Shown here piece after piece: positions 1 to 64,000 of a stretch of DNA of 64,000 nt. A model generated the notes under the pieces. The model saw only the letters and a list, made by a program, of their open reading frames with translations, was not told where the DNA came from and did no database searches. Both the position numbers and the translations under genes were made by a program. How positions within the stretch are numbered: position 1 is the first letter of the stretch; every line of letters begins with the position of its first letter. Origin of the DNA: Phytoactinopolyspora mesophila (GTDB taxonomy: Bacteria > Actinomycetota > Actinomycetes > Jiangellales > Jiangellaceae); the NCBI RefSeq assembly GCF_010122465.1, contig NZ_WLZY01000005.1, positions 124,001 through 188,000 on the forward strand, read 5' to 3'.

Positions 1-219
1 GGCGTGAAGATCACCGGCGCCACCCTTTTCTTCGTGGATGCCGGTGTCGACACCGGTCCGATCGTGGCCCAGGTGGCGGTGCCGGTGATGGAAGACGACG
101 ACGAAGCGACGCTCACTGAGCGGATCAAGGTCGCCGAGCGGGCCCAGCTCGTCGAGTGGGTTGGCCGCCTGGCGCGCGAAGGCTGGACTCTCAGCGGCCG
201 CAGCGTCACCGTGCCGTAG
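1..219 (+). CDS. purN: Phosphoribosylglycinamide formyltransferase, C-terminal part (5' end outside window)
   Basis: This is the last 72 codons of a gene that begins before the window. The visible protein opens with GVKITGATLFFVDAGVDTGP and continues with IVAQ, the conserved region of PurN after the catalytic histidine, including the DTGPI segment. The family uses 10-formyl-THF to formylate GAR in step three of purine synthesis. The stop is TAG at 217-219. PurN normally lies directly before purH in Actinomycetes; here a glycoside hydrolase gene lies between them. The N-terminal folate and GAR binding half is not visible, so activity cannot be judged. Confidence 0.93.
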   Translation, partial: GVKITGATLFFVDAGVDTGPIVAQVAVPVMEDDDEATLTERIKVAERAQLVEWVGRLAREGWTLSGRSVTVP

Positions 220-291
220 CGCGTCACGGCCCGCCGGATGTCAGAGTCAAGCGGTTGACGGTGACCTTGCTCTCGACCTAGCCTCCTGAAT

Positions 292-325
292 CGGAAATTA
301 TCGGAAATCGACCGAAAATTTCCGG
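292..325 (+). promoter_or_regulatory. Cluster of CGGAAAT/GAAA boxes ahead of the alpha-glucuronidase gene
   Basis: Two direct CGGAAAT copies (292-298, 302-308) are followed by CCGAAAATTTCCGG (312-325), a near-palindrome with GAAA and TTTC half-sites. A TTGACG at 255-260 with TAGCCT at 279-284 could be a sigma70-like promoter, which would put these boxes just downstream of the transcription start, a usual repressor position. GAAA/TTTC repeats occur near xylanolytic genes in Streptomyces, which fits the downstream GH67 gene. This is pattern reading only; the binding protein is unknown. Confidence 0.35.
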
Positions 326-368
326 GCGATTCGGATGATGGTCTTATGTGGGTTCGGGGAAGGGCGCC

Positions 369-2450
369 ATGAAAGACAGCGACGTCGACCTGTTCGAGCA
401 TCCGGCCTGGCTGCCGGACGCCGCCTTCGGTGTTCTCGGCTCGAAGCGGATACGTGTCGTGGGTGAGGCGCCTCTCGTGCAGACCGTTGGTCATGAGCTC
501 GAGCGTTCGGTGGCGTTGTACGGAGGCAACATCGTCAGGCAGCCTGGTGATGGATCGGAGACCGGCTCCCAGGAACCCGACGAGGTGACTCTCACGACCG
601 TCGACGGTGGCCCGGGCCGGGGCGATGCCGTTGCGCCGGCGATAGCAGAAGCCATGGCGCTGGCGACGCCTGGCGACCCGGCGGTGCGGGCGCTCGGAGC
701 CGAAGGCTACGTGGTGGCCCGCCGGGACGGACACACGGCGATAGTGGCCGCCGACGCCCCCGGGATGCTCTACGGCATGTTCCACCTGTTGCGCCACCCT
801 GGGTGTGTGTCCGGGCCGGACCAGCCGGCCCAGCGATACGAACCTCGCCACGCGCTGCGCATGCTCGATCATTGGGACAACATCGCGGTACACCCGGTGA
901 TGGGGCAGGTGGAGCGTGGCTACTCGGGCGGTTCGATCTTCTACGCCGACGGCGAGGTCCGTGCCGACCTGTCACGTGTGGAGCGCTACGCCCGGCTGCT
1001 GGCGTCCATCGGGATCAACAGCGTCGCCGTCAACAACGTCAACGTGCATGCGCGCGAGGCGCGGCTGTTGAGCGACGATCTGCACGCGGTCGTCCGGATG
1101 GCCGATGTGTTCCGCGCATGGGGGATCCGGGTGCATCTGGCGGTGAACTTCGCTTCCCCGATCATCCTGGGCGGGCTGCGGACGTCGGACCCGCTTGATC
1201 CGGACGTGGGGGCATGGTGGGACGAAGCCACGGCCCGGGTGTACCAGGCGGTCCCGGACTTCGGTGGCTACCTGGTGAAGGCCGATTCGGAAGGCCAGCC
1301 GGGGCCGTTCGCGTACGGGCGCGACCACGCCGACGGCGCGAACCTCCTGGCCCGCGCGCTCGCCCCGTTCGGCGGCGTCGTGCACTGGCGCGCGTTCGTC
1401 TACAACCATCGGCAGGACTGGCGGGACCGCTCCACCGACCGGGCACGCGCCGCTTACGACCATTTCGCTCCGCTCGACGGCCGGTTCCACGACAACGTGA
1501 TCGTGCAGGTCAAGCACGGCCCGATGGACTTCCAAGTCCGCGAGCCGGTGTCGCCGGTGATCGCGGCGATGCCGGGGACCCGCTTAGCCGTGGAATTGCA
1601 GGTGACTCAGGAGTACACCGGCCAGCAGCAGCACGTGTGTTATCTCGCGCCGGCGTGGAGCGAGATCCTGCGTTTCCAGCCGTGGGGCCCGGATGGCGCT
1701 ACGGTGTCCGACGCCGCGGACGGAGGCCTCGCGGCCGTTTCCAACGTCGGGGACGACCCCTTCTGGACCGGTCACCCGCTGGCGCAGGCAAATCTCTATG
1801 CCTTCGGGCGGCTGGCGTGGGAGCCGGCGCTGGACCCGGTGAAGGTGCTCGACGAGTGGATCGGGCTGAGCTTCCCCGCTGCCGACGATGTCGTGCGTGC
1901 CACGTTGCACGACATCATGGACGGTTCGTGGCGCACCTATGAGGACTACACCGCGCCCCTCGGGGTGGGGTTCATGGTGCGGCCCGGCCACCACTACGGC
2001 CCCGACGTCGACGGATACGAGTACACGCCGTGGGGCACCTACCACTTCGCCGACCGCGACGGCGTGGGCGTGGACCGGACGCGGGCAACCGGCACCGGTT
2101 TCACCGGTCAATACCCGCCCCCGTGGCGGGACGTCTACGAGTCCGCGTCGGACTGTCCCGACGAACTGCTCCTCTTCTTCCACCACGTGCCGTACGACCA
2201 CGTCCTGCACAGCGGACCAACGGTCATCCAGCACATTTACGACACCCATTTCGCCGGGGCCGAGGCGGTCGAGGCGATGACGGCTGCGTGGGAGACGCTC
2301 AGGGGGCGAATCCCGGACACCGTTTTCGAGCGGGTTTCCGAACGAATGCGGGAACAGCTCAGGTGCGCTCGCGAATGGCGGGATCAGGTGTGCGCCTACT
2401 TCTACCGCAAGTCCGGTGTGCCCGACGCGTACGGGCGGACGATCTTCTGA
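369..2450 (+). CDS. aguA: GH67 alpha-glucuronidase
   Basis: The enzyme removes 4-O-methyl-glucuronic acid side groups from xylo-oligosaccharides and normally acts inside the cell; no signal peptide is seen. Diagnostic GH67 segments are MLDHWDN and ERGYSGGSIF in the first third, then VKADSEGQPGPFAYGRDHAD, VKHGPMDFQVREPVSP and VTQEYTGQQQHVCYL in the middle, with the family's catalytic Asp/Glu region in the KADSEGQPGP and YDHFAPLDG stretches. The length of 693 residues is typical. The start chosen is ATG 369, with GGGGAAGG five bases upstream; an in-frame GTG at 348 lacks a good ribosome site. It stands alone between purN and purH with no transporter or xylanase beside it, so it looks like a late insertion into the purine operon. 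Confidence 0.9.
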   Translation: MKDSDVDLFEHPAWLPDAAFGVLGSKRIRVVGEAPLVQTVGHELERSVALYGGNIVRQPGDGSETGSQEPDEVTLTTVDGGPGRGDAVAPAIAEAMALATPGDPAVRALGAEGYVVARRDGHTAIVAADAPGMLYGMFHLLRHPGCVSGPDQPAQRYEPRHALRMLDHWDNIAVHPVMGQVERGYSGGSIFYADGEVRADLSRVERYARLLASIGINSVAVNNVNVHAREARLLSDDLHAVVRMADVFRAWGIRVHLAVNFASPIILGGLRTSDPLDPDVGAWWDEATARVYQAVPDFGGYLVKADSEGQPGPFAYGRDHADGANLLARALAPFGGVVHWRAFVYNHRQDWRDRSTDRARAAYDHFAPLDGRFHDNVIVQVKHGPMDFQVREPVSPVIAAMPGTRLAVELQVTQEYTGQQQHVCYLAPAWSEILRFQPWGPDGATVSDAADGGLAAVSNVGDDPFWTGHPLAQANLYAFGRLAWEPALDPVKVLDEWIGLSFPAADDVVRATLHDIMDGSWRTYEDYTAPLGVGFMVRPGHHYGPDVDGYEYTPWGTYHFADRDGVGVDRTRATGTGFTGQYPPPWRDVYESASDCPDELLLFFHHVPYDHVLHSGPTVIQHIYDTHFAGAEAVEAMTAAWETLRGRIPDTVFERVSERMREQLRCAREWRDQVCAYFYRKSGVPDAYGRTIF

Positions 2451-2524
2451 CGGGTTCTGCGTCATGTGTCCCGCCGAAACGGGGCCGGAAGCCGCAGGTG
2501 GCAGGACGCTGCGGGTGTTAAAGT

Positions 2525-2605
2525 TGGACGCGTCGCAACTGGCGCTGGGTGGATGACCACCGGGGAGCGACAACAGCAGCGGACATCGGGTCGGACGCCT
2601 GGGCC
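2525..2605 (+). promoter_or_regulatory. ZTP (pfl) riboswitch ahead of purH
   Basis: The stretch holds the conserved core of the pfl/ZTP aptamer: ACTGGCG near 2538, GGGTGG..CCACC pairing around GGTGGATGACCACC, then the invariant CCGGGGAGCG (2560-2569) and, after a variable linker, CGCCTGGGC (2596-2604). ZTP/ZMP-sensing riboswitches are known to sit before purH and folate genes, where they raise expression when 10-formyl-THF is short. A CCGCGC/GCGCGG hairpin follows at 2622-2643, just before the purH ribosome site at 2659-2666, and may be part of the expression platform. There is no T-tract, so control at translation is more likely. Confidence 0.87.
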
Positions 2606-2668
2606 CGAGCCACACGAGAGCCCGCGCGATTAGCCTTGCGCGGACACCGCCGCTCGCTGAGGAGAGAA

Positions 2669-4261
2669 ATGAGCGCCACCCATACCTCCGCGCCTGGTTC
2701 GCCGGCTGGGCAGATTCCGATCACCCGCGCACTGATCAGCGTCTACGACAAGACCGGGCTCGACGAGCTGGCACGCGGCCTGCACGAGGCCGGCGTCGCC
2801 ATCGTGTCGACCGGATCCACCGCGGCGCGTATCGCCGACGGCGGTATCCCGGTCACCCGGGTCGAGGACCTCACCGGATTCCCGGAATGCCTCGACGGCC
2901 GCGTCAAGACGCTGCACCCCAAGGTGCATGCCGGCCTGCTCGCCGACCTCCGGCTGGACAGCCATCGTGGACAGCTCGCCGAATTGGACATCGAGCCGTT
3001 CACGCTGGTCGTGTGCAACCTCTACCCCTTCGCCGCGACAGTGGCCTCCGGTGCCGGCCCGGACGAGGTGATCGAGCAGATCGACATCGGCGGGCCGTCG
3101 ATGGTCCGGGCGTCGGCCAAGAATCATGCCAGCGTGGCGGTCGTCGTGGATCCGTCTCGTTACGGCGAGGTGCTCGAGGCGATCCGTACGGGCGGGTTCA
3201 CCCTGGCTGAGCGCCAGAGGCTCGCCGCCGACGCCTTTGTGCACACCGCCACGTACGACGTCGCGGTCGCCTCGTGGATGGGCAACGTGCTCACCGACTC
3301 GTCCGGCGGCAGTGGATTCCCGGCTTGGGTGGGTGGCACGTGGGAGCGGGCCGCGGTGCTGCGCTACGGCGAAAACCCCCACCAGAATGCCGCGCTCTAC
3401 CGCTCTGGAGTGGTGCCGAGCGGCCTGGCCGGTGCCGAGCAGTTGCACGGCAAGGAGATGTCCTACAACAACTATGTGGATGCTGACGCCGCTTGGCGTT
3501 CGGCCCACGACTTCGACGAGCCTGCCGTCGCAATCATCAAACATGCCAACCCCTGCGGCATCGCCGTAGGTGAGGACGTCGCCGAAGCCCATCGAAAAGC
3601 ACATGCCACGGACCCGGTGTCCGCGTTCGGTGGCGTGATCGCGGTGAACCGGCCCGTGTCGGGGACGGCAGCAGAGCAGATCGCGGAGGTCTTCACCGAG
3701 GTCGTGGTCGCTCCTGGCTTCGATGACGAGGCGCTGAAGACCTTGTCGCAGAAGAAGAACATCCGGTTGTTGCGTGTGGGGCCCGGCGCGGCGCCGCCCG
3801 TGGAGACCCGCCATATCTCGGGTGGATTGCTGCTGCAGCAGGTCGACCGCGTGGACGCAGCGGGCGACGATCCGGCGACCTGGACCCTTGCCGCCGGCGA
3901 CGCGGCCGACGATGCGACGCTGGCCGACCTTGCATTCGCCTGGCGGGCCGTGCGGTCGGTGAAGTCCAACGCGATTCTGCTGGCGTCGGGCGGCGCTGCC
4001 GTCGGCGTCGGGATGGGACAGGTCAACCGGGTCGACTCGGCGCGGCTGGCGGTTTCCCGGGCCGGCGAGCGAGCAACCGGCTCGGTCGCGGCATCGGATG
4101 CCTTCTTTCCGTTCCCCGACGGGCTGAAGGTGCTCATCGACGGTGGTGTGCGTGCCGTCGTCCAACCAGGGGGCTCGGTGCGGGACGACGAGGTGATCGA
4201 GGCCGCGCGAGCCGCCGGCGTGACGATGTATCTGACCGGCGCGCGGCACTTCTTCCACTGA
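2669..4261 (+). CDS. purH: Bifunctional AICAR transformylase / IMP cyclohydrolase
   Basis: PurH carries out the last two steps of IMP synthesis. Residues 18-150 are the MGS-like IMP cyclohydrolase domain ([40 protein letters not shown]); the remainder is the AICARFT domain with the [11 protein letters not shown] motif, whose Lys-His pair is catalytic, and the ending [11 protein letters not shown]. The start ATG 2669 follows TGAGGAGAG and gives 530 residues, normal for the family; longer readings would run through the riboswitch. The gene is probably co-transcribed with folD 82 bases downstream, so ZTP control would reach both. Confidence 0.97.
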
Positions 4262-4267
4262 CCCCGA

Positions 4268-4315
4268 TTGCGTCCTGCAGACTGAGGTCTGGGGCGCACG
4301 ATCTGCAGGACGCAA
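4268..4315. repeat. 14-bp perfect inverted repeat between purH and folD
   Basis: TTGCGTCCTGCAGA at 4268-4281 is matched exactly by its reverse complement at 4302-4315, with a 20-base loop. It begins 7 bases after the purH stop. There is no U-tract, so it could be an mRNA-stabilising or attenuating hairpin within the operon, or a small dispersed palindrome. Confidence 0.7.
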
Positions 4316-4343
4316 ACGACACTCTTGCGAGGACGGACTGATC

Positions 4344-5228
4344 ATGAGTGCGAAGATTCTGGACGGTAAGGCTGCGGCGTCGACGATCAAGGACGAGCTC
4401 AGCGAGCGGATAGCGAAGCTCACCGCCGCGGGGAACACACCAGGGCTCGGAACGGTGCTGGTGGGCGAAGACCCTGGCTCGCAGTGGTACGTCAACGGCA
4501 AACACCGCGACTGCGCGCAGGTGGGTATGACGTCGATCCGCCGCGATCTTCCGGAGACGGTTACGCAGGCCGAGCTCGAGGACATCATCGACGAGCTCAA
4601 CGCCGACCCGGCATGCACCGGATACATCGTGCAGCTTCCGTTGCCGGCACATATCGACACCGATGCCATCTTGGAGCGTATGGACCCCGCCAAGGACGCG
4701 GACGGGCTACACCCCACGAACCTCGGCCGTCTGGTTCTCGGGGTCAACACCGAGCTCAACTCACCGCTGCCGTGTACGCCGAACGGCATCATCGAGTTGC
4801 TGTCCCGGAACGGCATCTCTCTCGCCGGGCAGCATGTCGTCGTGGTGGGCAGGGGGGTCACCGTTGGCCGCTCACTGCCGCTGCTGCTGACCCGGCGGGC
4901 GGTGAATGCCACCGCCACGCTGACCCATACGGGCACCACTGACCTGGCCGCGCACCTGCGCAGCGCCGATGTGATCGTCGCGGCAGCGGGGGTGCCCGGG
5001 ATCGTGACCGCCGATGCGGTCAAGCCGGGTGCCGTCGTTCTCGACGTCGGTGTCAGCCGGACCACGGACCCGGCTACCGGGAAGTCGCGGATCGTTGGTG
5101 ATGTCGCCCCCGACGTCCATGACGTCGCTGGGTGGATCTCGCCGAATCCGGGTGGTGTGGGGCCGATGACACGAGCGATGCTGTTGGCGAATGTCGTCGA
5201 GAGCGCGACCAGGATGCACGACCTCTGA
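4344..5228 (+). CDS. folD: Methylene-THF dehydrogenase / methenyl-THF cyclohydrolase
   Basis: FolD interconverts 5,10-methylene-THF and 10-formyl-THF, the one-carbon donor for PurN and PurH. The catalytic lysine lies in YVNGKHRDC, the folate-site signature in DADGLHP and [11 protein letters not shown], and the NADP-binding loop in [17 protein letters not shown]. The length of 294 residues is typical. The start ATG 4344 has GAGGACG upstream. Its place directly after purH fits a shared purine/folate operon. Confidence 0.96.
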
Positions 5229-5321
5229 ACAGGAGCTGCCTGACGTATCCGGGGCCGACGAGTGGTGAGTTCTACTGTTGGGTAGGGTAACCACTCCAGA
5301 GACGAGGAGGTCCCGACCCTT

Positions 5322-6445
5322 ATGGCCGATAAGTCTTCGCGTGGCCTGGCCGACGTCGTGGCTGCCACCACGTCGGTCTCGGACATCGACGGCGAGAATG
5401 GCCGTCTCTTCTATTGCGGCTACGACATCCATGACATCGCCGGCCGCATTTCGTTCGAAGAGTGCGTCTACCTCCTGCAACGTGGTGACCTACCGCAACA
5501 GCAGGATCTCGACGATTTCGAAGACGAACTGAACCGATCGCGCCAGATCGGGCCCACTACTGAAGCGTTGCTGCCGCACGTGGTCCGCAACGCCAGCCCG
5601 ATGGAAGCCTTGCGGACCCTGGTCTCGTCCCTGTCCGCGGACGATCCCGATGCAGCCGATTCGTCGGTCGAGGCGGACCGCCGCAAGGCAACCAGGCTGG
5701 TCGCGCAACTGCCTATCCTGGTGGCTCGGTACGAGGCCGAGCGCAACGGTCGTCCAGCTGTGGAGCCGGATCCGGACCTGGGTATCGCCGGCAACTTCCT
5801 GTGGCAGATCACCGGGCAGTACCCGTCGGATCGTGTCCAGGAACTCTTCGACACATGTCTGGTGCTGCACGCCGACCACACCATGAACGCCTCGACCTTC
5901 ACCGCCAGGGTGATCGCGGCGACGCTGTCGGACATGCACTCCGCCATCACCGGCGCCATGGGAGCGTTGCGCGGGCCGTTGCACGGTGGTGCCAACGAAG
6001 CCGTGATGAACACACTTGCCTCCATCGAGGGCGACGTGGACGCCGTGGACGAGTTCGTACGGGCCGAACTGTCGGCCGGCCGCAAGCTCATGGGCTTCGG
6101 GCACCGCGTCTACAAGACCGAGGATCCGCGCGCCACGCACCTGCGGAAGATGAGCGAAGAGCTCAGCGAGCTAGCGGGTGATCGCCGGTACTACGAGTTC
6201 TCGCGACGGATGGAACAGGTCGTCTTCGACACCAAGGGCCTGTATCCGAACGTCGACTTCTATGCCGCCAGCGTCTATCACGCGCTCGGTATCCCCACAG
6301 ACCTCTTCACGCCGGTCTTCGCCATCTCGCGGATGAGCGGCTGGACAGCCCACGTGATCGAGCAGCACGAAGACAACCGGCTGATCCGCCCTGCCAGCGA
6401 ATACACCGGTCCGCGGGATCGCCGCTGGACCGATATCGCCGAAAG

Positions 6446-6449
<4 letters not shown>
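5322..6449 (+). CDS. Citrate synthase family protein (citrate/2-methylcitrate synthase type)
   Basis: This enzyme class condenses acetyl-CoA (or propionyl-CoA) with oxaloacetate. The three active-site regions are present: HADHTMNAST, GPLHGGANEAVM and GFGHRVYKTEDPRA, with the aspartate region in DFYAASVYHALGIPTDLFTP. With 375 residues it matches the short PrpC/CitA-type synthases rather than the ~430-residue GltA. No prpB or prpD lies nearby, while mdh and icd follow, which favours citrate over methylcitrate synthesis; sequence alone does not settle it. The start ATG 5322 has GAGGAGG 11 bases upstream. The stop overlaps the next gene by four bases. Confidence 0.9.
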
Positions 6450-7817
<1,368 letters not shown>

Positions 7818-7818
7818 A

Positions 7819-7945
7819 CCGGTGATCGTGAGCAGATTTTCGCCTTCATACCCGTGATCGTGAGCAACATATGGTCGCTATGACGACCCGATTCTGCTCT
7901 CGATCACGGGGTAGGAGAGCTGGTATCTGCTCTCGATCACGGGAT
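7819..7945. repeat. Nested inverted repeats between mdh and icd
   Basis: GTGATCGTGAGCA occurs twice in direct order (about 7822 and 7853), and TGCTCTCGATCACGG occurs twice in inverted order (about 7896 and 7929). The outer pair can form a ~16-bp stem with one T.T mismatch and the inner pair a second one, giving a double-layer hairpin. There is no T-tract. The remaining 7946-8021 carries only AGGAG (8009-8013) before icd. Confidence 0.7.
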
Positions 7946-8021
7946 CCCGCGGGGAGGGCGGGCCCGCAGGGTCTGATATCTTGACGTCGAGAGAAAACTT
8001 GGATCCCAGGAGCGTTGACGT

Positions 8022-9242
8022 ATGGCGAAGATCAAGGTAGCCGGCCCCGTCGTTGAACTCGACGGCGACGAGATGACCCGAATCATCTGGTCATTCATCA
8101 AGGAACGGCTGATCCACCCTTACCTGGACGTCGACCTGCGCTACTACGACCTGTCCATTCAGCACCGGGATGCCACCGAGGACCAGGTCACCGTCGACGC
8201 CGCCAACGCGATCAAAGAGCACGGCGTAGGCGTGAAGTGCGCCACGATCACGCCTGACGAGGCGCGGGTCGAGGAGTTCGGCCTGAAGAAGATGTGGCTC
8301 TCGCCCAACGGCACCATCCGGAACATCCTCGGTGGTGTCGTGTTCCGGGAGCCGATCATCATCTCGAACATCCCGCGGCTGGTCCCGGGCTGGACCAAGC
8401 CGATCATCATCGGCCGTCACGCCCATGGTGACCAGTACCGCGCCACCAACTTCAAGGTCCCCGGCGCCGGCACGGTCACCATCACCTACACCCCGGCCGA
8501 CGGCTCGCAGCCCATCGAGCACGAGGTCGTCAAGATGCCGGAAGACGGCGGCGTCGTGATGGGAATGTACAACTTCAACAAGTCCATCGAGGACTTCGCT
8601 CGGGCCTCGTTGTCGTACGGGCTGCAGCGCGGCTACCCGGTCTACATGTCCACGAAGAACACGATTCTCAAGGCCTACGACGGCGCCTTCAAGGACATCT
8701 TCGCCGACGTGTACGAGCGCGAGTTCAAAGCCGACTTCGAGGCCGCCGGCCTGACCTACGAGCACCGGCTGATCGACGACATGGTGGCTGCCGCGCTGAA
8801 GTGGGAGGGCGGCTACGTCTGGGCCTGCAAGAACTACGACGGGGACGTGCAGTCCGACACGGTGGCGCAGGGCTTCGGCTCGCTGGGCCTGATGACCTCG
8901 GTGCTGATGACCCCGGACGGCAAGACGGTCGAGGCGGAGGCCGCACACGGTACGGTCACCCGGCACTACCGTCAGCACCAGCAGGGTAAGCCGACCTCGA
9001 CCAACCCGATCGCCTCGATCTTCGCGTGGACCGGCGGACTCCGGCACCGGGGCAAGCTCGACAACTCGCCAGAGGTCACCGGCTTCGCCGAGGCTCTCGA
9101 AGACGTCGTCGTCAAGACCGTCGAGTCCGGTGTCATGACGAAGGACCTAGCGCTGCTGATCGGCAAGGACCAGGAGTGGAAGACCACTGAGGAGTTTCTG
9201 GCCGCACTCGACGAGAACCTCGCCGCCCGGTTGGCCTCTTAG
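8022..9242 (+). CDS. icd: NADP-dependent isocitrate dehydrogenase (homodimeric, eukaryotic-like type)
   Basis: The enzyme oxidatively decarboxylates isocitrate to 2-oxoglutarate with NADP. Family marks are [65 protein letters not shown] and the metal/substrate stretch [20 protein letters not shown], closing with [12 protein letters not shown]. At 406 residues it belongs to the short homodimeric class, not the ~740-residue monomeric class common in many other Actinomycetes. Start ATG 8022 with AGGAG upstream. A strong hairpin follows the stop. Confidence 0.97.
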
Positions 9243-9258
9243 TCATCTGATCGCCGTT

Positions 9259-9298
9259 TGTGCGCCTGATCGCCTCCACCGGGGCGGTCAGGCGCACA
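9259..9298 (+). terminator. Terminator-like hairpin after icd
   Basis: TGTGCGCCTGA (9259-9269) pairs exactly with TCAGGCGCACA (9288-9298), and an inner CGCC/GGCG extends the stem. Only a short TT follows, as usual for GC-rich Actinomycetes. Confidence 0.65.
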
Positions 9299-9378
9299 TT
9301 CGTGTGGGCATGCCGTGCTTACGCCGTTCGGCTCTAAATACGTTGGACGACGAGGTGCGGATCAGTAACGTTCGGAGG

Positions 9379-10245
9379 ATGACCGACACCGAGACTTTCA
9401 GGGCGCTGGCGCGCTCGTCGCCGTGGCTGTGGACGTCGGTCCGTTTTTCGCGGACGACGATCCGTCAAGGCGAGCGGAGCAGGGTCCAGGCATGGATCCG
9501 CCGCCCCGGGATGATGCGGGCCGAACCCGACGACGCCCCCGCTGTCGTGATCAACGGGGCCGACGAGTCTTCGGGCGGGCGCGGCACTTCCATGACGATG
9601 CCGGCCCGGCCGGGTTTTCTCGGCAAAATACTCGGACGCGGGCGCGCGTCCGAGTTGAACCAGCCGACGTTCCGGACGCCGCAGGACCCACTGGCGCCAC
9701 AGCCGGTGTGGCGGGCCGACGGACTGGTGGCGCAGCGGCCGGGCGACCTCACCGTCGTCTATGACGACCCCATGTACCAGGACTATCAGTGGGTGGCCAT
9801 GCTCGATCCGGTCGAGCTGGCCGACGGCACGGAACCCGACGATGCCCAGAGTTTGACCGGTGGATCAAGCGTTGACCCATCCACCCTGGCCTCGCACCCT
9901 GCGGCGGTCGATGTCATCGAGTTGTCCGAGACCGAACACCATGGCCGGCCGGCGATCGAGGCGTTGGTGTTGCCGACACGAGCGTACAGCCCACGGTGCT
10001 CATGTTGTCCGCTGCTGTTCAGCGCGGTCAGCGCCGCTCATATGCGAGAGGAAGGCGCGCCGCTGCCCCCACCGCTGCCGGTGTTCGCCGAAGCGTACCG
10101 GGTCAAGCTCGACCGCCACACCGGTATCTGTGTGAGCCTGCGTGACATCGGCGGCGACCGCGACGGAGAGGGATTCGAGGTCGTGATCGGCGAGGTCGAC
10201 GCCGAGTACTCGGAGACCCTGTTCGGGGCCGGCTCTCCGCCGTGA
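9379..10245 (+). CDS. Conserved hypothetical protein (possible LolA-like fold)
   Basis: No function is recognised with certainty. The 288-residue product has no signal peptide or membrane helix. The order of short beta-rich segments (RTTIRQGERSRVQAWIRRP; IELSETEHHGRPAIEALVLP; YRVKLDRHTGICVSLRDIGG) and the closing FEVVIGEVDAEY resemble cytosolic actinobacterial proteins that look like outer-membrane lipoprotein-sorting (LolA) domains; this is inference. A CSCC cluster sits in YSPRCSCCPLLF. The start is uncertain: ATG 9379 directly abuts GGAGG (poor spacing), and GTG 9304 is an in-frame alternative without a ribosome site. Confidence 0.65.
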   Translation: MTDTETFRALARSSPWLWTSVRFSRTTIRQGERSRVQAWIRRPGMMRAEPDDAPAVVINGADESSGGRGTSMTMPARPGFLGKILGRGRASELNQPTFRTPQDPLAPQPVWRADGLVAQRPGDLTVVYDDPMYQDYQWVAMLDPVELADGTEPDDAQSLTGGSSVDPSTLASHPAAVDVIELSETEHHGRPAIEALVLPTRAYSPRCSCCPLLFSAVSAAHMREEGAPLPPPLPVFAEAYRVKLDRHTGICVSLRDIGGDRDGEGFEVVIGEVDAEYSETLFGAGSPP

Positions 10246-10294
10246 TCGCGGCTACAACGCGCCGACGATCACCGCTACCAGGTGTGCGGGTTCG

Positions 10295-11278
10295 CTATTC
10301 ATCCAGCGAGCGACCGAGGCGCCAGTAGCCCATGAAGGTGACCGCGCCTTTGTCGACACCACGTTCACGTACGAGGTGCCGGCGGATAGCCTTGACCGCT
10401 CCCGCCTCACCCGCGACCCAGGCGTACACGGGGCTGGTGGCGCTGGCCGCGACCTCCCAGAGGATCTCCAGGTCGATGTCGACGGTGTCGACCACAGAGG
10501 TGTCGTCTCTCGCGGCGGCGGGAGCCTCGAACGTAGCCGATCTGACTGCGTCGACAAGCTGTTGGCCGTGTGGCACAGCCGTGCCGTCGGGCCGGTGACG
10601 GGGCAGCCAGGTGATCTCGGAGTGTCCGGGCGCCGACAGCTCGACCACATCGGCGGGCTCAGGGACTTCGAGGAATGCCCGTACCCGCGCGGCGGTCCCG
10701 GCAAGGCGCAAGGTCTCGAGGATGCCGCTGATGGCGGGTACGGCGGTCTCGTCTCCGGCGATGATGAGGTCACGTGCGCCTGGGGGAGGGTTCCATTCGT
10801 GGCCACGGCTGTCATGCGGGAAAACGCGGTTGGGGCCGATCACAGCGAGCTCGTCACCGATTCGGGCATCGGCCGCCCACGACGCGGCCGGTCCGACGGG
10901 ACCCAGCCCCGCGTGTCCGTGCAAGACGAAATCGACGTCGAGCTCACGTAGCTCGGGGCGTACTGCGCGGATCGTGTACGTGCGGATGTGGCCGCGCACG
11001 TCGGGATCTGAGTTGCGGTATTGGGTGTACCAGTCGGTAGGCGAGAAGTCCGGGATGCTCTGGCCGGGCCGTGGCACATAGAGCTTGATGCGCTGATCGG
11101 GGCCGTCGTGACCGAACTGATCGAGGTCGTCACCGGTGAATGTGATCCGGAGGAACGCCGGGCTGAGCCGGGTGAGGTGCGCGACCACGACGCGGAACGG
11201 GCGCCACGGCGGCGCGTCCGGATCGGTGGTGAGTGTGCCTGACGTGCTTGTGTCCGCATCCGTGGCGGTGATCGTCAT
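10295..11278 (-). CDS. Siderophore-interacting protein (FAD-dependent ferric-siderophore reductase family)
   Basis: SIP-family enzymes release iron by reducing ferric siderophores in the cytoplasm with NAD(P)H and FAD. The FAD-binding barrel is at residues ~20-135 with the flavin motif GHIRTYTIRAVR; the C-terminal SIP/NAD(P) domain starts near DLIIAGDETAVPAISGIL and ends with GYWRLGRSLDE. The start chosen is ATG 11278, behind GGGGAC; a longer reading from 11329 would run into the iron-box promoter. Two overlapping iron boxes upstream indicate repression by a DtxR/IdeR regulator when iron is plentiful. No transporter or siderophore synthesis genes are beside it. Confidence 0.9.
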   Translation of the reverse strand: MTITATDADTSTSGTLTTDPDAPPWRPFRVVVAHLTRLSPAFLRITFTGDDLDQFGHDGPDQRIKLYVPRPGQSIPDFSPTDWYTQYRNSDPDVRGHIRTYTIRAVRPELRELDVDFVLHGHAGLGPVGPAASWAADARIGDELAVIGPNRVFPHDSRGHEWNPPPGARDLIIAGDETAVPAISGILETLRLAGTAARVRAFLEVPEPADVVELSAPGHSEITWLPRHRPDGTAVPHGQQLVDAVRSATFEAPAAARDDTSVVDTVDIDLEILWEVAASATSPVYAWVAGEAGAVKAIRRHLVRERGVDKGAVTFMGYWRLGRSLDE

Positions 11279-11327
11279 GGTGTCCCCGTACGAGCTATGG
11301 CGTCGTTCAAAGTAGGCTTTCGTCAGC

Positions 11328-11361
11328 ATAGGCGAAGCTAACTTAGGCGAGCCTAACCGTA
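11328..11361 (-). promoter_or_regulatory. Two overlapping DtxR/IdeR-type iron boxes
   Basis: TTAGGCGAGCCTAACCGTA (11343-11361) matches most positions of the 19-bp consensus TTAGGTTAGSCTAACCTAA; a second copy, ATAGGCGAAGCTAACTTAG (11329-11347), overlaps it. Paired overlapping sites are typical of high-affinity DtxR/IdeR promoters. They lie 50-83 bases before the SIP start, on its promoter side. Confidence 0.78.
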
Positions 11362-11409
11362 TAGAAGGGGACTTGGCAACACGTTCCGGCGATCCCGGTC
11401 CGCTGCCAC

Positions 11410-12513
11410 TCAGGCCGTAGCCGAGGCGCCCGCCGACGGAATGGCAGTGAACACATGTGGTGCGGTGAAGCCGTGCCGGGCGAAGGCTCGATGGACCTCA
11501 TCACCCACGAGGCTGGCCCGTGCCGTGTCGACCAGGGCGACGATGGAACCGCCGAAACCACCTCCGGTCATCCGGGCGCCGAGCGCTCCGGCTTCCAGCG
11601 CGGCGTCCACGGCGACGTCGAGCTCCGGGACCGTCACCTCGTAGTCGTCCCGCAGCGATACATGCGAGGCAGTGAGCAACGCGCCGATATCGCGTATCCG
11701 CCCGGCACGCAGCAGCTCCACCGTCTCGGACACGCGCTGGTTCTCGCCGAGCACGTGTCGCACTCGCCGGCGCGCGACGTCGTCGTCCAGCTTCGCCAGG
11801 ATCGTCTCGGCGGGCTCTTGCTGGACCTCACGCAAGCTCGGCACACCGAGGGCCTCCGCCGCGGCTTCGCACGTCTGGCGGCGGGCGCCGTACTCGCTGT
11901 CGGCATGACGGTGCGGCGCTTGTGTGTCGATGACCAGCAAGGTGAGCCCCGCGGCGTCGAGGTCGCAGGGCACCGGCTCGGCCGTGCCCCGGGCGGCGTC
12001 GAAGAGGACGACGTGGCCGTCCCTGCCGTGCATCGATGCCATCTGGTCCAAGGCGCCGGTTGGAGCGCCCACGTAGCCGTTCTCCGCCTGCTGCCCGAGC
12101 AGCGCCATGGTGCTGGGCTCCAGTTCGAGGCCGGCCAGGGTGTCGAGCGCCACCAGCACGGCGCATTCGAGGGCGGCCGACGACGACAGCCCGGCACCGG
12201 TCGGCACGTCGCTGTCGACCCGCAGGTTGGCGCCCGGAACCTCGTGCCCGGCCTGCCGCAGCGCCCAGAACACCCCTGCCACATATGCACCCCAGCCCGT
12301 GACGTCGCCGGGTGCCGTGTTGACGCTGAACTCGACAGGATCCATGCCGGATGCGCGTGACGACGCGCTGACCAGATCGTCGTTGCGGGCGGTGACTGTC
12401 GCCGTGGTCCGCTGTGGGATAGCCAGCGGTAGTGCGAAGCCGCCGTTGTAGTCGGTGTGTTCGCCGATCAGGTTGACGCGCCCCGGCGCCGACCCGACAA
12501 CCGATTTCGTCAT
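11410..12513 (-). CDS. galK: Galactokinase
   Basis: GalK phosphorylates alpha-D-galactose at C1 in the Leloir pathway. It shows the galactokinase signature GRVNLIGEHTDYNGG near the N-terminus, the GHMP phosphate loop PTGAGLSSSAALE (about 115-127) and the third GHMP motif GARMTGGGFGGSIVAL near the C-terminus. Length 367. ATG 12513 overlaps the galE stop as ATGA, so the two are translationally coupled. It is the last gene of galT-galE-galK. Confidence 0.97.
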   Translation of the reverse strand: MTKSVVGSAPGRVNLIGEHTDYNGGFALPLAIPQRTTATVTARNDDLVSASSRASGMDPVEFSVNTAPGDVTGWGAYVAGVFWALRQAGHEVPGANLRVDSDVPTGAGLSSSAALECAVLVALDTLAGLELEPSTMALLGQQAENGYVGAPTGALDQMASMHGRDGHVVLFDAARGTAEPVPCDLDAAGLTLLVIDTQAPHRHADSEYGARRQTCEAAAEALGVPSLREVQQEPAETILAKLDDDVARRRVRHVLGENQRVSETVELLRAGRIRDIGALLTASHVSLRDDYEVTVPELDVAVDAALEAGALGARMTGGGFGGSIVALVDTARASLVGDEVHRAFARHGFTAPHVFTAIPSAGASATA

Positions 12514-13475
12514 ACGCCTATACCCCCCAGGAACGCCCAGGCGTCGGCCACGATCCGGTCGAGGTCGTGTTCGGCCCGCCAGCCGAGATCGGCGGCGATC
12601 CGTTCTGCTGAGGCGACCAGGACTGGTGGGTCGCCCGGCCGGCGGGCCTGGTCGTTGGCCGGCACCGGGTGTCCGGTGACCCGCCGAGCGGCCTCGATCA
12701 CCTCGCGCACCGTGTAACCGGTCCCGGTGCCGAGGTTGTACGTGCGATGTACGCCCGCCGCGTCCGGCCGTCCGGTCCAGTCGAGCGCCAGCAGGTGCGC
12801 CCGGCCCAAGTCTTCCACGTGCAGATAGTCGCGGACGGCGGTGCCGTCGCGGGTGGGATAGTCGGTCCCGAAGACATCGACCGCCGAGCGCCGGCCAGCC
12901 GGAACGGCCAGCACGTTCGGAATCAGATGGGACTCCGGATCGTGTCGCTCGCCGTAGCGCTCGAGCGCGCCGCCGACGTTGAAATAGCGCAGGCTCACGG
13001 CCGACAGCCCATACGCGACGGATTCACTGGCTATCGCGTGGTCGATGGCGAGCTTGCTCTGACCATACGCATTGATCGGCACGGCCGGTGTGTCTTCGCG
13101 GATGGGCGTCGTCTCCGGCTCGCCGTAGGTAGCCGCCGTCGATGAGAACACCAGCCGGCGGATGCCGTGCGAGCGCATCGCATCCAGCAGGCGCAACGTC
13201 CCGACGACGTTGTTCCACCAATACAGCTCGGGTTTGGCGACGGACTCGGCTACGAGCGACTTGGCCGCGAAGTGAAGCACTGCGTCGAAGGATGAATCCA
13301 CCAGGTCGCCGGCGTCGTTGATGTCGCCCTTGACGAACGTAGCCCCGCCCGGCACCGCATCGGCATGTCCCGTGGACAGATTGTCCAGCACGACGACGTG
13401 GTGGCCCGCGGCTACCAACTGGGCGCTGACGACGGAGCCGATGTATCCAGCACCGCCGGTCACGAGTAGCTTCAC
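12510..13475 (-). CDS. galE: UDP-glucose 4-epimerase (gal operon copy)
   Basis: GalE interconverts UDP-galactose and UDP-glucose. The Rossmann loop VTGGAGYIGSVV is at the N-terminus; the catalytic Ser/Tyr/Lys appear in FSSTAATYGEP and INAYGQSKLAIDH. The GTG start at 13475 has GGGAGGAG just upstream and gives 321 residues; the longer reading from 13598 overlaps galT and has no homology in its first 41 residues. A second epimerase gene lies in the polysaccharide locus at 56776. Confidence 0.96.
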   Translation of the reverse strand: MKLLVTGGAGYIGSVVSAQLVAAGHHVVVLDNLSTGHADAVPGGATFVKGDINDAGDLVDSSFDAVLHFAAKSLVAESVAKPELYWWNNVVGTLRLLDAMRSHGIRRLVFSSTAATYGEPETTPIREDTPAVPINAYGQSKLAIDHAIASESVAYGLSAVSLRYFNVGGALERYGERHDPESHLIPNVLAVPAGRRSAVDVFGTDYPTRDGTAVRDYLHVEDLGRAHLLALDWTGRPDAAGVHRTYNLGTGTGYTVREVIEAARRVTGHPVPANDQARRPGDPPVLVASAERIAADLGWRAEHDLDRIVADAWAFLGGIGV

Positions 13476-13512
13476 CGTTCTCCTCCCACCATCCGGTCTG
13501 GTGTGGCTGGTT

Positions 13513-14583
13513 TCATCGGACTCGTCGCAACTGTTCGGCCACGTCCTCGGGCAGGACGTCGGTGATGAACGCTCCCATGGCCGACTCCGACCCCGCAAGG
13601 TACTTCAGCTTGTCGGCCGCCCTTCGGATCGAGAAAAGCTGAAGATGCAGGTAGGCCACGTCTCGGTCGGTGTTCACGGGGGCTTGATGCCACGCGGAGA
13701 TATAGGGGAGCGGTGAGGCATAGAGCAGGTCGAAGCGGCTCAACACGTCGAGGTATATCGCGACGAAATCGTCGCGCTCGTCGTCGGTGAGTGACGGGAT
13801 GTCCGGCACCTGGCGATGTGGGTAAAGGTGGACCTCTACGGGCCACCGGGCGGCGGCAGGCACGAATGCGGTCCAATGCCGCGAGGTGACGACGACGCGT
13901 TCTCCCGCACGCTCCTCGGCGAGAATGTCGGCGAACAGGTTGCCGCCGTGTTCGGACGAGTACCGCCGGGCCACGTCGAGCATCCGCCTGGTGCGCGGGG
14001 TCACGAACGGGTAGGCGTAGATCTGGCCGTGCGGATGCGAGAGGGTGACGCCGATCTCCTCGCCCCGGTTCTCGAAGCAAAAGACCTGCTCCACGCCGGG
14101 AAGTGCGGAGAGCTCGGCGGTGCGGTCGGCCCACGCCTCGAGCACAAGCCTGGCCTGTTCCGGGGGGAAGCTAGCGAATGACGCGGCGTGGTCGCTGCTG
14201 AAGCAGACGACTTCGCATCGGCCGGCCGCGGCCTGGACCGAGACCAAAGGTGTGCCGGTCTCATCCGAAGCTGCCCCCATCGACAGGCTGGGGAAGCGAT
14301 TCTCGAAAACGGCGACGTCGTAGTCACTGGACGGGATCTCGGTTTCCTTGCCGTCACCGGACGGGCACAGCGGGCACAGGTCGGCGGGGGGCAGATACGT
14401 CCGGCTCTGCCGGTGCGACGCCATCACCACCCACTCGTCGAGGAGCGGATCGTGGCGCATTCGGGACGCGGTGCTGACCTGTGGGAGCTGGCGCGGATCG
14501 GTGAGTTCCCGGACGGCGCCGTCATCGTGGTCGAAATAGAAGAGCTCGCGGCCGTCCGAGAGCCGTGTCGATGTACGTTTCAC
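13513..14583 (-). CDS. galT: Galactose-1-phosphate uridylyltransferase
   Basis: GalT swaps UMP between UDP-glucose and galactose-1-phosphate. The catalytic HPHGQ motif is visible in VTLSHPHGQIYAYPF, a zinc-type CPLCPSG lies near residue 73, and WHQAPVNTD near the C-terminus carries the second histidine region. GTG 14583, preceded by AGGGACAGG, gives 356 residues; a TTG at 14619 is a weaker alternative. It heads the galTEK operon, 38 bases ahead of galE. Confidence 0.94.
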   Translation of the reverse strand: MKRTSTRLSDGRELFYFDHDDGAVRELTDPRQLPQVSTASRMRHDPLLDEWVVMASHRQSRTYLPPADLCPLCPSGDGKETEIPSSDYDVAVFENRFPSLSMGAASDETGTPLVSVQAAAGRCEVVCFSSDHAASFASFPPEQARLVLEAWADRTAELSALPGVEQVFCFENRGEEIGVTLSHPHGQIYAYPFVTPRTRRMLDVARRYSSEHGGNLFADILAEERAGERVVVTSRHWTAFVPAAARWPVEVHLYPHRQVPDIPSLTDDERDDFVAIYLDVLSRFDLLYASPLPYISAWHQAPVNTDRDVAYLHLQLFSIRRAADKLKYLAGSESAMGAFITDVLPEDVAEQLRRVR

Positions 14584-14623
14584 CGCGCCTGTCCCTATGT
14601 TCTGGATGAACAAGACCAACCGT

Positions 14624-14643
14624 TCTCAAACATTATCACACAT
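14624..14643 (-). promoter_or_regulatory. Tandem 10-bp direct repeat upstream of galT
   Basis: On the gal strand the sequence reads ATGTGTGATA directly followed by ATGTTTGAGA (8 of 10 identical), 41-60 bases before the galT start. Side-by-side direct repeats at helical-turn spacing suit a DeoR-type repressor. The right half shares TTTGAGAACG with the region upstream of the deoR gene (33686-33695). Suggestive only. Confidence 0.3.
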
Positions 14644-14739
14644 TTCTGGCCGGAGCTTGTGCCAGTGTCCCGCCGATCTGAACTCATTCGAACGCCCGGG
14701 CGATGATCCCGGAAGCCGGCCGCGATTCGCCGAACGCCG

Positions 14740-17487
<2,748 letters not shown>

Positions 17488-17491
17488 GACG

Positions 17492-18133
17492 GTGAGTGCC
17501 GAAGGGGAGAATCGCGGTCGCACCATCGGCGTCGCACTGCCTATTCCAGAGCCGTACGGCACCGAACTGCAGGACTGGCGCCGGTCTTTCGGCGACCCGC
17601 TGGCCGATGCGATCCCGTCGCACATCACCCTGGTCCCGCCTACGGCACTCGACGCCGGACCGGACGACCGCTACGGCGACGTCCAGGATCACTTGGCAGG
17701 GATTGCGGAACGATTCCCGAGATTCCGCGTACACCTTCGGGGCACTGCTACGTTCATGCCGGTGTCGCCCGTTGTGTTCGTGGCGCTGGCCGAGGGCATC
17801 TCGGCGTGTGAGCGGCTGTCCATGGCTATCCGCACCGGACCGCTCGCCGTCGAGCTCTCGTTTCCTTATCACCCGCACGTGACGGTGGCGCACTACCTGC
17901 CTGACGAAGCGATGAAGACCGCCTTTAAGACTCTCGCCGGGTACGAGGCCGTTTTCGACGCCGTCGCGTTCAGCCTCTATGAGCACGGAGCCGATGGTTT
18001 CTGGCGACGTGAACGTGATTTCGAGCTGGCGGCCGAGGGCGACGTAGCCGCGGAACGCCCCGGAGGTGAACGGCGGCTGGAGGCGATGCGGCGGCTGGCT
18101 GGCGGTCCGCCGGGCGACGGGCCGCCAGGGTGA
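17492..18133 (+). CDS. 2H phosphoesterase (2'-5' RNA ligase / LigT family)
   Basis: The two HxT motifs that define the 2H phosphoesterase fold are SHITLVPP (about residue 46) and HPHVTVAHY (about 130). These proteins act on 2',3'-cyclic or 2'-5' phosphodiester bonds in RNA fragments or nucleotides; the physiological substrate is usually unknown. GTG 17492 follows the trpS stop by 4 bases, so the two are probably co-transcribed. The C-terminal 30 residues are Gly/Arg-rich and unlikely to be part of the fold. Its stop overlaps the next start (GTGA). Confidence 0.85.
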   Translation: MSAEGENRGRTIGVALPIPEPYGTELQDWRRSFGDPLADAIPSHITLVPPTALDAGPDDRYGDVQDHLAGIAERFPRFRVHLRGTATFMPVSPVVFVALAEGISACERLSMAIRTGPLAVELSFPYHPHVTVAHYLPDEAMKTAFKTLAGYEAVFDAVAFSLYEHGADGFWRRERDFELAAEGDVAAERPGGERRLEAMRRLAGGPPGDGPPG

Positions 18134-19197
18134 TCGCACGGCTCCGGGCGCTCTGGGAACGCCTGCAGCCGACTCTGCCTGTCCGGGCGTGGAATCGATA
18201 CGGCGATCTGCGGGGAGATCGCCTGGCCGGCGCGGCCAGCTTCTACGGGTTCGTGTCGTTGTTCCCGCTGTTGTTGATCTCGGCCGCCATCGCCAGCCGG
18301 ATCGCCGGCGATGCCGGTATCGAGACTGTGCAGAGTCTCGTGAACGAGAATTTTCCGGGCCTTGACCTCAACGTCGGCCGGTTCTACGAGCGCGCCGACA
18401 CGATCGGTGCGATCAGCGTGCCGTTCCTGATCTTCTCCGGCCTGCGCTGGGTCGACGCGGTCCGGGCAGCTGTTCGCTCGATGTGGGGCATGGACGACCA
18501 ACCCGGCAACTTCGTTGTCCGCAAGCTGCTGGACATGGCGTCGCTGGCCGGATTGGGCTTGTTGCTGGCGGCCTCGTGGGCGACCAGCGTCGTCGTGCGC
18601 CGGATGGCCGAATACCTGATCGACCTACTGGGCGTCGAGAACGGCGTGTCCACGGGTTTTCTGGAGGTGCTCAGCTGGGTGCTCTCCGTTGGCGTCAACA
18701 CCTTGCTCTTCGCCTACCTCCTCGTGGGCCTGCCCAGGATCACCGTTCCGTTCCGTCATCAGGCCATGACCGCGTTGTTCGGCGCCGTGGCGTTTGAAAT
18801 CCTGAAGACGTTCCTGGTCGAGTACGTGGTGGGTGCGGGCAGAGCTGACGCCTTCGGTACATTCGCCATCCCGCTGGTGGTGATCGCGTGGATCTACATC
18901 GTCACGCGGCTGCTCATGGTGCTGGCCGCGCTGACCGCCGAGAGCGCGATCGATCACCTCGACGAATACGAGCGCACCGCCGGGTCGGCGCGAGAGGAGG
19001 GCGACGACGGCGACTCGCCTGCGCCGGCCGCTGCTGAAAAGAGACCCGGTGTCACGCTGAGCCCGTCGGCACGGCAGGCACGTTCGGTCGGTGTGGCCGC
19101 GGGGGTGGTGCTGGGGGCCGCGGGCACAGGTTTCGCCGTGCTCGTTCGGCGGGCCGCGCGGACCCTGGGGGCGTTCTCGCGCCGAGACAACACCTGA
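18130..19197 (+). CDS. YihY/BrkB family inner-membrane protein
   Basis: A 355-residue membrane protein with six hydrophobic segments (AASFYGFVSLFPLLLISAAI near 40; LASLAGLGLLLAASWATSVV; VLSWVLSVGVNTLLFAYLLV; AMTALFGAVAFEILK; FAIPLVVIAWIYIVTRLLMV). The opening GDRLAGAASFYGFVSLFPLL and the order of helices match the BrkB family, once misannotated as RNase BN; function is unproven. The C-terminal ~70 residues are a charged tail ending in a further hydrophobic stretch. The GTG start overlaps the 2H phosphoesterase stop, so it forms an operon with trpS. Confidence 0.88.
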   Translation: MIARLRALWERLQPTLPVRAWNRYGDLRGDRLAGAASFYGFVSLFPLLLISAAIASRIAGDAGIETVQSLVNENFPGLDLNVGRFYERADTIGAISVPFLIFSGLRWVDAVRAAVRSMWGMDDQPGNFVVRKLLDMASLAGLGLLLAASWATSVVVRRMAEYLIDLLGVENGVSTGFLEVLSWVLSVGVNTLLFAYLLVGLPRITVPFRHQAMTALFGAVAFEILKTFLVEYVVGAGRADAFGTFAIPLVVIAWIYIVTRLLMVLAALTAESAIDHLDEYERTAGSAREEGDDGDSPAPAAAEKRPGVTLSPSARQARSVGVAAGVVLGAAGTGFAVLVRRAARTLGAFSRRDNT

Positions 19198-19211
19198 CCT
19201 GGCGCGGCTCC

Positions 19212-19338
19212 CTTAGTGGCCCCGGGGAATGGAGTCTCTCCATGGAGTGGTGGGCATCAGCGAGGGAGGGCGATGGCGAAGCCTCTCTCCGAGCGAGTCT
19301 GCTGGGCGAGGAGAGATCCATTCCTCGGGGCCACTAAG
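19212..19338. repeat. 127-bp element with ~28-bp imperfect terminal inverted repeats
   Basis: The left end (19212-19240) and the right end (19311-19338) are reverse complements apart from one mismatch and one extra base; the outer 13 bases, CTTAGTGGCCCCG, match exactly. It fills the gap between the convergent brkB and marR stops. It could be a bidirectional terminator or a MITE-like relic. Confidence 0.7.
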
Positions 19339-19344
19339 CCAGGG

Positions 19345-19839
19345 TCATTGGTGTTCGAAGGGCAGGACGAGACCGCGCAGGAGCGTCGCCAGCGCGCTCT
19401 GGTCCGCCACGCCGATGCCGGCGAGAATCTCCCGCTCGTGGGCGAGTAGGCCGTCGAGCGCGGCGTCGACGGCCGCGCGTCCCTTGTCGGTCAGCGCGAC
19501 CTGGACCGCACGCCGGTCGTGTTCGTCTCGCCGGCGGGTCACCAGCCCTCTTGCCGTCAGCTTGTCTACGCGGGCGGTCATGGTGCCGCTGGTGACCAGC
19601 GTTTGAGCGAGCAGCGTGCCCGGTGAGAGTTCGTAGGGCGGGCCGGAACGACGTAATGCTGCCAGAACGTCGAACTCCCAGGTCTCGAGGCCGTGTGCGG
19701 CGAAGGCGGAACGCCGAGCCCGATCGAGGTATCGAGCGAGCCGAGTGACACGAGAAAGCACTTCCATCGGGCTGACGTCGAGCTCGGGCCGCTCCCGTTG
19801 CCAGGCCTCGACCAGTCGATCCACTTCGTCAGTCGCCAT
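19345..19839 (-). CDS. MarR family transcriptional regulator
   Basis: A 164-residue winged-helix regulator. The HTH is in SPGTLLAQTLVTSGTMTARVDKL (about 90-112; quoted part is LLAQTLVTSGTMTARV) and the wing in GLVTRRRDEHDRRAVQVALT, the standard MarR DxRxxxVxLT form. The first 45 residues and the C-terminal helices form the dimer interface. It diverges from tam over two palindromes (19865-19880, 19893-19922) that look like its operators, so self-repression and control of tam are likely. The inducing ligand is unknown. Confidence 0.92.
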   Translation of the reverse strand: MATDEVDRLVEAWQRERPELDVSPMEVLSRVTRLARYLDRARRSAFAAHGLETWEFDVLAALRRSGPPYELSPGTLLAQTLVTSGTMTARVDKLTARGLVTRRRDEHDRRAVQVALTDKGRAAVDAALDGLLAHEREILAGIGVADQSALATLLRGLVLPFEHQ

Positions 19840-19864
19840 ATCGCAACTGTACGGGGTAATAAGA

Positions 19865-19922
19865 ATCTTGACGTCAAGGTAGTGGGTGAGACAAGATTTA
19901 TCTTGAAGTCAAGATAAATCTT
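19865..19922. promoter_or_regulatory. MarR-type operator pair
   Basis: AAGATTTATCTTGA (19893-19906) and its exact reverse complement (19909-19922) flank a 2-base centre, making a 30-bp palindrome; its core is TATCTTGAnnTCAAGATA. A second site, ATCTTGACGTCAAGGT (19865-19880), shares the same core. Both contain TTGAC/TTGAA strings that could double as -35 elements, so a bound repressor would block RNA polymerase in both directions. Confidence 0.78.
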
Positions 19923-20046
19923 TTGTGGGTGGTTCTTTCCGGACGATCTTGCCTCGGCAGAAGTGTTCTGATGGCCCGGCCGAGCGTGGCACATGAGTCA
20001 GCTCCGGAATCCGGTCCTCACGCCGGTCGATCGAGTAGGAGTAGAG

Positions 20047-20802
20047 ATGTGGGACCCACAGCAGTACCTGGTGTTCGCCGATCAGCGCGCCCGGCCTTTC
20101 CACGACTTGGTGGCACGGGTGCGCGCCGAACAGGTCGGCTTCGTCGCCGATCTCGGTTGCGGTCCCGGTGAACTCACCGCTGGCCTGGCCGGCCGCTGGC
20201 CCGGAGCTCGCGTCGTCGGCGTCGACTCGTCGGCGGCCATGATCCAACGTGCGCGGGAGCACTCTGAAGCTGAGTTCATCCAGGCTGACCTGCGTGAATG
20301 GGCGCCGGACCGCCCAGTGGACGTCCTGCTGAGCAATGCCACGTTGCAGTGGGTGCCCGGGCACATGGAACTGCTGCCGCAGCTCGCGTCATTCGTCGCC
20401 CCCGGCGGCTGGTTCGCCTTCCAATTGCCGGGCAACTTCGGTGAACCGGCCCATGTGCAGTTACGTGAGCTGGCGGCGACCCCGCCGTGGAACGAGCTGC
20501 TGGACGTGAGCTGGCCGATGGCGCACGATCCTGTCGATTACCTCAGCACCATGCTCGATCTCGGATTCACCACCGAGGTGTGGGAAACGACCTATCTCCA
20601 CATGCTCGAAGGCCCCGACAGCGTCCTCGAATGGCTGCGTGGCTCAGCCCTGGGGCAAGTCGTCGGCCAGCTCGACGAGCTCCGGGCCCGTGAGTTCGCC
20701 GAGCAGTACAGGGCCCGCCTGCGTGGCGTGTACCCGGTAGGTCCGCACGGAACGGTGCTGCGTTACCGGCGCATCTTCGTCGTCGCGCACCGCCCGGGTT
20801 GA
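20047..20802 (+). CDS. tam: Trans-aconitate 2-methyltransferase
   Basis: Tam methylates trans-aconitate, a spontaneous isomer of the TCA intermediate cis-aconitate that inhibits aconitase, using SAM. The start MWDPQQYLVFADQRARPF is the family's hallmark; the SAM loop is VADLGCGPGELTAGLA (about 33-48), followed by VVGVDSSAAMIQRA and LLSNATLQWVPGH. ATG 20047 has AGGAG five bases upstream and gives 251 residues; ATG 19993 is an unlikely longer start. It is probably controlled by the divergent MarR regulator. Confidence 0.9.
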   Translation: MWDPQQYLVFADQRARPFHDLVARVRAEQVGFVADLGCGPGELTAGLAGRWPGARVVGVDSSAAMIQRAREHSEAEFIQADLREWAPDRPVDVLLSNATLQWVPGHMELLPQLASFVAPGGWFAFQLPGNFGEPAHVQLRELAATPPWNELLDVSWPMAHDPVDYLSTMLDLGFTTEVWETTYLHMLEGPDSVLEWLRGSALGQVVGQLDELRAREFAEQYRARLRGVYPVGPHGTVLRYRRIFVVAHRPG

Positions 20803-20817
20803 TGGCGCGAAACCTGG

Positions 20818-21474
20818 TCAATCGTCTTTGGTGCCGTTGAGAGCTGGGCTCGGCTCCAAACCGGTGAGGCCGTTCCAGGCCAGGTTGACCAGATGTGCTG
20901 CCACCTCGTGTTTGTCCGGCGAGCGTTCCTCCAGCCACCACTGCCCGGTCAACGCGACCATGCCGACCAGCATCTGCGAATACATGGGAGCATGCTGGGC
21001 GTCGAAGTCGCGGGAGGTGAACTCGGCGGCCAAAAGGTACTCGACCTGGCTGGCCGCATCTGAGATGAGGCTCGAGAATCCACCGGCAGACTGTGCGACT
21101 GGCGAGTCGCGGACCAGGATGCGGAACCCGTCGGTCGACGTCTCGATGAAGTCGAGCAACGCCAGTGCGGCACGTTCGAGCAGGACACGCGGGTGACTCG
21201 CCGAACGTAGTGCCGTAGTGATGCTGTTGAGCAGGCGTTCCATTTCGCGATCGACAACGACCGCGTAGATTCCCTCCTTGCCACCAAAATGCTCATACAC
21301 TACTGGCTTGGAGACCTTCGCACGTGCGGCGATCTCCTCGATAGATGTGCCGTCGAAACCACGCTCGGCGAATAGCGTTCGGCTGATGTCGAGTAGCTGT
21401 TCACGACGTTGTTTACCCGTCATGCGTACCCGGTTACCCGTGGTACGTGCTGGGGGTGCACCATCAGTGTCCAC
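20818..21474 (-). CDS. TetR family transcriptional regulator
   Basis: The N-terminal HTH domain reads REQLLDISRTLFAERGFDGT, then SIEEIAARAKVSKPVVYEHF and GGKEGIYAVVVDRE, typical of TetR. The C-terminal ligand/dimer half ends in a charged tail. The TGNRVRMTGKQ run before the HTH is common in actinobacterial relatives, so a start upstream of ATG 21423 is preferred; GTG 21474 is used here, with GTG 21537 possible. It is convergent with tam and no clear target is adjacent (mgtE diverges 278 bases away). Function unknown. Confidence 0.85.
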   Translation of the reverse strand: MDTDGAPPARTTGNRVRMTGKQRREQLLDISRTLFAERGFDGTSIEEIAARAKVSKPVVYEHFGGKEGIYAVVVDREMERLLNSITTALRSASHPRVLLERAALALLDFIETSTDGFRILVRDSPVAQSAGGFSSLISDAASQVEYLLAAEFTSRDFDAQHAPMYSQMLVGMVALTGQWWLEERSPDKHEVAAHLVNLAWNGLTGLEPSPALNGTKDD

Positions 21475-21752
21475 CGGTCCATGATGCCGGTCCGGACGCC
21501 CAGATGGTTGCAAGGCTTCCGGGCGCGAGTCCGGCACCTGGCCCTGCTGGCGCCCGGCGGCACCTGATGCAGTTGACTAGGGCGGCCAGCAGACATGGGC
21601 GGGAGCGATGAGACCAAACCGGCGCGCGTCGGATTGGGCTGAGTTCTCGCAGCCGGTGAGTCCGGCTCCTGTCAGGTGGTTCGACGCAAGCAGATGTCCA
21701 TGGCGCACCCGAGCGAACGGTGGCGCCCGAATACACGCCAGGCGGTGAGACC

Positions 21753-23084
21753 GTGAGCGGCCATGAGCTGAACGACATGTTGAAAGACCATGACCTTCAA
21801 TATCTGAAGGAATGGTTGAGTATGCAACAACCGCACACTATTGCCGACGAATTGATCCGGGTCGACTCAGCCGGCATGGCACTGGTCTTCAGGCTGTTGG
21901 ACAAGGGCAAGGCCCTGGCCGTATTCGAAGAACTCGACCCCGCCGATCAGCAAGAGATCCTTGCGGGCATGCGCGACCGCGCATTTCGTGAGCTGGTCGA
22001 GGGGATGGACCCCGACGACCGCGCCCGGCTCATCGACGAGGTTCCGGCCAAAGTCGCCAAGCGGGTCCTCGCCGGGCTGAGCCCACACGAACGGCAGATG
22101 ACCGCCGCGCTGCTCGGGTATCCGGAGGACTCGGTCGGGCGGCGGATGACGCCACAGGTGGTCGCCCTGCACCGGAACCTGTCGGTCGCCGAAGCATTGG
22201 ACGTGATCCGCACCAAAGGTGCCAGCGCCGAGACCGTCTACACCCTGGCCGTCGTTGACGACGGCCGCCGGCTGATCGGGGTCGCCTCGCTACGTGACCT
22301 GGTGACGGCTCCGACCGACTGGCGCGTCGGAGACATCGCCGAGACGGAGTACGTCTCCGCCCGAGCCACCGACGACGCCGAATATGCCGCCAGGCTGATG
22401 CGGGACGCGAACCTGCTCGACTTGCCGATCGTCGACAGCGAAGGCCGCCTGCTCGGCTTCCTGACCATTGATGACGCCGTCGAGCTGATCGAAGCCGCGG
22501 ACACCGAGGACGCATACCGGCAGTCCGGTTCGGAACCCCTGGGCGGTCTCTACTTGCTGGCGACGATCCGGTTGCTGGCCAGCCGCCGGGCGCCCTGGCT
22601 GATGCTGTTGTTCATCGCCGCGATCATGACGATCAACGTGCTGGACTTCTTCGAGGAAAACCTCGCTGAGGTCACCGCGTTGGCACTGTTCATCCCGATG
22701 ATCACTGGTACGGGTGGTAACACGGGATCGCAGTCGGCCACGTCCGTGGTCCGGGCGCTGGCGCTCGGCGATATCCGGCCGCGCGACCTGCCCCTGGTGC
22801 TGTGGCGTGAGGCACGTGTCGGTGCGCTACTCGGTGTGGCGCTCGCGATCGTCGGGATCGGCATCGCGACGTTCTTCGCCGACTTCCAGCTGGCGATCGT
22901 GGTGGCGATATCGCTGCTGGTGGTGTGTACGTGGGCGGCGATCGTAGGTGGCTGTATGCCGCTGCTGGCGAAGAAGCTGGGGATCGACCCCGCCGTGGTC
23001 TCGGCGCCCATGGTGGCGACACTGGTCGACGCTACGGGGCTGATCATCTACTTCCTGACCGCCCGGGCGGTGCTCGGTATCTAG
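21753..23084 (+). CDS. mgtE: Magnesium transporter MgtE
   Basis: MgtE is a gated Mg2+ channel. The N-domain (about 20-130, VFEELDPADQQEILAGM, MDPDDRARLIDEVPAKVAKR) and two CBS domains (about 135-255) sense Mg2+; five membrane helices follow, with the selectivity motif TGTGGNTGSQSATSVVRAL near residue 335. Length 443 from GTG 21753, which has AGGCGGTGAG upstream; GTG 21720 is an alternative. The 278-base gap before it (21475-21752) holds a TTGACT at about 21563 but no riboswitch that can be firmly recognised. Confidence 0.93.
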   Translation: MSGHELNDMLKDHDLQYLKEWLSMQQPHTIADELIRVDSAGMALVFRLLDKGKALAVFEELDPADQQEILAGMRDRAFRELVEGMDPDDRARLIDEVPAKVAKRVLAGLSPHERQMTAALLGYPEDSVGRRMTPQVVALHRNLSVAEALDVIRTKGASAETVYTLAVVDDGRRLIGVASLRDLVTAPTDWRVGDIAETEYVSARATDDAEYAARLMRDANLLDLPIVDSEGRLLGFLTIDDAVELIEAADTEDAYRQSGSEPLGGLYLLATIRLLASRRAPWLMLLFIAAIMTINVLDFFEENLAEVTALALFIPMITGTGGNTGSQSATSVVRALALGDIRPRDLPLVLWREARVGALLGVALAIVGIGIATFFADFQLAIVVAISLLVVCTWAAIVGGCMPLLAKKLGIDPAVVSAPMVATLVDATGLIIYFLTARAVLGI

Positions 23085-23200
23085 CGTCTATTCGACGACG
23101 GGTTCGCCCGGCCGACGATCTCTCTCGTCGGTATCACCCGATGTGGGCTTGATGTGCCCCTGCAACAGGAGGTCGACGCAGAGTTCATGGAGAGCGTGCG

Positions 23201-25576
23201 ATGAACACAGGTCAGCGCCGCGTTCTCGCCGCGCATGCTCCGGCGGCCCCGCTCACTGGACACCTCCGGCTTGGTGGCCGGTCGGCTGCCGGCGGTGAGA
23301 TTCGCGTCGACAGTCAGAGCCTGTGGCGCGACGGAGAACCTTGGTTCCCGGTCATGGGCGAGTTCCACTACGCACGCTATCCGCGTGCCGAGTGGGACGC
23401 CGAGCTGCGCAAGATGCGCGCCGGCGGCATCACGGTCGTCGGAGCCTATGTCTTTTGGATCCTTCACGAGGAGCGCCGAGGTCACTACCGCTGGGACGGG
23501 GACCGGGACCTTCGCGCGTTCGCGGAGCTGTGCGCCGACGTCGGGCTCGACATCGTCGCCCGGATAGGCCCGTGGGGTCACGGCGAAGCGCGCAACGGCG
23601 GGTTCCCGGAATGGGTGATGGCTCTCGATCTTGACACGCGCACGAACGATTCTCAGTACCTCGACATCGTCCGTCCCTGGTACGGCGAGATCGCCCAGCA
23701 GCTCGAGGGGCTGTTCTGGACGGAAGGCGGCCCCGTCGTCGCGGTACAGATCGAGAACGAGCTCCACGACCAACCGGACCACCTGCTCACCCTGAAGCGG
23801 ATGGCCCAGCAGGCTGGGTTCTCGGTGCCGTTGTGGACGGTCACCGGCTGGGGACGAGCTGACATCCCGCGCGACGAGTTCATCCCCGTCTTCGGAGGCT
23901 ACCCGGAGGCTGCCTGGGACGAACACGACGCAGGCTGGGCCCGTCAGAGCCGGCTGCACTTCTTCTTCACCCATGTGCGAGACGACTTCACCATCGGGTC
24001 CGACCTCCACCAGGACGCTGACGCGGAATCCGGGTCGAGGTCCGACGACGGAGGCGGGGCGATCGGAGGCGATGCGGAAGGTGCTTTGGGGCCAGAGCTC
24101 GAGCGCTATCCGTTCGCAACCTGCGAGCTGGGCGGTGGCATGTACACCGCCTACCACCGACGGCCACTCGTGGAGGCCGAGGACGTCGCCGCCATCTCAC
24201 TGGTCAAGCTCGGGTCGGGCTCCACTTGGCAGGGCTACTACATGTACCACGGGGCCACTCAGGTGATCGGCGAACTGACCACAACTCAGGAGTCGCATGC
24301 CACTGGCTACCCGAATGACTGCCCGGTTCTGTCCTACGACTTCCAGGCACCGCTGGGTGAGTTTGGCCAGGTCCGTCCGTCCTACTGCCTGCTCCGGCAG
24401 CAGGCGCTCTGGATCGAAGCTGAGGGACCACGGCTGGCCCGGATGCAGATGACACTCCCTGACGACAGCCCCACGGACGTCGATGACCACTCCACACTTC
24501 GATGGGTGTTGAGGTCGGACGGGGACTCCGGCTACCTCTTCGTCAACAACCACCAGCCAGTAGAAAGCCTGCCGCGGCATGAGGCCGTCGGCTTCGAAAT
24601 CCACGGACTCGGGGAGGGAGCCCTGAGGATTCCGACCGTGGAGTGCTCGATCGCTCCGGGCGCATTCTTCGCGTGGCCGCTGCGCCTGGATGCGGCGGGG
24701 GCTCGCGTCTCGGCGACCGCTCAGGTCGTGACTCGCCTCGGAGGGGGCTCTACGTCGGCGCTGGTCCTCACCGAGGTCGAAGGGATACCGGTCGAACTCC
24801 AGGTCGAGCACGGAACGGTTGATCAGGCGCCCCAAGGCGTCACCATGACGAACGAAGACGGCATGTCGGTTCTGCGCGATCTCCGTCCTGGCCTGGACTG
24901 CGCGGTCACCATCAGCGGTCCCGCGGGCACGGTGCGGGTCCTGATCCTGCGGGCCGACCAGGGACGCCATGTCAGCGTCGCACAGGGTCAGTTGTATGTG
25001 TCCGAGGCACCCGTCGTGGTGTTCGGCGACGGTCCTGCCGCCGTGACGACAGCCCGCACGGTGCGGGTCCATCGGTACCAGGAGGGCGACTGGTTCAGCA
25101 GTCAGCTGGAGGGCGCGGAGCCGGCGGTCGATGTTGCCTGCACCTCCAACCGCAGAGCAGGTCGGGCGCGGGACATCCCTCGCGGCGGACCACTCAACCG
25201 TGCGTCCGCCCCGACCGATGCCGATTTCGCAGGGGCCGCGGCGTGGACGCTCGACCTTCCGCGACAGCTCGTCGCGCACACCACCGATGACCGCGAGGTG
25301 CTCTTGCGGATCGACTACGTCGGCGATGCCGCCCGGCTGTACGCAGGGGACCAGCTGCTGGCCGACCATTTCTTCTACGGGCGTCCCTGGGAGGTGGGGC
25401 TGCGGCGGTTCGGAGACGTGCTCGATGAAGGACTCCGGCTCGAGATTCTCCCGCTGTCTGAGACGGCGCCGATCTACCTCTCGCCAGAGGTCCAGCCCGT
25501 GTATGTCGACGGGATCGCCCTCGCGCTGCGTAGTGTGTCGCTGCGCCAACGGGCCAGCGTCGGCATCCGGCTATGA
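23201..25576 (+). CDS. GH35 family beta-galactosidase
   Basis: A 791-residue glycoside hydrolase that should release beta-linked galactose. The TIM barrel (about 35-400) starts with PWFPVMGEFHYARYPRAEW and has the catalytic acid in VAVQIENELHD (about 187) and the nucleophile Glu in FATCELGGGMYTAYH (about 310). The rest is beta-sandwich domains. No signal peptide is seen, so it is probably cytoplasmic and acts on imported oligosaccharides. ATG 23201 has GAGAGCG upstream. It stands alone, with no transporter next to it; released galactose could enter the galTEK/pgm route in this window. Confidence 0.88.
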   Translation: MNTGQRRVLAAHAPAAPLTGHLRLGGRSAAGGEIRVDSQSLWRDGEPWFPVMGEFHYARYPRAEWDAELRKMRAGGITVVGAYVFWILHEERRGHYRWDGDRDLRAFAELCADVGLDIVARIGPWGHGEARNGGFPEWVMALDLDTRTNDSQYLDIVRPWYGEIAQQLEGLFWTEGGPVVAVQIENELHDQPDHLLTLKRMAQQAGFSVPLWTVTGWGRADIPRDEFIPVFGGYPEAAWDEHDAGWARQSRLHFFFTHVRDDFTIGSDLHQDADAESGSRSDDGGGAIGGDAEGALGPELERYPFATCELGGGMYTAYHRRPLVEAEDVAAISLVKLGSGSTWQGYYMYHGATQVIGELTTTQESHATGYPNDCPVLSYDFQAPLGEFGQVRPSYCLLRQQALWIEAEGPRLARMQMTLPDDSPTDVDDHSTLRWVLRSDGDSGYLFVNNHQPVESLPRHEAVGFEIHGLGEGALRIPTVECSIAPGAFFAWPLRLDAAGARVSATAQVVTRLGGGSTSALVLTEVEGIPVELQVEHGTVDQAPQGVTMTNEDGMSVLRDLRPGLDCAVTISGPAGTVRVLILRADQGRHVSVAQGQLYVSEAPVVVFGDGPAAVTTARTVRVHRYQEGDWFSSQLEGAEPAVDVACTSNRRAGRARDIPRGGPLNRASAPTDADFAGAAAWTLDLPRQLVAHTTDDREVLLRIDYVGDAARLYAGDQLLADHFFYGRPWEVGLRRFGDVLDEGLRLEILPLSETAPIYLSPEVQPVYVDGIALALRSVSLRQRASVGIRL

Positions 25577-25740
25577 GTTGCTGCTAGGAGTTCCGTAGTA
25601 GATATGACTGTTGGGCGGGATCCTGGGCGGTGGTCGGCATTCTTGCCACCGTGATCTCGGTTCTCGTGCGGGCGATGGCCGGCTTCAGGTTCGCGGGGAT
25701 CGGTGCCTCCACCTGCCGCCCACACACGGACACGTCAGAA

Positions 25741-25756
25741 GAGCCTCATTAGGCTC
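25741..25756. terminator. Short hairpin at the 3' ends of the GH35 and desaturase genes
   Basis: GAGCCT-CATT-AGGCTC forms a perfect 6-bp stem five bases beyond the desaturase stop. The rest of the 185-base convergent gap shows nothing else. Confidence 0.45.
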
Positions 25757-25761
25757 CGAGG

Positions 25762-26799
25762 TCAGGGGGCGATGAGGTTCTTCTCGCCGCCGTAGTCGTC
25801 GACCCGTTTGCCTTGGATGCGCTCCTCGCTCGGCCAGCGGACATCCCACACCCAGCCCAGCTTCTCGAAAATCTTGATGAGGCGGGCGCTGGAGTCGATC
25901 TGGCCCTTGAGCACGCCATGCCGGGCGCTCGTCGGGTCCGCATGGTGGAGGTTGTGCCAGGACTCGCCCATGGACAGCACGGCGAGCCACCATACGTTGC
26001 CGGACTTGTCCCGGCTCTCGAACGGGCGCTCGCCCATCGCGTGACAGATCGAGTTGATCGACCACGTCACGTGGTGCAGCAGGCCGATACGCACGAGTGT
26101 CGCCCAGAAGAAGGCCGTCAGTGCTCCGTGCCACGACCAGGTGGCGAGGCCGCCGATCACCGGCGGGAGCAACAGGGAGACCGCCACCCATAGCGGGAAC
26201 AACTGGTTGACCCGGCGGATGTCTTTGTCCTTGAGCAGGTCGGGTACATACTTCTGCTGGTCAGTGCGCTCGTTGTCGAACATCCAACCCATGTGCGCGT
26301 AGACCATGCCTTTGACCACGGCCGGAACACTGGTGCCGTAGCGCCAAGGCGAATGCGGGTCGCCTTCCTTGTCGGCGTACTTGTGGTGCCGGCGGTGGTC
26401 GGCGACCCAGTTGGTCACGGGCATCTCGATCGCGAGGCTGCCGGAAACGGCCATCGCGATCTTGAGTCCGCGATTCGCCTTGAAAGCCCGGTGGGTGAAA
26501 TGCCGGTGGAATCCGACAGTGATGCCATGACCGGCGATCAGGTACATCACCACCGCCAGGACCACGTCGAGCCAGCTGAGAAACCCGCCCATCCACGCGA
26601 AGGGGATGGCTGCCAGTAAGGCGATGAACGGGAGTCCGATGAAGATCGCGAGAACGATCCGTTTCCCGGCGGACGGGGTATCACCCTCGTGAGTGCCGAA
26701 GGAGGTGAGGGGCGCATCGCCCTTTTGGTCGGGGGTTGCGTCTGCCTCGGGCGCCGATGGCTGGCCTGCGGATTGCTTGAGAGTCTCGGTGGGAGCCAT
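25762..26799 (-). CDS. Acyl-CoA / fatty-acid desaturase (delta-9 type)
   Basis: A membrane di-iron desaturase that puts a double bond into long acyl chains. The three histidine boxes are HRHFTH, HRRHHK and HNLHH, with membrane pairs near 50-95 and 190-240. The motif order is like the mycobacterial DesA3/stearoyl-CoA desaturases. ATG 26799 follows GGAGG; the longer ORF to 26949 only adds non-conserved residues. Length 345. The first ~45 residues are polar and cytosolic. Its promoter gap contains the TCTAG..CTAGA palindrome (26952-26967). Confidence 0.93.
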   Translation of the reverse strand: MAPTETLKQSAGQPSAPEADATPDQKGDAPLTSFGTHEGDTPSAGKRIVLAIFIGLPFIALLAAIPFAWMGGFLSWLDVVLAVVMYLIAGHGITVGFHRHFTHRAFKANRGLKIAMAVSGSLAIEMPVTNWVADHRRHHKYADKEGDPHSPWRYGTSVPAVVKGMVYAHMGWMFDNERTDQQKYVPDLLKDKDIRRVNQLFPLWVAVSLLLPPVIGGLATWSWHGALTAFFWATLVRIGLLHHVTWSINSICHAMGERPFESRDKSGNVWWLAVLSMGESWHNLHHADPTSARHGVLKGQIDSSARLIKIFEKLGWVWDVRWPSEERIQGKRVDDYGGEKNLIAP

Positions 26800-26951
26800 G
26801 GACGGTCCTCCGGTGCTTAGGGATACCTTTCCTACGCAACCGTAACCTACGACGACGTAGGTCTTGAAATCTTGCAATGCCGGCCGGTTTGCGTCCATGC
26901 CAGTCTCGGTATCTCTGGACGTCATCCGTTCCGAGGGTAGGGGTATCACTG

Positions 26952-26967
26952 TCTAGTGCGGACTAGA
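26952..26967. promoter_or_regulatory. TCTAGT..ACTAGA palindrome upstream of desaturase and HTH gene
   Basis: TCTAGT-GCGG-ACTAGA is a perfect 6-bp inverted repeat in a divergent gap. It closely matches the site between pgm and trpS (16416-16430). Confidence 0.4.
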
Positions 26968-27011
26968 ACATGCGTTTGAATTCTAGTTAATGGCCAGGTA
27001 ATATATAGGTC

Positions 27012-27854
27012 ATGACGAAGTTGCGACATGTCGATGACGCCGAATTGGTGAGCAAGATTCACGCCATGCGTGAATCCGGCGCGACGTACGCGCAGATCAA
27101 GACCGAATTGCAGGTTGGCGCAAGCACCATTAGTCGCGTTCTTGGCGTCTATGGGAAAGGCCGGCGTCGTCCTACGATTTCCGACGACGTGCGCGCCCGT
27201 GCGCTCGCGCTGCGGCGGGAAGGTCAGTCGGTACCGGAGATCGCTCGTGAGCTGGGTATCGCGAAGAGCAGCGCCTGGGCGATCACCAAAGAGGTCGCGT
27301 GGAAGCCGACGCCAGGATCCAAGGAGCGCGCCAAACGCGCCGCCAGGATGCGCTGGGACCGAGAAACCGCGCGCCGGGCCGAAGAGCGCGAGCAAGCGGT
27401 GAGTGAGGCGGCTGCCTGGGTTGGCGAATTGAGTGATCGTGAGCTGATGTTGATCGGTGCCGTCTTGTACTGGGCGGAAGGGTCGAAAACGAAGCCATGG
27501 AACCCTACTGAGTGGCTCGGCTTCATCAACAGCGATCCTGACGTGATTCTGCTATATAGGGCCTGGCTCCGTCGGCTCGGCGTGGCTGATGAGCGGCTGA
27601 CATTCAGGGTGCACATTCACGAGTCTGCCGATGTGCAGGCCGCTGAACGATACTGGGCCGACGTTGTCGGCGTATCCGTCGACAGGTTCGCACGCGCGAC
27701 ACTGAAGAAGCACAATCCGAAGACGGTGCGTAAGAACACGTCCGAGGGTTATTACGGATGCTTGGTCATCTGCGCACGGAAGGGGGCCGCTGAGTATCGC
27801 CGGATGGACGGCATGTGGAGGGGAATCTGCCGGGCCGTGCGACAGATACAGTAG
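27012..27854 (+). CDS. HTH protein with LAGLIDADG-endonuclease-like C-terminal region
   Basis: No established function. Residues ~8-45 and ~55-95 look like two resolvase/transposase-type HTH units (AMRESGATYAQIKTEL..STISRVLG; LRREGQSVPEIARELGIAKS). A basic linker follows, then residues ~140-275 with GAVLYWAEGSKTK, EWLGFINSDPDVILLYRAWL, RVHIHESADVQAAERYWADV and GYYGCLVICARKGA. That order resembles a LAGLIDADG homing-endonuclease fold (inference). No integrase or transposase motif is seen. It ends 48 bases before tRNA-Gln, a typical place for site-specific insertions. Upstream DNA is unusually A+T-rich (TAATATATAG). Confidence 0.7.
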   Translation: MTKLRHVDDAELVSKIHAMRESGATYAQIKTELQVGASTISRVLGVYGKGRRRPTISDDVRARALALRREGQSVPEIARELGIAKSSAWAITKEVAWKPTPGSKERAKRAARMRWDRETARRAEEREQAVSEAAAWVGELSDRELMLIGAVLYWAEGSKTKPWNPTEWLGFINSDPDVILLYRAWLRRLGVADERLTFRVHIHESADVQAAERYWADVVGVSVDRFARATLKKHNPKTVRKNTSEGYYGCLVICARKGAAEYRRMDGMWRGICRAVRQIQ

Positions 27855-27902
27855 ACTCTTCGGGTGCGGCCTTCAGTCTTAGAGCTGAAATTTGGGCCAC
27901 AA

Positions 27903-27974
27903 TCCCGGGTAGTGTAATGGCAGCACGCGGGCTTTTGGTGCCTGTAGGTAGGGGTTCGAATCCTCTCCCGGGAG
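27903..27974 (+). tRNA. tRNA-Gln (anticodon TTG)
   Basis: The acceptor stem TCCCGGG (27903-27909) pairs with CCCGGGA (27967-27973), with G74 as discriminator. The D-arm is GTGTAATGGCAGCAC, the anticodon arm CGGGC-TTTTGGT-GCCTG, and the T-arm AGGGG-TTCGAAT-CCTCT. Loop positions 34-36 read TTG, decoding CAA/CAG. CCA is not encoded. Confidence 0.95.
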
Positions 27975-27977
27975 CTT

Positions 27978-27989
27978 GGTTCGAATCCT
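27978..27989 (+). repeat. Duplicate of the tRNA-Gln T-loop sequence
   Basis: GGTTCGAATCCT repeats bases 27953-27964 of the tRNA, immediately after its 3' end. This could be a worn tRNA copy or the remnant of an integration site. Too short to decide. Confidence 0.5.
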
Positions 27990-28082
27990 GGCGTAGATGT
28001 GACGTCGGGGTTCGTGCCGCTCGCGACGGGGGAGTATCGTCGTGCACGTTCCCGCCCCACCGATGCTCAGGAGCGAGCCCGC

Positions 28083-29543
28083 GTGACTACGCGTCCCGCA
28101 GCCGTTATCGTCCTCGCCGCGGGCGAGGGCACTCGGATGAAGTCGTCCATCCCTAAGGTCCTGCACGAGCTTTCCGGCCGATCCCTTGTCGGGCATGCGG
28201 TCGCCGCGGCCCAGTCTTTGGAGCCTGAACACCTGAGCGTAGTGGTCGGTCACGGCCGCGACCAGGTCACAGCGCACCTCGCTGATGCCGCGCCAGCGGT
28301 CACCACCGCGATCCAGGAAGAGCAGCTCGGAACGGGGCACGCCGTCCAGTGCGCACTCGCGATGCTGCCGGAACTGAGCGGCGTGGTGGTGGTGACCTAT
28401 GGAGATGTGCCGTTGCTGAGCGGTGACACGTTGCGTGCGCTGATCGATCAGCATGAGGCCGACTCCAATGGGGTCACGGTGCTGACCGCGCACGTCGCGG
28501 ACCCGACTGGCTATGGCCGGATCGTCCGTGACGAGCACGGCGCCGTTCTCCGGATCGTCGAGCACAAGGACGCCGATGAGGAAACGCGGCGGATCACCGA
28601 GATGAATTCCGGGATCTACGCATTCGACGCCGACGTTCTGCGCTCCGGATTAGCCCGGCTCACCGCGGACAACGTCCAGGGCGAGCTGTACCTGACCGAT
28701 GTGCTGGGCTTGGCCAGAGCTGACGGACGGCGTGTAGGCGCATTGGTGACCGGGGATGCGTGGCAGACCGAAGGGGTCAACGACCGATCCCAGCTCGCCG
28801 CGCTGAACCGTGAGATGAACCGGCGGGTCACCACGCAATGGATGCGTGCCGGTGTCACCATCATCGATCCGGCCACGACGTGGATCGATGTCACGGTGAC
28901 ACTCGAGCGCGACGTCGTTCTGCGGCCCGGCGTCCAGCTCCATGGTTCCACCCGCATCCACGAAGGAGCCGAGATCGGCCCGGACAGCACGCTGCGCGAC
29001 ACAACTGTCGACCGAGGCGCGGTGGTGATCCGGACACACGCCGAGGGCGCGGAGATCGGACCGCACGCCAACGTCGGGCCGTTCTCGTACCTGCGACCCG
29101 GTACCCGCCTGGGCAAGAAGGGCAAGATCGGCGGCTTCGTCGAGACCAAGAAGGCCGAGATCGGCGAGGGATCGAAGGTTCCGCATCTTTCGTACGTGGG
29201 TGATGCCACGATCGGCGACGGAGTCAACATCGGGGCCGGCACCATAGTCGCCAACTACGACGGCGTTCATAAGCACCACACAACTGTCGGAGACCACACC
29301 TTCGTCGGTAGCGATTCGGTGCTGGTCGCTCCTGTGGAGCTGGCTGACGGAAGCTACGTCGCGGCCGGCTCCACGGTGACATCTCACACTGAGCCTGGCG
29401 ATTTGGCCGTTGCCCGTGCGCGGCAGCGGAACGTGTCGGGCTGGGTCGATCGTCGACGGCCGGGTACATCAACACTCGAGGCTGCGCGTCGTGCGCGGGC
29501 GAGGCAGACTGGAAGTGACGTCGTCGAGGGGAGCGACCAATGA
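28083..29543 (+). CDS. glmU: Bifunctional UDP-GlcNAc pyrophosphorylase / GlcN-1-P acetyltransferase
   Basis: GlmU makes UDP-GlcNAc for peptidoglycan and other glycans. The uridylyltransferase loop is VLAAGEGTRMKSSIPKVLHE at the N-terminus; the C-terminal half is a left-handed beta-helix acetyltransferase with hexapeptide repeats (IGPHANVGPFSYLRPG, IGDGVNIGAGTIVANYDG) and the catalytic-histidine region FVETKKAEIGEGSK. GTG 28083 with AGGAG upstream gives 486 residues. Its stop overlaps the prs start (ATGA), forming the usual glmU-prs pair. Confidence 0.97.
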   Translation: MTTRPAAVIVLAAGEGTRMKSSIPKVLHELSGRSLVGHAVAAAQSLEPEHLSVVVGHGRDQVTAHLADAAPAVTTAIQEEQLGTGHAVQCALAMLPELSGVVVVTYGDVPLLSGDTLRALIDQHEADSNGVTVLTAHVADPTGYGRIVRDEHGAVLRIVEHKDADEETRRITEMNSGIYAFDADVLRSGLARLTADNVQGELYLTDVLGLARADGRRVGALVTGDAWQTEGVNDRSQLAALNREMNRRVTTQWMRAGVTIIDPATTWIDVTVTLERDVVLRPGVQLHGSTRIHEGAEIGPDSTLRDTTVDRGAVVIRTHAEGAEIGPHANVGPFSYLRPGTRLGKKGKIGGFVETKKAEIGEGSKVPHLSYVGDATIGDGVNIGAGTIVANYDGVHKHHTTVGDHTFVGSDSVLVAPVELADGSYVAAGSTVTSHTEPGDLAVARARQRNVSGWVDRRRPGTSTLEAARRARARQTGSDVVEGSDQ

Positions 29544-30517
29544 ACGGTCTACGGGCCAGTGGCACGAAGACGCTGATGTTGTTCGGCGGCCGGGCGCATC
29601 CCGAGCTCAACGCCGAAGTGGCCGAACGCCTCGGGGTCGAGCTCATCCCGATGAGGGCGCACGAGTTCGCCAACGGCGAGCTCTACGTCCGCTTCGACGA
29701 GAGCGTGCGCGGATGCGACGCATTCGTGGTTCAGAGCCACACCGCTCCGATCAACGACTGGATCATGGAACAGCTGGTCATGGTCGACGCCTTGAAACGT
29801 GCCTCGGCCAAGCGGATCACTGTGGTGATGCCCTTCTACGGATATGCACGTCAGGACAAGAAGCATCAGGGCCGCGAGCCGATCTCGGCCCGGTTGATCG
29901 CGGATATGTTCAAGACGGCAGGCGCGCATCGCCTGATGGCGGTGGATCTACACACCGCACAGATCCAGGGATTCTTCGACGGGCCGGTTGATCACCTGTG
30001 GGCGCTGCCGATCCTGGCTCGACACATCGCGGAGAACTATCAGACATCCAACATGACGGTTGTGTCGCCGGACGCCGGCCGGGTCCGGGTCGCCGACGTG
30101 TGGGCGGACCGGCTCGGCACACCGCTGGCGATCATCCACAAGCGCCGCGATCCCAATGTGGCCAATCAGGTCAAGGTGCATGAGGTTGTCGGTGATGTCG
30201 CCGGCCGCACCTGCCTGCTGGTCGACGACATGATCGACACCGCCGGCACCATCACCCAGGCCGCTGAGGCGCTCATCGCCAACGGAGCAGCGAACGTGAT
30301 CGTCGCGGCGACCCACGCGGTGCTCTCCGGGCCGGCGGTCGACCGGCTGAAGAACTCGAGCATCACCGAAGTAGTCGTCACCAACACGTTGCCGATCCCC
30401 GACGAACGTCGCTTCGACACCCTTACCGTGCTGTCCATCGCGCCGCTCCTGGCGCGGGCGATCCGTGAGGTTTTCGAGGACGGCTCGGTGACGAGTCTGT
30501 TTAACGGAAACACCTAA
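29540..30517 (+). CDS. prs: Ribose-phosphate pyrophosphokinase
   Basis: Prs makes PRPP, used for purines, pyrimidines, histidine, tryptophan and NAD. Marks are GRAHPELNAEVAERLG at the start, MPFYGYARQDKKHQGREPIS (ATP loop), DLHTAQIQGFFD, the flexible loop KRRDPNVANQVKV and the PRPP loop LLVDDMIDTAGTI (about 222-234). Length 325. It is translationally coupled to glmU. Confidence 0.97.
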   Translation: MNGLRASGTKTLMLFGGRAHPELNAEVAERLGVELIPMRAHEFANGELYVRFDESVRGCDAFVVQSHTAPINDWIMEQLVMVDALKRASAKRITVVMPFYGYARQDKKHQGREPISARLIADMFKTAGAHRLMAVDLHTAQIQGFFDGPVDHLWALPILARHIAENYQTSNMTVVSPDAGRVRVADVWADRLGTPLAIIHKRRDPNVANQVKVHEVVGDVAGRTCLLVDDMIDTAGTITQAAEALIANGAANVIVAATHAVLSGPAVDRLKNSSITEVVVTNTLPIPDERRFDTLTVLSIAPLLARAIREVFEDGSVTSLFNGNT

Positions 30518-30680
30518 GAGGTCGCGCAGAATGGGAGTCGCCGGGCTCGCGTGCCCGGGCATCCTGGAGGGCTTCGTTGTCGTCAGTCGACGCACAAACC
30601 CAGTGCGACTCCTTCCTCCGCCTTGCCCTCCAGGCGCCCGCCCCCGCTCGCTATCCGGCGCCCCATTCTGCGCGACCTCT
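30517..30680. repeat. 164-bp structured element with 19-bp perfect terminal inverted repeats
   Basis: AGAGGTCGCGCAGAATGGG (30517-30535) is matched exactly in inverse at 30662-30680. Inside it, CCGGGC/GCCCGG (30541-30558) and CCTGGAGGGC/GCCCTCCAGG (30563-30572 with 30625-30634) form further perfect stems, giving a multi-branched fold. It begins at the prs stop and has no ORF. The rest of the gap (30681-30869) carries a possible -10 TAGAAT (30738-30743) and the rplY ribosome site GGAGGAG. Confidence 0.8.
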
Positions 30681-30869
30681 AACACGCTGGATGAGGCGGA
30701 CCAGCCACCTGGTTCGCGTTGAGGGCGGCCGGGCGAGTAGAATCGCGTGGTTGCCTCGGCGAGGGCGCTCTGAACTGAGCTCCGTGATCGACGCGGTGCG
30801 CTTCTGGCGCGCTCGTCGCCGAACGCCACCTCACTTTGAGATCGAACACTCGCCTGGAGGAGTTTCACC

Positions 30870-31502
30870 GTGTCCGACGTCAAGATTGCCGCCGAGCTGC
30901 GTACCGAGTTCGGTAAGGGCGCCGCGCGCCGCCTGCGTCGCGCCGACAAGGTGCCCGCGGTCCTCTACGGACATGGCACCGATCCGATTCACCTGGCGCT
31001 TCCAGGGCACGACACCATGCTGGCGCTCAAGAACCCCAACGTGCTGATCACGCTGGACATCTCGGGCGCGGGTAACGAGCTGGCGCTGCCCAAGCATGTG
31101 CAGCGTGACCCGCTGAAGGGCTTCATCGAGCACGTAGACCTGTTGCTCGTGAAGCGTGGCGAGAAGGTCACCGTCGACATCCCGGTGCTGCTCGAGGGCG
31201 ATGCCATCTCCGGTTCCATGGTCAGCTTGGACAGTCCGTCCATCTCCATCGAGGCCGAGGCGACACACCTGCCGGAAAGTGTCACCGTGTCCATCGAGGG
31301 TCTCGACATCGGCACCCAGATTCACGCCAGCGACTTGGTTCTGCCCAAGGGCTCTTCACTCGCTGCCGATCCTGAGACGCTGATCGTGAACATCACCGCG
31401 TCGCACGACGTCGCTGCCGAGGAAGACGAGGCCGCCGCCGCTGCCGAGGCCGAGGCTGCCGAGCCAGCCGCTGACTCCGGTTCGGAATCTGACGAGTCCT
31501 GA
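30870..31502 (+). CDS. rplY: 50S ribosomal protein L25 (Ctc, long form)
   Basis: L25/Ctc binds 5S rRNA. Residues ~1-95 are the L25 domain (KIAAELRTEFGKGAARRLRR, KVPAVLYGHGTDP), residues ~97-180 the TL5/Ctc C-terminal beta domain (FIEHVDLLLVKRGEKVTVDI). The last 30 residues are an Ala/Glu tail (EEDEAAAAAEAEAAEPA) common in Actinomycetes. GTG 30870 has GGAGGAG upstream. It precedes pth, the standard order. Confidence 0.96.
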   Translation: MSDVKIAAELRTEFGKGAARRLRRADKVPAVLYGHGTDPIHLALPGHDTMLALKNPNVLITLDISGAGNELALPKHVQRDPLKGFIEHVDLLLVKRGEKVTVDIPVLLEGDAISGSMVSLDSPSISIEAEATHLPESVTVSIEGLDIGTQIHASDLVLPKGSSLAADPETLIVNITASHDVAAEEDEAAAAAEAEAAEPAADSGSESDES

Positions 31503-31526
31503 GTTCGGCTCGCTGCGGTAAACGCG

Positions 31527-32114
31527 GTGAACTCCAACGATGCGTGGCTTGTTGTCGGGCTGGGGAACCCCGGCCCGAAATACGCCGACACGCGGCACAA
31601 CGTCGGCGCCGAGGTAGTCAGTCTGTTAGCCGCGCGCGCTGCTGCCTCGTTCAAGGCCGCCCGGCGCCGCCGTGCCGATATAGCCGAGACCCGTCTCGGG
31701 GCCGCGCCGGGAGTCCGTGCGGTACTGGCAAAACCACGCTCGTACATGAACGAATCGGGCGGACCGGTGGCCGCTCTCCGCGACTTCTATAAGACAGACC
31801 TCGACCGTTTGGTAGTCGTCCATGACGAACTTGATCTTCCATTTGGCACCATTCGCGTAAAAAAGGGCGGCGGTGATGGTGGTCACAACGGCCTACGGTC
31901 GATTCGCGCCGCACTCGGCGGCGGTGACTACGTTCGGGTCCGCTTCGGCGTCAGCCGCCCGCCCGGCCGGATGGATCCGGCCGGGTATGTCCTGAAGCCC
32001 TTTTCCGCAGCTGAACGCCGCAATCTGGAGTTCGAGATCGATCGGTGCGCCGACGCGGTGGAAGCAGTTGTCGTCGACGGTTTGATCTACGCTCAGAATC
32101 ATTACAACGGCTGA
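31527..32114 (+). CDS. pth: Peptidyl-tRNA hydrolase
   Basis: Pth recycles tRNA from peptidyl-tRNA dropped by ribosomes. The active site is visible: Asn and His in [19 protein letters not shown], Asp in [15 protein letters not shown], Asn in [12 protein letters not shown]. Length 195. GTG 31527 lies 24 bases after rplY. A possible GTGTC-TTTTT-GGGACAC stem-loop follows its stop near 32129. Confidence 0.97.
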
Positions 32115-32269
32115 CGTTCGCCGGCCCAGGTGTCTTTTTGGGACACGGGTAAGACACAGGACAACAGGCCAGCGACGTTTAGGCTGGCGTTCAGCACAAT
32201 CGGCCCGTATAGTTCCCAAAAGCTGCACCGATTTCGTGCAAGGAAGATCGGTGGCTGACTTTCAGCCTT

Positions 32270-32276
32270 GGGGGGG
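32270..32276 (+). promoter_or_regulatory. G7 run before the sugar-transferase start
   Basis: CTTGGGGGGGCCATG: seven G end only 2 bases from the start codon, too close for a normal Shine-Dalgarno. A GGCTG/CAGCC hairpin (about 32253-32267) lies just before it. Similar G6 runs precede six genes of the polysaccharide locus. Confidence 0.6.
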
Positions 32277-32278
32277 CC

Positions 32279-33652
32279 ATGGCTACGGTCGGCGTTTCGC
32301 CGACCGGTGCTCGCTTGCGTGGGCACCGGCATGCAAGGACAGGGGACCGCGGAAGACCACCAGCCGGGGAAGTGCCGGCGGGTTGGCCTATTCCGGGGTA
32401 TCAGCGAGTCATCAACATCAGCACTGTGGTGGCCAAGAGTGTTGCTATCGGCACGGCCTGGGCCATGGGTGCGTTCCTGCTGCTCAGTATCGTCACCGGG
32501 CGCGGCGGGCCGTATGCCGACCACGTGCAGTTCGTAGGGTTCTCGGCCCTGGTACTGGTTCTGTCGCTCGCCGTCCGGCAAGCGGCGCGCAGGCGGCTCA
32601 AAGCTCTGCGCCGCAGTGGTATCGCGGTCTACCGGACCCTCGCGGTGGGGCCAGGGGCACAGGTCAATGGGCTGGTGGATCGGCTGGCCACGGATACCGA
32701 GCACCCGTATGTGGTGGTCGGGGCCTGTATTGAGGGTGAACACCAGCTCGTCGAGGATGTGCCGCAGGTGACGCGGTTGCCCGCGACCGGAGCAGAACTC
32801 GAGTCCGTCGACGACGAGACTCTGGTCAGGATGGTCCTCGACGCATCCGGACAGGTAGGCGCTGACGTCGTCTGTCTCGCGCCGGGATCGCAGTTCAGTG
32901 GCGACCGCATGCGGTTGCTGAACTGGGCGGTCAGCGAACGAGGCATGCGGCTGGTCAGCGAACTCGGCACGGTGGACGTCTACACCCGGCGGATGACTGC
33001 TCGCCGGGCCGGAGCCGCCACTTTGCTGCACGTCGGCGCGGTGCGCCTAGGCGGCGCCCGACACCTGGCGAAACGGTTCGTGGATCGGCTGGCGGCGGGA
33101 TGCCTACTGGTGGCTGCGGCCCCGCTGCTGCTTGGAGTGGCGCTCGCCGTGTGGCGCTCCAGTCCGGGTCCGGTCATCTATCGGCAGACACGGGTCGGGC
33201 GTGGCGGCCGGACGTTCACGATGCTGAAGTTCCGCACGATGCATGCCGACGCCGATGCGCGGCGTGCGGAGCTGGTCGACGACGGCGGAGACAGTCTGAT
33301 GTTCAAGATGCGCGACGATCCGCGTCTCACCGGCATCGGACGCATTCTGCGCCGGTATTCTCTTGACGAACTTCCTCAGCTGATCAATGTGCTGCGGGGC
33401 GAGATGTCGCTCGTCGGCCCACGCCCACCCCTGCCGGAAGAGGTCGAGCAGTACAACCGGACGGAGGCGCGCCGATTGCTGGCGGTTCCTGGCATGACGG
33501 GCCTGTGGCAGGTGAGCGGCCGTTCGAACCTCACGTGGGAAGAGACCGTGCGGCTCGACCTTCGTTATGTGGACAACTGGTCGCTGGGTATGGACGCACA
33601 CGTTCTGTGGCGCACGGGACGGGCCGTGGTGCGTGGAACCGGCGCCTATTGA
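32279..33652 (+). CDS. Polyprenyl glycosylphosphotransferase (initiating sugar transferase, WbaP-like)
   Basis: It should move a sugar-1-phosphate from a UDP-sugar to undecaprenyl phosphate, the first step of exopolysaccharide synthesis at the inner membrane. Two N-terminal helices (about 55-75, 85-100) and a middle cytosolic region are followed by a helix near 275 and the PF02397 catalytic domain: GPVIYRQTRVGRGGRTFTML, KFRTMHADAD, RYSLDELPQLINVLRGEMSL and GPRPPLPEEVE, then PGMTGLWQVSGRSNLTWEE. Length 457. ATG 32279 is behind a G7 run. It stands alone, 12 kb from the main polysaccharide locus, which lacks another clear initiating enzyme. Confidence 0.92.
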   Translation: MATVGVSPTGARLRGHRHARTGDRGRPPAGEVPAGWPIPGYQRVINISTVVAKSVAIGTAWAMGAFLLLSIVTGRGGPYADHVQFVGFSALVLVLSLAVRQAARRRLKALRRSGIAVYRTLAVGPGAQVNGLVDRLATDTEHPYVVVGACIEGEHQLVEDVPQVTRLPATGAELESVDDETLVRMVLDASGQVGADVVCLAPGSQFSGDRMRLLNWAVSERGMRLVSELGTVDVYTRRMTARRAGAATLLHVGAVRLGGARHLAKRFVDRLAAGCLLVAAAPLLLGVALAVWRSSPGPVIYRQTRVGRGGRTFTMLKFRTMHADADARRAELVDDGGDSLMFKMRDDPRLTGIGRILRRYSLDELPQLINVLRGEMSLVGPRPPLPEEVEQYNRTEARRLLAVPGMTGLWQVSGRSNLTWEETVRLDLRYVDNWSLGMDAHVLWRTGRAVVRGTGAY

Positions 33653-34060
33653 TGTCTCACCCCGTTGCTTCCGGCAAAACGAACATTTGAGAACGCGACA
33701 CGTGAGACCGCCTCTGTTGCCGGCTCGGCAACCGGACGCGCCGCTGGAGCGGCACACGATCTGCAAGATGGCTGCTGCCGACGTGTCGTAGACGTTCAGG
33801 GCGCCGGGGGAAGTGCTGTCCGAGCCCAGATCGCCACAGTTGAGTGCCGGTCCCTGGCCCAGATGGCAATGCGCGCGGGCTAACCAGGCGCTCTGTTGGC
33901 TTGAGAGGCAGGTCGGGGCCATCGGGATGTTAGGGTCATGTTCATTCTTGGGCTTTTGTGTGTCCATGCCTTGATGGCTGGTGGGGCCATACGTAGCGTG
34001 ATCACCGTACGGGTGCAGGAATCTAGGTTGCCGTTCCGGGTAGATCGGACGTGGTGCGAG
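33653..34060. other. Gap between sugar transferase and deoR
   Basis: No convincing gene in 408 bases; all ORFs lack ribosome sites and homology. TTTGAGAACG at 33686-33695 is an exact copy of part of the gal promoter repeat. The 124 bases before the deoR start include TTCATTCTTGGGCTTTTGTG, an A/T-rich stretch that may hold its promoter. Confidence 0.5.
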
Positions 34061-34849
34061 ATGCTCGCTGCAGAGAGACACGCGAAGATTCTGGGTGAAG
34101 TGCACGGGCGGGGAGCTGTCCGAGTAGCCGAGCTCGCCCAGATCCTTGACGTGTCCGAGATGACGGTCCGGCGTGACCTCGACACTCTTGCTCGTGAGGG
34201 CAAGCTCGACAAGGTGCACGGGGGTGCTACGCGCCGGTCCACCAGTACCGAGGAGCCGGGGTTCGAAGCCAAGTCGCTTCGGCAACCGGCCGAGAAAGAG
34301 GCCATCGCCGCTGCCGCTGCCGAACTGGTGACGCCGGGCAGCGCCGTGGGCCTGTCGGCGGGAACCACCACCTGGAGCCTTGCTCACAGGTTGCGGGAGG
34401 TCGGCGATCTCACGGTGGTGACCAACTCGATGCGAGTCGCCGACGTGCTACACGCTGGGCACTCTTCCGGGCAGAATGTCGTACTGACCGGCGGCGTCCG
34501 TACCCCGTCCGACGCGCTCGTCGGGCCGATCGCGGTGTCGGCGTTGGGTCAGCTTCACCTGGATGCCGTGTTTCTCGGTGTCCACGGAATGGATGAGATC
34601 GCCGGCTTCACTACGCCAAATCTGCTCGAAGCGGATACCGACCGGGCTTTGGTCGCCGCGGGGCGTCGTTTGGTGGTGCTGGCTGATCACACGAAGTGGG
34701 CCACCGTCGGGATCAGCACCATTGCCGCGTTGGAGGATGCTGACGTGGTCATCACCGACGAGCATCTCCCCGAAGAGGCGCAGAAGGTGCTCCGGGAGAA
34801 GGTGGCAGACGTCCGCCTTGTGCGTCCAGGGCCCGAGCGGCCCAGCTGA
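34061..34849 (+). CDS. DeoR/GlpR family transcriptional regulator
   Basis: A sugar-responsive repressor type. The N-terminal HTH is MLAAERHAKILGEVHGRGA then VRVAELAQILDVSEMTVRRD; the C-terminal DeoR sensor domain resembles phosphosugar isomerases (SAGTTTWSLAHRL, VVTNSMRVADVL, LTGGVRTPSDALVGP, FLGVHGMDE). ATG 34061 gives 262 residues, the usual size; the ORF opens earlier at 33938. No sugar operon is adjacent. A weak sequence link (TTTGAGAACG) to the galT promoter makes the gal operon one possible target. Confidence 0.9.
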   Translation: MLAAERHAKILGEVHGRGAVRVAELAQILDVSEMTVRRDLDTLAREGKLDKVHGGATRRSTSTEEPGFEAKSLRQPAEKEAIAAAAAELVTPGSAVGLSAGTTTWSLAHRLREVGDLTVVTNSMRVADVLHAGHSSGQNVVLTGGVRTPSDALVGPIAVSALGQLHLDAVFLGVHGMDEIAGFTTPNLLEADTDRALVAAGRRLVVLADHTKWATVGISTIAALEDADVVITDEHLPEEAQKVLREKVADVRLVRPGPERPS

Positions 34850-34928
34850 GCTGCGGTCTTGTGGCACATCCGGTCGCCGCGCCGGGGGCGGATCCACCTT
34901 CGCGCAGCTATCAACTCAACCAGCGAGC

Positions 34929-34980
34929 GTCCACATAGTGGACAAAGTGTCCCGGAATGTGAACAGCTGCCGGTTACGTT
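34929..34980 (+). promoter_or_regulatory. Possible SigR-like promoter and palindrome upstream of cysQDN
   Basis: GGAAT (34954-34958) and GTT (34978-34980) are 19 bases apart, matching the GGAAT-N18/19-GTT form of SigR promoters known from Streptomyces thiol-stress and sulfur genes. Just upstream, GTCCAC-ATA-GTGGAC (34929-34943) is a perfect palindrome followed by a further GTGTCC half-site, suiting a dimeric regulator. The position, ~120 bases before cysQ, leaves a leader of about 110 bases. Confidence 0.45.
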
Positions 34981-35010
34981 GGCTATAGCACCTAGGCTTG
35001 GGAGCGCGCG

Positions 35011-35060
35011 ATCAGGGGCGGCGGGCACCGTCTAGGCCCGCCTCCGGTGCAACCCCTGAT
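35011..35060 (+). other. Long hairpin in the cysQ leader
   Basis: ATCAGGGG (35011-35018) pairs with CCCCTGAT (35053-35060), and GGCGGGC (35020-35026) with GCCCGCC (35036-35042) inside it. It ends 31 bases before the cysQ ribosome site. No T-tract, so attenuation is not proven. Confidence 0.5.
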
Positions 35061-35101
35061 TGTGTGAATGCCTGAGTGTCGACGCGAAGCTGAGGAGATT
35101 C

Positions 35102-35914
35102 TTGACGAACGCCGACGCGGCCCTGGCCGCCCGCCTCGCAGACGAGGCGGGCGGGCTTCTGCTCGCGTTGCGCGAGTCGTGGAGCGCCGGTGCCAGCCGT
35201 GCCGATCTTCGTCACGCTGCTGACCGAGCGGCTCACGAGTTCCTGGTCGAAGCCTTGAGTGCCGAGCGACCATCCGACGCCGTTCTGAGTGAAGAGGGCG
35301 CGGACGATCCTTCGCGTCTCACAGCAGAGCGGGTATGGATCGTCGATCCCCTGGATGGCACCAGGGAGTTCGCCGAGCACCGGTCCGACTGGGCTGTGCA
35401 CGTGGCGCTCTGGCAGCGTGATCAGCGGCATGGGCGACTGATGGCCGGGGCCGTGGCATTGCCCGGAGAGAAGACGACGCTCTGCTCCGATACGGCAACG
35501 CTGGCGCCACGGGTCACCCCTCCCGGCGCCGCGTCGCCTCCGCCGTGGCGGATCGCCGTCAGCCGGACCCGTGCGCCGGCGGTCGCCGAGCGTGCGGCCA
35601 ACGCCTTGGGGGCAGAGCTCGTGCCGATGGGATCCGCCGGCTACAAGGTCTCGTCGGTTATCCGGGGGAAGACTGATGCTTACGTTCACGCAGGAGGACA
35701 GTACGAGTGGGACTCCGCCGCGCCCGTGGCCGCCGCTGCGGCTGCCGGGCTGCATGTCAGCCGGTTAGACGGCTCGCCGTTACGCTATAACAACGTCAAT
35801 CCGTATCTTCCAGATCTACTGGTCGCCCGGCCCGAGCTCGCCGCCGTTCTTGTGGCCGCCTGCTCCGAGGACCCTCCCGATCCGGTAACCGCCGCTTTGA
35901 GGTCAACTCCATGA
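35102..35914 (+). CDS. cysQ: 3'(2'),5'-bisphosphate nucleotidase
   Basis: CysQ removes PAP, the by-product left when PAPS is reduced or used by sulfotransferases. It is an inositol-monophosphatase-fold enzyme: metal motif WIVDPLDGTREFAEH (about 78-92), with EE in LSEEGADD, and the second motif YEWDSAAPVAAAAAAGL (about 215-231). The TTG start at 35102 has GAGGAG four bases before it and gives 270 residues. Its stop overlaps the cysD start (ATGA), so it is the first gene of cysQ-cysD-cysN. Confidence 0.9.
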   Translation: MTNADAALAARLADEAGGLLLALRESWSAGASRADLRHAADRAAHEFLVEALSAERPSDAVLSEEGADDPSRLTAERVWIVDPLDGTREFAEHRSDWAVHVALWQRDQRHGRLMAGAVALPGEKTTLCSDTATLAPRVTPPGAASPPPWRIAVSRTRAPAVAERAANALGAELVPMGSAGYKVSSVIRGKTDAYVHAGGQYEWDSAAPVAAAAAAGLHVSRLDGSPLRYNNVNPYLPDLLVARPELAAVLVAACSEDPPDPVTAALRSTP

Positions 35915-36819
35915 CGCTTCACGACTATCAACTCAGCCAGCTCGACATCCTCGAGTCCGAGTCCGTCCACATCATCCGGGAGGTGGCCGCTGAACTAGAG
36001 CGGCCGGCCCTGCTGTTCTCGGGTGGCAAGGACTCCATCGTCATGCTGCGACTCGCGGAGAAGGCCTTCTGGCCGGCGCCCATACCGTTCCCCGTGATGC
36101 ATGTGGACACCGGGCACAACTTTCCCGAGGTTCTGGAGTTCCGGGACCGTCGAGTCGCCGAGCTGGGTGTCAGCTTGGTTGTCGCATCGGTACAAGAAGC
36201 CATCGACCGTGGGCTCGTGGCCGAAGAGCCGAATGGCTCACGCAACCGGATCCAAACCCCGGTGCTGCTCGATGCCGCGGAGAAGAATCGGTTCACCGCC
36301 CTGTTCGGTGGCGCGCGCCGGGACGAGGAGAAGGCCAGGGCTAAAGAACGTGTCTTCTCGTTCCGAGACGACTTCGGGCAGTGGGATCCGAAGAACCAGC
36401 GTCCTGAGTTGTGGAATCTCTACAACGGCCGGATCCATCTGGGCGAGAGCATCCGGGTGTTCCCGCTGTCTAACTGGACCGAGCTGGACGTGTGGCAGTA
36501 CATCGCCCGGGAACAGATCGAGGTTCCTTCGATCTATCACGCCCACGAACGTGAGGTCTTCGAACGCGACGGAATGCTTTTCGCGGCGAACGAGTTCTGC
36601 CGCCCGCGCGACAACGAGGCGACGTTCATCGAGAAGGTCCGGTACCGAACGGTCGGCGATGCCACCCTCACCGCGGCAGTGAAGTCCGACGCCGACACCA
36701 TCGAGAAGATCATCGAAGAGGTGGCCGCCACTCGTCTCACCGAGCGCGGTGCCACCCGTGGTGACGACCGCGTCAGTGAGGCCGCGATGGAGGACCGGAA
36801 GAAAGAGGGATACTTCTGA
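35911..36819 (+). CDS. cysD: Sulfate adenylyltransferase subunit 2
   Basis: CysD, with the GTPase CysN, makes adenosine 5'-phosphosulfate (APS) from sulfate and ATP. The PP-loop is LLFSGGKDSIVMLRLAEKAF (about 31-50), followed by HVDTGHNFPEVLEFRD and the PAPS-reductase-like core to VFSFRDDFGQWDPKNQRPEL. Length 302, standard. It is coupled to cysQ before and cysN after, sharing bases at both junctions. Confidence 0.96.
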   Translation: MTLHDYQLSQLDILESESVHIIREVAAELERPALLFSGGKDSIVMLRLAEKAFWPAPIPFPVMHVDTGHNFPEVLEFRDRRVAELGVSLVVASVQEAIDRGLVAEEPNGSRNRIQTPVLLDAAEKNRFTALFGGARRDEEKARAKERVFSFRDDFGQWDPKNQRPELWNLYNGRIHLGESIRVFPLSNWTELDVWQYIAREQIEVPSIYHAHEREVFERDGMLFAANEFCRPRDNEATFIEKVRYRTVGDATLTAAVKSDADTIEKIIEEVAATRLTERGATRGDDRVSEAAMEDRKKEGYF

Positions 36820-38108
36820 TGGACACCGTGGCCACCAAAGCACCGATGACGCACAACATGGGCTTGCTCCGGTTCGCTACCGCCGGATCGGTGGACGACG
36901 GCAAGTCGACACTGATCGGCAGGCTGCTCTACGACTCCAAGTCGATCTTCACCGACCAGCTGGAGAGCGTCGAGCGCACCAGCCAGGAACGCGGCGACGA
37001 ATACACGAACCTGGCGCTGCTCACCGACGGCTTGCGGGCCGAACGGGAGCAGGGCATCACCATCGACGTCGCCTACCGGTACTTCGCGACACCACGGCGG
37101 AAGTTCATCATCGCCGACACCCCGGGGCACATCCAGTACACCCGCAACATGGTGACCGGGGCGTCCACAGCTGATCTCGCGATCGTCCTGGTGGACGCCC
37201 GCAAGGGGCTCGTCGAGCAGAGCCGTCGGCACGCGTTCATCGTGTCGCTGCTTCGAGTGCCGCACCTGGTGCTCGCGGTCAACAAGATGGATCTGGTGGA
37301 TTGGTCGGAGGAGGTCTTCGAAGAGATATCCCACGAATTCGCCGCTTTCGCTTCGAAGCTCGCGATCCCCGACCTCACGGCGATTCCCATCTCAGCCCTT
37401 CACGGCGACAACATCGTCAGCCGTTCGGAGAACACACCGTGGTACGAGGGTTCGTCCCTGCTGCATCATCTCGAGCACGTGCACATCGCCAGCGACCGTA
37501 ACTTGGTGGACGTTCGCTTCCCTGTTCAGTACGTCATCCGTCCGCAGTCACTACAGCATGCCGACTATCGCGGGTACGCGGGGCAGATCGCCGGCGGCGT
37601 GCTGAAGAAGGGTGACGAGGTCATGGTCTTGCCAAGCGGCCTGACATCGCGGATCGCCGCCATCGAAACCGCCGATGGCCCGGTGGCCGAGGCGTTCGCT
37701 CCGATGTCGGTGACCGTGAGACTGGAAGATGAGCTCGACGTCTCCCGGGGCGACATGATCTGCCGCCCGCACAACCGGCCCGCAGTGGCTCAGGACATCG
37801 ACGCGATGATCTGCTGGATGGCCGACACCCCACTGGTCCCCGGCCAGAAGCTGGCTATCAAACACACCACCCGATCCGCGCGGGCGCTGGTGAAAGAGAT
37901 GCAGTACAAGCTGGACGTGAACAGCTTGCACCGGGACGAATCCGCCACGCAGCTCGACCTCAACGACGTCGGCAGAGTGCGCCTGCGGACCACCGCGCCG
38001 TTGCTCGCCGACGAATACCGGCGCAATCGGATCACCGGCGGGTTCATCCTGGTGGACGAATCCACCAACCGGACCGTCGGCGCCGGGATGATCACCGCCG
38101 CCAGCTGA
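36819..38108 (+). CDS. cysN: Sulfate adenylyltransferase subunit 1 (GTPase)
   Basis: CysN is an EF-Tu-like GTPase that drives APS formation by CysD. G motifs: TAGSVDDGKSTLIGRL, DTPGHIQYTRNMVTGAS and NKMDLVDW. Length 429, with no fused APS kinase domain; the separate APS kinase gene lies at 62493-63785. TGATG overlap with cysD. No APS/PAPS reductase (cysH) or sulfite reductase is present in the window. Confidence 0.96.
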   Translation: MDTVATKAPMTHNMGLLRFATAGSVDDGKSTLIGRLLYDSKSIFTDQLESVERTSQERGDEYTNLALLTDGLRAEREQGITIDVAYRYFATPRRKFIIADTPGHIQYTRNMVTGASTADLAIVLVDARKGLVEQSRRHAFIVSLLRVPHLVLAVNKMDLVDWSEEVFEEISHEFAAFASKLAIPDLTAIPISALHGDNIVSRSENTPWYEGSSLLHHLEHVHIASDRNLVDVRFPVQYVIRPQSLQHADYRGYAGQIAGGVLKKGDEVMVLPSGLTSRIAAIETADGPVAEAFAPMSVTVRLEDELDVSRGDMICRPHNRPAVAQDIDAMICWMADTPLVPGQKLAIKHTTRSARALVKEMQYKLDVNSLHRDESATQLDLNDVGRVRLRTTAPLLADEYRRNRITGGFILVDESTNRTVGAGMITAAS

Positions 38109-38162
38109 GCACGGCGGGGGCCCAGCCCGTCGCAACGGCCAGGGTCGTACCGGGCAGGTCGG

Positions 38163-38912
38163 TCAGGCGAGGAACCCGCGCAGCAGTGAGGCGGTTCCGG
38201 ACACGTGCTCGGCCATCGCCTGGCGCGCCGCCTCCGCGTCGCCGTCGAGGATGGCCGTGATGATGGCGGCGTGCTGCTGGTTTGAGTGTTCGATGTTGCG
38301 TGAGAGCAGGGGGATGGCGTCGAGCAGTTCGTTCATCCGCATCCGGACGTCGGCGACGGCGGAGGTCAGGGACGCCGAACCCGTCGCCTCCGCGATGGCC
38401 AGATGCAGCCTGGAGTCGAGGCGCCGGTAATTCTCCAGGTTGGAAGTCGCGGTAGCTTCGAGGCGGCGGTGCAGGTACTCCCGCTCGTGTCTGGACAAGT
38501 CCCGTTTGGCGGCGGCCTCCGCGGCGCCGGTCTCGAGTACGTCTCGTAGCGTCAGCGCGTCGTCCAGCCCGCTGCCCATCTGCTGGGCCAACCGCTTGAG
38601 GCTCCTGCGATCTGGCCGGGGCAGGCTTTCAGCCACGAAGGTCCCGCCGTAACGGCCGCGGCGCGACTCCACGTAGCCGGCCTGCTGTAATGCGCGGATC
38701 GCCTCGCGGAGGGTGACCCGGCTGACGTTGAACTTGGCGGCGAGTTCACGTTCGGTCGGCAGCCGGTCGCCGGGGGCGACGACGCCGAGCCGAACGGTTT
38801 GGAGCAGGCGCTCGACGGTCTCTTCGAAAGCGTTGCCGGCACGCACCGGACGGAACAGCGCGTCGTCAGCCGAGCCCGTCCGGTCGGTTGCCGTCTCGCT
38901 GCTACTAGTCAA
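38163..38912 (-). CDS. GntR/FadR family regulator (FCD domain)
   Basis: The winged helix lies at ~27-90 (RLPTERELAAKFNVSRVTLR; EAIRALQQAGYVESRRGRYG) and the all-helical FCD ligand domain at ~110-240. FCD regulators usually bind small acids made or used by the neighbouring enzymes. The TTG start at 38912 has AGGAGGG upstream. It is on the same strand as the amine-catabolic genes 38971-43292 and follows them, so it probably controls that cluster. Ligand unknown. Confidence 0.9.
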   Translation of the reverse strand: MTSSSETATDRTGSADDALFRPVRAGNAFEETVERLLQTVRLGVVAPGDRLPTERELAAKFNVSRVTLREAIRALQQAGYVESRRGRYGGTFVAESLPRPDRRSLKRLAQQMGSGLDDALTLRDVLETGAAEAAAKRDLSRHEREYLHRRLEATATSNLENYRRLDSRLHLAIAEATGSASLTSAVADVRMRMNELLDAIPLLSRNIEHSNQQHAAIITAILDGDAEAARQAMAEHVSGTASLLRGFLA

Positions 38913-38970
38913 GCCGCCCTCCTGGATCCGCCCTCACGCTATTACATCGTCTCCGAGCGCGGCGGGTGCG

Positions 38971-39741
38971 CTACAGCGGTGTGACGTAGGCACCGGAGAT
39001 GCCGCCATCGACGAGGAACGTCGATGCGGTGATGAACGACGCGTCGTCGCTGGCAAGGAACGCCACCGCCGCGGCGATCTCTTCCGGTTCGGCGAACCGG
39101 CCGGCGGGGACGTGGACCAACCGGCGCTGGGCCTTTTCCGGGTCTTTCGCGAAGAGCTCCTTGAGCAAGGGTGTGTTGACCGGGCCCGGGCAGAGCGCGT
39201 TCACCCGGATCCCCTCACGGGCGAACTGAACGCCAAGCTCGCGGGACAGGGCAAGGACGCCGCCCTTGGACGCGGTGTATGAGATCTGTGATGTCGCCGC
39301 ACCCATGACGGCGACGAACGAAGCGGTGTTGATGATCGAGCCCTTACCCTGCCGCTGCATGTACGGGACCACCGCTTGGCAGCAGAGGTAGACGGAGGTG
39401 AGGTTGACTTCCTGCACTCTGCGCCACGCCTCGATGCCGGTGGTCAGGATCGAGTCGTCATCGGGTGGCGAGATGCCGGCGTTGTTGAACGCGATGTCCA
39501 CCGAGCCGTACGTGCCGTGTGCGGTGGCGAAGAGGTTCGCGACGTCGTTCTCACTGGTGACGTCGGTCTGCACGAAGGTGCCGCCGGTGGCGTCGGCGGC
39601 TGCCTTGCCCGCCGCGGGGTCGATATCGGCGATCACGACCTTGGCGCCCTCCGCGGCGAACCGCTTGGCCGAGGCCAGCCCGATGCCGCTGCCACCTCCG
39701 GTGACCACGGCTACCTTGTTGTCGAGTCGCTCACCCATCAT
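38971..39741 (-). CDS. Short-chain dehydrogenase/reductase
   Basis: A classical SDR: NAD(P) loop VVTGGGSGIGLASAKRF (residues ~12-28), Asp at the end of beta-2 (VVIADID) favouring NAD, NNAG motif, and catalytic Ser/Tyr/Lys in NTASFVA..ISYTASKGG. Length 256. Its substrate cannot be read from sequence; in this operon it may handle an alcohol or aldehyde from gamma-glutamyl-amine breakdown. ATG 39741 overlaps the aldehyde dehydrogenase stop (ATGA); ATG 39738 follows directly. Confidence 0.9.
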   Translation of the reverse strand: MMGERLDNKVAVVTGGGSGIGLASAKRFAAEGAKVVIADIDPAAGKAAADATGGTFVQTDVTSENDVANLFATAHGTYGSVDIAFNNAGISPPDDDSILTTGIEAWRRVQEVNLTSVYLCCQAVVPYMQRQGKGSIINTASFVAVMGAATSQISYTASKGGVLALSRELGVQFAREGIRVNALCPGPVNTPLLKELFAKDPEKAQRRLVHVPAGRFAEPEEIAAAVAFLASDDASFITASTFLVDGGISGAYVTPL

Positions 39742-41108
39742 TGCTCCTTTGTCGCGATGAACACGTTCTTGGTCTCGGTGAACGCCTCGAGAGCGTCCGG
39801 ACCGAGTTCCCGGCCCAGGCCGGATTGTTTGAATCCGCCGAACGGAGTGGCATAACGCACCGCGGAGTGCGAATTGACCGACAAGTTTCCGATCTCTACC
39901 CCTCGCGCCACCCGCAGCGCGCGTCCCACGTCGCGGGTCCACAGCGAACCGGCGAGCCCGTAGTTGGTGTCGTTGGCCAGGCGGATCGCCTCGGCTTCGT
40001 CCTCGAACGGCATCACGGCTACGACGGGGCCGAAGATCTCGTCGGTCCATGCCGGAGAGTTCGGTTCGACGGGGGCCAACACGGTCGGGGCGTACCAGTA
40101 CCCCGGTCCGTTGGGGCAGCTACCCCGGAACGCGATCGGCGCGTCGTCCGGGACGAATGAAGTGACCCGTTGGCGCTGTGCTTCCGAGATCAGTGGTCCC
40201 ATCTCGGAGTCCGCATCCGCCGGATCGCCGACCCGGACGCCCTTGACGGCCGGCTCGAGCAACTCCATGAACCGGTCGAAGACGCTGCGCTGGACCAGGA
40301 TCCGCGAACGTGCGCAGCAGTCCTGACCGGCGTTGTCGAACACCCCGTAGGGCGCGGTGGCGGCAGCACGTTCGATGTCGGCGTCGGCGAAAACGATATT
40401 GGCGTTCTTGCCGCCCAGTTCAAGCGTCACCCGCTTCACCTGCCGAGCACAGCCGGCCATGATCTGCTGGCCGACGGCCGTTGACCCGGTGAAGACCACC
40501 TTGCGAACGGCCGGGTTGGTGACGAATCGCTCGCCCACGACCGACCCTTTGCCGGGAATCACCTGGAACACGTCCGGTGGCAGCCCGGCCTCGAGAGCCA
40601 GCTCGGCCAGCCGGAGCGCCGTGAGCGGGGTGAGCTCGGCCGGTTTGAGCACGACCGTGTTGCCCGCGGCGAGCGCAGGTGCGAATCCCCAGGAGGCGAT
40701 CGGCATCGGGAAGTTCCACGGGACGATGACACCGACGACGCCAATGGGTTCGGCGAAGGTGACGCTGACACCTCCCTGGACCGGAATCTGGCGGCCGAAC
40801 AGCCGCTCGGGCGCGGCGGAGTAGTAGTGCAGAACGTCGCGGACGTTTGCCGCTTCCCCTCGCGCGTTGGTGAGGGTGTGCCCGGCGTTCTGCACCTCGA
40901 GGGCGGCGAGGTTCTCGAGGTCCGCGTCCACCGCTTCGGCGAAGCTACGGAGCAACCGGGCTCGGTCGGCCGGCGCCAGCTCACGCCACGTCTTCTGGGC
41001 GGCTGCGGCCCGATCGATCGCCGCGTCCGTGTCGGCCACGGTGGCCAACGGCACCGTGCGGACGACCTGTTCCGTCGCGGGGTTGATCACGTCGAAGGTG
41101 GTGTTCAC
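39738..41108 (-). CDS. Aldehyde dehydrogenase family protein
   Basis: An NAD(P)-dependent aldehyde dehydrogenase: cofactor region VGVIVPWNFPMPIASWGFAP, VFTGSTAVGQQIM, catalytic Glu in TLELGGKNANIVF and catalytic Cys in NAGQDCCARSRI. Length 456. GTG 41108 with GAGGAGG upstream; the ORF extends to 41597 only because it shadows the next gene. Between the amidotransferase and the SDR it probably oxidises the gamma-glutamyl aldehyde formed from the glutamylated amine, like PuuC. Confidence 0.93.
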   Translation of the reverse strand: MNTTFDVINPATEQVVRTVPLATVADTDAAIDRAAAAQKTWRELAPADRARLLRSFAEAVDADLENLAALEVQNAGHTLTNARGEAANVRDVLHYYSAAPERLFGRQIPVQGGVSVTFAEPIGVVGVIVPWNFPMPIASWGFAPALAAGNTVVLKPAELTPLTALRLAELALEAGLPPDVFQVIPGKGSVVGERFVTNPAVRKVVFTGSTAVGQQIMAGCARQVKRVTLELGGKNANIVFADADIERAAATAPYGVFDNAGQDCCARSRILVQRSVFDRFMELLEPAVKGVRVGDPADADSEMGPLISEAQRQRVTSFVPDDAPIAFRGSCPNGPGYWYAPTVLAPVEPNSPAWTDEIFGPVVAVMPFEDEAEAIRLANDTNYGLAGSLWTRDVGRALRVARGVEIGNLSVNSHSAVRYATPFGGFKQSGLGRELGPDALEAFTETKNVFIATKEQ

Positions 41109-41158
41109 CGTGGTTCCTCCTCGAATGTGCTGGGCGCTGCCGCCTCGTTTCGCACGGA

Positions 41159-41947
41159 TCATCCTTCGGCTGCGTGTTGTACGGGTGCCCGGGACGTGGT
41201 GGGTGTGTCGTCGCTGGCCGCCGGTGCGGCGGCGGCCTCTGCCGCGTCGACGAGAGCCTGGAACAGCCGGATATCGCTGGAATCCTGCTCCGGATGCCAC
41301 TGCACACCGACGACGAACGCCGGTCCGGGCAGTTCTACTGCCTCGACGGTGCCGTCCTCGGCCCAGCCCACCGCCTCGAGCGACGTGGCGACCCGGCCCA
41401 GCGCCTGGTGGTGGTAGCAGGGCACGGCACAGCGGCCACCCAGGATCCGGCCCACGCGACTGCCTTCGCGGATCTGGACAGGGGTGGTTCCGAATACGCC
41501 GGGGTCCGGGCGGTGTGCGTCGTGCCCGACCGTCTCGGGCAGGTGCTGGGTCAGGCTGCCGCCGAGCGCGACGTTGAGCAGTTGCATCCCGCGGCACACA
41601 CCGAGCACCGGAAGCCCACGGTCAAGCGCCAGGTTCAGCAGCCGGACCTCCCACGCGTCGCGGACGGGCCGGCTCCCGGTGGTCTTGGGATGGGGCCGCT
41701 CCCCGTACAAGTACGGGTCGATGTCCGCGCCGCCGGAGATCACCAGGCCGTCGAGGGATTGCACGATCTCCGCGGCGCCTGCGCCGGCCGGCGGCAGCAG
41801 CACCGGCACGCCTCCGGCAGCGGCGACGGCGGTGACGTATGTGCTGGGCAGGAGCGCGAACTCGGTATCCCATACCTGGCATTGCGCCTGTTCGAGGTAG
41901 GTGGTCAGACCGATCAGCGGCCTGCGCTCAGAGCCGTTCGAAACCAC
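41159..41947 (-). CDS. Gamma-glutamyl-gamma-aminobutyrate hydrolase family amidase (PuuD-like)
   Basis: A class I glutamine-amidotransferase-type hydrolase that frees glutamate from gamma-glutamyl amides. The nucleophile Cys is in LPVLGVCRGMQLLNVALGG, the partner His/Glu in VVGVQWHPEQDSS; SGGADIDPYLYGE is a PuuD-family mark. Length 262. GTG 41947 has GGGAGAGG upstream and overlaps the end of the glutamine-synthetase-like gene by 20 bases, so the two are coupled. It would close the pathway by recovering glutamate after the aldehyde step. Confidence 0.93.
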   Translation of the reverse strand: MVSNGSERRPLIGLTTYLEQAQCQVWDTEFALLPSTYVTAVAAAGGVPVLLPPAGAGAAEIVQSLDGLVISGGADIDPYLYGERPHPKTTGSRPVRDAWEVRLLNLALDRGLPVLGVCRGMQLLNVALGGSLTQHLPETVGHDAHRPDPGVFGTTPVQIREGSRVGRILGGRCAVPCYHHQALGRVATSLEAVGWAEDGTVEAVELPGPAFVVGVQWHPEQDSSDIRLFQALVDAAEAAAAPAASDDTPTTSRAPVQHAAEG

Positions 41948-43292
41948 GGAACCTCTCCCAGTCGGTCACCACGGAGTCGTAGGCGGCCAGCTCGATCCGG
42001 GCACCGTTGAGGTAGTGCGCGATGACGTCCTCGCCGAAGGCCGCAACCGCCACTTTGCTTTCCTCCAGGCACTGTGCGGCCTCACCCAGCGTGGTGGGCA
42101 TGTGTGGCTGGTCGGACGCATAGGCGTTGCCCATCACCGGTGGTTCCAGGGCGAGTTCACGCTCGATGCCGTGAAGGCCCGATGCGATCATCGCGGCCAC
42201 CGCGAGGTAGGGGTTGACGTCGCCGCCGGGCACCCGATTCTCGACCCGCAGGGCAAGGTCGTGGCCGACGACACGCAACGCGCAGGTGCGGTTGTCCGGG
42301 CCCCATGCGGCTGCCGTGGGCGCGAAGCTCCCGGGTGCGTAGCGCTTGTAGGAGTTCACGTTCGGGGCGAAGAAGAGGCTGAAGTCGCGCAGGCAAGCCA
42401 GCTGGCCGGCCAGGAAGTGTTCCATCAGGGGGGAGAAGCCGTACGGCTGCTCACCGGCAAGCACAGGATCGCCGCCGGTGGAGCGCAGCGACATGTGGAT
42501 GTGGCACGAGTTGCCCTCGCGCTCGTCGAACTTGGCCATGAACGTCAGGCTCATGCCTTCCTGCGCGGCGATCTCCTTCGCGCCGGTCTTGTAGATGCTG
42601 TGGTTGTCGCAGGTGGTGAGGGCGTCGTCGTACCTGAACCCGATCTCATGCTGACCGAGGTTGCACTCTCCCTTGGCGGACTCGACGTACATACCGGCAC
42701 CGGTCATCCCGTTGCGGATCCTGCGCAGCAGGTGCTCGATCCGGCCGGTGCCGATCATCGAGTAGTCCACGTTGTACTGGTTGGCGGGCTCGAGCCCGCG
42801 GTAGGCCTTCTGCCAGGCGGTCTCGTAGCTGTCCTTGAAGACGATGAACTCCAGCTCGGTGCCGACATAGGCCTCGAGGCCGGTGTGCGCCAGCCGTTCC
42901 AGTTGCTTGCGCAAGATTTGTCGTGGAGACGCGACGACGTCTGTGCCGTCTTCCCACTGCAGGTCGCAAAGGACCAGGGCGGTGCCCTCGAGCCACGGCA
43001 CCAGTCGGAGTGTGGTGAAGTCCGGCTTCAGGACGAAATCGCCGTAGCCGCTGTCCCATGACGACATCTCGTATCCGTCCACGGTGTTCATGTCGACATC
43101 GACGGCGAGCAGATAACTGCACGCCTCCGCTGCGTGTGGCGCTACCACATCGAGGAAATACGGCGCGGCGCATCTTTTGCCCTGCAACCGTCCCTGCATG
43201 TCGGTGGCCGCAACCAGCACGGTGTCGATCTGGCCGTTGTCCACGAGCGCGCGCAATTCGTCGAGACTGAGCAGTCCATCGGACGGAGGCAT
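41928..43292 (-). CDS. Glutamine-synthetase-like gamma-glutamyl-amine ligase (GlnA4/PuuA type)
   Basis: A GS-fold enzyme that joins glutamate to an amine with ATP. Visible are GTELEFIVF (metal Glu), ECNLGQHEIGFRYDDAL, NSCHIHMSL and GPDNRTCALRV, plus ENRVPGGDVNPYLAVAAMI. At 454 residues and with these neighbours it is not housekeeping GlnA. In Streptomyces coelicolor GlnA4 makes gamma-glutamylethanolamide and GlnA3 acts on polyamines; the ethanolamine-type permease next door points to ethanolamine, but this is inferred. ATG 43292 follows AAAGGAGAGG. Confidence 0.9.
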   Translation of the reverse strand: MPPSDGLLSLDELRALVDNGQIDTVLVAATDMQGRLQGKRCAAPYFLDVVAPHAAEACSYLLAVDVDMNTVDGYEMSSWDSGYGDFVLKPDFTTLRLVPWLEGTALVLCDLQWEDGTDVVASPRQILRKQLERLAHTGLEAYVGTELEFIVFKDSYETAWQKAYRGLEPANQYNVDYSMIGTGRIEHLLRRIRNGMTGAGMYVESAKGECNLGQHEIGFRYDDALTTCDNHSIYKTGAKEIAAQEGMSLTFMAKFDEREGNSCHIHMSLRSTGGDPVLAGEQPYGFSPLMEHFLAGQLACLRDFSLFFAPNVNSYKRYAPGSFAPTAAAWGPDNRTCALRVVGHDLALRVENRVPGGDVNPYLAVAAMIASGLHGIERELALEPPVMGNAYASDQPHMPTTLGEAAQCLEESKVAVAAFGEDVIAHYLNGARIELAAYDSVVTDWERFRGFERL

Positions 43293-43629
43293 GGCCTCTC
43301 CTTTCGCTGCCGCGTTTCCGGGGCCATGGATGGTGGCGGATGTGGATCGTAGCGTTTAAAGGTCTAAGAATAGCCCTTTGAGTCAAGATGTAAGCAGTGA
43401 TGGTGCGGAACGTCAATTGATGATCGTGCGCTGCGAGGATCCGGCTCACGCCCACCGCTTGCGCGGCTCGCGTGATGGTCGGGGGCGGACCCTTGACCGT
43501 GCTCCGTGGTGCGTGCCATGATCCTGCGATCAATGGCTCAATGGACTGACTCTATTCCATTAGCCGTGGCTTCGTGGCCGGCCCGCAGGCGAGCGCGGCT
43601 CGACCCATCAGCTGAGGACGGGAGCTCCG
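43293..43629. promoter_or_regulatory. Divergent regulatory gap of the amine cluster
   Basis: 337 bases without a gene separate the glutamine-synthetase-like gene (left) from the permease (right). Reading left, TTGACT (43381-43386 on the minus strand) could be a -35. The stretch GTTTAAAGGTCTAAGAATAG (43352-43371) is markedly A/T-rich for this window and a likely core promoter/operator area. GTCAATTGATG near 43410 is a partial palindrome. No GntR consensus is convincing. Confidence 0.45.
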
Positions 43630-45135
43630 ATGACGACGGGCGATCAACATGATCTTCACGCAAGTCACCAGCATCTTCACGGTGTGGACGTCGAGTACGA
43701 GACGAAGGGCACCGAGTATTTCGAGCGCCGGAAGCTCCGCCGAGGAGCAGCGGGCTGGGTGCTGCTCGCCGGTCTCGGCGTCTCCTATGTGATCTCCGGG
43801 GACTTCGCGGGGTGGAACTTCGGCCTGGCCGAGGGCGGCTGGGGCGGCCTGTTGATCGCCACCGTCCTCATGGCCCTCATGTACACGTGTATGGTCTTCG
43901 GGCTCGCCGAGATGAGTGCGTCGATGCCGGTTGCCGGCGCTGGCTACGGTTTCGCCCGTCGGGCCCTGGGGCCGCTGGGTGGGTTCGCCACCGGCACCGC
44001 GATCCTGATCGAGTACGCCATCGCGCCGGCGGCGATCGCGGTGTTCATCGGTGGCTATGTGGAAGCCCTTGGTCTGTTTGGTCTCACCAGCGGCTGGCCG
44101 GTGTTCCTCGCCGCCTACGCGGTCTTCGTCGGCATCCATCTCTGGGGTGTCGGCGAAGCGCTGCGCCTGATGTTCGTCATCACCGGGCTCGCGATGGTGG
44201 CACTCGTCGTTTTCGTCATCGGTATGGCCGGCCAGTTCGATGTCGACAACCTGTTCGACATCCCGATGACCGACTCGTTCGGCGCCAGCTCCTTCTTGCC
44301 CTTCGGCATCATGGGCGTCTGGGGCGCTCTCGTCTTCGCAATCTGGTTCTTCCTCGCGATCGAGGGGGTTCCGCTTGCCGCGGAGGAGGCACGCAATCCG
44401 AAGCAGGACATGCCGAGAGGCATCATCGTCGGCATGACCATTCTGCTGGTCACCGCGGCGATGATACTGGTGATGGCGCCGGGCGGCGCCGGAGCGCAGG
44501 CGCTCATGGACTCCGACAATCCGCTGCCGGAGGCGGTACGGCAGGCGTACGGCGGGAACAACTTCCTCGCCGACTTCGTCAATTACGTCGGCCTCGCCGG
44601 ACTGATCGCCAGCTTCTTCTCCATCATCTACGCGTACTCGCGTCAGCTCTTCGCGTTGTCCCGGGCTGGGTACCTGCCGCGCTGGCTGTCTGTTACTAGT
44701 CGTCGTCGCACCCCGTACCTCGCGCTGATCATTCCTGGCACGGTGGGGTTCGCCCTGGCCTCGATCACCCAGGCCGGCGACCTGATGATTCAGATCGCGG
44801 TGTTCGGTGCCGCGGCATCCTACGTGCTGATGATGGTGGCGCACATCGTGCTGCGCAGGCGGGAGCCGGAGATGGAGCGGCCTTACCGGACGCCCGGCGG
44901 GACCGTGACCACCAGCGTCGCGCTGGTCCTTGCCGCCACCGCGTTGATCGCGGTGTTTCTGGTGGACCTCACGGCCGCGGCCATCGTGGCGGGGATCTTC
45001 GTCGCCGCCCTGGCCTACTTCTGGTTCTACTCCCGCCACCGCCTGGTGGCCAACGCTCCGGAGGAGGAGTTCGAAGCGATCCAGCGAGCCGAGGCGGAGC
45101 TGGCCGGTGGCGCACACACGCTCGATGTGGAGTGA
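43630..45135 (+). CDS. Amino-acid/amine permease, ethanolamine permease type
   Basis: An APC-superfamily transporter with 12 hydrophobic segments. The stretches RRGAAGWVLLAGLGVSYVIS, GDFAGWNFGLAEGGWGGLLI, GYGFARRALGPLGGFATGTA and IEGVPLAAEEARNPKQDMPR are close to the ethanolamine permease subfamily. Length 501. The His-rich start (DQHDLHASHQHLHGVD) is unusual and might bind metal. It diverges from the gamma-glutamyl ligase operon and probably imports its substrate. ATG 43630 after GGGAGCTCCG. Confidence 0.9.
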   Translation: MTTGDQHDLHASHQHLHGVDVEYETKGTEYFERRKLRRGAAGWVLLAGLGVSYVISGDFAGWNFGLAEGGWGGLLIATVLMALMYTCMVFGLAEMSASMPVAGAGYGFARRALGPLGGFATGTAILIEYAIAPAAIAVFIGGYVEALGLFGLTSGWPVFLAAYAVFVGIHLWGVGEALRLMFVITGLAMVALVVFVIGMAGQFDVDNLFDIPMTDSFGASSFLPFGIMGVWGALVFAIWFFLAIEGVPLAAEEARNPKQDMPRGIIVGMTILLVTAAMILVMAPGGAGAQALMDSDNPLPEAVRQAYGGNNFLADFVNYVGLAGLIASFFSIIYAYSRQLFALSRAGYLPRWLSVTSRRRTPYLALIIPGTVGFALASITQAGDLMIQIAVFGAAASYVLMMVAHIVLRRREPEMERPYRTPGGTVTTSVALVLAATALIAVFLVDLTAAAIVAGIFVAALAYFWFYSRHRLVANAPEEEFEAIQRAEAELAGGAHTLDVE

Positions 45136-45215
45136 CCGGCAGGCCAGCCACGCTGAACAGGATGTCTCGCGTTCGGGGTATTGGGATGGCTGCTTGATCG
45201 CTACGCTTCTGTTCT

Positions 45216-46004
45216 GTGGGCTTGTACGTCGCGGAGAGTGGGCTGGCGGAAGGCTGTCCGGTGGTCTTCCTGCACGGTGCCTCGCCCGACGGCGGGCGAA
45301 TATGGCGACCGCAGGTGCGGGATCTGTCCAGTGACATGCGCTGTTACGTCGTCGACCTGCCAGGCCACACCGGCAGCTCGACGGTAGCGTGGACATCGCT
45401 GAACGACACCGCTGATCAGGTTGCTGAGTTCATCCGGAACAAGATCGGTGGTCCGGCCGGCATCGTGGGTCTGTCGCTGGGTGGCTGTGTCGCGATCCGG
45501 TTGGCTATGCGCAACCCGGAGCTGGTCACCAGTGCTATCGCTTCCGGGGTGAGCATTCTGCCGGCGTCGTTCAGCGCGCGTGTGTGGCAGCGTGGCCAGC
45601 TAGTGGCCAGGTACAGCAGTTTCACCTCCTCGCCAACGGCCGGCGAACACGACGGCGAAGCGGCCGAAGACGATGCGGGCTCGCGGGCCTGGTCCCGGCC
45701 GGTGCCGCGGCAGGTGGTCATGAAAATCGTCAGTGAGATCGTCAATTTCGACCTACCGGACGGACGAAAGAAGATCGATTGCGCGATGCTGGCTGTTGCG
45801 GGTGAACACGAGAACCGGCTGGTCCTTCGCTCGCTGCGGCCATTGGCCGGTCATTTCGCCGCTGGCCGGGCCAAGTACGTGCCGGATGCGAGCCAGCACT
45901 GGAACGCCGAGCGGCCGGAACTGTTCAACGCAATGGTGCGAAGTTGGGTCATTGATCAACGGCTGCCACCCAAACTGCGCGATCCAGAACAATGGGCGCA
46001 ATAG
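45216..46004 (+). CDS. Alpha/beta hydrolase
   Basis: The oxyanion strand VVFLHGASPDGGRIW, nucleophile elbow GIVGLSLGGCVAIRLAMR (Ser about 90), an acidic residue near VAGEHENR and His in DASQHWNAERP complete an alpha/beta-hydrolase triad. Length 262, no signal peptide. The insert at ~140-160 is acidic (EHDGEAAEDDAGS). Substrate unknown. GTG 45216 has a weak ribosome site. It is an isolated gene between the amine cluster and the polysaccharide locus. Confidence 0.85.
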   Translation: MGLYVAESGLAEGCPVVFLHGASPDGGRIWRPQVRDLSSDMRCYVVDLPGHTGSSTVAWTSLNDTADQVAEFIRNKIGGPAGIVGLSLGGCVAIRLAMRNPELVTSAIASGVSILPASFSARVWQRGQLVARYSSFTSSPTAGEHDGEAAEDDAGSRAWSRPVPRQVVMKIVSEIVNFDLPDGRKKIDCAMLAVAGEHENRLVLRSLRPLAGHFAAGRAKYVPDASQHWNAERPELFNAMVRSWVIDQRLPPKLRDPEQWAQ

Positions 46005-46035
46005 GACCCTAGGTCGTAGGTGATCGCCTGCGGTT

Positions 46036-46049
46036 AGCCGTTTTCGGCT
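46036..46049 (+). terminator. Hairpin after the alpha/beta hydrolase
   Basis: AGCCG-TTTT-CGGCT, a 5-bp perfect stem 32 bases after the stop. No U-tract. Confidence 0.4.
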
Positions 46050-46114
46050 CGGTGCTGAAAGTGGGCGCAGTCGTCCAGGACGCCAAATGTTGAATTGCCG
46101 GATATGGTTCTTCT

Positions 46115-46990
46115 GTGTTTCGGCGTTCGAACTCCCGAGCCATACTCGCCCTGCAGGGCGGGCTGGGCAACCAGCTGTTCCAGTGGGCATTCGCCACGTC
46201 CCTGCGACGGCAGGGAATCCGGCTTCGGCTGGACACGGTGCGCTGCCGTGGATCCCGGCCGATGGCGCTCGGCTCGCTGGCGGAGGGTATTCGGCGCATT
46301 CCGCGGCCGGCCGGCCTGGCCTTGGTTGCCGCACAACGGGCCGGCGCCTTGCGTGGCGGGGTCATTCCGAGGCTGGTCGAAGAAGAGCGATTCGGCTACG
46401 ACAAGTCCCTGCGTCCTCGAGTGCTCGAGGGAGGAATGGGCGGGAGCTACTTGTATGGCTATTTTCAGTCGTACAAGTACTTCGAGGACATCGCCGACGA
46501 CGTGAGACGGCAGGTAACCGACTTTCTCGCTGGCCACCTCACGCCGGCTGGGCGGGACCTTCAGGGCGAACTGGCCGACGACCCGTCCAGTGTGGCGTTG
46601 CATGTTCGCCGGGGTGACTACGTCAGCAATCCGGTGGCCGCCGCCCATCACGGCGTGCTCGGGACGCATTACTACCAACAGGCCCTGGACACGGTGGCCA
46701 AGTGGGGGCACACTCGTCGAATCTGGTTCAGCGACGACTTGCCGTGGGTCCGGCAACATCTCGCGGCTCCGGATGATGAGGTTTGTCCTGCCGGCGTCAC
46801 CCGTGATGCCGCAGGTGAGATCGCTCTGATGGCGGCATGCTCGGCACGTGTCATTGCGAACAGCTCATTCAGCTGGTGGGCAGGGTGGCTAGGGCGCAAT
46901 GACTCAGGGGTGGTGGCGCCGGCACAGTGGTTCGCCGACGCGGACACGTCGGCGGACGACCTGGTGCCGGCTACATGGACGAGGCACTAG
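46115..46990 (+). CDS. GT11 family alpha-1,2-fucosyltransferase-like glycosyltransferase
   Basis: It should transfer L-fucose from GDP-fucose to a galactoside. GT11 marks: ALQGGLGNQLFQWAFATSL at the N-terminus, the donor-binding HVRRGDYVSN (about 168-177) and the end motif ANSSFSWWAGWLG (about 248-260). Length 291, as usual for bacterial GT11 proteins, and cytosolic. The GTG start (46115) has a poor ribosome site. gmd and GDP-fucose synthase in the same locus supply its donor. Confidence 0.9.
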   Translation: MFRRSNSRAILALQGGLGNQLFQWAFATSLRRQGIRLRLDTVRCRGSRPMALGSLAEGIRRIPRPAGLALVAAQRAGALRGGVIPRLVEEERFGYDKSLRPRVLEGGMGGSYLYGYFQSYKYFEDIADDVRRQVTDFLAGHLTPAGRDLQGELADDPSSVALHVRRGDYVSNPVAAAHHGVLGTHYYQQALDTVAKWGHTRRIWFSDDLPWVRQHLAAPDDEVCPAGVTRDAAGEIALMAACSARVIANSSFSWWAGWLGRNDSGVVAPAQWFADADTSADDLVPATWTRH

Positions 46991-47075
46991 GACCAGTGGT
47001 CTTTGCGGCTGAACGACGGCCGGTGTGTAGCCGGTAGAGCAAACGGGTGGGCCGGCCTGACGGCTGGGCCATTTA

Positions 47076-47081
47076 GGGGGG
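47076..47081 (+). promoter_or_regulatory. G6 leader run
   Basis: TTTAGGGGGGAACACCGTG: six G, 6 bases before the start at 47088, in place of GGAGG. Confidence 0.6.
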
Positions 47082-47087
47082 AACACC

Positions 47088-47891
47088 GTGGATGACGACG
47101 TGACAATCGACGACGGCGAGCCGGACAACAGCTCGGGCAGCGGGCAGCCGTGGTGGCGACGTCCGCGAGGCCTTGCGGCACTGGGTATCGGTGTGGCAGC
47201 GGTCATTGTCGCCGGGGTGATGCTGGCGACGTCGGGATCTTCGGACGAAGACCCGCGCTCGGCTGAGCGGCCGCCGGCGCAGCAGACCGGAACTCCGACG
47301 CCGGACGACGATCAGACGCCGGTTCCGGAGCCGACTCCGAACGACGGGTCGCCCGATCCGGAGACGACAACGGAACCGACCGCCGCGCCGGACGATGACG
47401 ATGATGACGTCGCCGATGACGACGCCACGTCGGAGCCGACATCGCCTCCGGCGGACGGTGAGATCGATCCTGACGAGGCTGTCCGCGAGGCCGAGCGGGT
47501 GCTCGCCGAGTTCCTTGCCGAAAGTGATGCGGCGTATCAGGACCCGGGGGCGGATCTGAGTGCGCTGGCTGAGATTGCCGGCGGCGTCGCCTACAGCGAG
47601 GTCCAGGCCGGTGTCACCGAATTGGAGAGCGTCGAATGGCGGCAGAGCGGCACCGTTGACATCGTCGAGTTCCGTCCGGGCGATGTGGACGTCTCGGCAT
47701 CGCCGGCGTCGGTCGAGTTATCCGCTTGTCTGGACACGGCGGATATCGATCTGGTCGACAAGTCCGGCGACTCCGTCCGAGGGCCAGTCGACGACGGGCC
47801 CAGTCGTACGCTGCATCAATACCGCGTCGAGCACGTGGACGGGCAGTGGATGGTGGTCGATCACACCTTCCCGGATGATGCGGATTGCTAA
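47088..47891 (+). CDS. Membrane-anchored protein with acidic Pro/Thr linker (unknown function)
   Basis: Not recognised. A short acidic cytosolic start is followed by basic WWRRPRG, one membrane helix (about 29-49, LAALGIGVAAVIVAGVMLA), then a ~75-residue low-complexity linker rich in Pro, Thr, Asp and Glu (PDDDDDDVADDDATSEPTSP), and a ~115-residue outer domain with a helix (EAVREAERVLAEFLAESDAAY) and beta-rich end. The layout fits a protein that spans the wall with its C-terminal domain outside, ending in Cys. GTG 47088. It lies between the fucosyltransferase and the fibrinogen-domain protein. Confidence 0.8.
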   Translation: MDDDVTIDDGEPDNSSGSGQPWWRRPRGLAALGIGVAAVIVAGVMLATSGSSDEDPRSAERPPAQQTGTPTPDDDQTPVPEPTPNDGSPDPETTTEPTAAPDDDDDDVADDDATSEPTSPPADGEIDPDEAVREAERVLAEFLAESDAAYQDPGADLSALAEIAGGVAYSEVQAGVTELESVEWRQSGTVDIVEFRPGDVDVSASPASVELSACLDTADIDLVDKSGDSVRGPVDDGPSRTLHQYRVEHVDGQWMVVDHTFPDDADC

Positions 47892-48055
47892 CGAGTCCGG
47901 CAGGCCCGCCCTGGGTGTGGAAGATCAGCTCAAAGTGGCTTTAACGCAGAGCTCTAGCAAGGAACATAAAACCGAATAAATGAATCCAATAATCCGAAAC
48001 GGCGACAAGTGCGCGGGAATGGGATAGCATACGCCGCGAGGGTGAGGAAAGGCTT

Positions 48056-48061
48056 GGGGGG
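48056..48061 (+). promoter_or_regulatory. G6 leader run
   Basis: GCTTGGGGGGCAAGTCATG: six G, 6 bases before the start at 48068. The 175-base gap upstream is A/T-rich at 47940-48000, with a possible -10 TAGCAT near 48023. Confidence 0.6.
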
Positions 48062-48067
48062 CAAGTC

Positions 48068-51000
48068 ATGGGAATCCGCCGGCGACGGCGGGTGTTCGCG
48101 GGTGCTACCCGCGTGCTCGCTGTATCTACGTTAGTCACGTCAACGCTCGTCATGGCGTCCGGCGCATCGGCCGCGGCCGAGCCACCGGATGGGCAGAGTC
48201 AGTTCACTGCCGCCGCGTCCTGCTGGGAGATCAAGCAGAACACGCCGTCCGCGCAAGACGGTGTGTACTGGCTGGTCACGCCCACGCTGAAAGCGCCAGA
48301 ACAGTTTTACTGCGACATGACCACCGATGGCGGCGGCTGGGTGCTCATCGGCCGTGGCCGTGAGGGTTGGCGCAATACCTACGAAGGGCTCGGCACAACA
48401 GCGCAGGTGCGCTCCGTCGTGAACGGGCCGGACGCGTTCCAGCCGCGGCAGCTGTCGTCGCAGGTCATCGACGGTCTACTGGATGGCCGACGAGTCGACC
48501 AGGTGCCCGACGGCATCCGGCTGCGCCGGGCGATGAACACCGGTGGCACGCAATGGCAAGAGGCTCGGTTCAACTTCGCCAACCGCGATCGCTGGGTGTG
48601 GACGTTCCCGGCTGAACACCGTGTGGGTTCCTTCCGGTTCGGTACCACAACCGGCTCCGGGGGCCAGACCAGTAGCTTCGGCACCAACCAGCAGTTCAAC
48701 AGGGTCATCACCACCAAGACCCAGGCGCAAGGCTGGACGGCCGGCTGGGCTTTCGGCAGCCTGGTCTCCGGATCCACCTCGCCGACGAGCTATCTGTGGT
48801 CCAACTCCATCGGCACCGGCCAGGCGCGTCCCTTCACCCAGGTGTTCCTGCGGCCACGGTTGAAGCTCGAAGACCTTGACTTCCCGGACGTTCCTGACGC
48901 CGGGAGCCCGGCCGAAGAACTGCCGGGCATCATCGAAAACGGTGTGCTGCCGCAGCCTTGGGGCGTGGCAGGGCGTGCCAATGGCAGCACTAGCGAGCTG
49001 GCCACCGAGGTACAGGACTTCGTCCAGATCGGTGACTACGTGTACGTCGCCGGCAACTTCCGGTGGGTGCAGCGCAATGCCGCCGGGGCCGGCCGGGTCG
49101 AGCAGTCCTACCTCGCCGCGTTCCACGTGGATACCGGCGAGTGGATCTCCGGATTCCGGCCCACCTTCAACAACCAGGTCAAGGCGCTCGCCGTGCTACC
49201 GGATGGTCGGCTGATCGCCGGGGGCGAATTCAGCCAAGTCAACGGCAGCACAGCCCGGGGAATGGTGGCGCTCAATCCCACTACCGGGGCTACGGACAGC
49301 TCATGGCATGTCGATATGGAGAACCGGCTGACCAGCGGCTTTTTGAGCGTACGCAGTCTGTCGGTCAAGGGTGATTGGTTGTACGCCGGTGGCGCGTTCA
49401 CGCACATGTCCGGTGGCAGCGTCTCCAGCCCCATCTACGCCCGATCGGGCGCCCGGTTCTCGGTGGCCAACGGAACTCCGGACGCCAACTGGAACCCGAA
49501 TTTCGACGGCACGGCGGTCGATATCGACGCCAGCGACGACGGGTCCCGGCTGTACGCGGCCGGCTACTTCGGACATTCCAACGGCGAGCCCGCACTTCGC
49601 GCCGCGGCTGTGCGGACCGTGGCGGGTGCCCCGCTGGCTACACCTGCGTGGACACCGACCTGGAGCAGGCCCGCGGACCGGACCAACTACCAGCAGGCGA
49701 TCAGAGAGTCCGGCGACCGGGTGTGGGTCGGCGGCGCCGAGCATTCGGTGTTCAGCTTCAGCACCGCGACGTTCGACCGGCTGTCCGGGAACATCACCAA
49801 GGCGGGTGGCGACTTCCAGGCGATGGCTGTTGTCGACGGTGTTGTCTATGCCGGCTGCCATTGTGACGACTGGAACTACTCCAACGCCTTCTTCTGGCCC
49901 GGCGTCGGCACGGACTGGACGCAGGCCGACAAGATCGGCTGGGTCTCGGCTTGGGATTCGGAGAGTGGCGACGTCATTCCCGACTTCAATCCGATCATGC
50001 GTACGGATCGTGGGCACGGGGCGTGGGGAATCTTCGGCGACAGCAACGGCACGGTGTGGATCGGCGGCGACTTCATCTCCGGCCTCAACGCCAGCGGTGG
50101 CAATCAATGGGTGGGTGGATTTGCACGCTTCGCGCAACGGGACACCACTGCGCCCTCGGCACCGAGCAATCTCGGCGGCCAGCGCATCGACAACGACACC
50201 GTCCGGCTGAGCTGGCAGGCGTCGTCGTCGAGTAACGTGGAATACGAGCTCATGCGCGGTGGCCAGGTCATATTCGTGACACCTGACACGACGCTGGAGG
50301 TGCCGTCAGCGGCCGGCGACGACGACCGGTTCTTCGTCCGCGCAGTGGACAGCACCGGCAACCGCTCGGCGAGCACAACCGTGCTCGACCTCAGCGATCC
50401 ACTGCCGCCGGAGCCAGGCGTGCTGGTGGAATACGGTTCGGACTGGTCGTGGCGCTATGAGACGGCAGCGGTCAACGCGAACTGGGCACAGCCTGGTTTC
50501 AACGCCTCGTCGTGGAACGAAGGCCCGGCCATCCTCGGGTTCGGCTCGACAGCCGTGGAGACGAACATCGATGTGCCATCGGGGCAGACCCGGCCGCTGG
50601 CGGCGTACTTCCGGCACGAGTTCGACGTGGACGACGCCGACGCCATCAGTAGTTTCGACCTGGAGACCTGGGCCGACGATGGCGTGGTCGTATACGTCAA
50701 CGGTGAAGAAGCCGGCCGGTGGAACATGCCTTCCGGCACCATCACCGGGGGGACGTACGCCACCGCCGCACCGCGGACGAACACCGCCAGGGCCAACCCG
50801 GTCACCGTGACGATCCCGGGCGATGTGCTGGAGGACGGCACGAACGTCGTGGCCGCCGAGGTTCACCTGAACTATCGCAGCACACCCGACGTCAGCTTCG
50901 ACCTGTCTCTCACCGAAAACGAGTCCGAGGTGCCGCCACCTACGGCACCGGCCGCCACGGCGACGGTCCAGGGTGAGAACCAGGTGCTCCTGGAGTGGGA

Positions 51001-51730
51001 GGACCCCGACGACGAGGCAGTTGTCAAACACCGGATCATCCGGGACGGAGCCACGGACGTCGACGTCGACATGCCGGAGCTCTCCTACCTGGTCGAAGGG
51101 CTGCAACCGGACACGGAGTACAGCTGGGAAATCGTCGCGGTCGACGGTTTCGGGCGGACGTCCGAGCCGGCCGTTGTCAGCGCTCGTACGGACGAGGGCG
51201 AACCGCCACCTCCAGAGCCGGTCGTGCTCGTCGAGAAGGGGGCGGATTGGTCCTGGCGGTACGAGTCGGCCGCGGTCGATGCCGAGTGGGCACAGCCTGG
51301 TTTCAACGCGTCGTCGTGGAACGAGGGGCCGGCGGTTCTGGGCTGGGGGTCGGCTTCGATAGAGACGAACATCGATGTGCCGTCGGGTGAGACGCGGCCG
51401 CTGGCGGCGTACTTCCGGCACGAGTTCGATGTCGATGATCCAGAAGCGCTGGACGAGCTGGAAATGCTGACCCGGGCCGACGACGGCGTCGTCGTCTATG
51501 TCAACGGCGAGGAGATCGGCCGGTGGAATATGCCGTCCGGCACCATCACCGGGGGGACCTACGCCACGGCGGCGCCGAGAACTAATACGGCGGTCAACAA
51601 CCCGGTGACGGTGACATTGCCGGCGGACGTGCTGGTCGAAGGGACGAACGTGGTCGCGGCCGAGGTTCATCTGAACTATCGGAGCACTCCGGACATCAGC
51701 TTCGACCTCGGCCTCGGCACCGCGCAGTGA
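48068..51730 (+). CDS. Secreted multidomain protein: fibrinogen-like domain, propeller-like region, FN3 and twin C-terminal repeats
   Basis: A 1220-residue exported protein of unknown role. Signal peptide: basic MGIRRRRRVFAGATRVL, hydrophobic core, cleavage near ASAAAEPP (~37). Residues ~50-265 are fibrinogen-C-like (SCWEIKQ, FYCDMTTDGGGWVLIGRGRE). Residues ~290-690 have repeated YVAGNF, LIAGGEFSQVNG, LYAGGAFTHMSG and IGGDFISG blades, like a beta-propeller. An FN3 domain (~694-775), a ~165-residue repeat (~780-949, SWRYETAAV..WAQPGFNASSWNEG), a second FN3 (~956-1045) and a second copy of the repeat (~1053-1220) follow. The copies are near-identical in DNA too. No LPXTG or C-terminal helix, so it is released or held non-covalently. 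Confidence 0.88.
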   Translation: MGIRRRRRVFAGATRVLAVSTLVTSTLVMASGASAAAEPPDGQSQFTAAASCWEIKQNTPSAQDGVYWLVTPTLKAPEQFYCDMTTDGGGWVLIGRGREGWRNTYEGLGTTAQVRSVVNGPDAFQPRQLSSQVIDGLLDGRRVDQVPDGIRLRRAMNTGGTQWQEARFNFANRDRWVWTFPAEHRVGSFRFGTTTGSGGQTSSFGTNQQFNRVITTKTQAQGWTAGWAFGSLVSGSTSPTSYLWSNSIGTGQARPFTQVFLRPRLKLEDLDFPDVPDAGSPAEELPGIIENGVLPQPWGVAGRANGSTSELATEVQDFVQIGDYVYVAGNFRWVQRNAAGAGRVEQSYLAAFHVDTGEWISGFRPTFNNQVKALAVLPDGRLIAGGEFSQVNGSTARGMVALNPTTGATDSSWHVDMENRLTSGFLSVRSLSVKGDWLYAGGAFTHMSGGSVSSPIYARSGARFSVANGTPDANWNPNFDGTAVDIDASDDGSRLYAAGYFGHSNGEPALRAAAVRTVAGAPLATPAWTPTWSRPADRTNYQQAIRESGDRVWVGGAEHSVFSFSTATFDRLSGNITKAGGDFQAMAVVDGVVYAGCHCDDWNYSNAFFWPGVGTDWTQADKIGWVSAWDSESGDVIPDFNPIMRTDRGHGAWGIFGDSNGTVWIGGDFISGLNASGGNQWVGGFARFAQRDTTAPSAPSNLGGQRIDNDTVRLSWQASSSSNVEYELMRGGQVIFVTPDTTLEVPSAAGDDDRFFVRAVDSTGNRSASTTVLDLSDPLPPEPGVLVEYGSDWSWRYETAAVNANWAQPGFNASSWNEGPAILGFGSTAVETNIDVPSGQTRPLAAYFRHEFDVDDADAISSFDLETWADDGVVVYVNGEEAGRWNMPSGTITGGTYATAAPRTNTARANPVTVTIPGDVLEDGTNVVAAEVHLNYRSTPDVSFDLSLTENESEVPPPTAPAATATVQGENQVLLEWEDPDDEAVVKHRIIRDGATDVDVDMPELSYLVEGLQPDTEYSWEIVAVDGFGRTSEPAVVSARTDEGEPPPPEPVVLVEKGADWSWRYESAAVDAEWAQPGFNASSWNEGPAVLGWGSASIETNIDVPSGETRPLAAYFRHEFDVDDPEALDELEMLTRADDGVVVYVNGEEIGRWNMPSGTITGGTYATAAPRTNTAVNNPVTVTLPADVLVEGTNVVAAEVHLNYRSTPDISFDLGLGTAQ

Positions 51731-52527
51731 CGGCGCAGGACCATGCCGACCCACCCGCGCCGGCGCACCGCCGGCGTGGGCGGTTCGGCGCTGCGCTCAA
51801 CGAACTGAGCGGAGCCCAGAAGAGTCAGGCCGGAGTCCCGCTGTACACCCGGTACGTGAACCGCCGCTTAGGTCGCTACGCCGCGGCCTGGGCATACACG
51901 GTGAGGCTCACCCCGAACCAGGTGACCGGCCTCAGCGCACTGTGTTCGGCGGCGGCCCTCGCGCTGGTGGTGACAGTCAGCCCGGCGCTCTGGCTGGCCC
52001 TGACCGCGACCGTCTTGCTGGTCATCGGCTACGCGCTGGACTCTGCCGACGGTCAGCTGGCCCGGCTGACCGGGTCGGGTGGGCCGGCCGGTGAATGGCT
52101 CGACCACGTCGTGGACGCGGCCCGGAACCCGGCGTTGCACCTAGCGCTGCTGATCTCCCTCTACCGGTTCGCCGACCTGCCGGATTGGGTCCTGCTGTTG
52201 CCGATGCTCTTCCTGCTGACCACCATGGTCCGGTTCTTCGGTCAGATGCTGGCTGAGCAACTTCGTCGGCGGGAGCCGATGCCGTCACCAGCGGATGCGC
52301 AGACGGACCAGAAGGGCCGCTCGATCATTCAGCTTCCGTCCGATCCAGGTGTGATCAACCTGGTCTTCGTCTTCCTGGCCTGGCCGTGGGTGTTCGTCTG
52401 GGTGTATGCGGGCCTGCTGGGAGCCAACATGCTGCTTGCGCTCGCCTCACTGGTGCGGCGCTTCCGCGAGATGCGGCACCTGCAGGCAGCACTGCACGAC
52501 GCAACAATCACAAGGGGGGTCTCGTGA
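51727..52527 (+). CDS. CDP-alcohol phosphatidyltransferase family protein
   Basis: These membrane enzymes move a phospho-alcohol from a CDP-activated donor onto an alcohol acceptor. The full catalytic motif D-x2-DG-x2-AR-x8-G-x3-D-x3-D is present in DSADGQLARLTGSGGPAGEW then LDHVVD (about 99-124), with about six membrane helices. Length 266. The GTG start overlaps the stop of the secreted protein (GTGA), and the next gene is a cytidylyltransferase, so substrate and enzyme are probably made together. Acceptor unknown: a lipid, or the polymer itself. Confidence 0.88.
   Translation: MTAQDHADPPAPAHRRRGRFGAALNELSGAQKSQAGVPLYTRYVNRRLGRYAAAWAYTVRLTPNQVTGLSALCSAAALALVVTVSPALWLALTATVLLVIGYALDSADGQLARLTGSGGPAGEWLDHVVDAARNPALHLALLISLYRFADLPDWVLLLPMLFLLTTMVRFFGQMLAEQLRRREPMPSPADAQTDQKGRSIIQLPSDPGVINLVFVFLAWPWVFVWVYAGLLGANMLLALASLVRRFREMRHLQAALHDATITRGVS
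52514..52519 (+). promoter_or_regulatory. G6 leader run
   Basis: ACAAGGGGGGTCTCGTG: six G, 4 bases before the start at 52524, inside the end of the preceding gene. Confidence 0.55.
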
Positions 52528-52967
52528 CCAACGAGGCAGCGACGAAACGGGTCGGATATGTACCCGGCGTGTTCGACATGTTCCACATCGGCCATCTCAA
52601 CATCCTCCGGCAGGCGAGCACGTACTGCGACCACCTGGTAGCCGGGGTGGTGACGGACGAGGTCGTCGAGGAGGTCAAGAATCACAGCCCGGTGGTGCCA
52701 TTCGACGAGCGGATGCAGATCGTCGGCAGCATTCAGTACGTCCATGAGGTAGTGCCGGACACGTCCCCGGACAAGACCGTCGCGTGGCGGACACGCCCCT
52801 TCGACGTGATCTTCAAAGGTGACGACTGGCGGGGCACCCAGAAGGGCACGCGGCTGGAGCAGGCCATGAGCGAGCTCGGCGTGGAAGTCGTCTATTTTCC
52901 GTACACGATCCGCACCTCCAGTACGTTGCTGCGGACCTACCTTGCTACCGCGGTCGGCGGCGCCTGA
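52524..52967 (+). CDS. TagD-like cytidylyltransferase (glycerol-3-phosphate type)
   Basis: A small nucleotidyltransferase, 147 residues. The CTP-binding GVFDMFHIGHLNILRQA (HxGH, about 15-31), the KGDDWRG loop and the YTIRTSSTLLR end (ISSTxIR-type motif) are those of glycerol-3-phosphate/ethanolamine-phosphate cytidylyltransferases. It probably makes CDP-glycerol or another CDP-alcohol for the upstream transferase. GTG 52524 overlaps the previous stop (GTGA). Confidence 0.88.
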   Translation: MTNEAATKRVGYVPGVFDMFHIGHLNILRQASTYCDHLVAGVVTDEVVEEVKNHSPVVPFDERMQIVGSIQYVHEVVPDTSPDKTVAWRTRPFDVIFKGDDWRGTQKGTRLEQAMSELGVEVVYFPYTIRTSSTLLRTYLATAVGGA

Positions 52968-53899
52968 TGAGCCGCCTGGAACCGGCCGATCAACCGGCCG
53001 TCACCGTGGTGATCGCTACCCGCGACCGGCCGGAACTGTTGCGCCGAGCCGTTTCGGCCGTGCTCGAGCAGGACTACGCCGGGCCTGTGCAGTGCATCGT
53101 TGTCTTCGATCGCAGCGAACCGCACCCGGTGGACGTGCCGGTCGCGGACAACCGCAAACTCGAACTCATCCGCAACAGCCGCACGCCCGGGCTGGCAGGT
53201 GGGCGGAACTCCGGTATCCGGGCAGCCTCAGGTGAGCTGGTCGCGTTCTGCGATGACGACGACGAGTGGCTGGTCCACAAGTTGCGCCGCCAGGTTCAGC
53301 TGTGGGCGGAGGAACCCGAGGCCAGCTGCGTGGCCACCGGGATCGTGATCGCCAACGAGGACGGGGAACACGAACGGACGGCGCCGGAGCGCACGACGTT
53401 CCGTGATCTGCTGCGTTCCCGGGTCACGGCTATCCACCCCTCTTCACTGTTGTTCCGCAGGACCGACCTGGACGGCGGCCGGATCGGCCTGGTAGACGAG
53501 GCATTGCCGGGATCCTACGGCGAGGACTACGAGCTGCTGCTACGGGCGTCCAGGCTGGGAGACGTCGTGGCCGTGCCGGAGCCGTTGGTGAAGATCGACT
53601 GGGCCCGTCCGTCGTACTTCGCCGGGAAATGGGATGTGATCAGTGAAGGGCTTGCCTACATCCTGGACCAGGTGCCGGAGTTCGCGGGTGAGCGGCGTGG
53701 GCTTGCCCGCATAGAGGGGCAGATCGCCTTCGCCCACGCGGCACGGGCGCGTCGTCGTCCGGCGTTACGCTGGGCCGGACGCGCACTCGCGCACGACCCG
53801 AGCCAGTTGCGGGCCTACGGTGCCGTCGCTGTAGCCGCCGGTGTGATCCAAGCGCAGTGGCTGCTGGACAAGGTCCAGGAGCGCGGACGAGGACTGTAG
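52967..53899 (+). CDS. Family 2 glycosyltransferase
   Basis: GT-A fold: VTVVIATRDRPELLRRAVSA at the start, GLAGGRNSGIRAASG and the metal-binding acidic run FCDDDDEWLVHKL (about 100-112), then GEDYELLLRASRLG as the catalytic-base region. Length 310, cytosolic. ATG overlaps the previous stop. It adds one sugar to the lipid-linked repeat unit; donor and linkage unknown. Confidence 0.9.
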   Translation: MSRLEPADQPAVTVVIATRDRPELLRRAVSAVLEQDYAGPVQCIVVFDRSEPHPVDVPVADNRKLELIRNSRTPGLAGGRNSGIRAASGELVAFCDDDDEWLVHKLRRQVQLWAEEPEASCVATGIVIANEDGEHERTAPERTTFRDLLRSRVTAIHPSSLLFRRTDLDGGRIGLVDEALPGSYGEDYELLLRASRLGDVVAVPEPLVKIDWARPSYFAGKWDVISEGLAYILDQVPEFAGERRGLARIEGQIAFAHAARARRRPALRWAGRALAHDPSQLRAYGAVAVAAGVIQAQWLLDKVQERGRGL

Positions 53900-55231
53900 A
53901 TGTCCACCGCATTTGTGTTGCCGAGGCGTCCGAGATCATCCGGCTCGGCAAGAGTGGCGCGCCCCTCCAGGCTGCCATGGGTGGCACCGAGTGACGGTAG
54001 CCGGCCGTTGCCGGCGTGGCCGGTCGACGTGCTGCTCTGGGGATTCCCGGTCTTCTGGCTACTCGGGCTCTCGCCGTTCGCGCCGATCGGGCTGGCGATG
54101 ATCATGGCCGGCTTCATGATCGTGCGGCGAGGCGAGACGATCGTGCCCGGGATGCTGCCGTGGTTCGCCTTCGTGCTCTGGATCGTGCCGGCTGCACAGA
54201 TGCTGGACTCGCCGCTGCGCCTGCTCGGTTATGGGCTGCGCTTCGCCAATCTGGCCGCGATCGCCGTGGTGCTGCTTTACGTCGTGAGCGCTCGGGAACA
54301 GTTGAGTATCCGGCGGGTGCTCGCCGGGCTGACCGTCGTGTGGCTGACCGTCGTGGTGGGTGGCTATCTCGGGACGTTATGGCCGGACGTGCGGCTGAGC
54401 ACGCCGGCCGGTTTGTTGCTTCCGGGGGCGCTTGCGGGTAACGAGTATGTCCAGGATCTGGTCTTCCCACCGTTCGCTGAGGTGCAGCGGCCATGGGGGG
54501 CGCCGGAGCCGTTTGTCCGCCCGGCTGCGCCCTTCCCCTATGCGAACAGCTGGGGGACAGCGGTGGTGTTGCTCACTCCGTTGGCTATCGCGGGACTGCG
54601 CTTCTTCCGCTCAAAAGGTGCCCGCCGACTGATCGTCGTGGGACTCGCGGCTCTTGTGCCTCCGGCCTTGGCATCGTCGAACCGGGGAATGTTCATCGGG
54701 CTCGGTATCGCGGTGGGTTATGTCGTCCTCCGTCTCGCCGGACGGGGCCAGGTCAAGACACTGCTTGCGGTCGTCAGCACCGGCGGCCTCGTCGTCGGCG
54801 TGTTCGTGTATGCGGGGCTGCTCGATTCGATCGCCACGCGGCAGGAATACAGCGACACCACCAGCGGGCGGGCGTCGCTGTATGAAGAGACGTTTACCCG
54901 GACCTTGGAGTCACCGTTGCTGGGCTGGGGCGCGCCACGTCCATCGCTTGTGCACGGGATCTCGGTGGGGACCCAGGGGCACGTCTGGATGGTGATGTTC
55001 TCCTACGGATTCGTCGGACTGGCCTTGTTCCTGCTTTTCCTCTGGGGGGCGACGCTTCGGACCTGGTTCTCTGCCTGTGACACCGGTCGGCTCTGGATGC
55101 ACAGCTGCCTGGTGACAGCATCGGTTTTGATCTTCTTCTACGGACTGGACACGATGCAGATGCTGGCTGTTGTGCTAGTGGCCGGCCTTCTCCTCAGGGA
55201 ACGTTACGGTGCGGATGAGGTCCGAACGTGA
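53900..55231 (+). CDS. O-antigen polymerase / ligase-like membrane protein (Wzy-like)
   Basis: A 443-residue protein with ten or more hydrophobic segments and a large outer loop (about 165-205, PDVRLSTPAGLLLPG..). Arg/Gly-rich outer loops with GWGAPRPS and GTQGHVWMVMFSYGFVGLAL near the end match Wzy/O-antigen-ligase (PF04932-type) proteins. It probably joins repeat units outside the membrane. ATG follows the GT2 stop directly and the next start overlaps its stop, so it is deep inside an operon. Confidence 0.85.
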   Translation: MSTAFVLPRRPRSSGSARVARPSRLPWVAPSDGSRPLPAWPVDVLLWGFPVFWLLGLSPFAPIGLAMIMAGFMIVRRGETIVPGMLPWFAFVLWIVPAAQMLDSPLRLLGYGLRFANLAAIAVVLLYVVSAREQLSIRRVLAGLTVVWLTVVVGGYLGTLWPDVRLSTPAGLLLPGALAGNEYVQDLVFPPFAEVQRPWGAPEPFVRPAAPFPYANSWGTAVVLLTPLAIAGLRFFRSKGARRLIVVGLAALVPPALASSNRGMFIGLGIAVGYVVLRLAGRGQVKTLLAVVSTGGLVVGVFVYAGLLDSIATRQEYSDTTSGRASLYEETFTRTLESPLLGWGAPRPSLVHGISVGTQGHVWMVMFSYGFVGLALFLLFLWGATLRTWFSACDTGRLWMHSCLVTASVLIFFYGLDTMQMLAVVLVAGLLLRERYGADEVRT

Positions 55232-56754
55232 GCCGCGGCGGATTGGCCCGGGCAGGCCTGATCAGCTTGGTGGGCGCCGTCACCGGCGCGGGTGTCAACT
55301 TCGGTATCGGGATCATCGTCGGGCGCGGGCTTGGTACCGACGGTACGGGGACGTTCTTCCAGGTCATCGCGGTCTTCATCATTCTCGCCAATGTCCTGGA
55401 GCTGGGTGCGGATACGGGCCTGGTCCGGTTCTGTTCCGGGTCGGTAGCGACCGGTCGCAACGGAGAACTGCGCCCGCTGGTCCGCACCGCGATCGTTCCT
55501 GTGGTCTGTGTCGGCGCCGTGCTGACGGCCGCCGCATGGATGCTGACACCACAGCTGGCCGGCTTCTTGTCGGCATCGCCGGACGTGCCAACGGAGCAGA
55601 TTGTCCGGATGCTGGTGCCGTTTGTCGTGCTCGCCTCCTTGCTGGCGGTTGTGCTGGGAGCCACTCGGGGCCTCGGTAGCGTCGCCACCTTCACCGTGCT
55701 GCAGAACGTCGCGTTGCCGGTTGGGCGTTTCGTGTTGATCGGGATAGCGCTGCTGGCCGGCGCCGGGCTCGTCGACGTGCTGAAGGCGTGGATCGTGCCG
55801 CTGCCGATCGTCGCCGTCATCGCGGTAGCAATCCTGGCGCGTCAGCTGGCGCGCCGCACTCGAGGTCGTCTTGAAGGTGTACCAGAGAACCACGAGGCAA
55901 CTCGTGTTCTGCGGCGGCGGTTCTGGGGGTTCAGTAGCGCCAGGGGTGTGTCAGCCGCCGTGGAGATCCTCCTCGAATGGGTTGATGTTCTCATCGTGGC
56001 CGCATTCCTGTCGCCCGCCGAAGCCGGGATCTATGCCGTGGTCAGCCGCAGTGTCCGGGCCGGACAGGTGGTCCAGCAGGCGGCACGGGTGGCCGTGGCG
56101 CCGATGGTCAGTGCTGCACTGGCTCGCAACGATGTGGCCGAGGCGCGCCGGCTGTTCGTCGTCGTCACCCGGGCCATGGTGCTGATGTCCTGGCCGTTCT
56201 ATCTGATGCTGGCCTGTTTCGCTCCAGGCATACTGTCGATCTTCGGACCAGGTTTCGCTCAAGGCTCGAACGCGTTGACGATCATGAGTCTCACCATGGC
56301 ACTGGCGGCCGCGGCCGGGATGGTGCAGACCGTGCTGTTGATGGGTGGGAAAAGCAGTTGGCAGCTCGCCGACAAGTCGGCGGCGCTCGGAGTGAACGTC
56401 GGCCTCAACGTGGTACTGGTTCCGGTTTGGGGCGTCGTCGGCGCCGCCGTTGCCTGGGCGGTCACCGTGGCCGTCGACACATCGCTCGCCGCGTGGCAAG
56501 TACACAAGGGCATGGGTGTCCACGTGTCACCGGCGAGCTTGGCCTTGCCGGCGGCGTTGCCGTTATTGGTGTTCGGCGCGGGCGGTCTTGCGCTGCGCGC
56601 GATGGTGGGCGACGGCCTATCGGGCGTGGTCATCATGCTCCTTGCCGGGGGAGTTGTCTACGTCTGCCTGTGCTGGATGTTCAGGCGCCGGCTTGGAATC
56701 GACACGATCGTGTCGTCGTTGCGTCGGCGTCGTTTGAGCGTGCCGGCGTCGTGA
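55228..56754 (+). CDS. Oligosaccharide flippase (Wzx-like, MOP superfamily)
   Basis: 508 residues with 12-14 helices and the polysaccharide-transporter pattern: GLISLVGAVTGAGVNFGIGI at the start, FFQVIAVFIILANVLELGAD, then a central RRFWGFSSARGVSAAVEILL and WVDVLIVAAFLSPAEAGIYA. It should flip the lipid-linked repeat unit to the outer face for the Wzy-like protein. The GTG start overlaps the previous stop (GTGA). Confidence 0.88.
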   Translation: MSRGGLARAGLISLVGAVTGAGVNFGIGIIVGRGLGTDGTGTFFQVIAVFIILANVLELGADTGLVRFCSGSVATGRNGELRPLVRTAIVPVVCVGAVLTAAAWMLTPQLAGFLSASPDVPTEQIVRMLVPFVVLASLLAVVLGATRGLGSVATFTVLQNVALPVGRFVLIGIALLAGAGLVDVLKAWIVPLPIVAVIAVAILARQLARRTRGRLEGVPENHEATRVLRRRFWGFSSARGVSAAVEILLEWVDVLIVAAFLSPAEAGIYAVVSRSVRAGQVVQQAARVAVAPMVSAALARNDVAEARRLFVVVTRAMVLMSWPFYLMLACFAPGILSIFGPGFAQGSNALTIMSLTMALAAAAGMVQTVLLMGGKSSWQLADKSAALGVNVGLNVVLVPVWGVVGAAVAWAVTVAVDTSLAAWQVHKGMGVHVSPASLALPAALPLLVFGAGGLALRAMVGDGLSGVVIMLLAGGVVYVCLCWMFRRRLGIDTIVSSLRRRRLSVPAS

Positions 56755-56766
56755 GTTTCGGACATT

Positions 56767-56772
56767 GGGGGG
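56767..56772 (+). promoter_or_regulatory. G6 leader run
   Basis: ACATTGGGGGGAACATG: six G, 3 bases before the start at 56776. Confidence 0.6.
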
Positions 56773-56775
56773 AAC

Positions 56776-57759
56776 ATGAGCTGGCTTGTGACAGGGGGCG
56801 CCGGGTATATCGGTGCGCACGTGGTGGCCAGTATGGTCACGGCGGAGATGGACGTCGTCATCGTGGACGACCTTTCGACGGGCGACTCTTCGCGGGTAGC
56901 CACCGGCGTTCCGGTGGTCAACGTGAGCTTGTTGGATCAGGCCGCGGTGCGGCAGATCTTCACCGCATACAACATCACCGGCGTCATCCATCTCGCGGCG
57001 AAGAAGCGTGTGGACGAGTCCTTGCGGCAGCCGTCGGTCTATTTCCGGGAGAACGTCGAAGCGCTGCGCATCCTGCTCGACGAGTGTGCCCGGGCGGGTG
57101 TGCGGAACTTCCTCTTCTCCTCCAGCGCCGCGGTGTATGGCAATCCCGGATCGACGGTGGTGGACGAAGACGTCATGTGCCTGCCGACCACTCCGTACGG
57201 GCAGACGAAGCTGGCCGGGGAGTGGCTGGTGCATGGCGTGGGTGCGGCATGTGGCATGCGCACCACGGCGTTGCGGTACTTCAATGTCGCCGGCGCTGCC
57301 TCGCCGGGACTGGCCGATACCTATCTGGCGAACTTGGTGCCGATTGTGCTCGACGCTGTCATGCGGGGACGACCGGCGCGCATCTTCGGTGACGACTATC
57401 CGACGGCCGACGGCACCTGCGTGCGCGACTACATCCACGTCGCCGACGTCGCCGACGCGCACATCGCCGCCGCTCAGGCGCTCGAGAACGGTGACCTCTC
57501 GTCCGGTCGTGCGCTGAATATCGGTACCGGACGTGGTGTGTCGGTACGGGAGGTCGTCGAGGTGGCGATGTCGATCACCGGGAGCGACGTGGCACCCGTG
57601 GTCGAGCCGCGCCGTGCGGGAGACTCACCGGCCGTCGTGGCGGCTGTGGAGCGGGCTCACCGCGAGCTCCAATGGAAGGCAGTCCGTACACTCGACGACA
57701 TGATCGCCTCCGCGTGGGAAGCCTGCTTGCGGGTACCGGACAGGGTCTTGACTTCCTGA
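56776..57759 (+). CDS. galE: UDP-glucose 4-epimerase (polysaccharide locus copy)
   Basis: Extended SDR: WLVTGGAGYIGAHVVASM, SSSAAVYGNPGS and the YxxxK pair in PTTPYGQTKLAGEW. Length 327. It would supply UDP-Gal (or a related sugar) for the polymer. It differs clearly from the gal-operon GalE (12510-13475), for instance in the region after the NAD loop, so it is a separate lineage and not a recent copy. The stop is followed by a GC hairpin shared with gmd. Confidence 0.92.
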   Translation: MSWLVTGGAGYIGAHVVASMVTAEMDVVIVDDLSTGDSSRVATGVPVVNVSLLDQAAVRQIFTAYNITGVIHLAAKKRVDESLRQPSVYFRENVEALRILLDECARAGVRNFLFSSSAAVYGNPGSTVVDEDVMCLPTTPYGQTKLAGEWLVHGVGAACGMRTTALRYFNVAGAASPGLADTYLANLVPIVLDAVMRGRPARIFGDDYPTADGTCVRDYIHVADVADAHIAAAQALENGDLSSGRALNIGTGRGVSVREVVEVAMSITGSDVAPVVEPRRAGDSPAVVAAVERAHRELQWKAVRTLDDMIASAWEACLRVPDRVLTS

Positions 57760-57792
57760 GCCTTTACGCCGCCGTCCACAAGACGTCGAAGG

Positions 57793-57819
57793 GCCGGCCC
57801 GCCCGGGGCGGCGGCCGGC
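57793..57819. terminator. GC-rich hairpin between convergent galE and gmd
   Basis: GCCGGCC (57793-57799) pairs with GGCCGGC (57813-57819), with inner CGCC/GGCG pairing. It sits in the 78-base convergent gap and could stop transcription from both sides. Confidence 0.5.
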
Positions 57820-57837
57820 TCGCCCTGAACGCCGTTC

Positions 57838-58851
57838 TCAGCGGTCGACACGTACCGTGCGGCCGTTCAGCTCGTCGTCCAGGGCGGATATGTCTGCCTC
57901 CGTCATGATCCGGGCGAGTTCGTCGAACATGACTGTCGGCTTCCAGCCCAGCACCTGCTCGGCCTTCGACGGGTCGCCGATCAACGCGTCCACCTCGGCC
58001 GGGCGCTCGTAGCGAGCGTCGTAGGCGACATACTCGCGCCAGTCGAGACCCACGGCCGAGAACGCCGCTTCGCAGAATTCGCGCACCGTGTGGGCCTCGC
58101 CGGTGGCCACCACGTAGTCGTCGGGCTCGTCTTGCTGGAGCATCCTCCACATCGCGTCGACGTACTCCGGTGCGTAGCCCCAGTCGCGGACCGCGTCCAG
58201 ATTGCCCAAGTAGAGCTTTTCCTGCAGGCCGGCCTTGATCCGGGCCACGGCACGGGTGATCTTGCGGGTGACGAACGTCTCGCCACGACGAGGGCTCTCA
58301 TGGTTGAACAGGACCCCGTTGACGGCGTACATGCCGTACGCCTCGCGGTAGTTCACTGTCGTCCAGTAGCCGAAGACCTTGGCGCAGCCGTAAGGGCTGC
58401 GGGGGTGAAAACGGGTCTGCTCGTTCTGCGGCGGCGGTGCGGAGCCGAACATCTCCGACGACGACGCCTGGTAGATCCGGGTCGCCACGCCACTGGCCCG
58501 GACGGCTTCGAGCAGTCGCAGTGGTCCGGTGCCGGTGATATCGGCGGTGTACAACGGCGCGTCGAACGACACCCGGACGTGCGACTGCGCACCGAGGTTG
58601 TAGATCTCATCCGGCTGGATGTCACGGAGCAAATTGACCAGCGCGACACCGTCGGACAGATCCGCATGGTGCAGAGTAAGCCGCCGGTCCGGATCGTGTG
58701 GTTCCTCGTATATGTGATCGATGCGGTCGGTATTGAAACTGGACGATCTGCGGATCAAACCGTGGACCTGGTAGCCCTTTTCCAGCAGCAATTCGGCTAG
58801 ATATGAGCCGTCCTGCCCGGTGATACCAGTGATGACAGCATTCTTCGCCAT
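57838..58851 (-). CDS. gmd: GDP-mannose 4,6-dehydratase
   Basis: Gmd makes GDP-4-keto-6-deoxymannose, the first step to GDP-L-fucose. NADP loop [43 protein letters not shown] with [14 protein letters not shown] giving the Ser/Tyr/Lys set; [20 protein letters not shown]. Length 337. The start ATG 58851 (MAKNAVITG) is preferred over the ORF start at 58962. It diverges from the next enzyme of the pathway. A G6 run lies 8 bases before the start. Confidence 0.96.
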
Positions 58852-58960
58852 CGCGCAAGCCCCCCTGCTCAGGCGACGCAAGCCCCCTTGCGCCCATTGT
58901 GGGTACTTTATGTCTTTCAGCTGCATACGTAAAGCCGAAGTCGTGCGACAATGAGGCGCC
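58852..58960. promoter_or_regulatory. Divergent gmd/fcl promoter gap with palindromic G-run
   Basis: On the gmd strand, CGCAAG-GGGG-CTTGCG (58877-58892) is a perfect 6-bp hairpin with a G4 loop. It is followed by AGCAGGGGGGCTTGCG, so GGGGGCTTGCG occurs twice in tandem before the gmd start. The C6 at 58860-58865 is the gmd G6 run. TACTTTATGTCTTTC near 58905-58919 is A/T-rich and probably holds the promoters. Confidence 0.6.
58860..58865 (-). promoter_or_regulatory. G6 leader run of gmd
   Basis: On the minus strand AGCAGGGGGGCTTGCGCGATG. The AGCAGGGGGGCTT part is identical to that before the Wzz-like gene (62310-62315). Confidence 0.65.
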
Positions 58961-59932
<972 letters not shown>

Positions 59933-60448
59933 ATGCCGGCCGGCGTGCGGCGACCTCGTCCACGAGCTTGGCGAGCCGCGCCGCGGTGTCGGCGGCGGGT
60001 GACGGATCAGGCGGGCGGCGAACCGATTCGGGCTTCTCGAAGGCCGCGTCCAGGGCGGCGTGCAGATCCTGCTCCGACTCGGCCAGGATCACCTGATCGT
60101 CCTTGGCAAGCCGGCGGCAGAACGCCACCTGGTGGTCGTCCACCACCTCGTCCAGCGCGGCCAGTCGGGGCACCACGATGGGGATGAAACCGCAACCGCG
60201 GCTGTCGAGGATCGAGCCCGGCCCACCCTGAGTGAGGACCACCGTCGACGACGTCATGTGCTCGAGGAGCTGGTCGCGGCTGACGATTCCGAGTGCCTGA
60301 GCGCCTAGGGGTGCCCGCGAGGCGCCCTCCTGATAAAGGCATCGGACCGCGTCGCCCTGATTCTCCAGCCATCCCTGCACCCATTCGGCGAGCCGGTCGA
60401 ACCGGTGGTGGTCGGTGCCGACGGTGACGAACAGCGTCGGCCGGGCGT

Positions 60449-60898
60449 TCACAGCGTCCGTCCCACGACGACTCCCTCTGGGTACATGGCCCGCTGTTCC
60501 TCCCACTGCAGGCAGAACGCATCGGCCAGCGGGTAGCAGAGCCGGCCGGTCAAGGTGGGCTGTTCGATGCGGTCGAACACCTCCAGGTAGACCGTGCGGA
60601 TGCGCAGCAGCCGCGCGACGACGAAGAATGGCAGTGCCACTCCGGCGCCGGTGGAGACCACGACATCAGGGCGATGCCGAAGCAGCGTGACGATGGCCAA
60701 TCCGAGGTTACGGACGGCATTGCCGATGTGCCGGGTTGTCGGATGGTAAGCCCACGTGACGTCTTCGTCGGCCAGCGCACCTAGGGCGTCCGGTTTGCGG
60801 AACGTCACCCAGCGCCGCTCGTGGGCCTGCCACCAATCCCGCAGCGCCACTAGTTGGGCGAGGTGCCCGCCGGTCGAGGCGATCAGCAGTAGCTTCAC
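60449..60898 (-). CDS. Alg14/PssD-like glycosyltransferase subunit
   Basis: 149 residues with LLLIASTGGHLAQLVALRDW at the N-terminus, a hydrophobic anchor (AVRNLGLAIVTLLRHRPDVVV) and STGAGVALPFFVVARLLRI, the acceptor-binding half of a split GT28 enzyme. It recruits the Alg13-like subunit to the membrane so both together transfer a sugar to a lipid-linked acceptor. GTG start, 3 bases after the Wzz-like gene. Confidence 0.87.
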   Translation of the reverse strand: MKLLLIASTGGHLAQLVALRDWWQAHERRWVTFRKPDALGALADEDVTWAYHPTTRHIGNAVRNLGLAIVTLLRHRPDVVVSTGAGVALPFFVVARLLRIRTVYLEVFDRIEQPTLTGRLCYPLADAFCLQWEEQRAMYPEGVVVGRTL

Positions 60899-60901
60899 CG
60901 G

Positions 60902-62299
60902 TCAGCGCCCGGGGCGGATGGTTGCCGGCCAGCCGGTGGAACGTTCTGCTGCGTCGCCGGGTACGGGGCGCCGGGCGTGCATGCCGTCGCTGCCCGCTTT
61001 CGGCCCGGAGAATTCACGAGCTGACGTACGACGTTCGGCGGGAAGCAGGATTCCGAGGTCGATCTCCCGCTCGGCGACGGCGAGCTGACCGACGAACTCT
61101 TGGACGGGTTTCCTCCGGCTGCGCTTCGTGGCCGCGACCATGATCGCGTGGCAGCGCCGGGCCAGCGCGATCCGGCGCGTCCGGCTGGTGATCATGGTGA
61201 GGTCGAGGACGACGAGGTCGTCGCTCGCCCAATCCGACAGCACATCGGCGGAACCGGGCCAGCCGGCGTCGACGGCTGACATGTCCATCCGATCGGAATC
61301 GATCAAACGGGCCCGCATCCGGTGGCTATGTGCGACTTCGACCAGGCAGGTGGCAGCTTCGTAAACCTGGCCGTCGGCCGGGCCGGCCAACGCGACCAGT
61401 ACGGGCCCGTCGGTGCCGGACCGGGGATGCAAACGGGTCAGCTCCAGCAGTGCGTGCCGATACGGCTCATCGCGATCGGATTCGACCGTTCCGTCGATGA
61501 CCAAGCTGCCGCCGAGCAGATCTCGCAGCCGTGCCGCGTGTGTTATCCGCCGGTCGTGACGGTCGCGGAACAGGGCGAGCGCGATGCCCGCCAGTAAACC
61601 ACCCACCAGGCCCCCGATGAGCGTCACCGGCAGCCCGGGCGAAGACGGCGAACCGGGAGCGGTGGCCGACTCGATGATCCGGCCGGGATTGAGGGCCACG
61701 GTCACCAGGCTGCTCTGCTGCTGGCGTAATTCGATGATCTGCTGCTGGACGGCAACGGCGGTCAGCGACTCCGAGGCGTCGTCGTCCTGCTGCTCGATGA
61801 GCTCGTTGATGCGATCTTCGAGGGCGCTGATGAGGCGTTCCGCGAGCTCGTCGGCGCCCGCGACGCGAGAGTCGAGGTAGGCGGCGGCGAAGGCGTTGGC
61901 GCCCGCGGCGGCCCTGGCCCCGGTGTTGGCCGTGAAGGCGATCTGCAGGATCTGAGAGTCCGACGGCGAGGTCACCGACACCCGGGTGGTGAGCTCCCGC
62001 GGCGTGTACCTGGTGCTGCCGAGCAGTTCCGCGGCCGCCGTGGCCACTTCGGTGGAGCGCACGACCTGTTGCTCGGTATTCATATTGAGCTGCTGCGGAG
62101 CGGACGTGCCACCGAACGGGTTGGGTGTGATGGGGGAGACCGAGACGATGGCAGTGGCTGTGTACTCATCCGGCCAGAGGGAGCTCAGCCCGGCTGCGCC
62201 CATGAGGGCAACCAGAACTGAGGCGACGACTACCCGCCATCGCCGCCGGATGGTTTCGCCCACCTCTGTCAAACGCATAGGCGGTTGAGAAGGCGCCAT
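60902..62299 (-). CDS. Wzz-like chain-length determinant with degenerate BY-kinase-like domain
   Basis: 465 residues. Wzz domain at ~8-250: helix 1 (WRVVVASVLVALMGAAGLSS), a long outer coiled coil (~150-200), helix 2 (LPVTLIGGLVGGLLAGIALA). The cytosolic part (~265-430) follows the BY-kinase fold, but the Walker A position reads ALAGPADGQVYEA (~303-315) with no GK[ST]; the Walker A' aspartates survive in RLIDSDRMD and Walker B in DLVVLDLT. No tyrosine cluster at the C-terminus. It may steer polymer length without kinase activity. ATG 62299 is behind a G6 run; the ORF opens at 62362. Confidence 0.85.
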   Translation of the reverse strand: MAPSQPPMRLTEVGETIRRRWRVVVASVLVALMGAAGLSSLWPDEYTATAIVSVSPITPNPFGGTSAPQQLNMNTEQQVVRSTEVATAAAELLGSTRYTPRELTTRVSVTSPSDSQILQIAFTANTGARAAAGANAFAAAYLDSRVAGADELAERLISALEDRINELIEQQDDDASESLTAVAVQQQIIELRQQQSSLVTVALNPGRIIESATAPGSPSSPGLPVTLIGGLVGGLLAGIALALFRDRHDRRITHAARLRDLLGGSLVIDGTVESDRDEPYRHALLELTRLHPRSGTDGPVLVALAGPADGQVYEAATCLVEVAHSHRMRARLIDSDRMDMSAVDAGWPGSADVLSDWASDDLVVLDLTMITSRTRRIALARRCHAIMVAATKRSRRKPVQEFVGQLAVAEREIDLGILLPAERRTSAREFSGPKAGSDGMHARRPVPGDAAERSTGWPATIRPGR

Positions 62300-62309
62300 G
62301 AGCCCGAAG

Positions 62310-62315
62310 CCCCCC
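62310..62315 (-). promoter_or_regulatory. G6 leader run of the Wzz-like gene
   Basis: On the minus strand AGCAGGGGGGCTTCGGGCTCATG, 10 bases between run and start. Confidence 0.6.
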
Positions 62316-62403
62316 TGCTGAGTCAGAGCACCGTGTGTACCTAGGAGTCTAAATGGTCGCACATTTGTCGAGAAACGGTCAGTTCAGCGCCGGACCCACC
62401 TTC

Positions 62404-62497
62404 CCTAGATGATCATGTTTGGTGGGTTTTCCCTTGCGCCACCATGACTGCAGCCCTGTTGAGGCGCGAGGAAACCCACCAAACATGATCATCTAGG
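62404..62497. repeat. 26-bp perfect inverted repeat at the end of the APS kinase gene
   Basis: The left arm (62404-62429, beginning CCTAGATGATCATG) and the right arm (62472-62497) are exact reverse complements, separated by 42 bases. The right arm includes the APS kinase stop codon. On the gene's strand a hairpin would form directly after the stop. Too long and too A/T-balanced for a usual terminator here. Confidence 0.85.
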
Positions 62498-63785
62498 TGG
62501 GGTGGGGAGGGAGCCAGCCGCCTTCGGTCAGCAGGCCGAGAACGGCGTCGCGGGCCTCGTCGACGCTCACGTGGGTGGTGTCGAGGACGAGATCGGCGTC
62601 GCGTGGTGTCTCGTACGGGCTGGAGATGCCGGTGAAGTCAGGGAGCTCGCCCGCCCGCGCCCTCGCATAGAGACCTTTGCGATCCCGTCGTTCACATTCT
62701 TCGACCGGCGTCGCGACATGAATCAAGACGAAGTCCCCGGTCGCTGACACCATCTGCCGTACCCGCGCGCGGGTCGCGGCGAACGGCGCGATCGGTGCGC
62801 AGACGACGAGCCCGCCGTGACGGGCGATCTCGGCCGCCACGAAGCCGATGCGCTCCACGTTGCGGTCCCGGTCAGCTCGCGAGAACCCCAGTCCCGCGGA
62901 GAGATTGCGACGGACCAGATCGCCGTCGAGCAACGTGACCGTACGGTCGGTGGTTTCGTTCAGGCGGTCGACGACGGCCCGGGCGACAGTGGACTTCCCC
63001 GAGCCGGACAGCCCGGTGAAGAACACCACCAGCCCGCGTTCATGCCGCGGTGGCCGCCAGCGCCGCCACGCTTCGAGACTGGGAGCCGGCCACTCGGCCG
63101 CAGGTAGCTGGCCGCCGCCGTCGAGGCCTTCCTGTAAGGCGGCATGATCGGCCCGCAGAGCCGGCCGCACCAAATCGGCGCCGAACGATTCGGCTATCGC
63201 GACAGCCAGTGCGTCGTCGCGGTGATCGCCGTAGTGCGGTGCGGGAACCAGGACGACGTCGGCCACTTGTCCGGTGTCGCGCAGCTCTTCGCGCAGGGTG
63301 AGCACGGCGCGAATGGTGACGGCTGTCTCGGGGCCCGGACGTTCCCGTGGGCCGTCGAGCACGATGAACAGCAGCGGGCGATCGGTGCCGGCGGCTCGCA
63401 GGGTATACGTGTCCGGGGGGTCGTGGCTGACGATCGCCGACCAGCCGTCGAAACGTGTCTTGCCGGGATGCGCCCGCAAGGACGAATGCGGCCCGCGTGG
63501 CTCGTCGGCGTCCCCGGTGCCCACCGTTCCCCTGACCGCCACGGTTCCGTGGTCATCACCGGTGGCCTCGGCTGTGCTGCCGTGGATGTCCAGGGTGCCG
63601 GCAGGGGCGCCTTCGCGGTCGGTCACCACGAGCCGGCCTGCTGCGCGGGCCTTCGAACCGATGTCTGCCGGCACGTTGATCGAGATCTCGGCCGGGCCGA
63701 TGCCCAGCCGAGCCAGTTCCACTTCAGCCAGCGTCACAGCGTCAGGTGTGAAACGGGGTGGCTGTGGCGACGGCGAATGGGTCAC
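62493..63785 (-). CDS. cysC: Adenylyl-sulfate kinase with N-terminal ATP-sulfurylase-like domain
   Basis: The C-terminal ~180 residues are a complete APS kinase: Walker A FFTGLSGSGKSTVARAV (~255-271), LLDGDLVRRNLSAGLGFSRA, DRDRNVERIGFVAAEI and KGLYARARAGELPDFTGISS. It phosphorylates APS to PAPS. The N-terminal ~230 residues hold a PUA-like segment and VLVPAPHYGDHRDDALAVAI, but no QxRNP or HxxH sulfurylase motifs, so adenylyltransferase activity is doubtful; the CysDN enzyme at 35911-38108 would supply APS. Length 430. GTG 63785, 24 bases after the preceding stop. Next to the polysaccharide genes, PAPS may serve sulfation. Confidence 0.9.
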   Translation of the reverse strand: MTHSPSPQPPRFTPDAVTLAEVELARLGIGPAEISINVPADIGSKARAAGRLVVTDREGAPAGTLDIHGSTAEATGDDHGTVAVRGTVGTGDADEPRGPHSSLRAHPGKTRFDGWSAIVSHDPPDTYTLRAAGTDRPLLFIVLDGPRERPGPETAVTIRAVLTLREELRDTGQVADVVLVPAPHYGDHRDDALAVAIAESFGADLVRPALRADHAALQEGLDGGGQLPAAEWPAPSLEAWRRWRPPRHERGLVVFFTGLSGSGKSTVARAVVDRLNETTDRTVTLLDGDLVRRNLSAGLGFSRADRDRNVERIGFVAAEIARHGGLVVCAPIAPFAATRARVRQMVSATGDFVLIHVATPVEECERRDRKGLYARARAGELPDFTGISSPYETPRDADLVLDTTHVSVDEARDAVLGLLTEGGWLPPHPT

Positions 63786-63809
63786 GACGTCAGCCTAGTG
63801 TCCGGCATG

Positions 63810-64000
63810 TCACGCCACCGAGGCGATGGCCTCGACGATCGGGGTGTCGCCGGAGACCAGTTCCAGAGTCGAACCGGCGGTTCGCGGCTCGTGTAGCAGC
63901 CCGAGCACGACGCTCGCGACGTCGTCTCGGGGGACAGCGCCGCGTTCTACCGAGGGGTCGAGCCGGACCAGCCCGGTACCTGGATCGTTGGTGAGCCGGC
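63810..64000 (-). CDS. NAD(P)-binding oxidoreductase, C-terminal part (5' end outside window)
   Basis: Reading the minus strand from the window edge gives 62 residues, starting RLTNDPGTGLVRLDPSVERG and including VPRDDVASVVLGLLHEP and LELVSGDTPIVEAIA, with a TGA stop at 63812-63810. This is the end of an NmrA/atypical-SDR protein (YwnB-like): an RxDVA motif followed by ELVSGDTPI. The cofactor domain lies outside the window. Same strand as and 24 bases ahead of cysC, so probably in one transcript. Confidence 0.75.
   Translation of the reverse strand, partial: RLTNDPGTGLVRLDPSVERGAVPRDDVASVVLGLLHEPRTAGSTLELVSGDTPIVEAIASVA

Follow-up and report, generated by a model that had tools for sequence, protein, structure and literature searches.

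A fibrinogen-like domain joined to a beta-propeller in an actinobacterial protein encoded among Wzy-type polymer genes

We describe a 1220-residue protein of Phytoactinopolyspora mesophila in which a fibrinogen-like domain (FReD) precedes a beta-propeller, and whose gene lies among Wzy-type polymer genes. The fibrinogen-like domain itself is already named, as NCBIfam NF040941; the conserved Wzy-type polymer-gene context of the FReD-propeller protein is a new result. To our knowledge, few studies have addressed the means by which actinobacteria retain or arrange polymers made by Wzy, and the protein offers a conserved candidate with separable modules for holding them, as well as a bacterial setting for a fold usually studied in animals.

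Domain order and predicted folds

The window, by which we mean the whole 64,000-nucleotide stretch of DNA analysed, encodes the protein with the following features:

48068..51730, + strand: FReD-propeller protein, complete ORF (1220 aa, 1220 open codons)
48068..48175, + strand: N-terminus resembling a signal peptide, residues 1-36 (visual inspection and hydropathy)
48185..48859, + strand: fibrinogen-like domain, residues 40-264 (NF040941, PF00147, model and fold matches)
48920..50146, + strand: DUF5122-like beta-propeller, residues 285-693 (PF17164, model, Z about 30)
49742..49861, + strand: invariant polar residues H559, D582, Q584 and H598 (GGDFQ...VYAGCH; alignment rows)
50147..50386, + strand: first FN3, residues about 694-773 (phmmer to ChiA1 chain 1k85, E 4e-4)
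50387..50911, + strand: repeat 1, residues 774-948, resembling the all-beta domains of beta-galactosidase
50939..51190, + strand: second FN3, residues about 958-1041 (PF00041 over the Pfam cut-off at 962-1036)
51191..51715, + strand: repeat 2, residues 1042-1216, sharing 80% identity with repeat 1

The reading frame, FReD, propeller-like region, two FN3 domains and twin repeats listed by a first-pass annotation of this DNA were all recovered. Apart from the N-terminal signal-like stretch, no 19-residue segment of the window protein has a mean hydropathy above 1.4, and this stretch suggests that the protein is probably secreted. A full-length orthologue in Phytoactinopolyspora limicola is 87% identical, and 13 genomes from six families, out of 296 sampled in the class, contain an NF040941 match; together these rule out chance or mistranslation. 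Carriers of the FReD protein include P. limicola and Agromyces humi as well as Nocardioides strains. The one plasmid match, to Pseudomonas CP136011, is short: 44% across residues 12-69 of a 251-residue query.

NF040941 (GGGWT_bact) matches residues 51-94 (E-value 9e-23; 80 bits, cut-off 30), and the N-terminal CDM...GGGW core and first Cys pair (C52, C82) are present. Pfam Fibrinogen_C (PF00147) spans residues 62-103 only; its cut-off is 22 bits, and a scan of the whole protein gives 20.6 bits, that of the domain alone 23.4. An AlphaFold2 model of residues 40-290 (mean pLDDT 92.6, pTM 0.91) retrieved FReDs throughout the best 50 rows of both Foldseek (top E 9.5e-7, TM-scores mostly about 0.4-0.5, rmsd 6.5-10 over the whole alignment) and VIA-align (Z reaching 8.9 across 151 residues); intelectins are absent from the best 50 rows of either list. 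Because the guidance of VIA-align itself gives a best Z of 7-8 as typical of models without a clear match, the case for the fold rests on the consistency of the lists together with the sequence motif. In the model a FReD fold is present across the whole domain, with modest TM-scores, in line with what the first-pass annotation had expected of structure prediction, and a short motif without this fold is ruled out by the model and the consistent lists.

The accompanying idea that the domain is a carbohydrate- or acetyl-group-binding lectin was not borne out. Animal FReDs hold calcium and ligand in the C-terminal half of the domain. No acidic residue or Cys of that half is conserved at 90% among the 26 aligned FReDs (26 of 28 unique slices, L047 and L056 being left out), and the window domain has a single Cys pair (52, 82), the second disulfide being absent. 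With pocket residues unconserved and that disulfide missing, a canonical calcium/acetyl-binding lectin of the ficolin type is unsupported at the level of sequence. Bacteroidetes loci L040 and L041 were excluded from the alignments, L028 and L053 escaped the motif pattern used, and L058 was counted once with L030.

The propeller fold is matched with VIA Z-scores of about 29-30 over about 276-298 residues among the matches listed, and PF17164 (DUF5122) scores 32.1 bits with the propeller scanned alone and 24.4 bits in the whole-protein scan, against a cut-off of 27. Going by the best fold matches, it probably has seven blades: a 7-bladed designer protein is among the top VIA rows, and Foldseek lists 8-bladed designs too. 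H559, D582 and Q584 are each invariant in 22/22 alignment rows and H598 in 15/15, seven rows ending before it.

Further downstream, the twin repeats are identical at 140 of 175 positions (80%), so that their existence stands as first proposed but at a length of 175 rather than about 165 residues. PF13364 is over its cut-off for the whole protein and under it for each repeat alone, and the repeats were rejected as a known enzyme domain, the matches to beta-galactosidase all-beta domains being weak.

A conserved polymer-gene context

The surroundings of the gene comprise:

46115..46990, + strand: GT11 glycosyltransferase
47088..47891, + strand: upstream protein containing a single hydrophobic segment (no Pfam/NCBIfam family; homologues in several FReD loci)
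51727..52527, + strand: CDP-alcohol phosphotransferase (D..DG..AR(8)G...D...D motif)
52524..52967, + strand: cytidylyltransferase, its GTG at 52524 overlapping the preceding stop (Pfam, NCBIfam)
52967..53899, + strand: GT2 glycosyltransferase (Pfam)
53900..55231, + strand: Wzy-type polymerase (PF04932 at 29.6 bits, slightly under the cut-off of 31.7)
55228..56754, + strand: Wzx-type flippase (Polysacc_synt/MatE; Pfam)
57838..58962, - strand: GDP-mannose 4,6-dehydratase (NCBIfam)
58961..59932, + strand: GDP-L-fucose synthase-like (480.5 bits, cut-off 500)
60902..62362, - strand: Wzz-type chain-length protein

Wzx, Wzy (2 bits under the Pfam cut-off), a chain-length protein and glycosyltransferases are all present, as in a Wzx/Wzy polymer locus, and from the FReD gene through Wzx neighbouring genes abut or overlap by 1-4 bases. 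Four bases (GTGA) are shared by the stop codon of the FReD gene and the start of the gene for the CDP-alcohol transferase, in agreement with the first-pass placement of the gene within a glycan locus and across that start. The best solved match of the adjoining cytidylyltransferase is an ethanolamine-phosphate cytidylyltransferase.

A Wzy-type gene lies near 25 of 28 distinct FReD-propeller loci in the stretches looked at, eleven of which were cut with the Wzy gene positions already known; L032 and L038 show none nearby among the 3 and 4 neighbouring ORFs, respectively, scanned with Pfam. Within the 296-genome class sample, a Wzy homologue is found in 13/13 FReD genomes versus 43/283 others (Fisher 1e-10, counts uncorrected for phylogeny), in all 13 no more than 8.1 kb separates the propeller from Wzy, and every one of the 12 best-scoring Wzy places is in a FReD genome. 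Distances between FReD-propeller proteins correlate with those between Wzy proteins once rpoB is removed, a correction applied in the co-divergence analyses only (partial r 0.78, n=13; the set includes two GT2 fragments of 61 and 131 aa). The proposed link of the protein to a polymer is thereby supported, the glycan-locus association being conserved far outside the genus. As the same protein stands beside polymer-making genes in many actinobacteria, it probably grips or organises the polymer.

These data also bear on whether the protein could be an adhesin for host, plant or other cells that merely accompanies the polymer locus. Adhesive surface proteins commonly contain FReD and FN3 domains, and the gene is accessory, three of four congeners having no FReD or Wzy match; Wzy co-divergence and tight gene packing suggest more than co-travel, and we regard this explanation as improbable.

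The tie to the CDP-alcohol transferase is looser. It is present in 15 of the 28 FReD loci, the window included, and in 0/9 FReD-less Wzy loci (Fisher 0.005; controls chosen non-randomly from better-scoring FReD-less Wzy places, and eleven of the FReD stretches cut, as noted, with the Wzy positions known). A strict tie is ruled out by the 13 FReD loci without it in the stretch looked at.

The propeller with and without FReD, and a possible role

A related propeller is found in 30/43 FReD-less genomes with Wzy versus 17/240 without; in 12 of these 30 the propeller and Wzy lie within 20 kb, and in the other 18 they are not within 20 kb on one contig. Seven FReD-less propeller proteins from Wzy genomes comprise three with PKD domains, one of which also has Big_7 over cut-off, and four without a named partner. 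The strict GGD...GH pattern is kept in 12/20 FReD-less propellers examined (L076, from the same genome as L134, being omitted), all 12 from Wzy-match genomes, while the four from genomes lacking a Wzy match do not have it; the background is 6/1384 ORFs and may itself include propellers. A LamG-bearing propeller (L129), in whose genome Wzy has no match, was excluded from the polymer-link count. The propeller hence seems to be the constant part, with partner modules that vary.

When the two domains are treated separately, FReD and propeller track Wzy about equally in the full set (partial r 0.71 and 0.73, n=13), and with one genome per genus the values are 0.80 and 0.60 (n=9). Such tracking, together with a most variable FReD stretch (residues 205-219) that, going by where it lies, belongs to the half of the fold carrying the ligand, would fit the first-pass view of a FReD that is itself the polymer lectin, the propeller being merely a scaffold. 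We consider this unlikely: the propeller does as well in the full set and is kept in most FReD-less Wzy genomes, and the FReD pocket residues are unconserved. As the part that faces the polymer, the propeller is indicated by these data at least as strongly as the FReD.

A polymer-facing propeller might also be catalytic. Its invariant His/Asp/Gln/His residues could equally be those of an enzyme and would then cleave, release or trim the polymer made by Wzy, with the FReD, FN3 and jelly-roll-like modules keeping hold of the substrate. Polymer loci often include a polymer-processing enzyme, and besides the invariance of the four residues, the D...H pair is found in the 12/20 FReD-less propellers mentioned above. 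On the other hand, no Pfam or NCBIfam enzyme family is over cut-off on the propeller, and the invariant residues may be structural or ligand-binding, which leaves an enzyme a doubtful though reasonable candidate.

The reading we prefer, and to which we give an even chance, is that of a secreted modular matrix protein of the Wzx/Wzy-made polymer, whose propeller would grip the polymer and whose other modules would grip a second target. Its observed base consists of the predicted fold, the order of the domains, the close packing of the genes, their conserved linkage, the divergence in step with Wzy and the propeller with differing partners; secretion, polymer binding and which domain binds what we infer. 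Judging by gene families, lipid-linked units would be built by the GT2, GT11 and GDP-fucose gene products, perhaps carrying a CDP-alcohol-derived phospho-substituent; Wzx would then flip these units and Wzy would link them into the polymer. The exported FReD-propeller protein would remain non-covalently with the polymer, held by its conserved propeller, and the exchangeable FReD, FN3 and twin jelly-roll-like modules could bind cell wall, surface, host or another chain. With the propeller on the polymer and the modules on a second target, such a two-ended grip would cross-link or tether the polymer, as do the Vibrio RbmC/Bap1 proteins described as 'double-sided tape'.

A bolder extension of the matrix-protein reading, which we hold to be decidedly unlikely, posits an Actinomycetota class of polymer-locus propellers with a shared Asp-His site, an independent 'double-sided tape', and in the present branch an intelectin-like FReD that would read phosphoglycerol or phosphoethanolamine put on the polymer by the neighbouring cytidylyltransferase and CDP-alcohol transferase. 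The 13/28 FReD loci without such a transferase in the stretch looked at speak against it; if true, a bacterial self-polymer lectin would be a sibling of animal innate-immunity lectins.

Comparison with known systems

The nearest named relatives are the NF040941 YCDxxxxGGGW fibrinogen-like proteins, whose 46-residue model has a title without function, and to which the full FReD fold, propeller fusion and Wzy linkage are added here. Vertebrate X-type lectins (intelectins, XEEL) are the closest solved sequences to the FReD profile (XEEL E 7.4e-11), the likeness being limited to about 50-64 N-terminal residues, and the bacterial FReDs differ from them in having no conserved acidic residue or Cys in the C-terminal half. 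Itln1 binds exocyclic vicinal diols through calcium coordination, according to the available part of PMC12800186; the word 'fibrinogen' was not found in the available part of PMC12419801. Ficolins, tenascins, FIBCD1 and tachylectin-5A match the fold across the domain (Foldseek best E as above, VIA Z about 8-9) but at 12-22% identity and similarly modest TM-scores, and the window domain has two cysteines only.

The window propeller is alike to DUF5122/delta-60 propellers, a family whose title carries no function. Among the matches listed in our literature searches, no paper by title or abstract start linked DUF5122 to polymer loci or described a bacterial FReD-propeller fusion; the term DUF5122 occurs in PMC8078820 and was not found in the available part of PMC9218822.

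The closest parallel in mode of working is offered by Vibrio cholerae RbmC/Bap1, secreted matrix proteins that also pair a propeller with other binding modules; in the available part of PMC10102183, their propeller binds exopolysaccharide and rbmC lies between two vps clusters. They have eight blades with beta-prism/crystallin modules, where the window protein probably has seven and carries FReD, FN3 and jelly-roll-like repeats, and they are neither among the phmmer matches at E 0.1 nor among the fold matches listed. Given the eight blades and the lack of a listed sequence match, the likeness is therefore one of mode of working at best. The generality of a propeller-plus-lectin 'double-sided tape', raised in that part of PMC10102183, nevertheless becomes testable with the FReD-propeller protein.

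Architecture and predicted fold

The product of the ORF at 48068-51730 (+), 1220 residues long, contains the domain set that the first-pass annotation had claimed (propeller, two FN3 domains and twin repeats), the repeats each being 175 residues long and identical at 140 of 175 positions.

Residues 1-36: signal-like N-terminus
Residues 40-264: fibrinogen-like domain (FReD)
Residues 285-693: propeller
Residues about 694-773: first FN3
Residues 774-948: repeat 1
Residues about 958-1041: second FN3
Residues 1042-1216: repeat 2

Since mean hydropathy stays at or below 1.4 in every 19-residue window outside the N-terminal stretch, the sequence suggests a protein that is likely released, secretion itself being presumed, and retained non-covalently. 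Its full-length model (pLDDT 82.7, pTM 0.64) is less certain than that of the FReD (AlphaFold2, residues 40-290, built from 26 sequences; pLDDT 92.6). The FReD motif matches NCBIfam NF040941 (E 9e-23), where the name already exists, while Pfam Fibrinogen_C scores just below cut-off with the whole protein and above it with the domain alone, spanning about residues 62-103 both times. FReDs account for all 50 best Foldseek matches listed for the model (best E 9.5e-7, TM-scores mostly about 0.4-0.5), and VIA-align reaches a Z score of 8.9 at best, over an alignment of 151 residues; the FReD fold proposed earlier, with structure prediction as its check, is thus recovered. Among solved proteins, those nearest to it in sequence are XEEL, a serum lectin and intelectins (E 7.4e-11 to 6.6e-10), the likeness being limited to the first 50-64 residues. 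Animal FReDs hold calcium and ligand in their C-terminal half. Across 26 aligned rows, no acidic residue or cysteine is at least 90% conserved in this half, and the most variable 15-residue block of the domain is residues 205-219, so the modelled domain would have the FReD fold without the classical pocket, which leaves the earlier proposal of a carbohydrate- or acetyl-binding lectin unsupported. The same GGGW motif occurs in 412-residue ORFs of two Bacteroidetes/Flavobacteriales loci (L040, L041; 61-63% identical over 46 residues); the motif itself also resembles the vertebrate intelectin one.

The polymer locus and its conservation

As previously noted, the gene lies inside a glycan locus and overlaps a CDP-alcohol phosphotransferase gene, whose motif is intact; cytidylyltransferase, GT2, polymerase (Wzy) and flippase (Wzx) genes follow, successive overlaps from the FReD gene to Wzx being 4, 4, 1, 0 and 4 bases, and GT11, GDP-fucose genes and a Wzz-type chain-length protein surround the block. 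The cytidylyltransferase best matches a solved ethanolamine-phosphate cytidylyltransferase (E 1.4e-19), then a chain deposited as phosphoenolpyruvate phosphomutase (E 1.3e-14), and also a glycerol-3-phosphate cytidylyltransferase (E 8.9e-12), the activity named by its best NCBIfam model at a score far below cut-off; such mixed matches point to no single alcohol.

Upstream of the FReD gene, 47088-47891 encodes a protein with one hydrophobic segment and no Pfam or NCBIfam family, matched in 7 of the 296 genomes of the class sample (5 of which also have FReD), with homologues in FReD loci L023, L024, L025, L026, L028, L029, L061 and L067 and a weak second copy at G000:C5:229107-229862. At 43630-45132 an amino-acid permease (+) is probably the real gene, the 614-aa ORF (-) there having no Pfam match. 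CysD/CysN-type sulfate-activation genes lie left of the locus (35911-38108; 91% identical copies in L023) and a sulfotransferase lies near another FReD gene (L036:15444-16928); the polymer may be sulfated.

One of four sampled congeners (G003) carries an orthologue, 87% identical, and the other three have neither a FReD nor a Wzy match. Named genomes supplied 19 loci, 17 being actinobacterial. Counting the window's own locus and ten more from the class sample (eleven taken, one of them a duplicate), we compared 28 distinct FReD-propeller loci. A homologue of the window Wzy is present at 21 of the 27 other loci, and a more remotely related Wzy_C protein is encoded nearby at three further loci, from Ilumatobacteraceae/Ilumatobacter, bringing Wzy-type genes to 25/28; L028, on a 6-kb contig, has a Wzx homologue, and no Wzy was found nearby at L032 or L038. 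Beside the FReD gene of L038, an ORF (13951-16083) that encodes a calcineurin-like phosphoesterase domain also contains twin-repeat-like sequence (36-38%). Two genomes (G046, G129; L057, L062) each have tandem copies: two same-strand FReD motifs separated by about 2.4 kb, each followed by a propeller match.

Among 296 genomes of the same class, NF040941 matches 13 and Wzy 56, the latter including 13/13 NF040941 genomes versus 43/283 others, and the propeller-to-Wzy distance is 1.4-8.1 kb in all 13. Pairwise distances of the FReD-propeller protein correlate with those of Wzy (r 0.87; partial r 0.78 with rpoB removed, permutation p 0.0003, n=13), as they do, with rpoB removed, for Wzx (partial r 0.80, n=12) and the CDP-alcohol transferase (0.75, n=9). 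By domain, the correlations with Wzy (FReD 0.71, propeller 0.73; 0.69 and 0.72 without G003; 0.80 and 0.60 when each genus is represented by a single genome, n=9) single out neither FReD nor propeller.

The propeller as apparent constant part and its proposed likeness to matrix proteins

The propeller is matched (E 1e-8) in 60 of the 296 genomes; among FReD-less ones it occurs in 30/43 with Wzy versus 17/240 without, raw counts that ignore kinship, and the two genes lie within 20 kb in 12 of the 30 having both and not in 18. A domain scan covered eight FReD-less propeller proteins, seven from Wzy-match genomes, with L123, L129 and L133 cut by locus ends: PKD occurs in L074, L133 and L123 (L074 also having Big_7 above cut-off), the scan found no named partner in L070, L071, L076 or L124, and LamG is present in L129, whose genome has no Wzy match. 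Across these proteins, the propeller seems to be what stays constant. Within it, H559, D582 and Q584 are invariant in 22/22 FReD-family rows and H598 in the 15/15 extending that far. Of 20 FReD-less propellers, 18 have the His, 14 fit a relaxed form of the GGD...GH pattern and 12 its strict form; the strict carriers are 12 of the 16 from Wzy-match genomes, with none among the four from genomes lacking that match (L120, L129, L130, L131). Because of the invariant polar residues, an enzyme is the main rival to reading the protein as a matrix component.

Both the FReD-motif family and the idea of matrix adhesins were known before; the literature matches listed showed no instance of the FReD-propeller fusion, the conserved Wzy link or a propeller class whose partners vary. 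In the matrix proteins RbmC/Bap1 of Vibrio cholerae, according to excerpts of PMC10102183, the propeller directly binds exopolysaccharide and other modules bind surfaces, and RbmA binds polymer through FnIII domains; a 2026 preprint (PMC13420445), also in excerpt, refers to a crystal structure in which a polymer unit is bound to a propeller. By analogy, the matrix-protein reading would have the propeller bind polymer and the other modules bind elsewhere, the likeness to RbmC/Bap1 lying in a recurring propeller with exchangeable binding modules, encoded with polymer genes.
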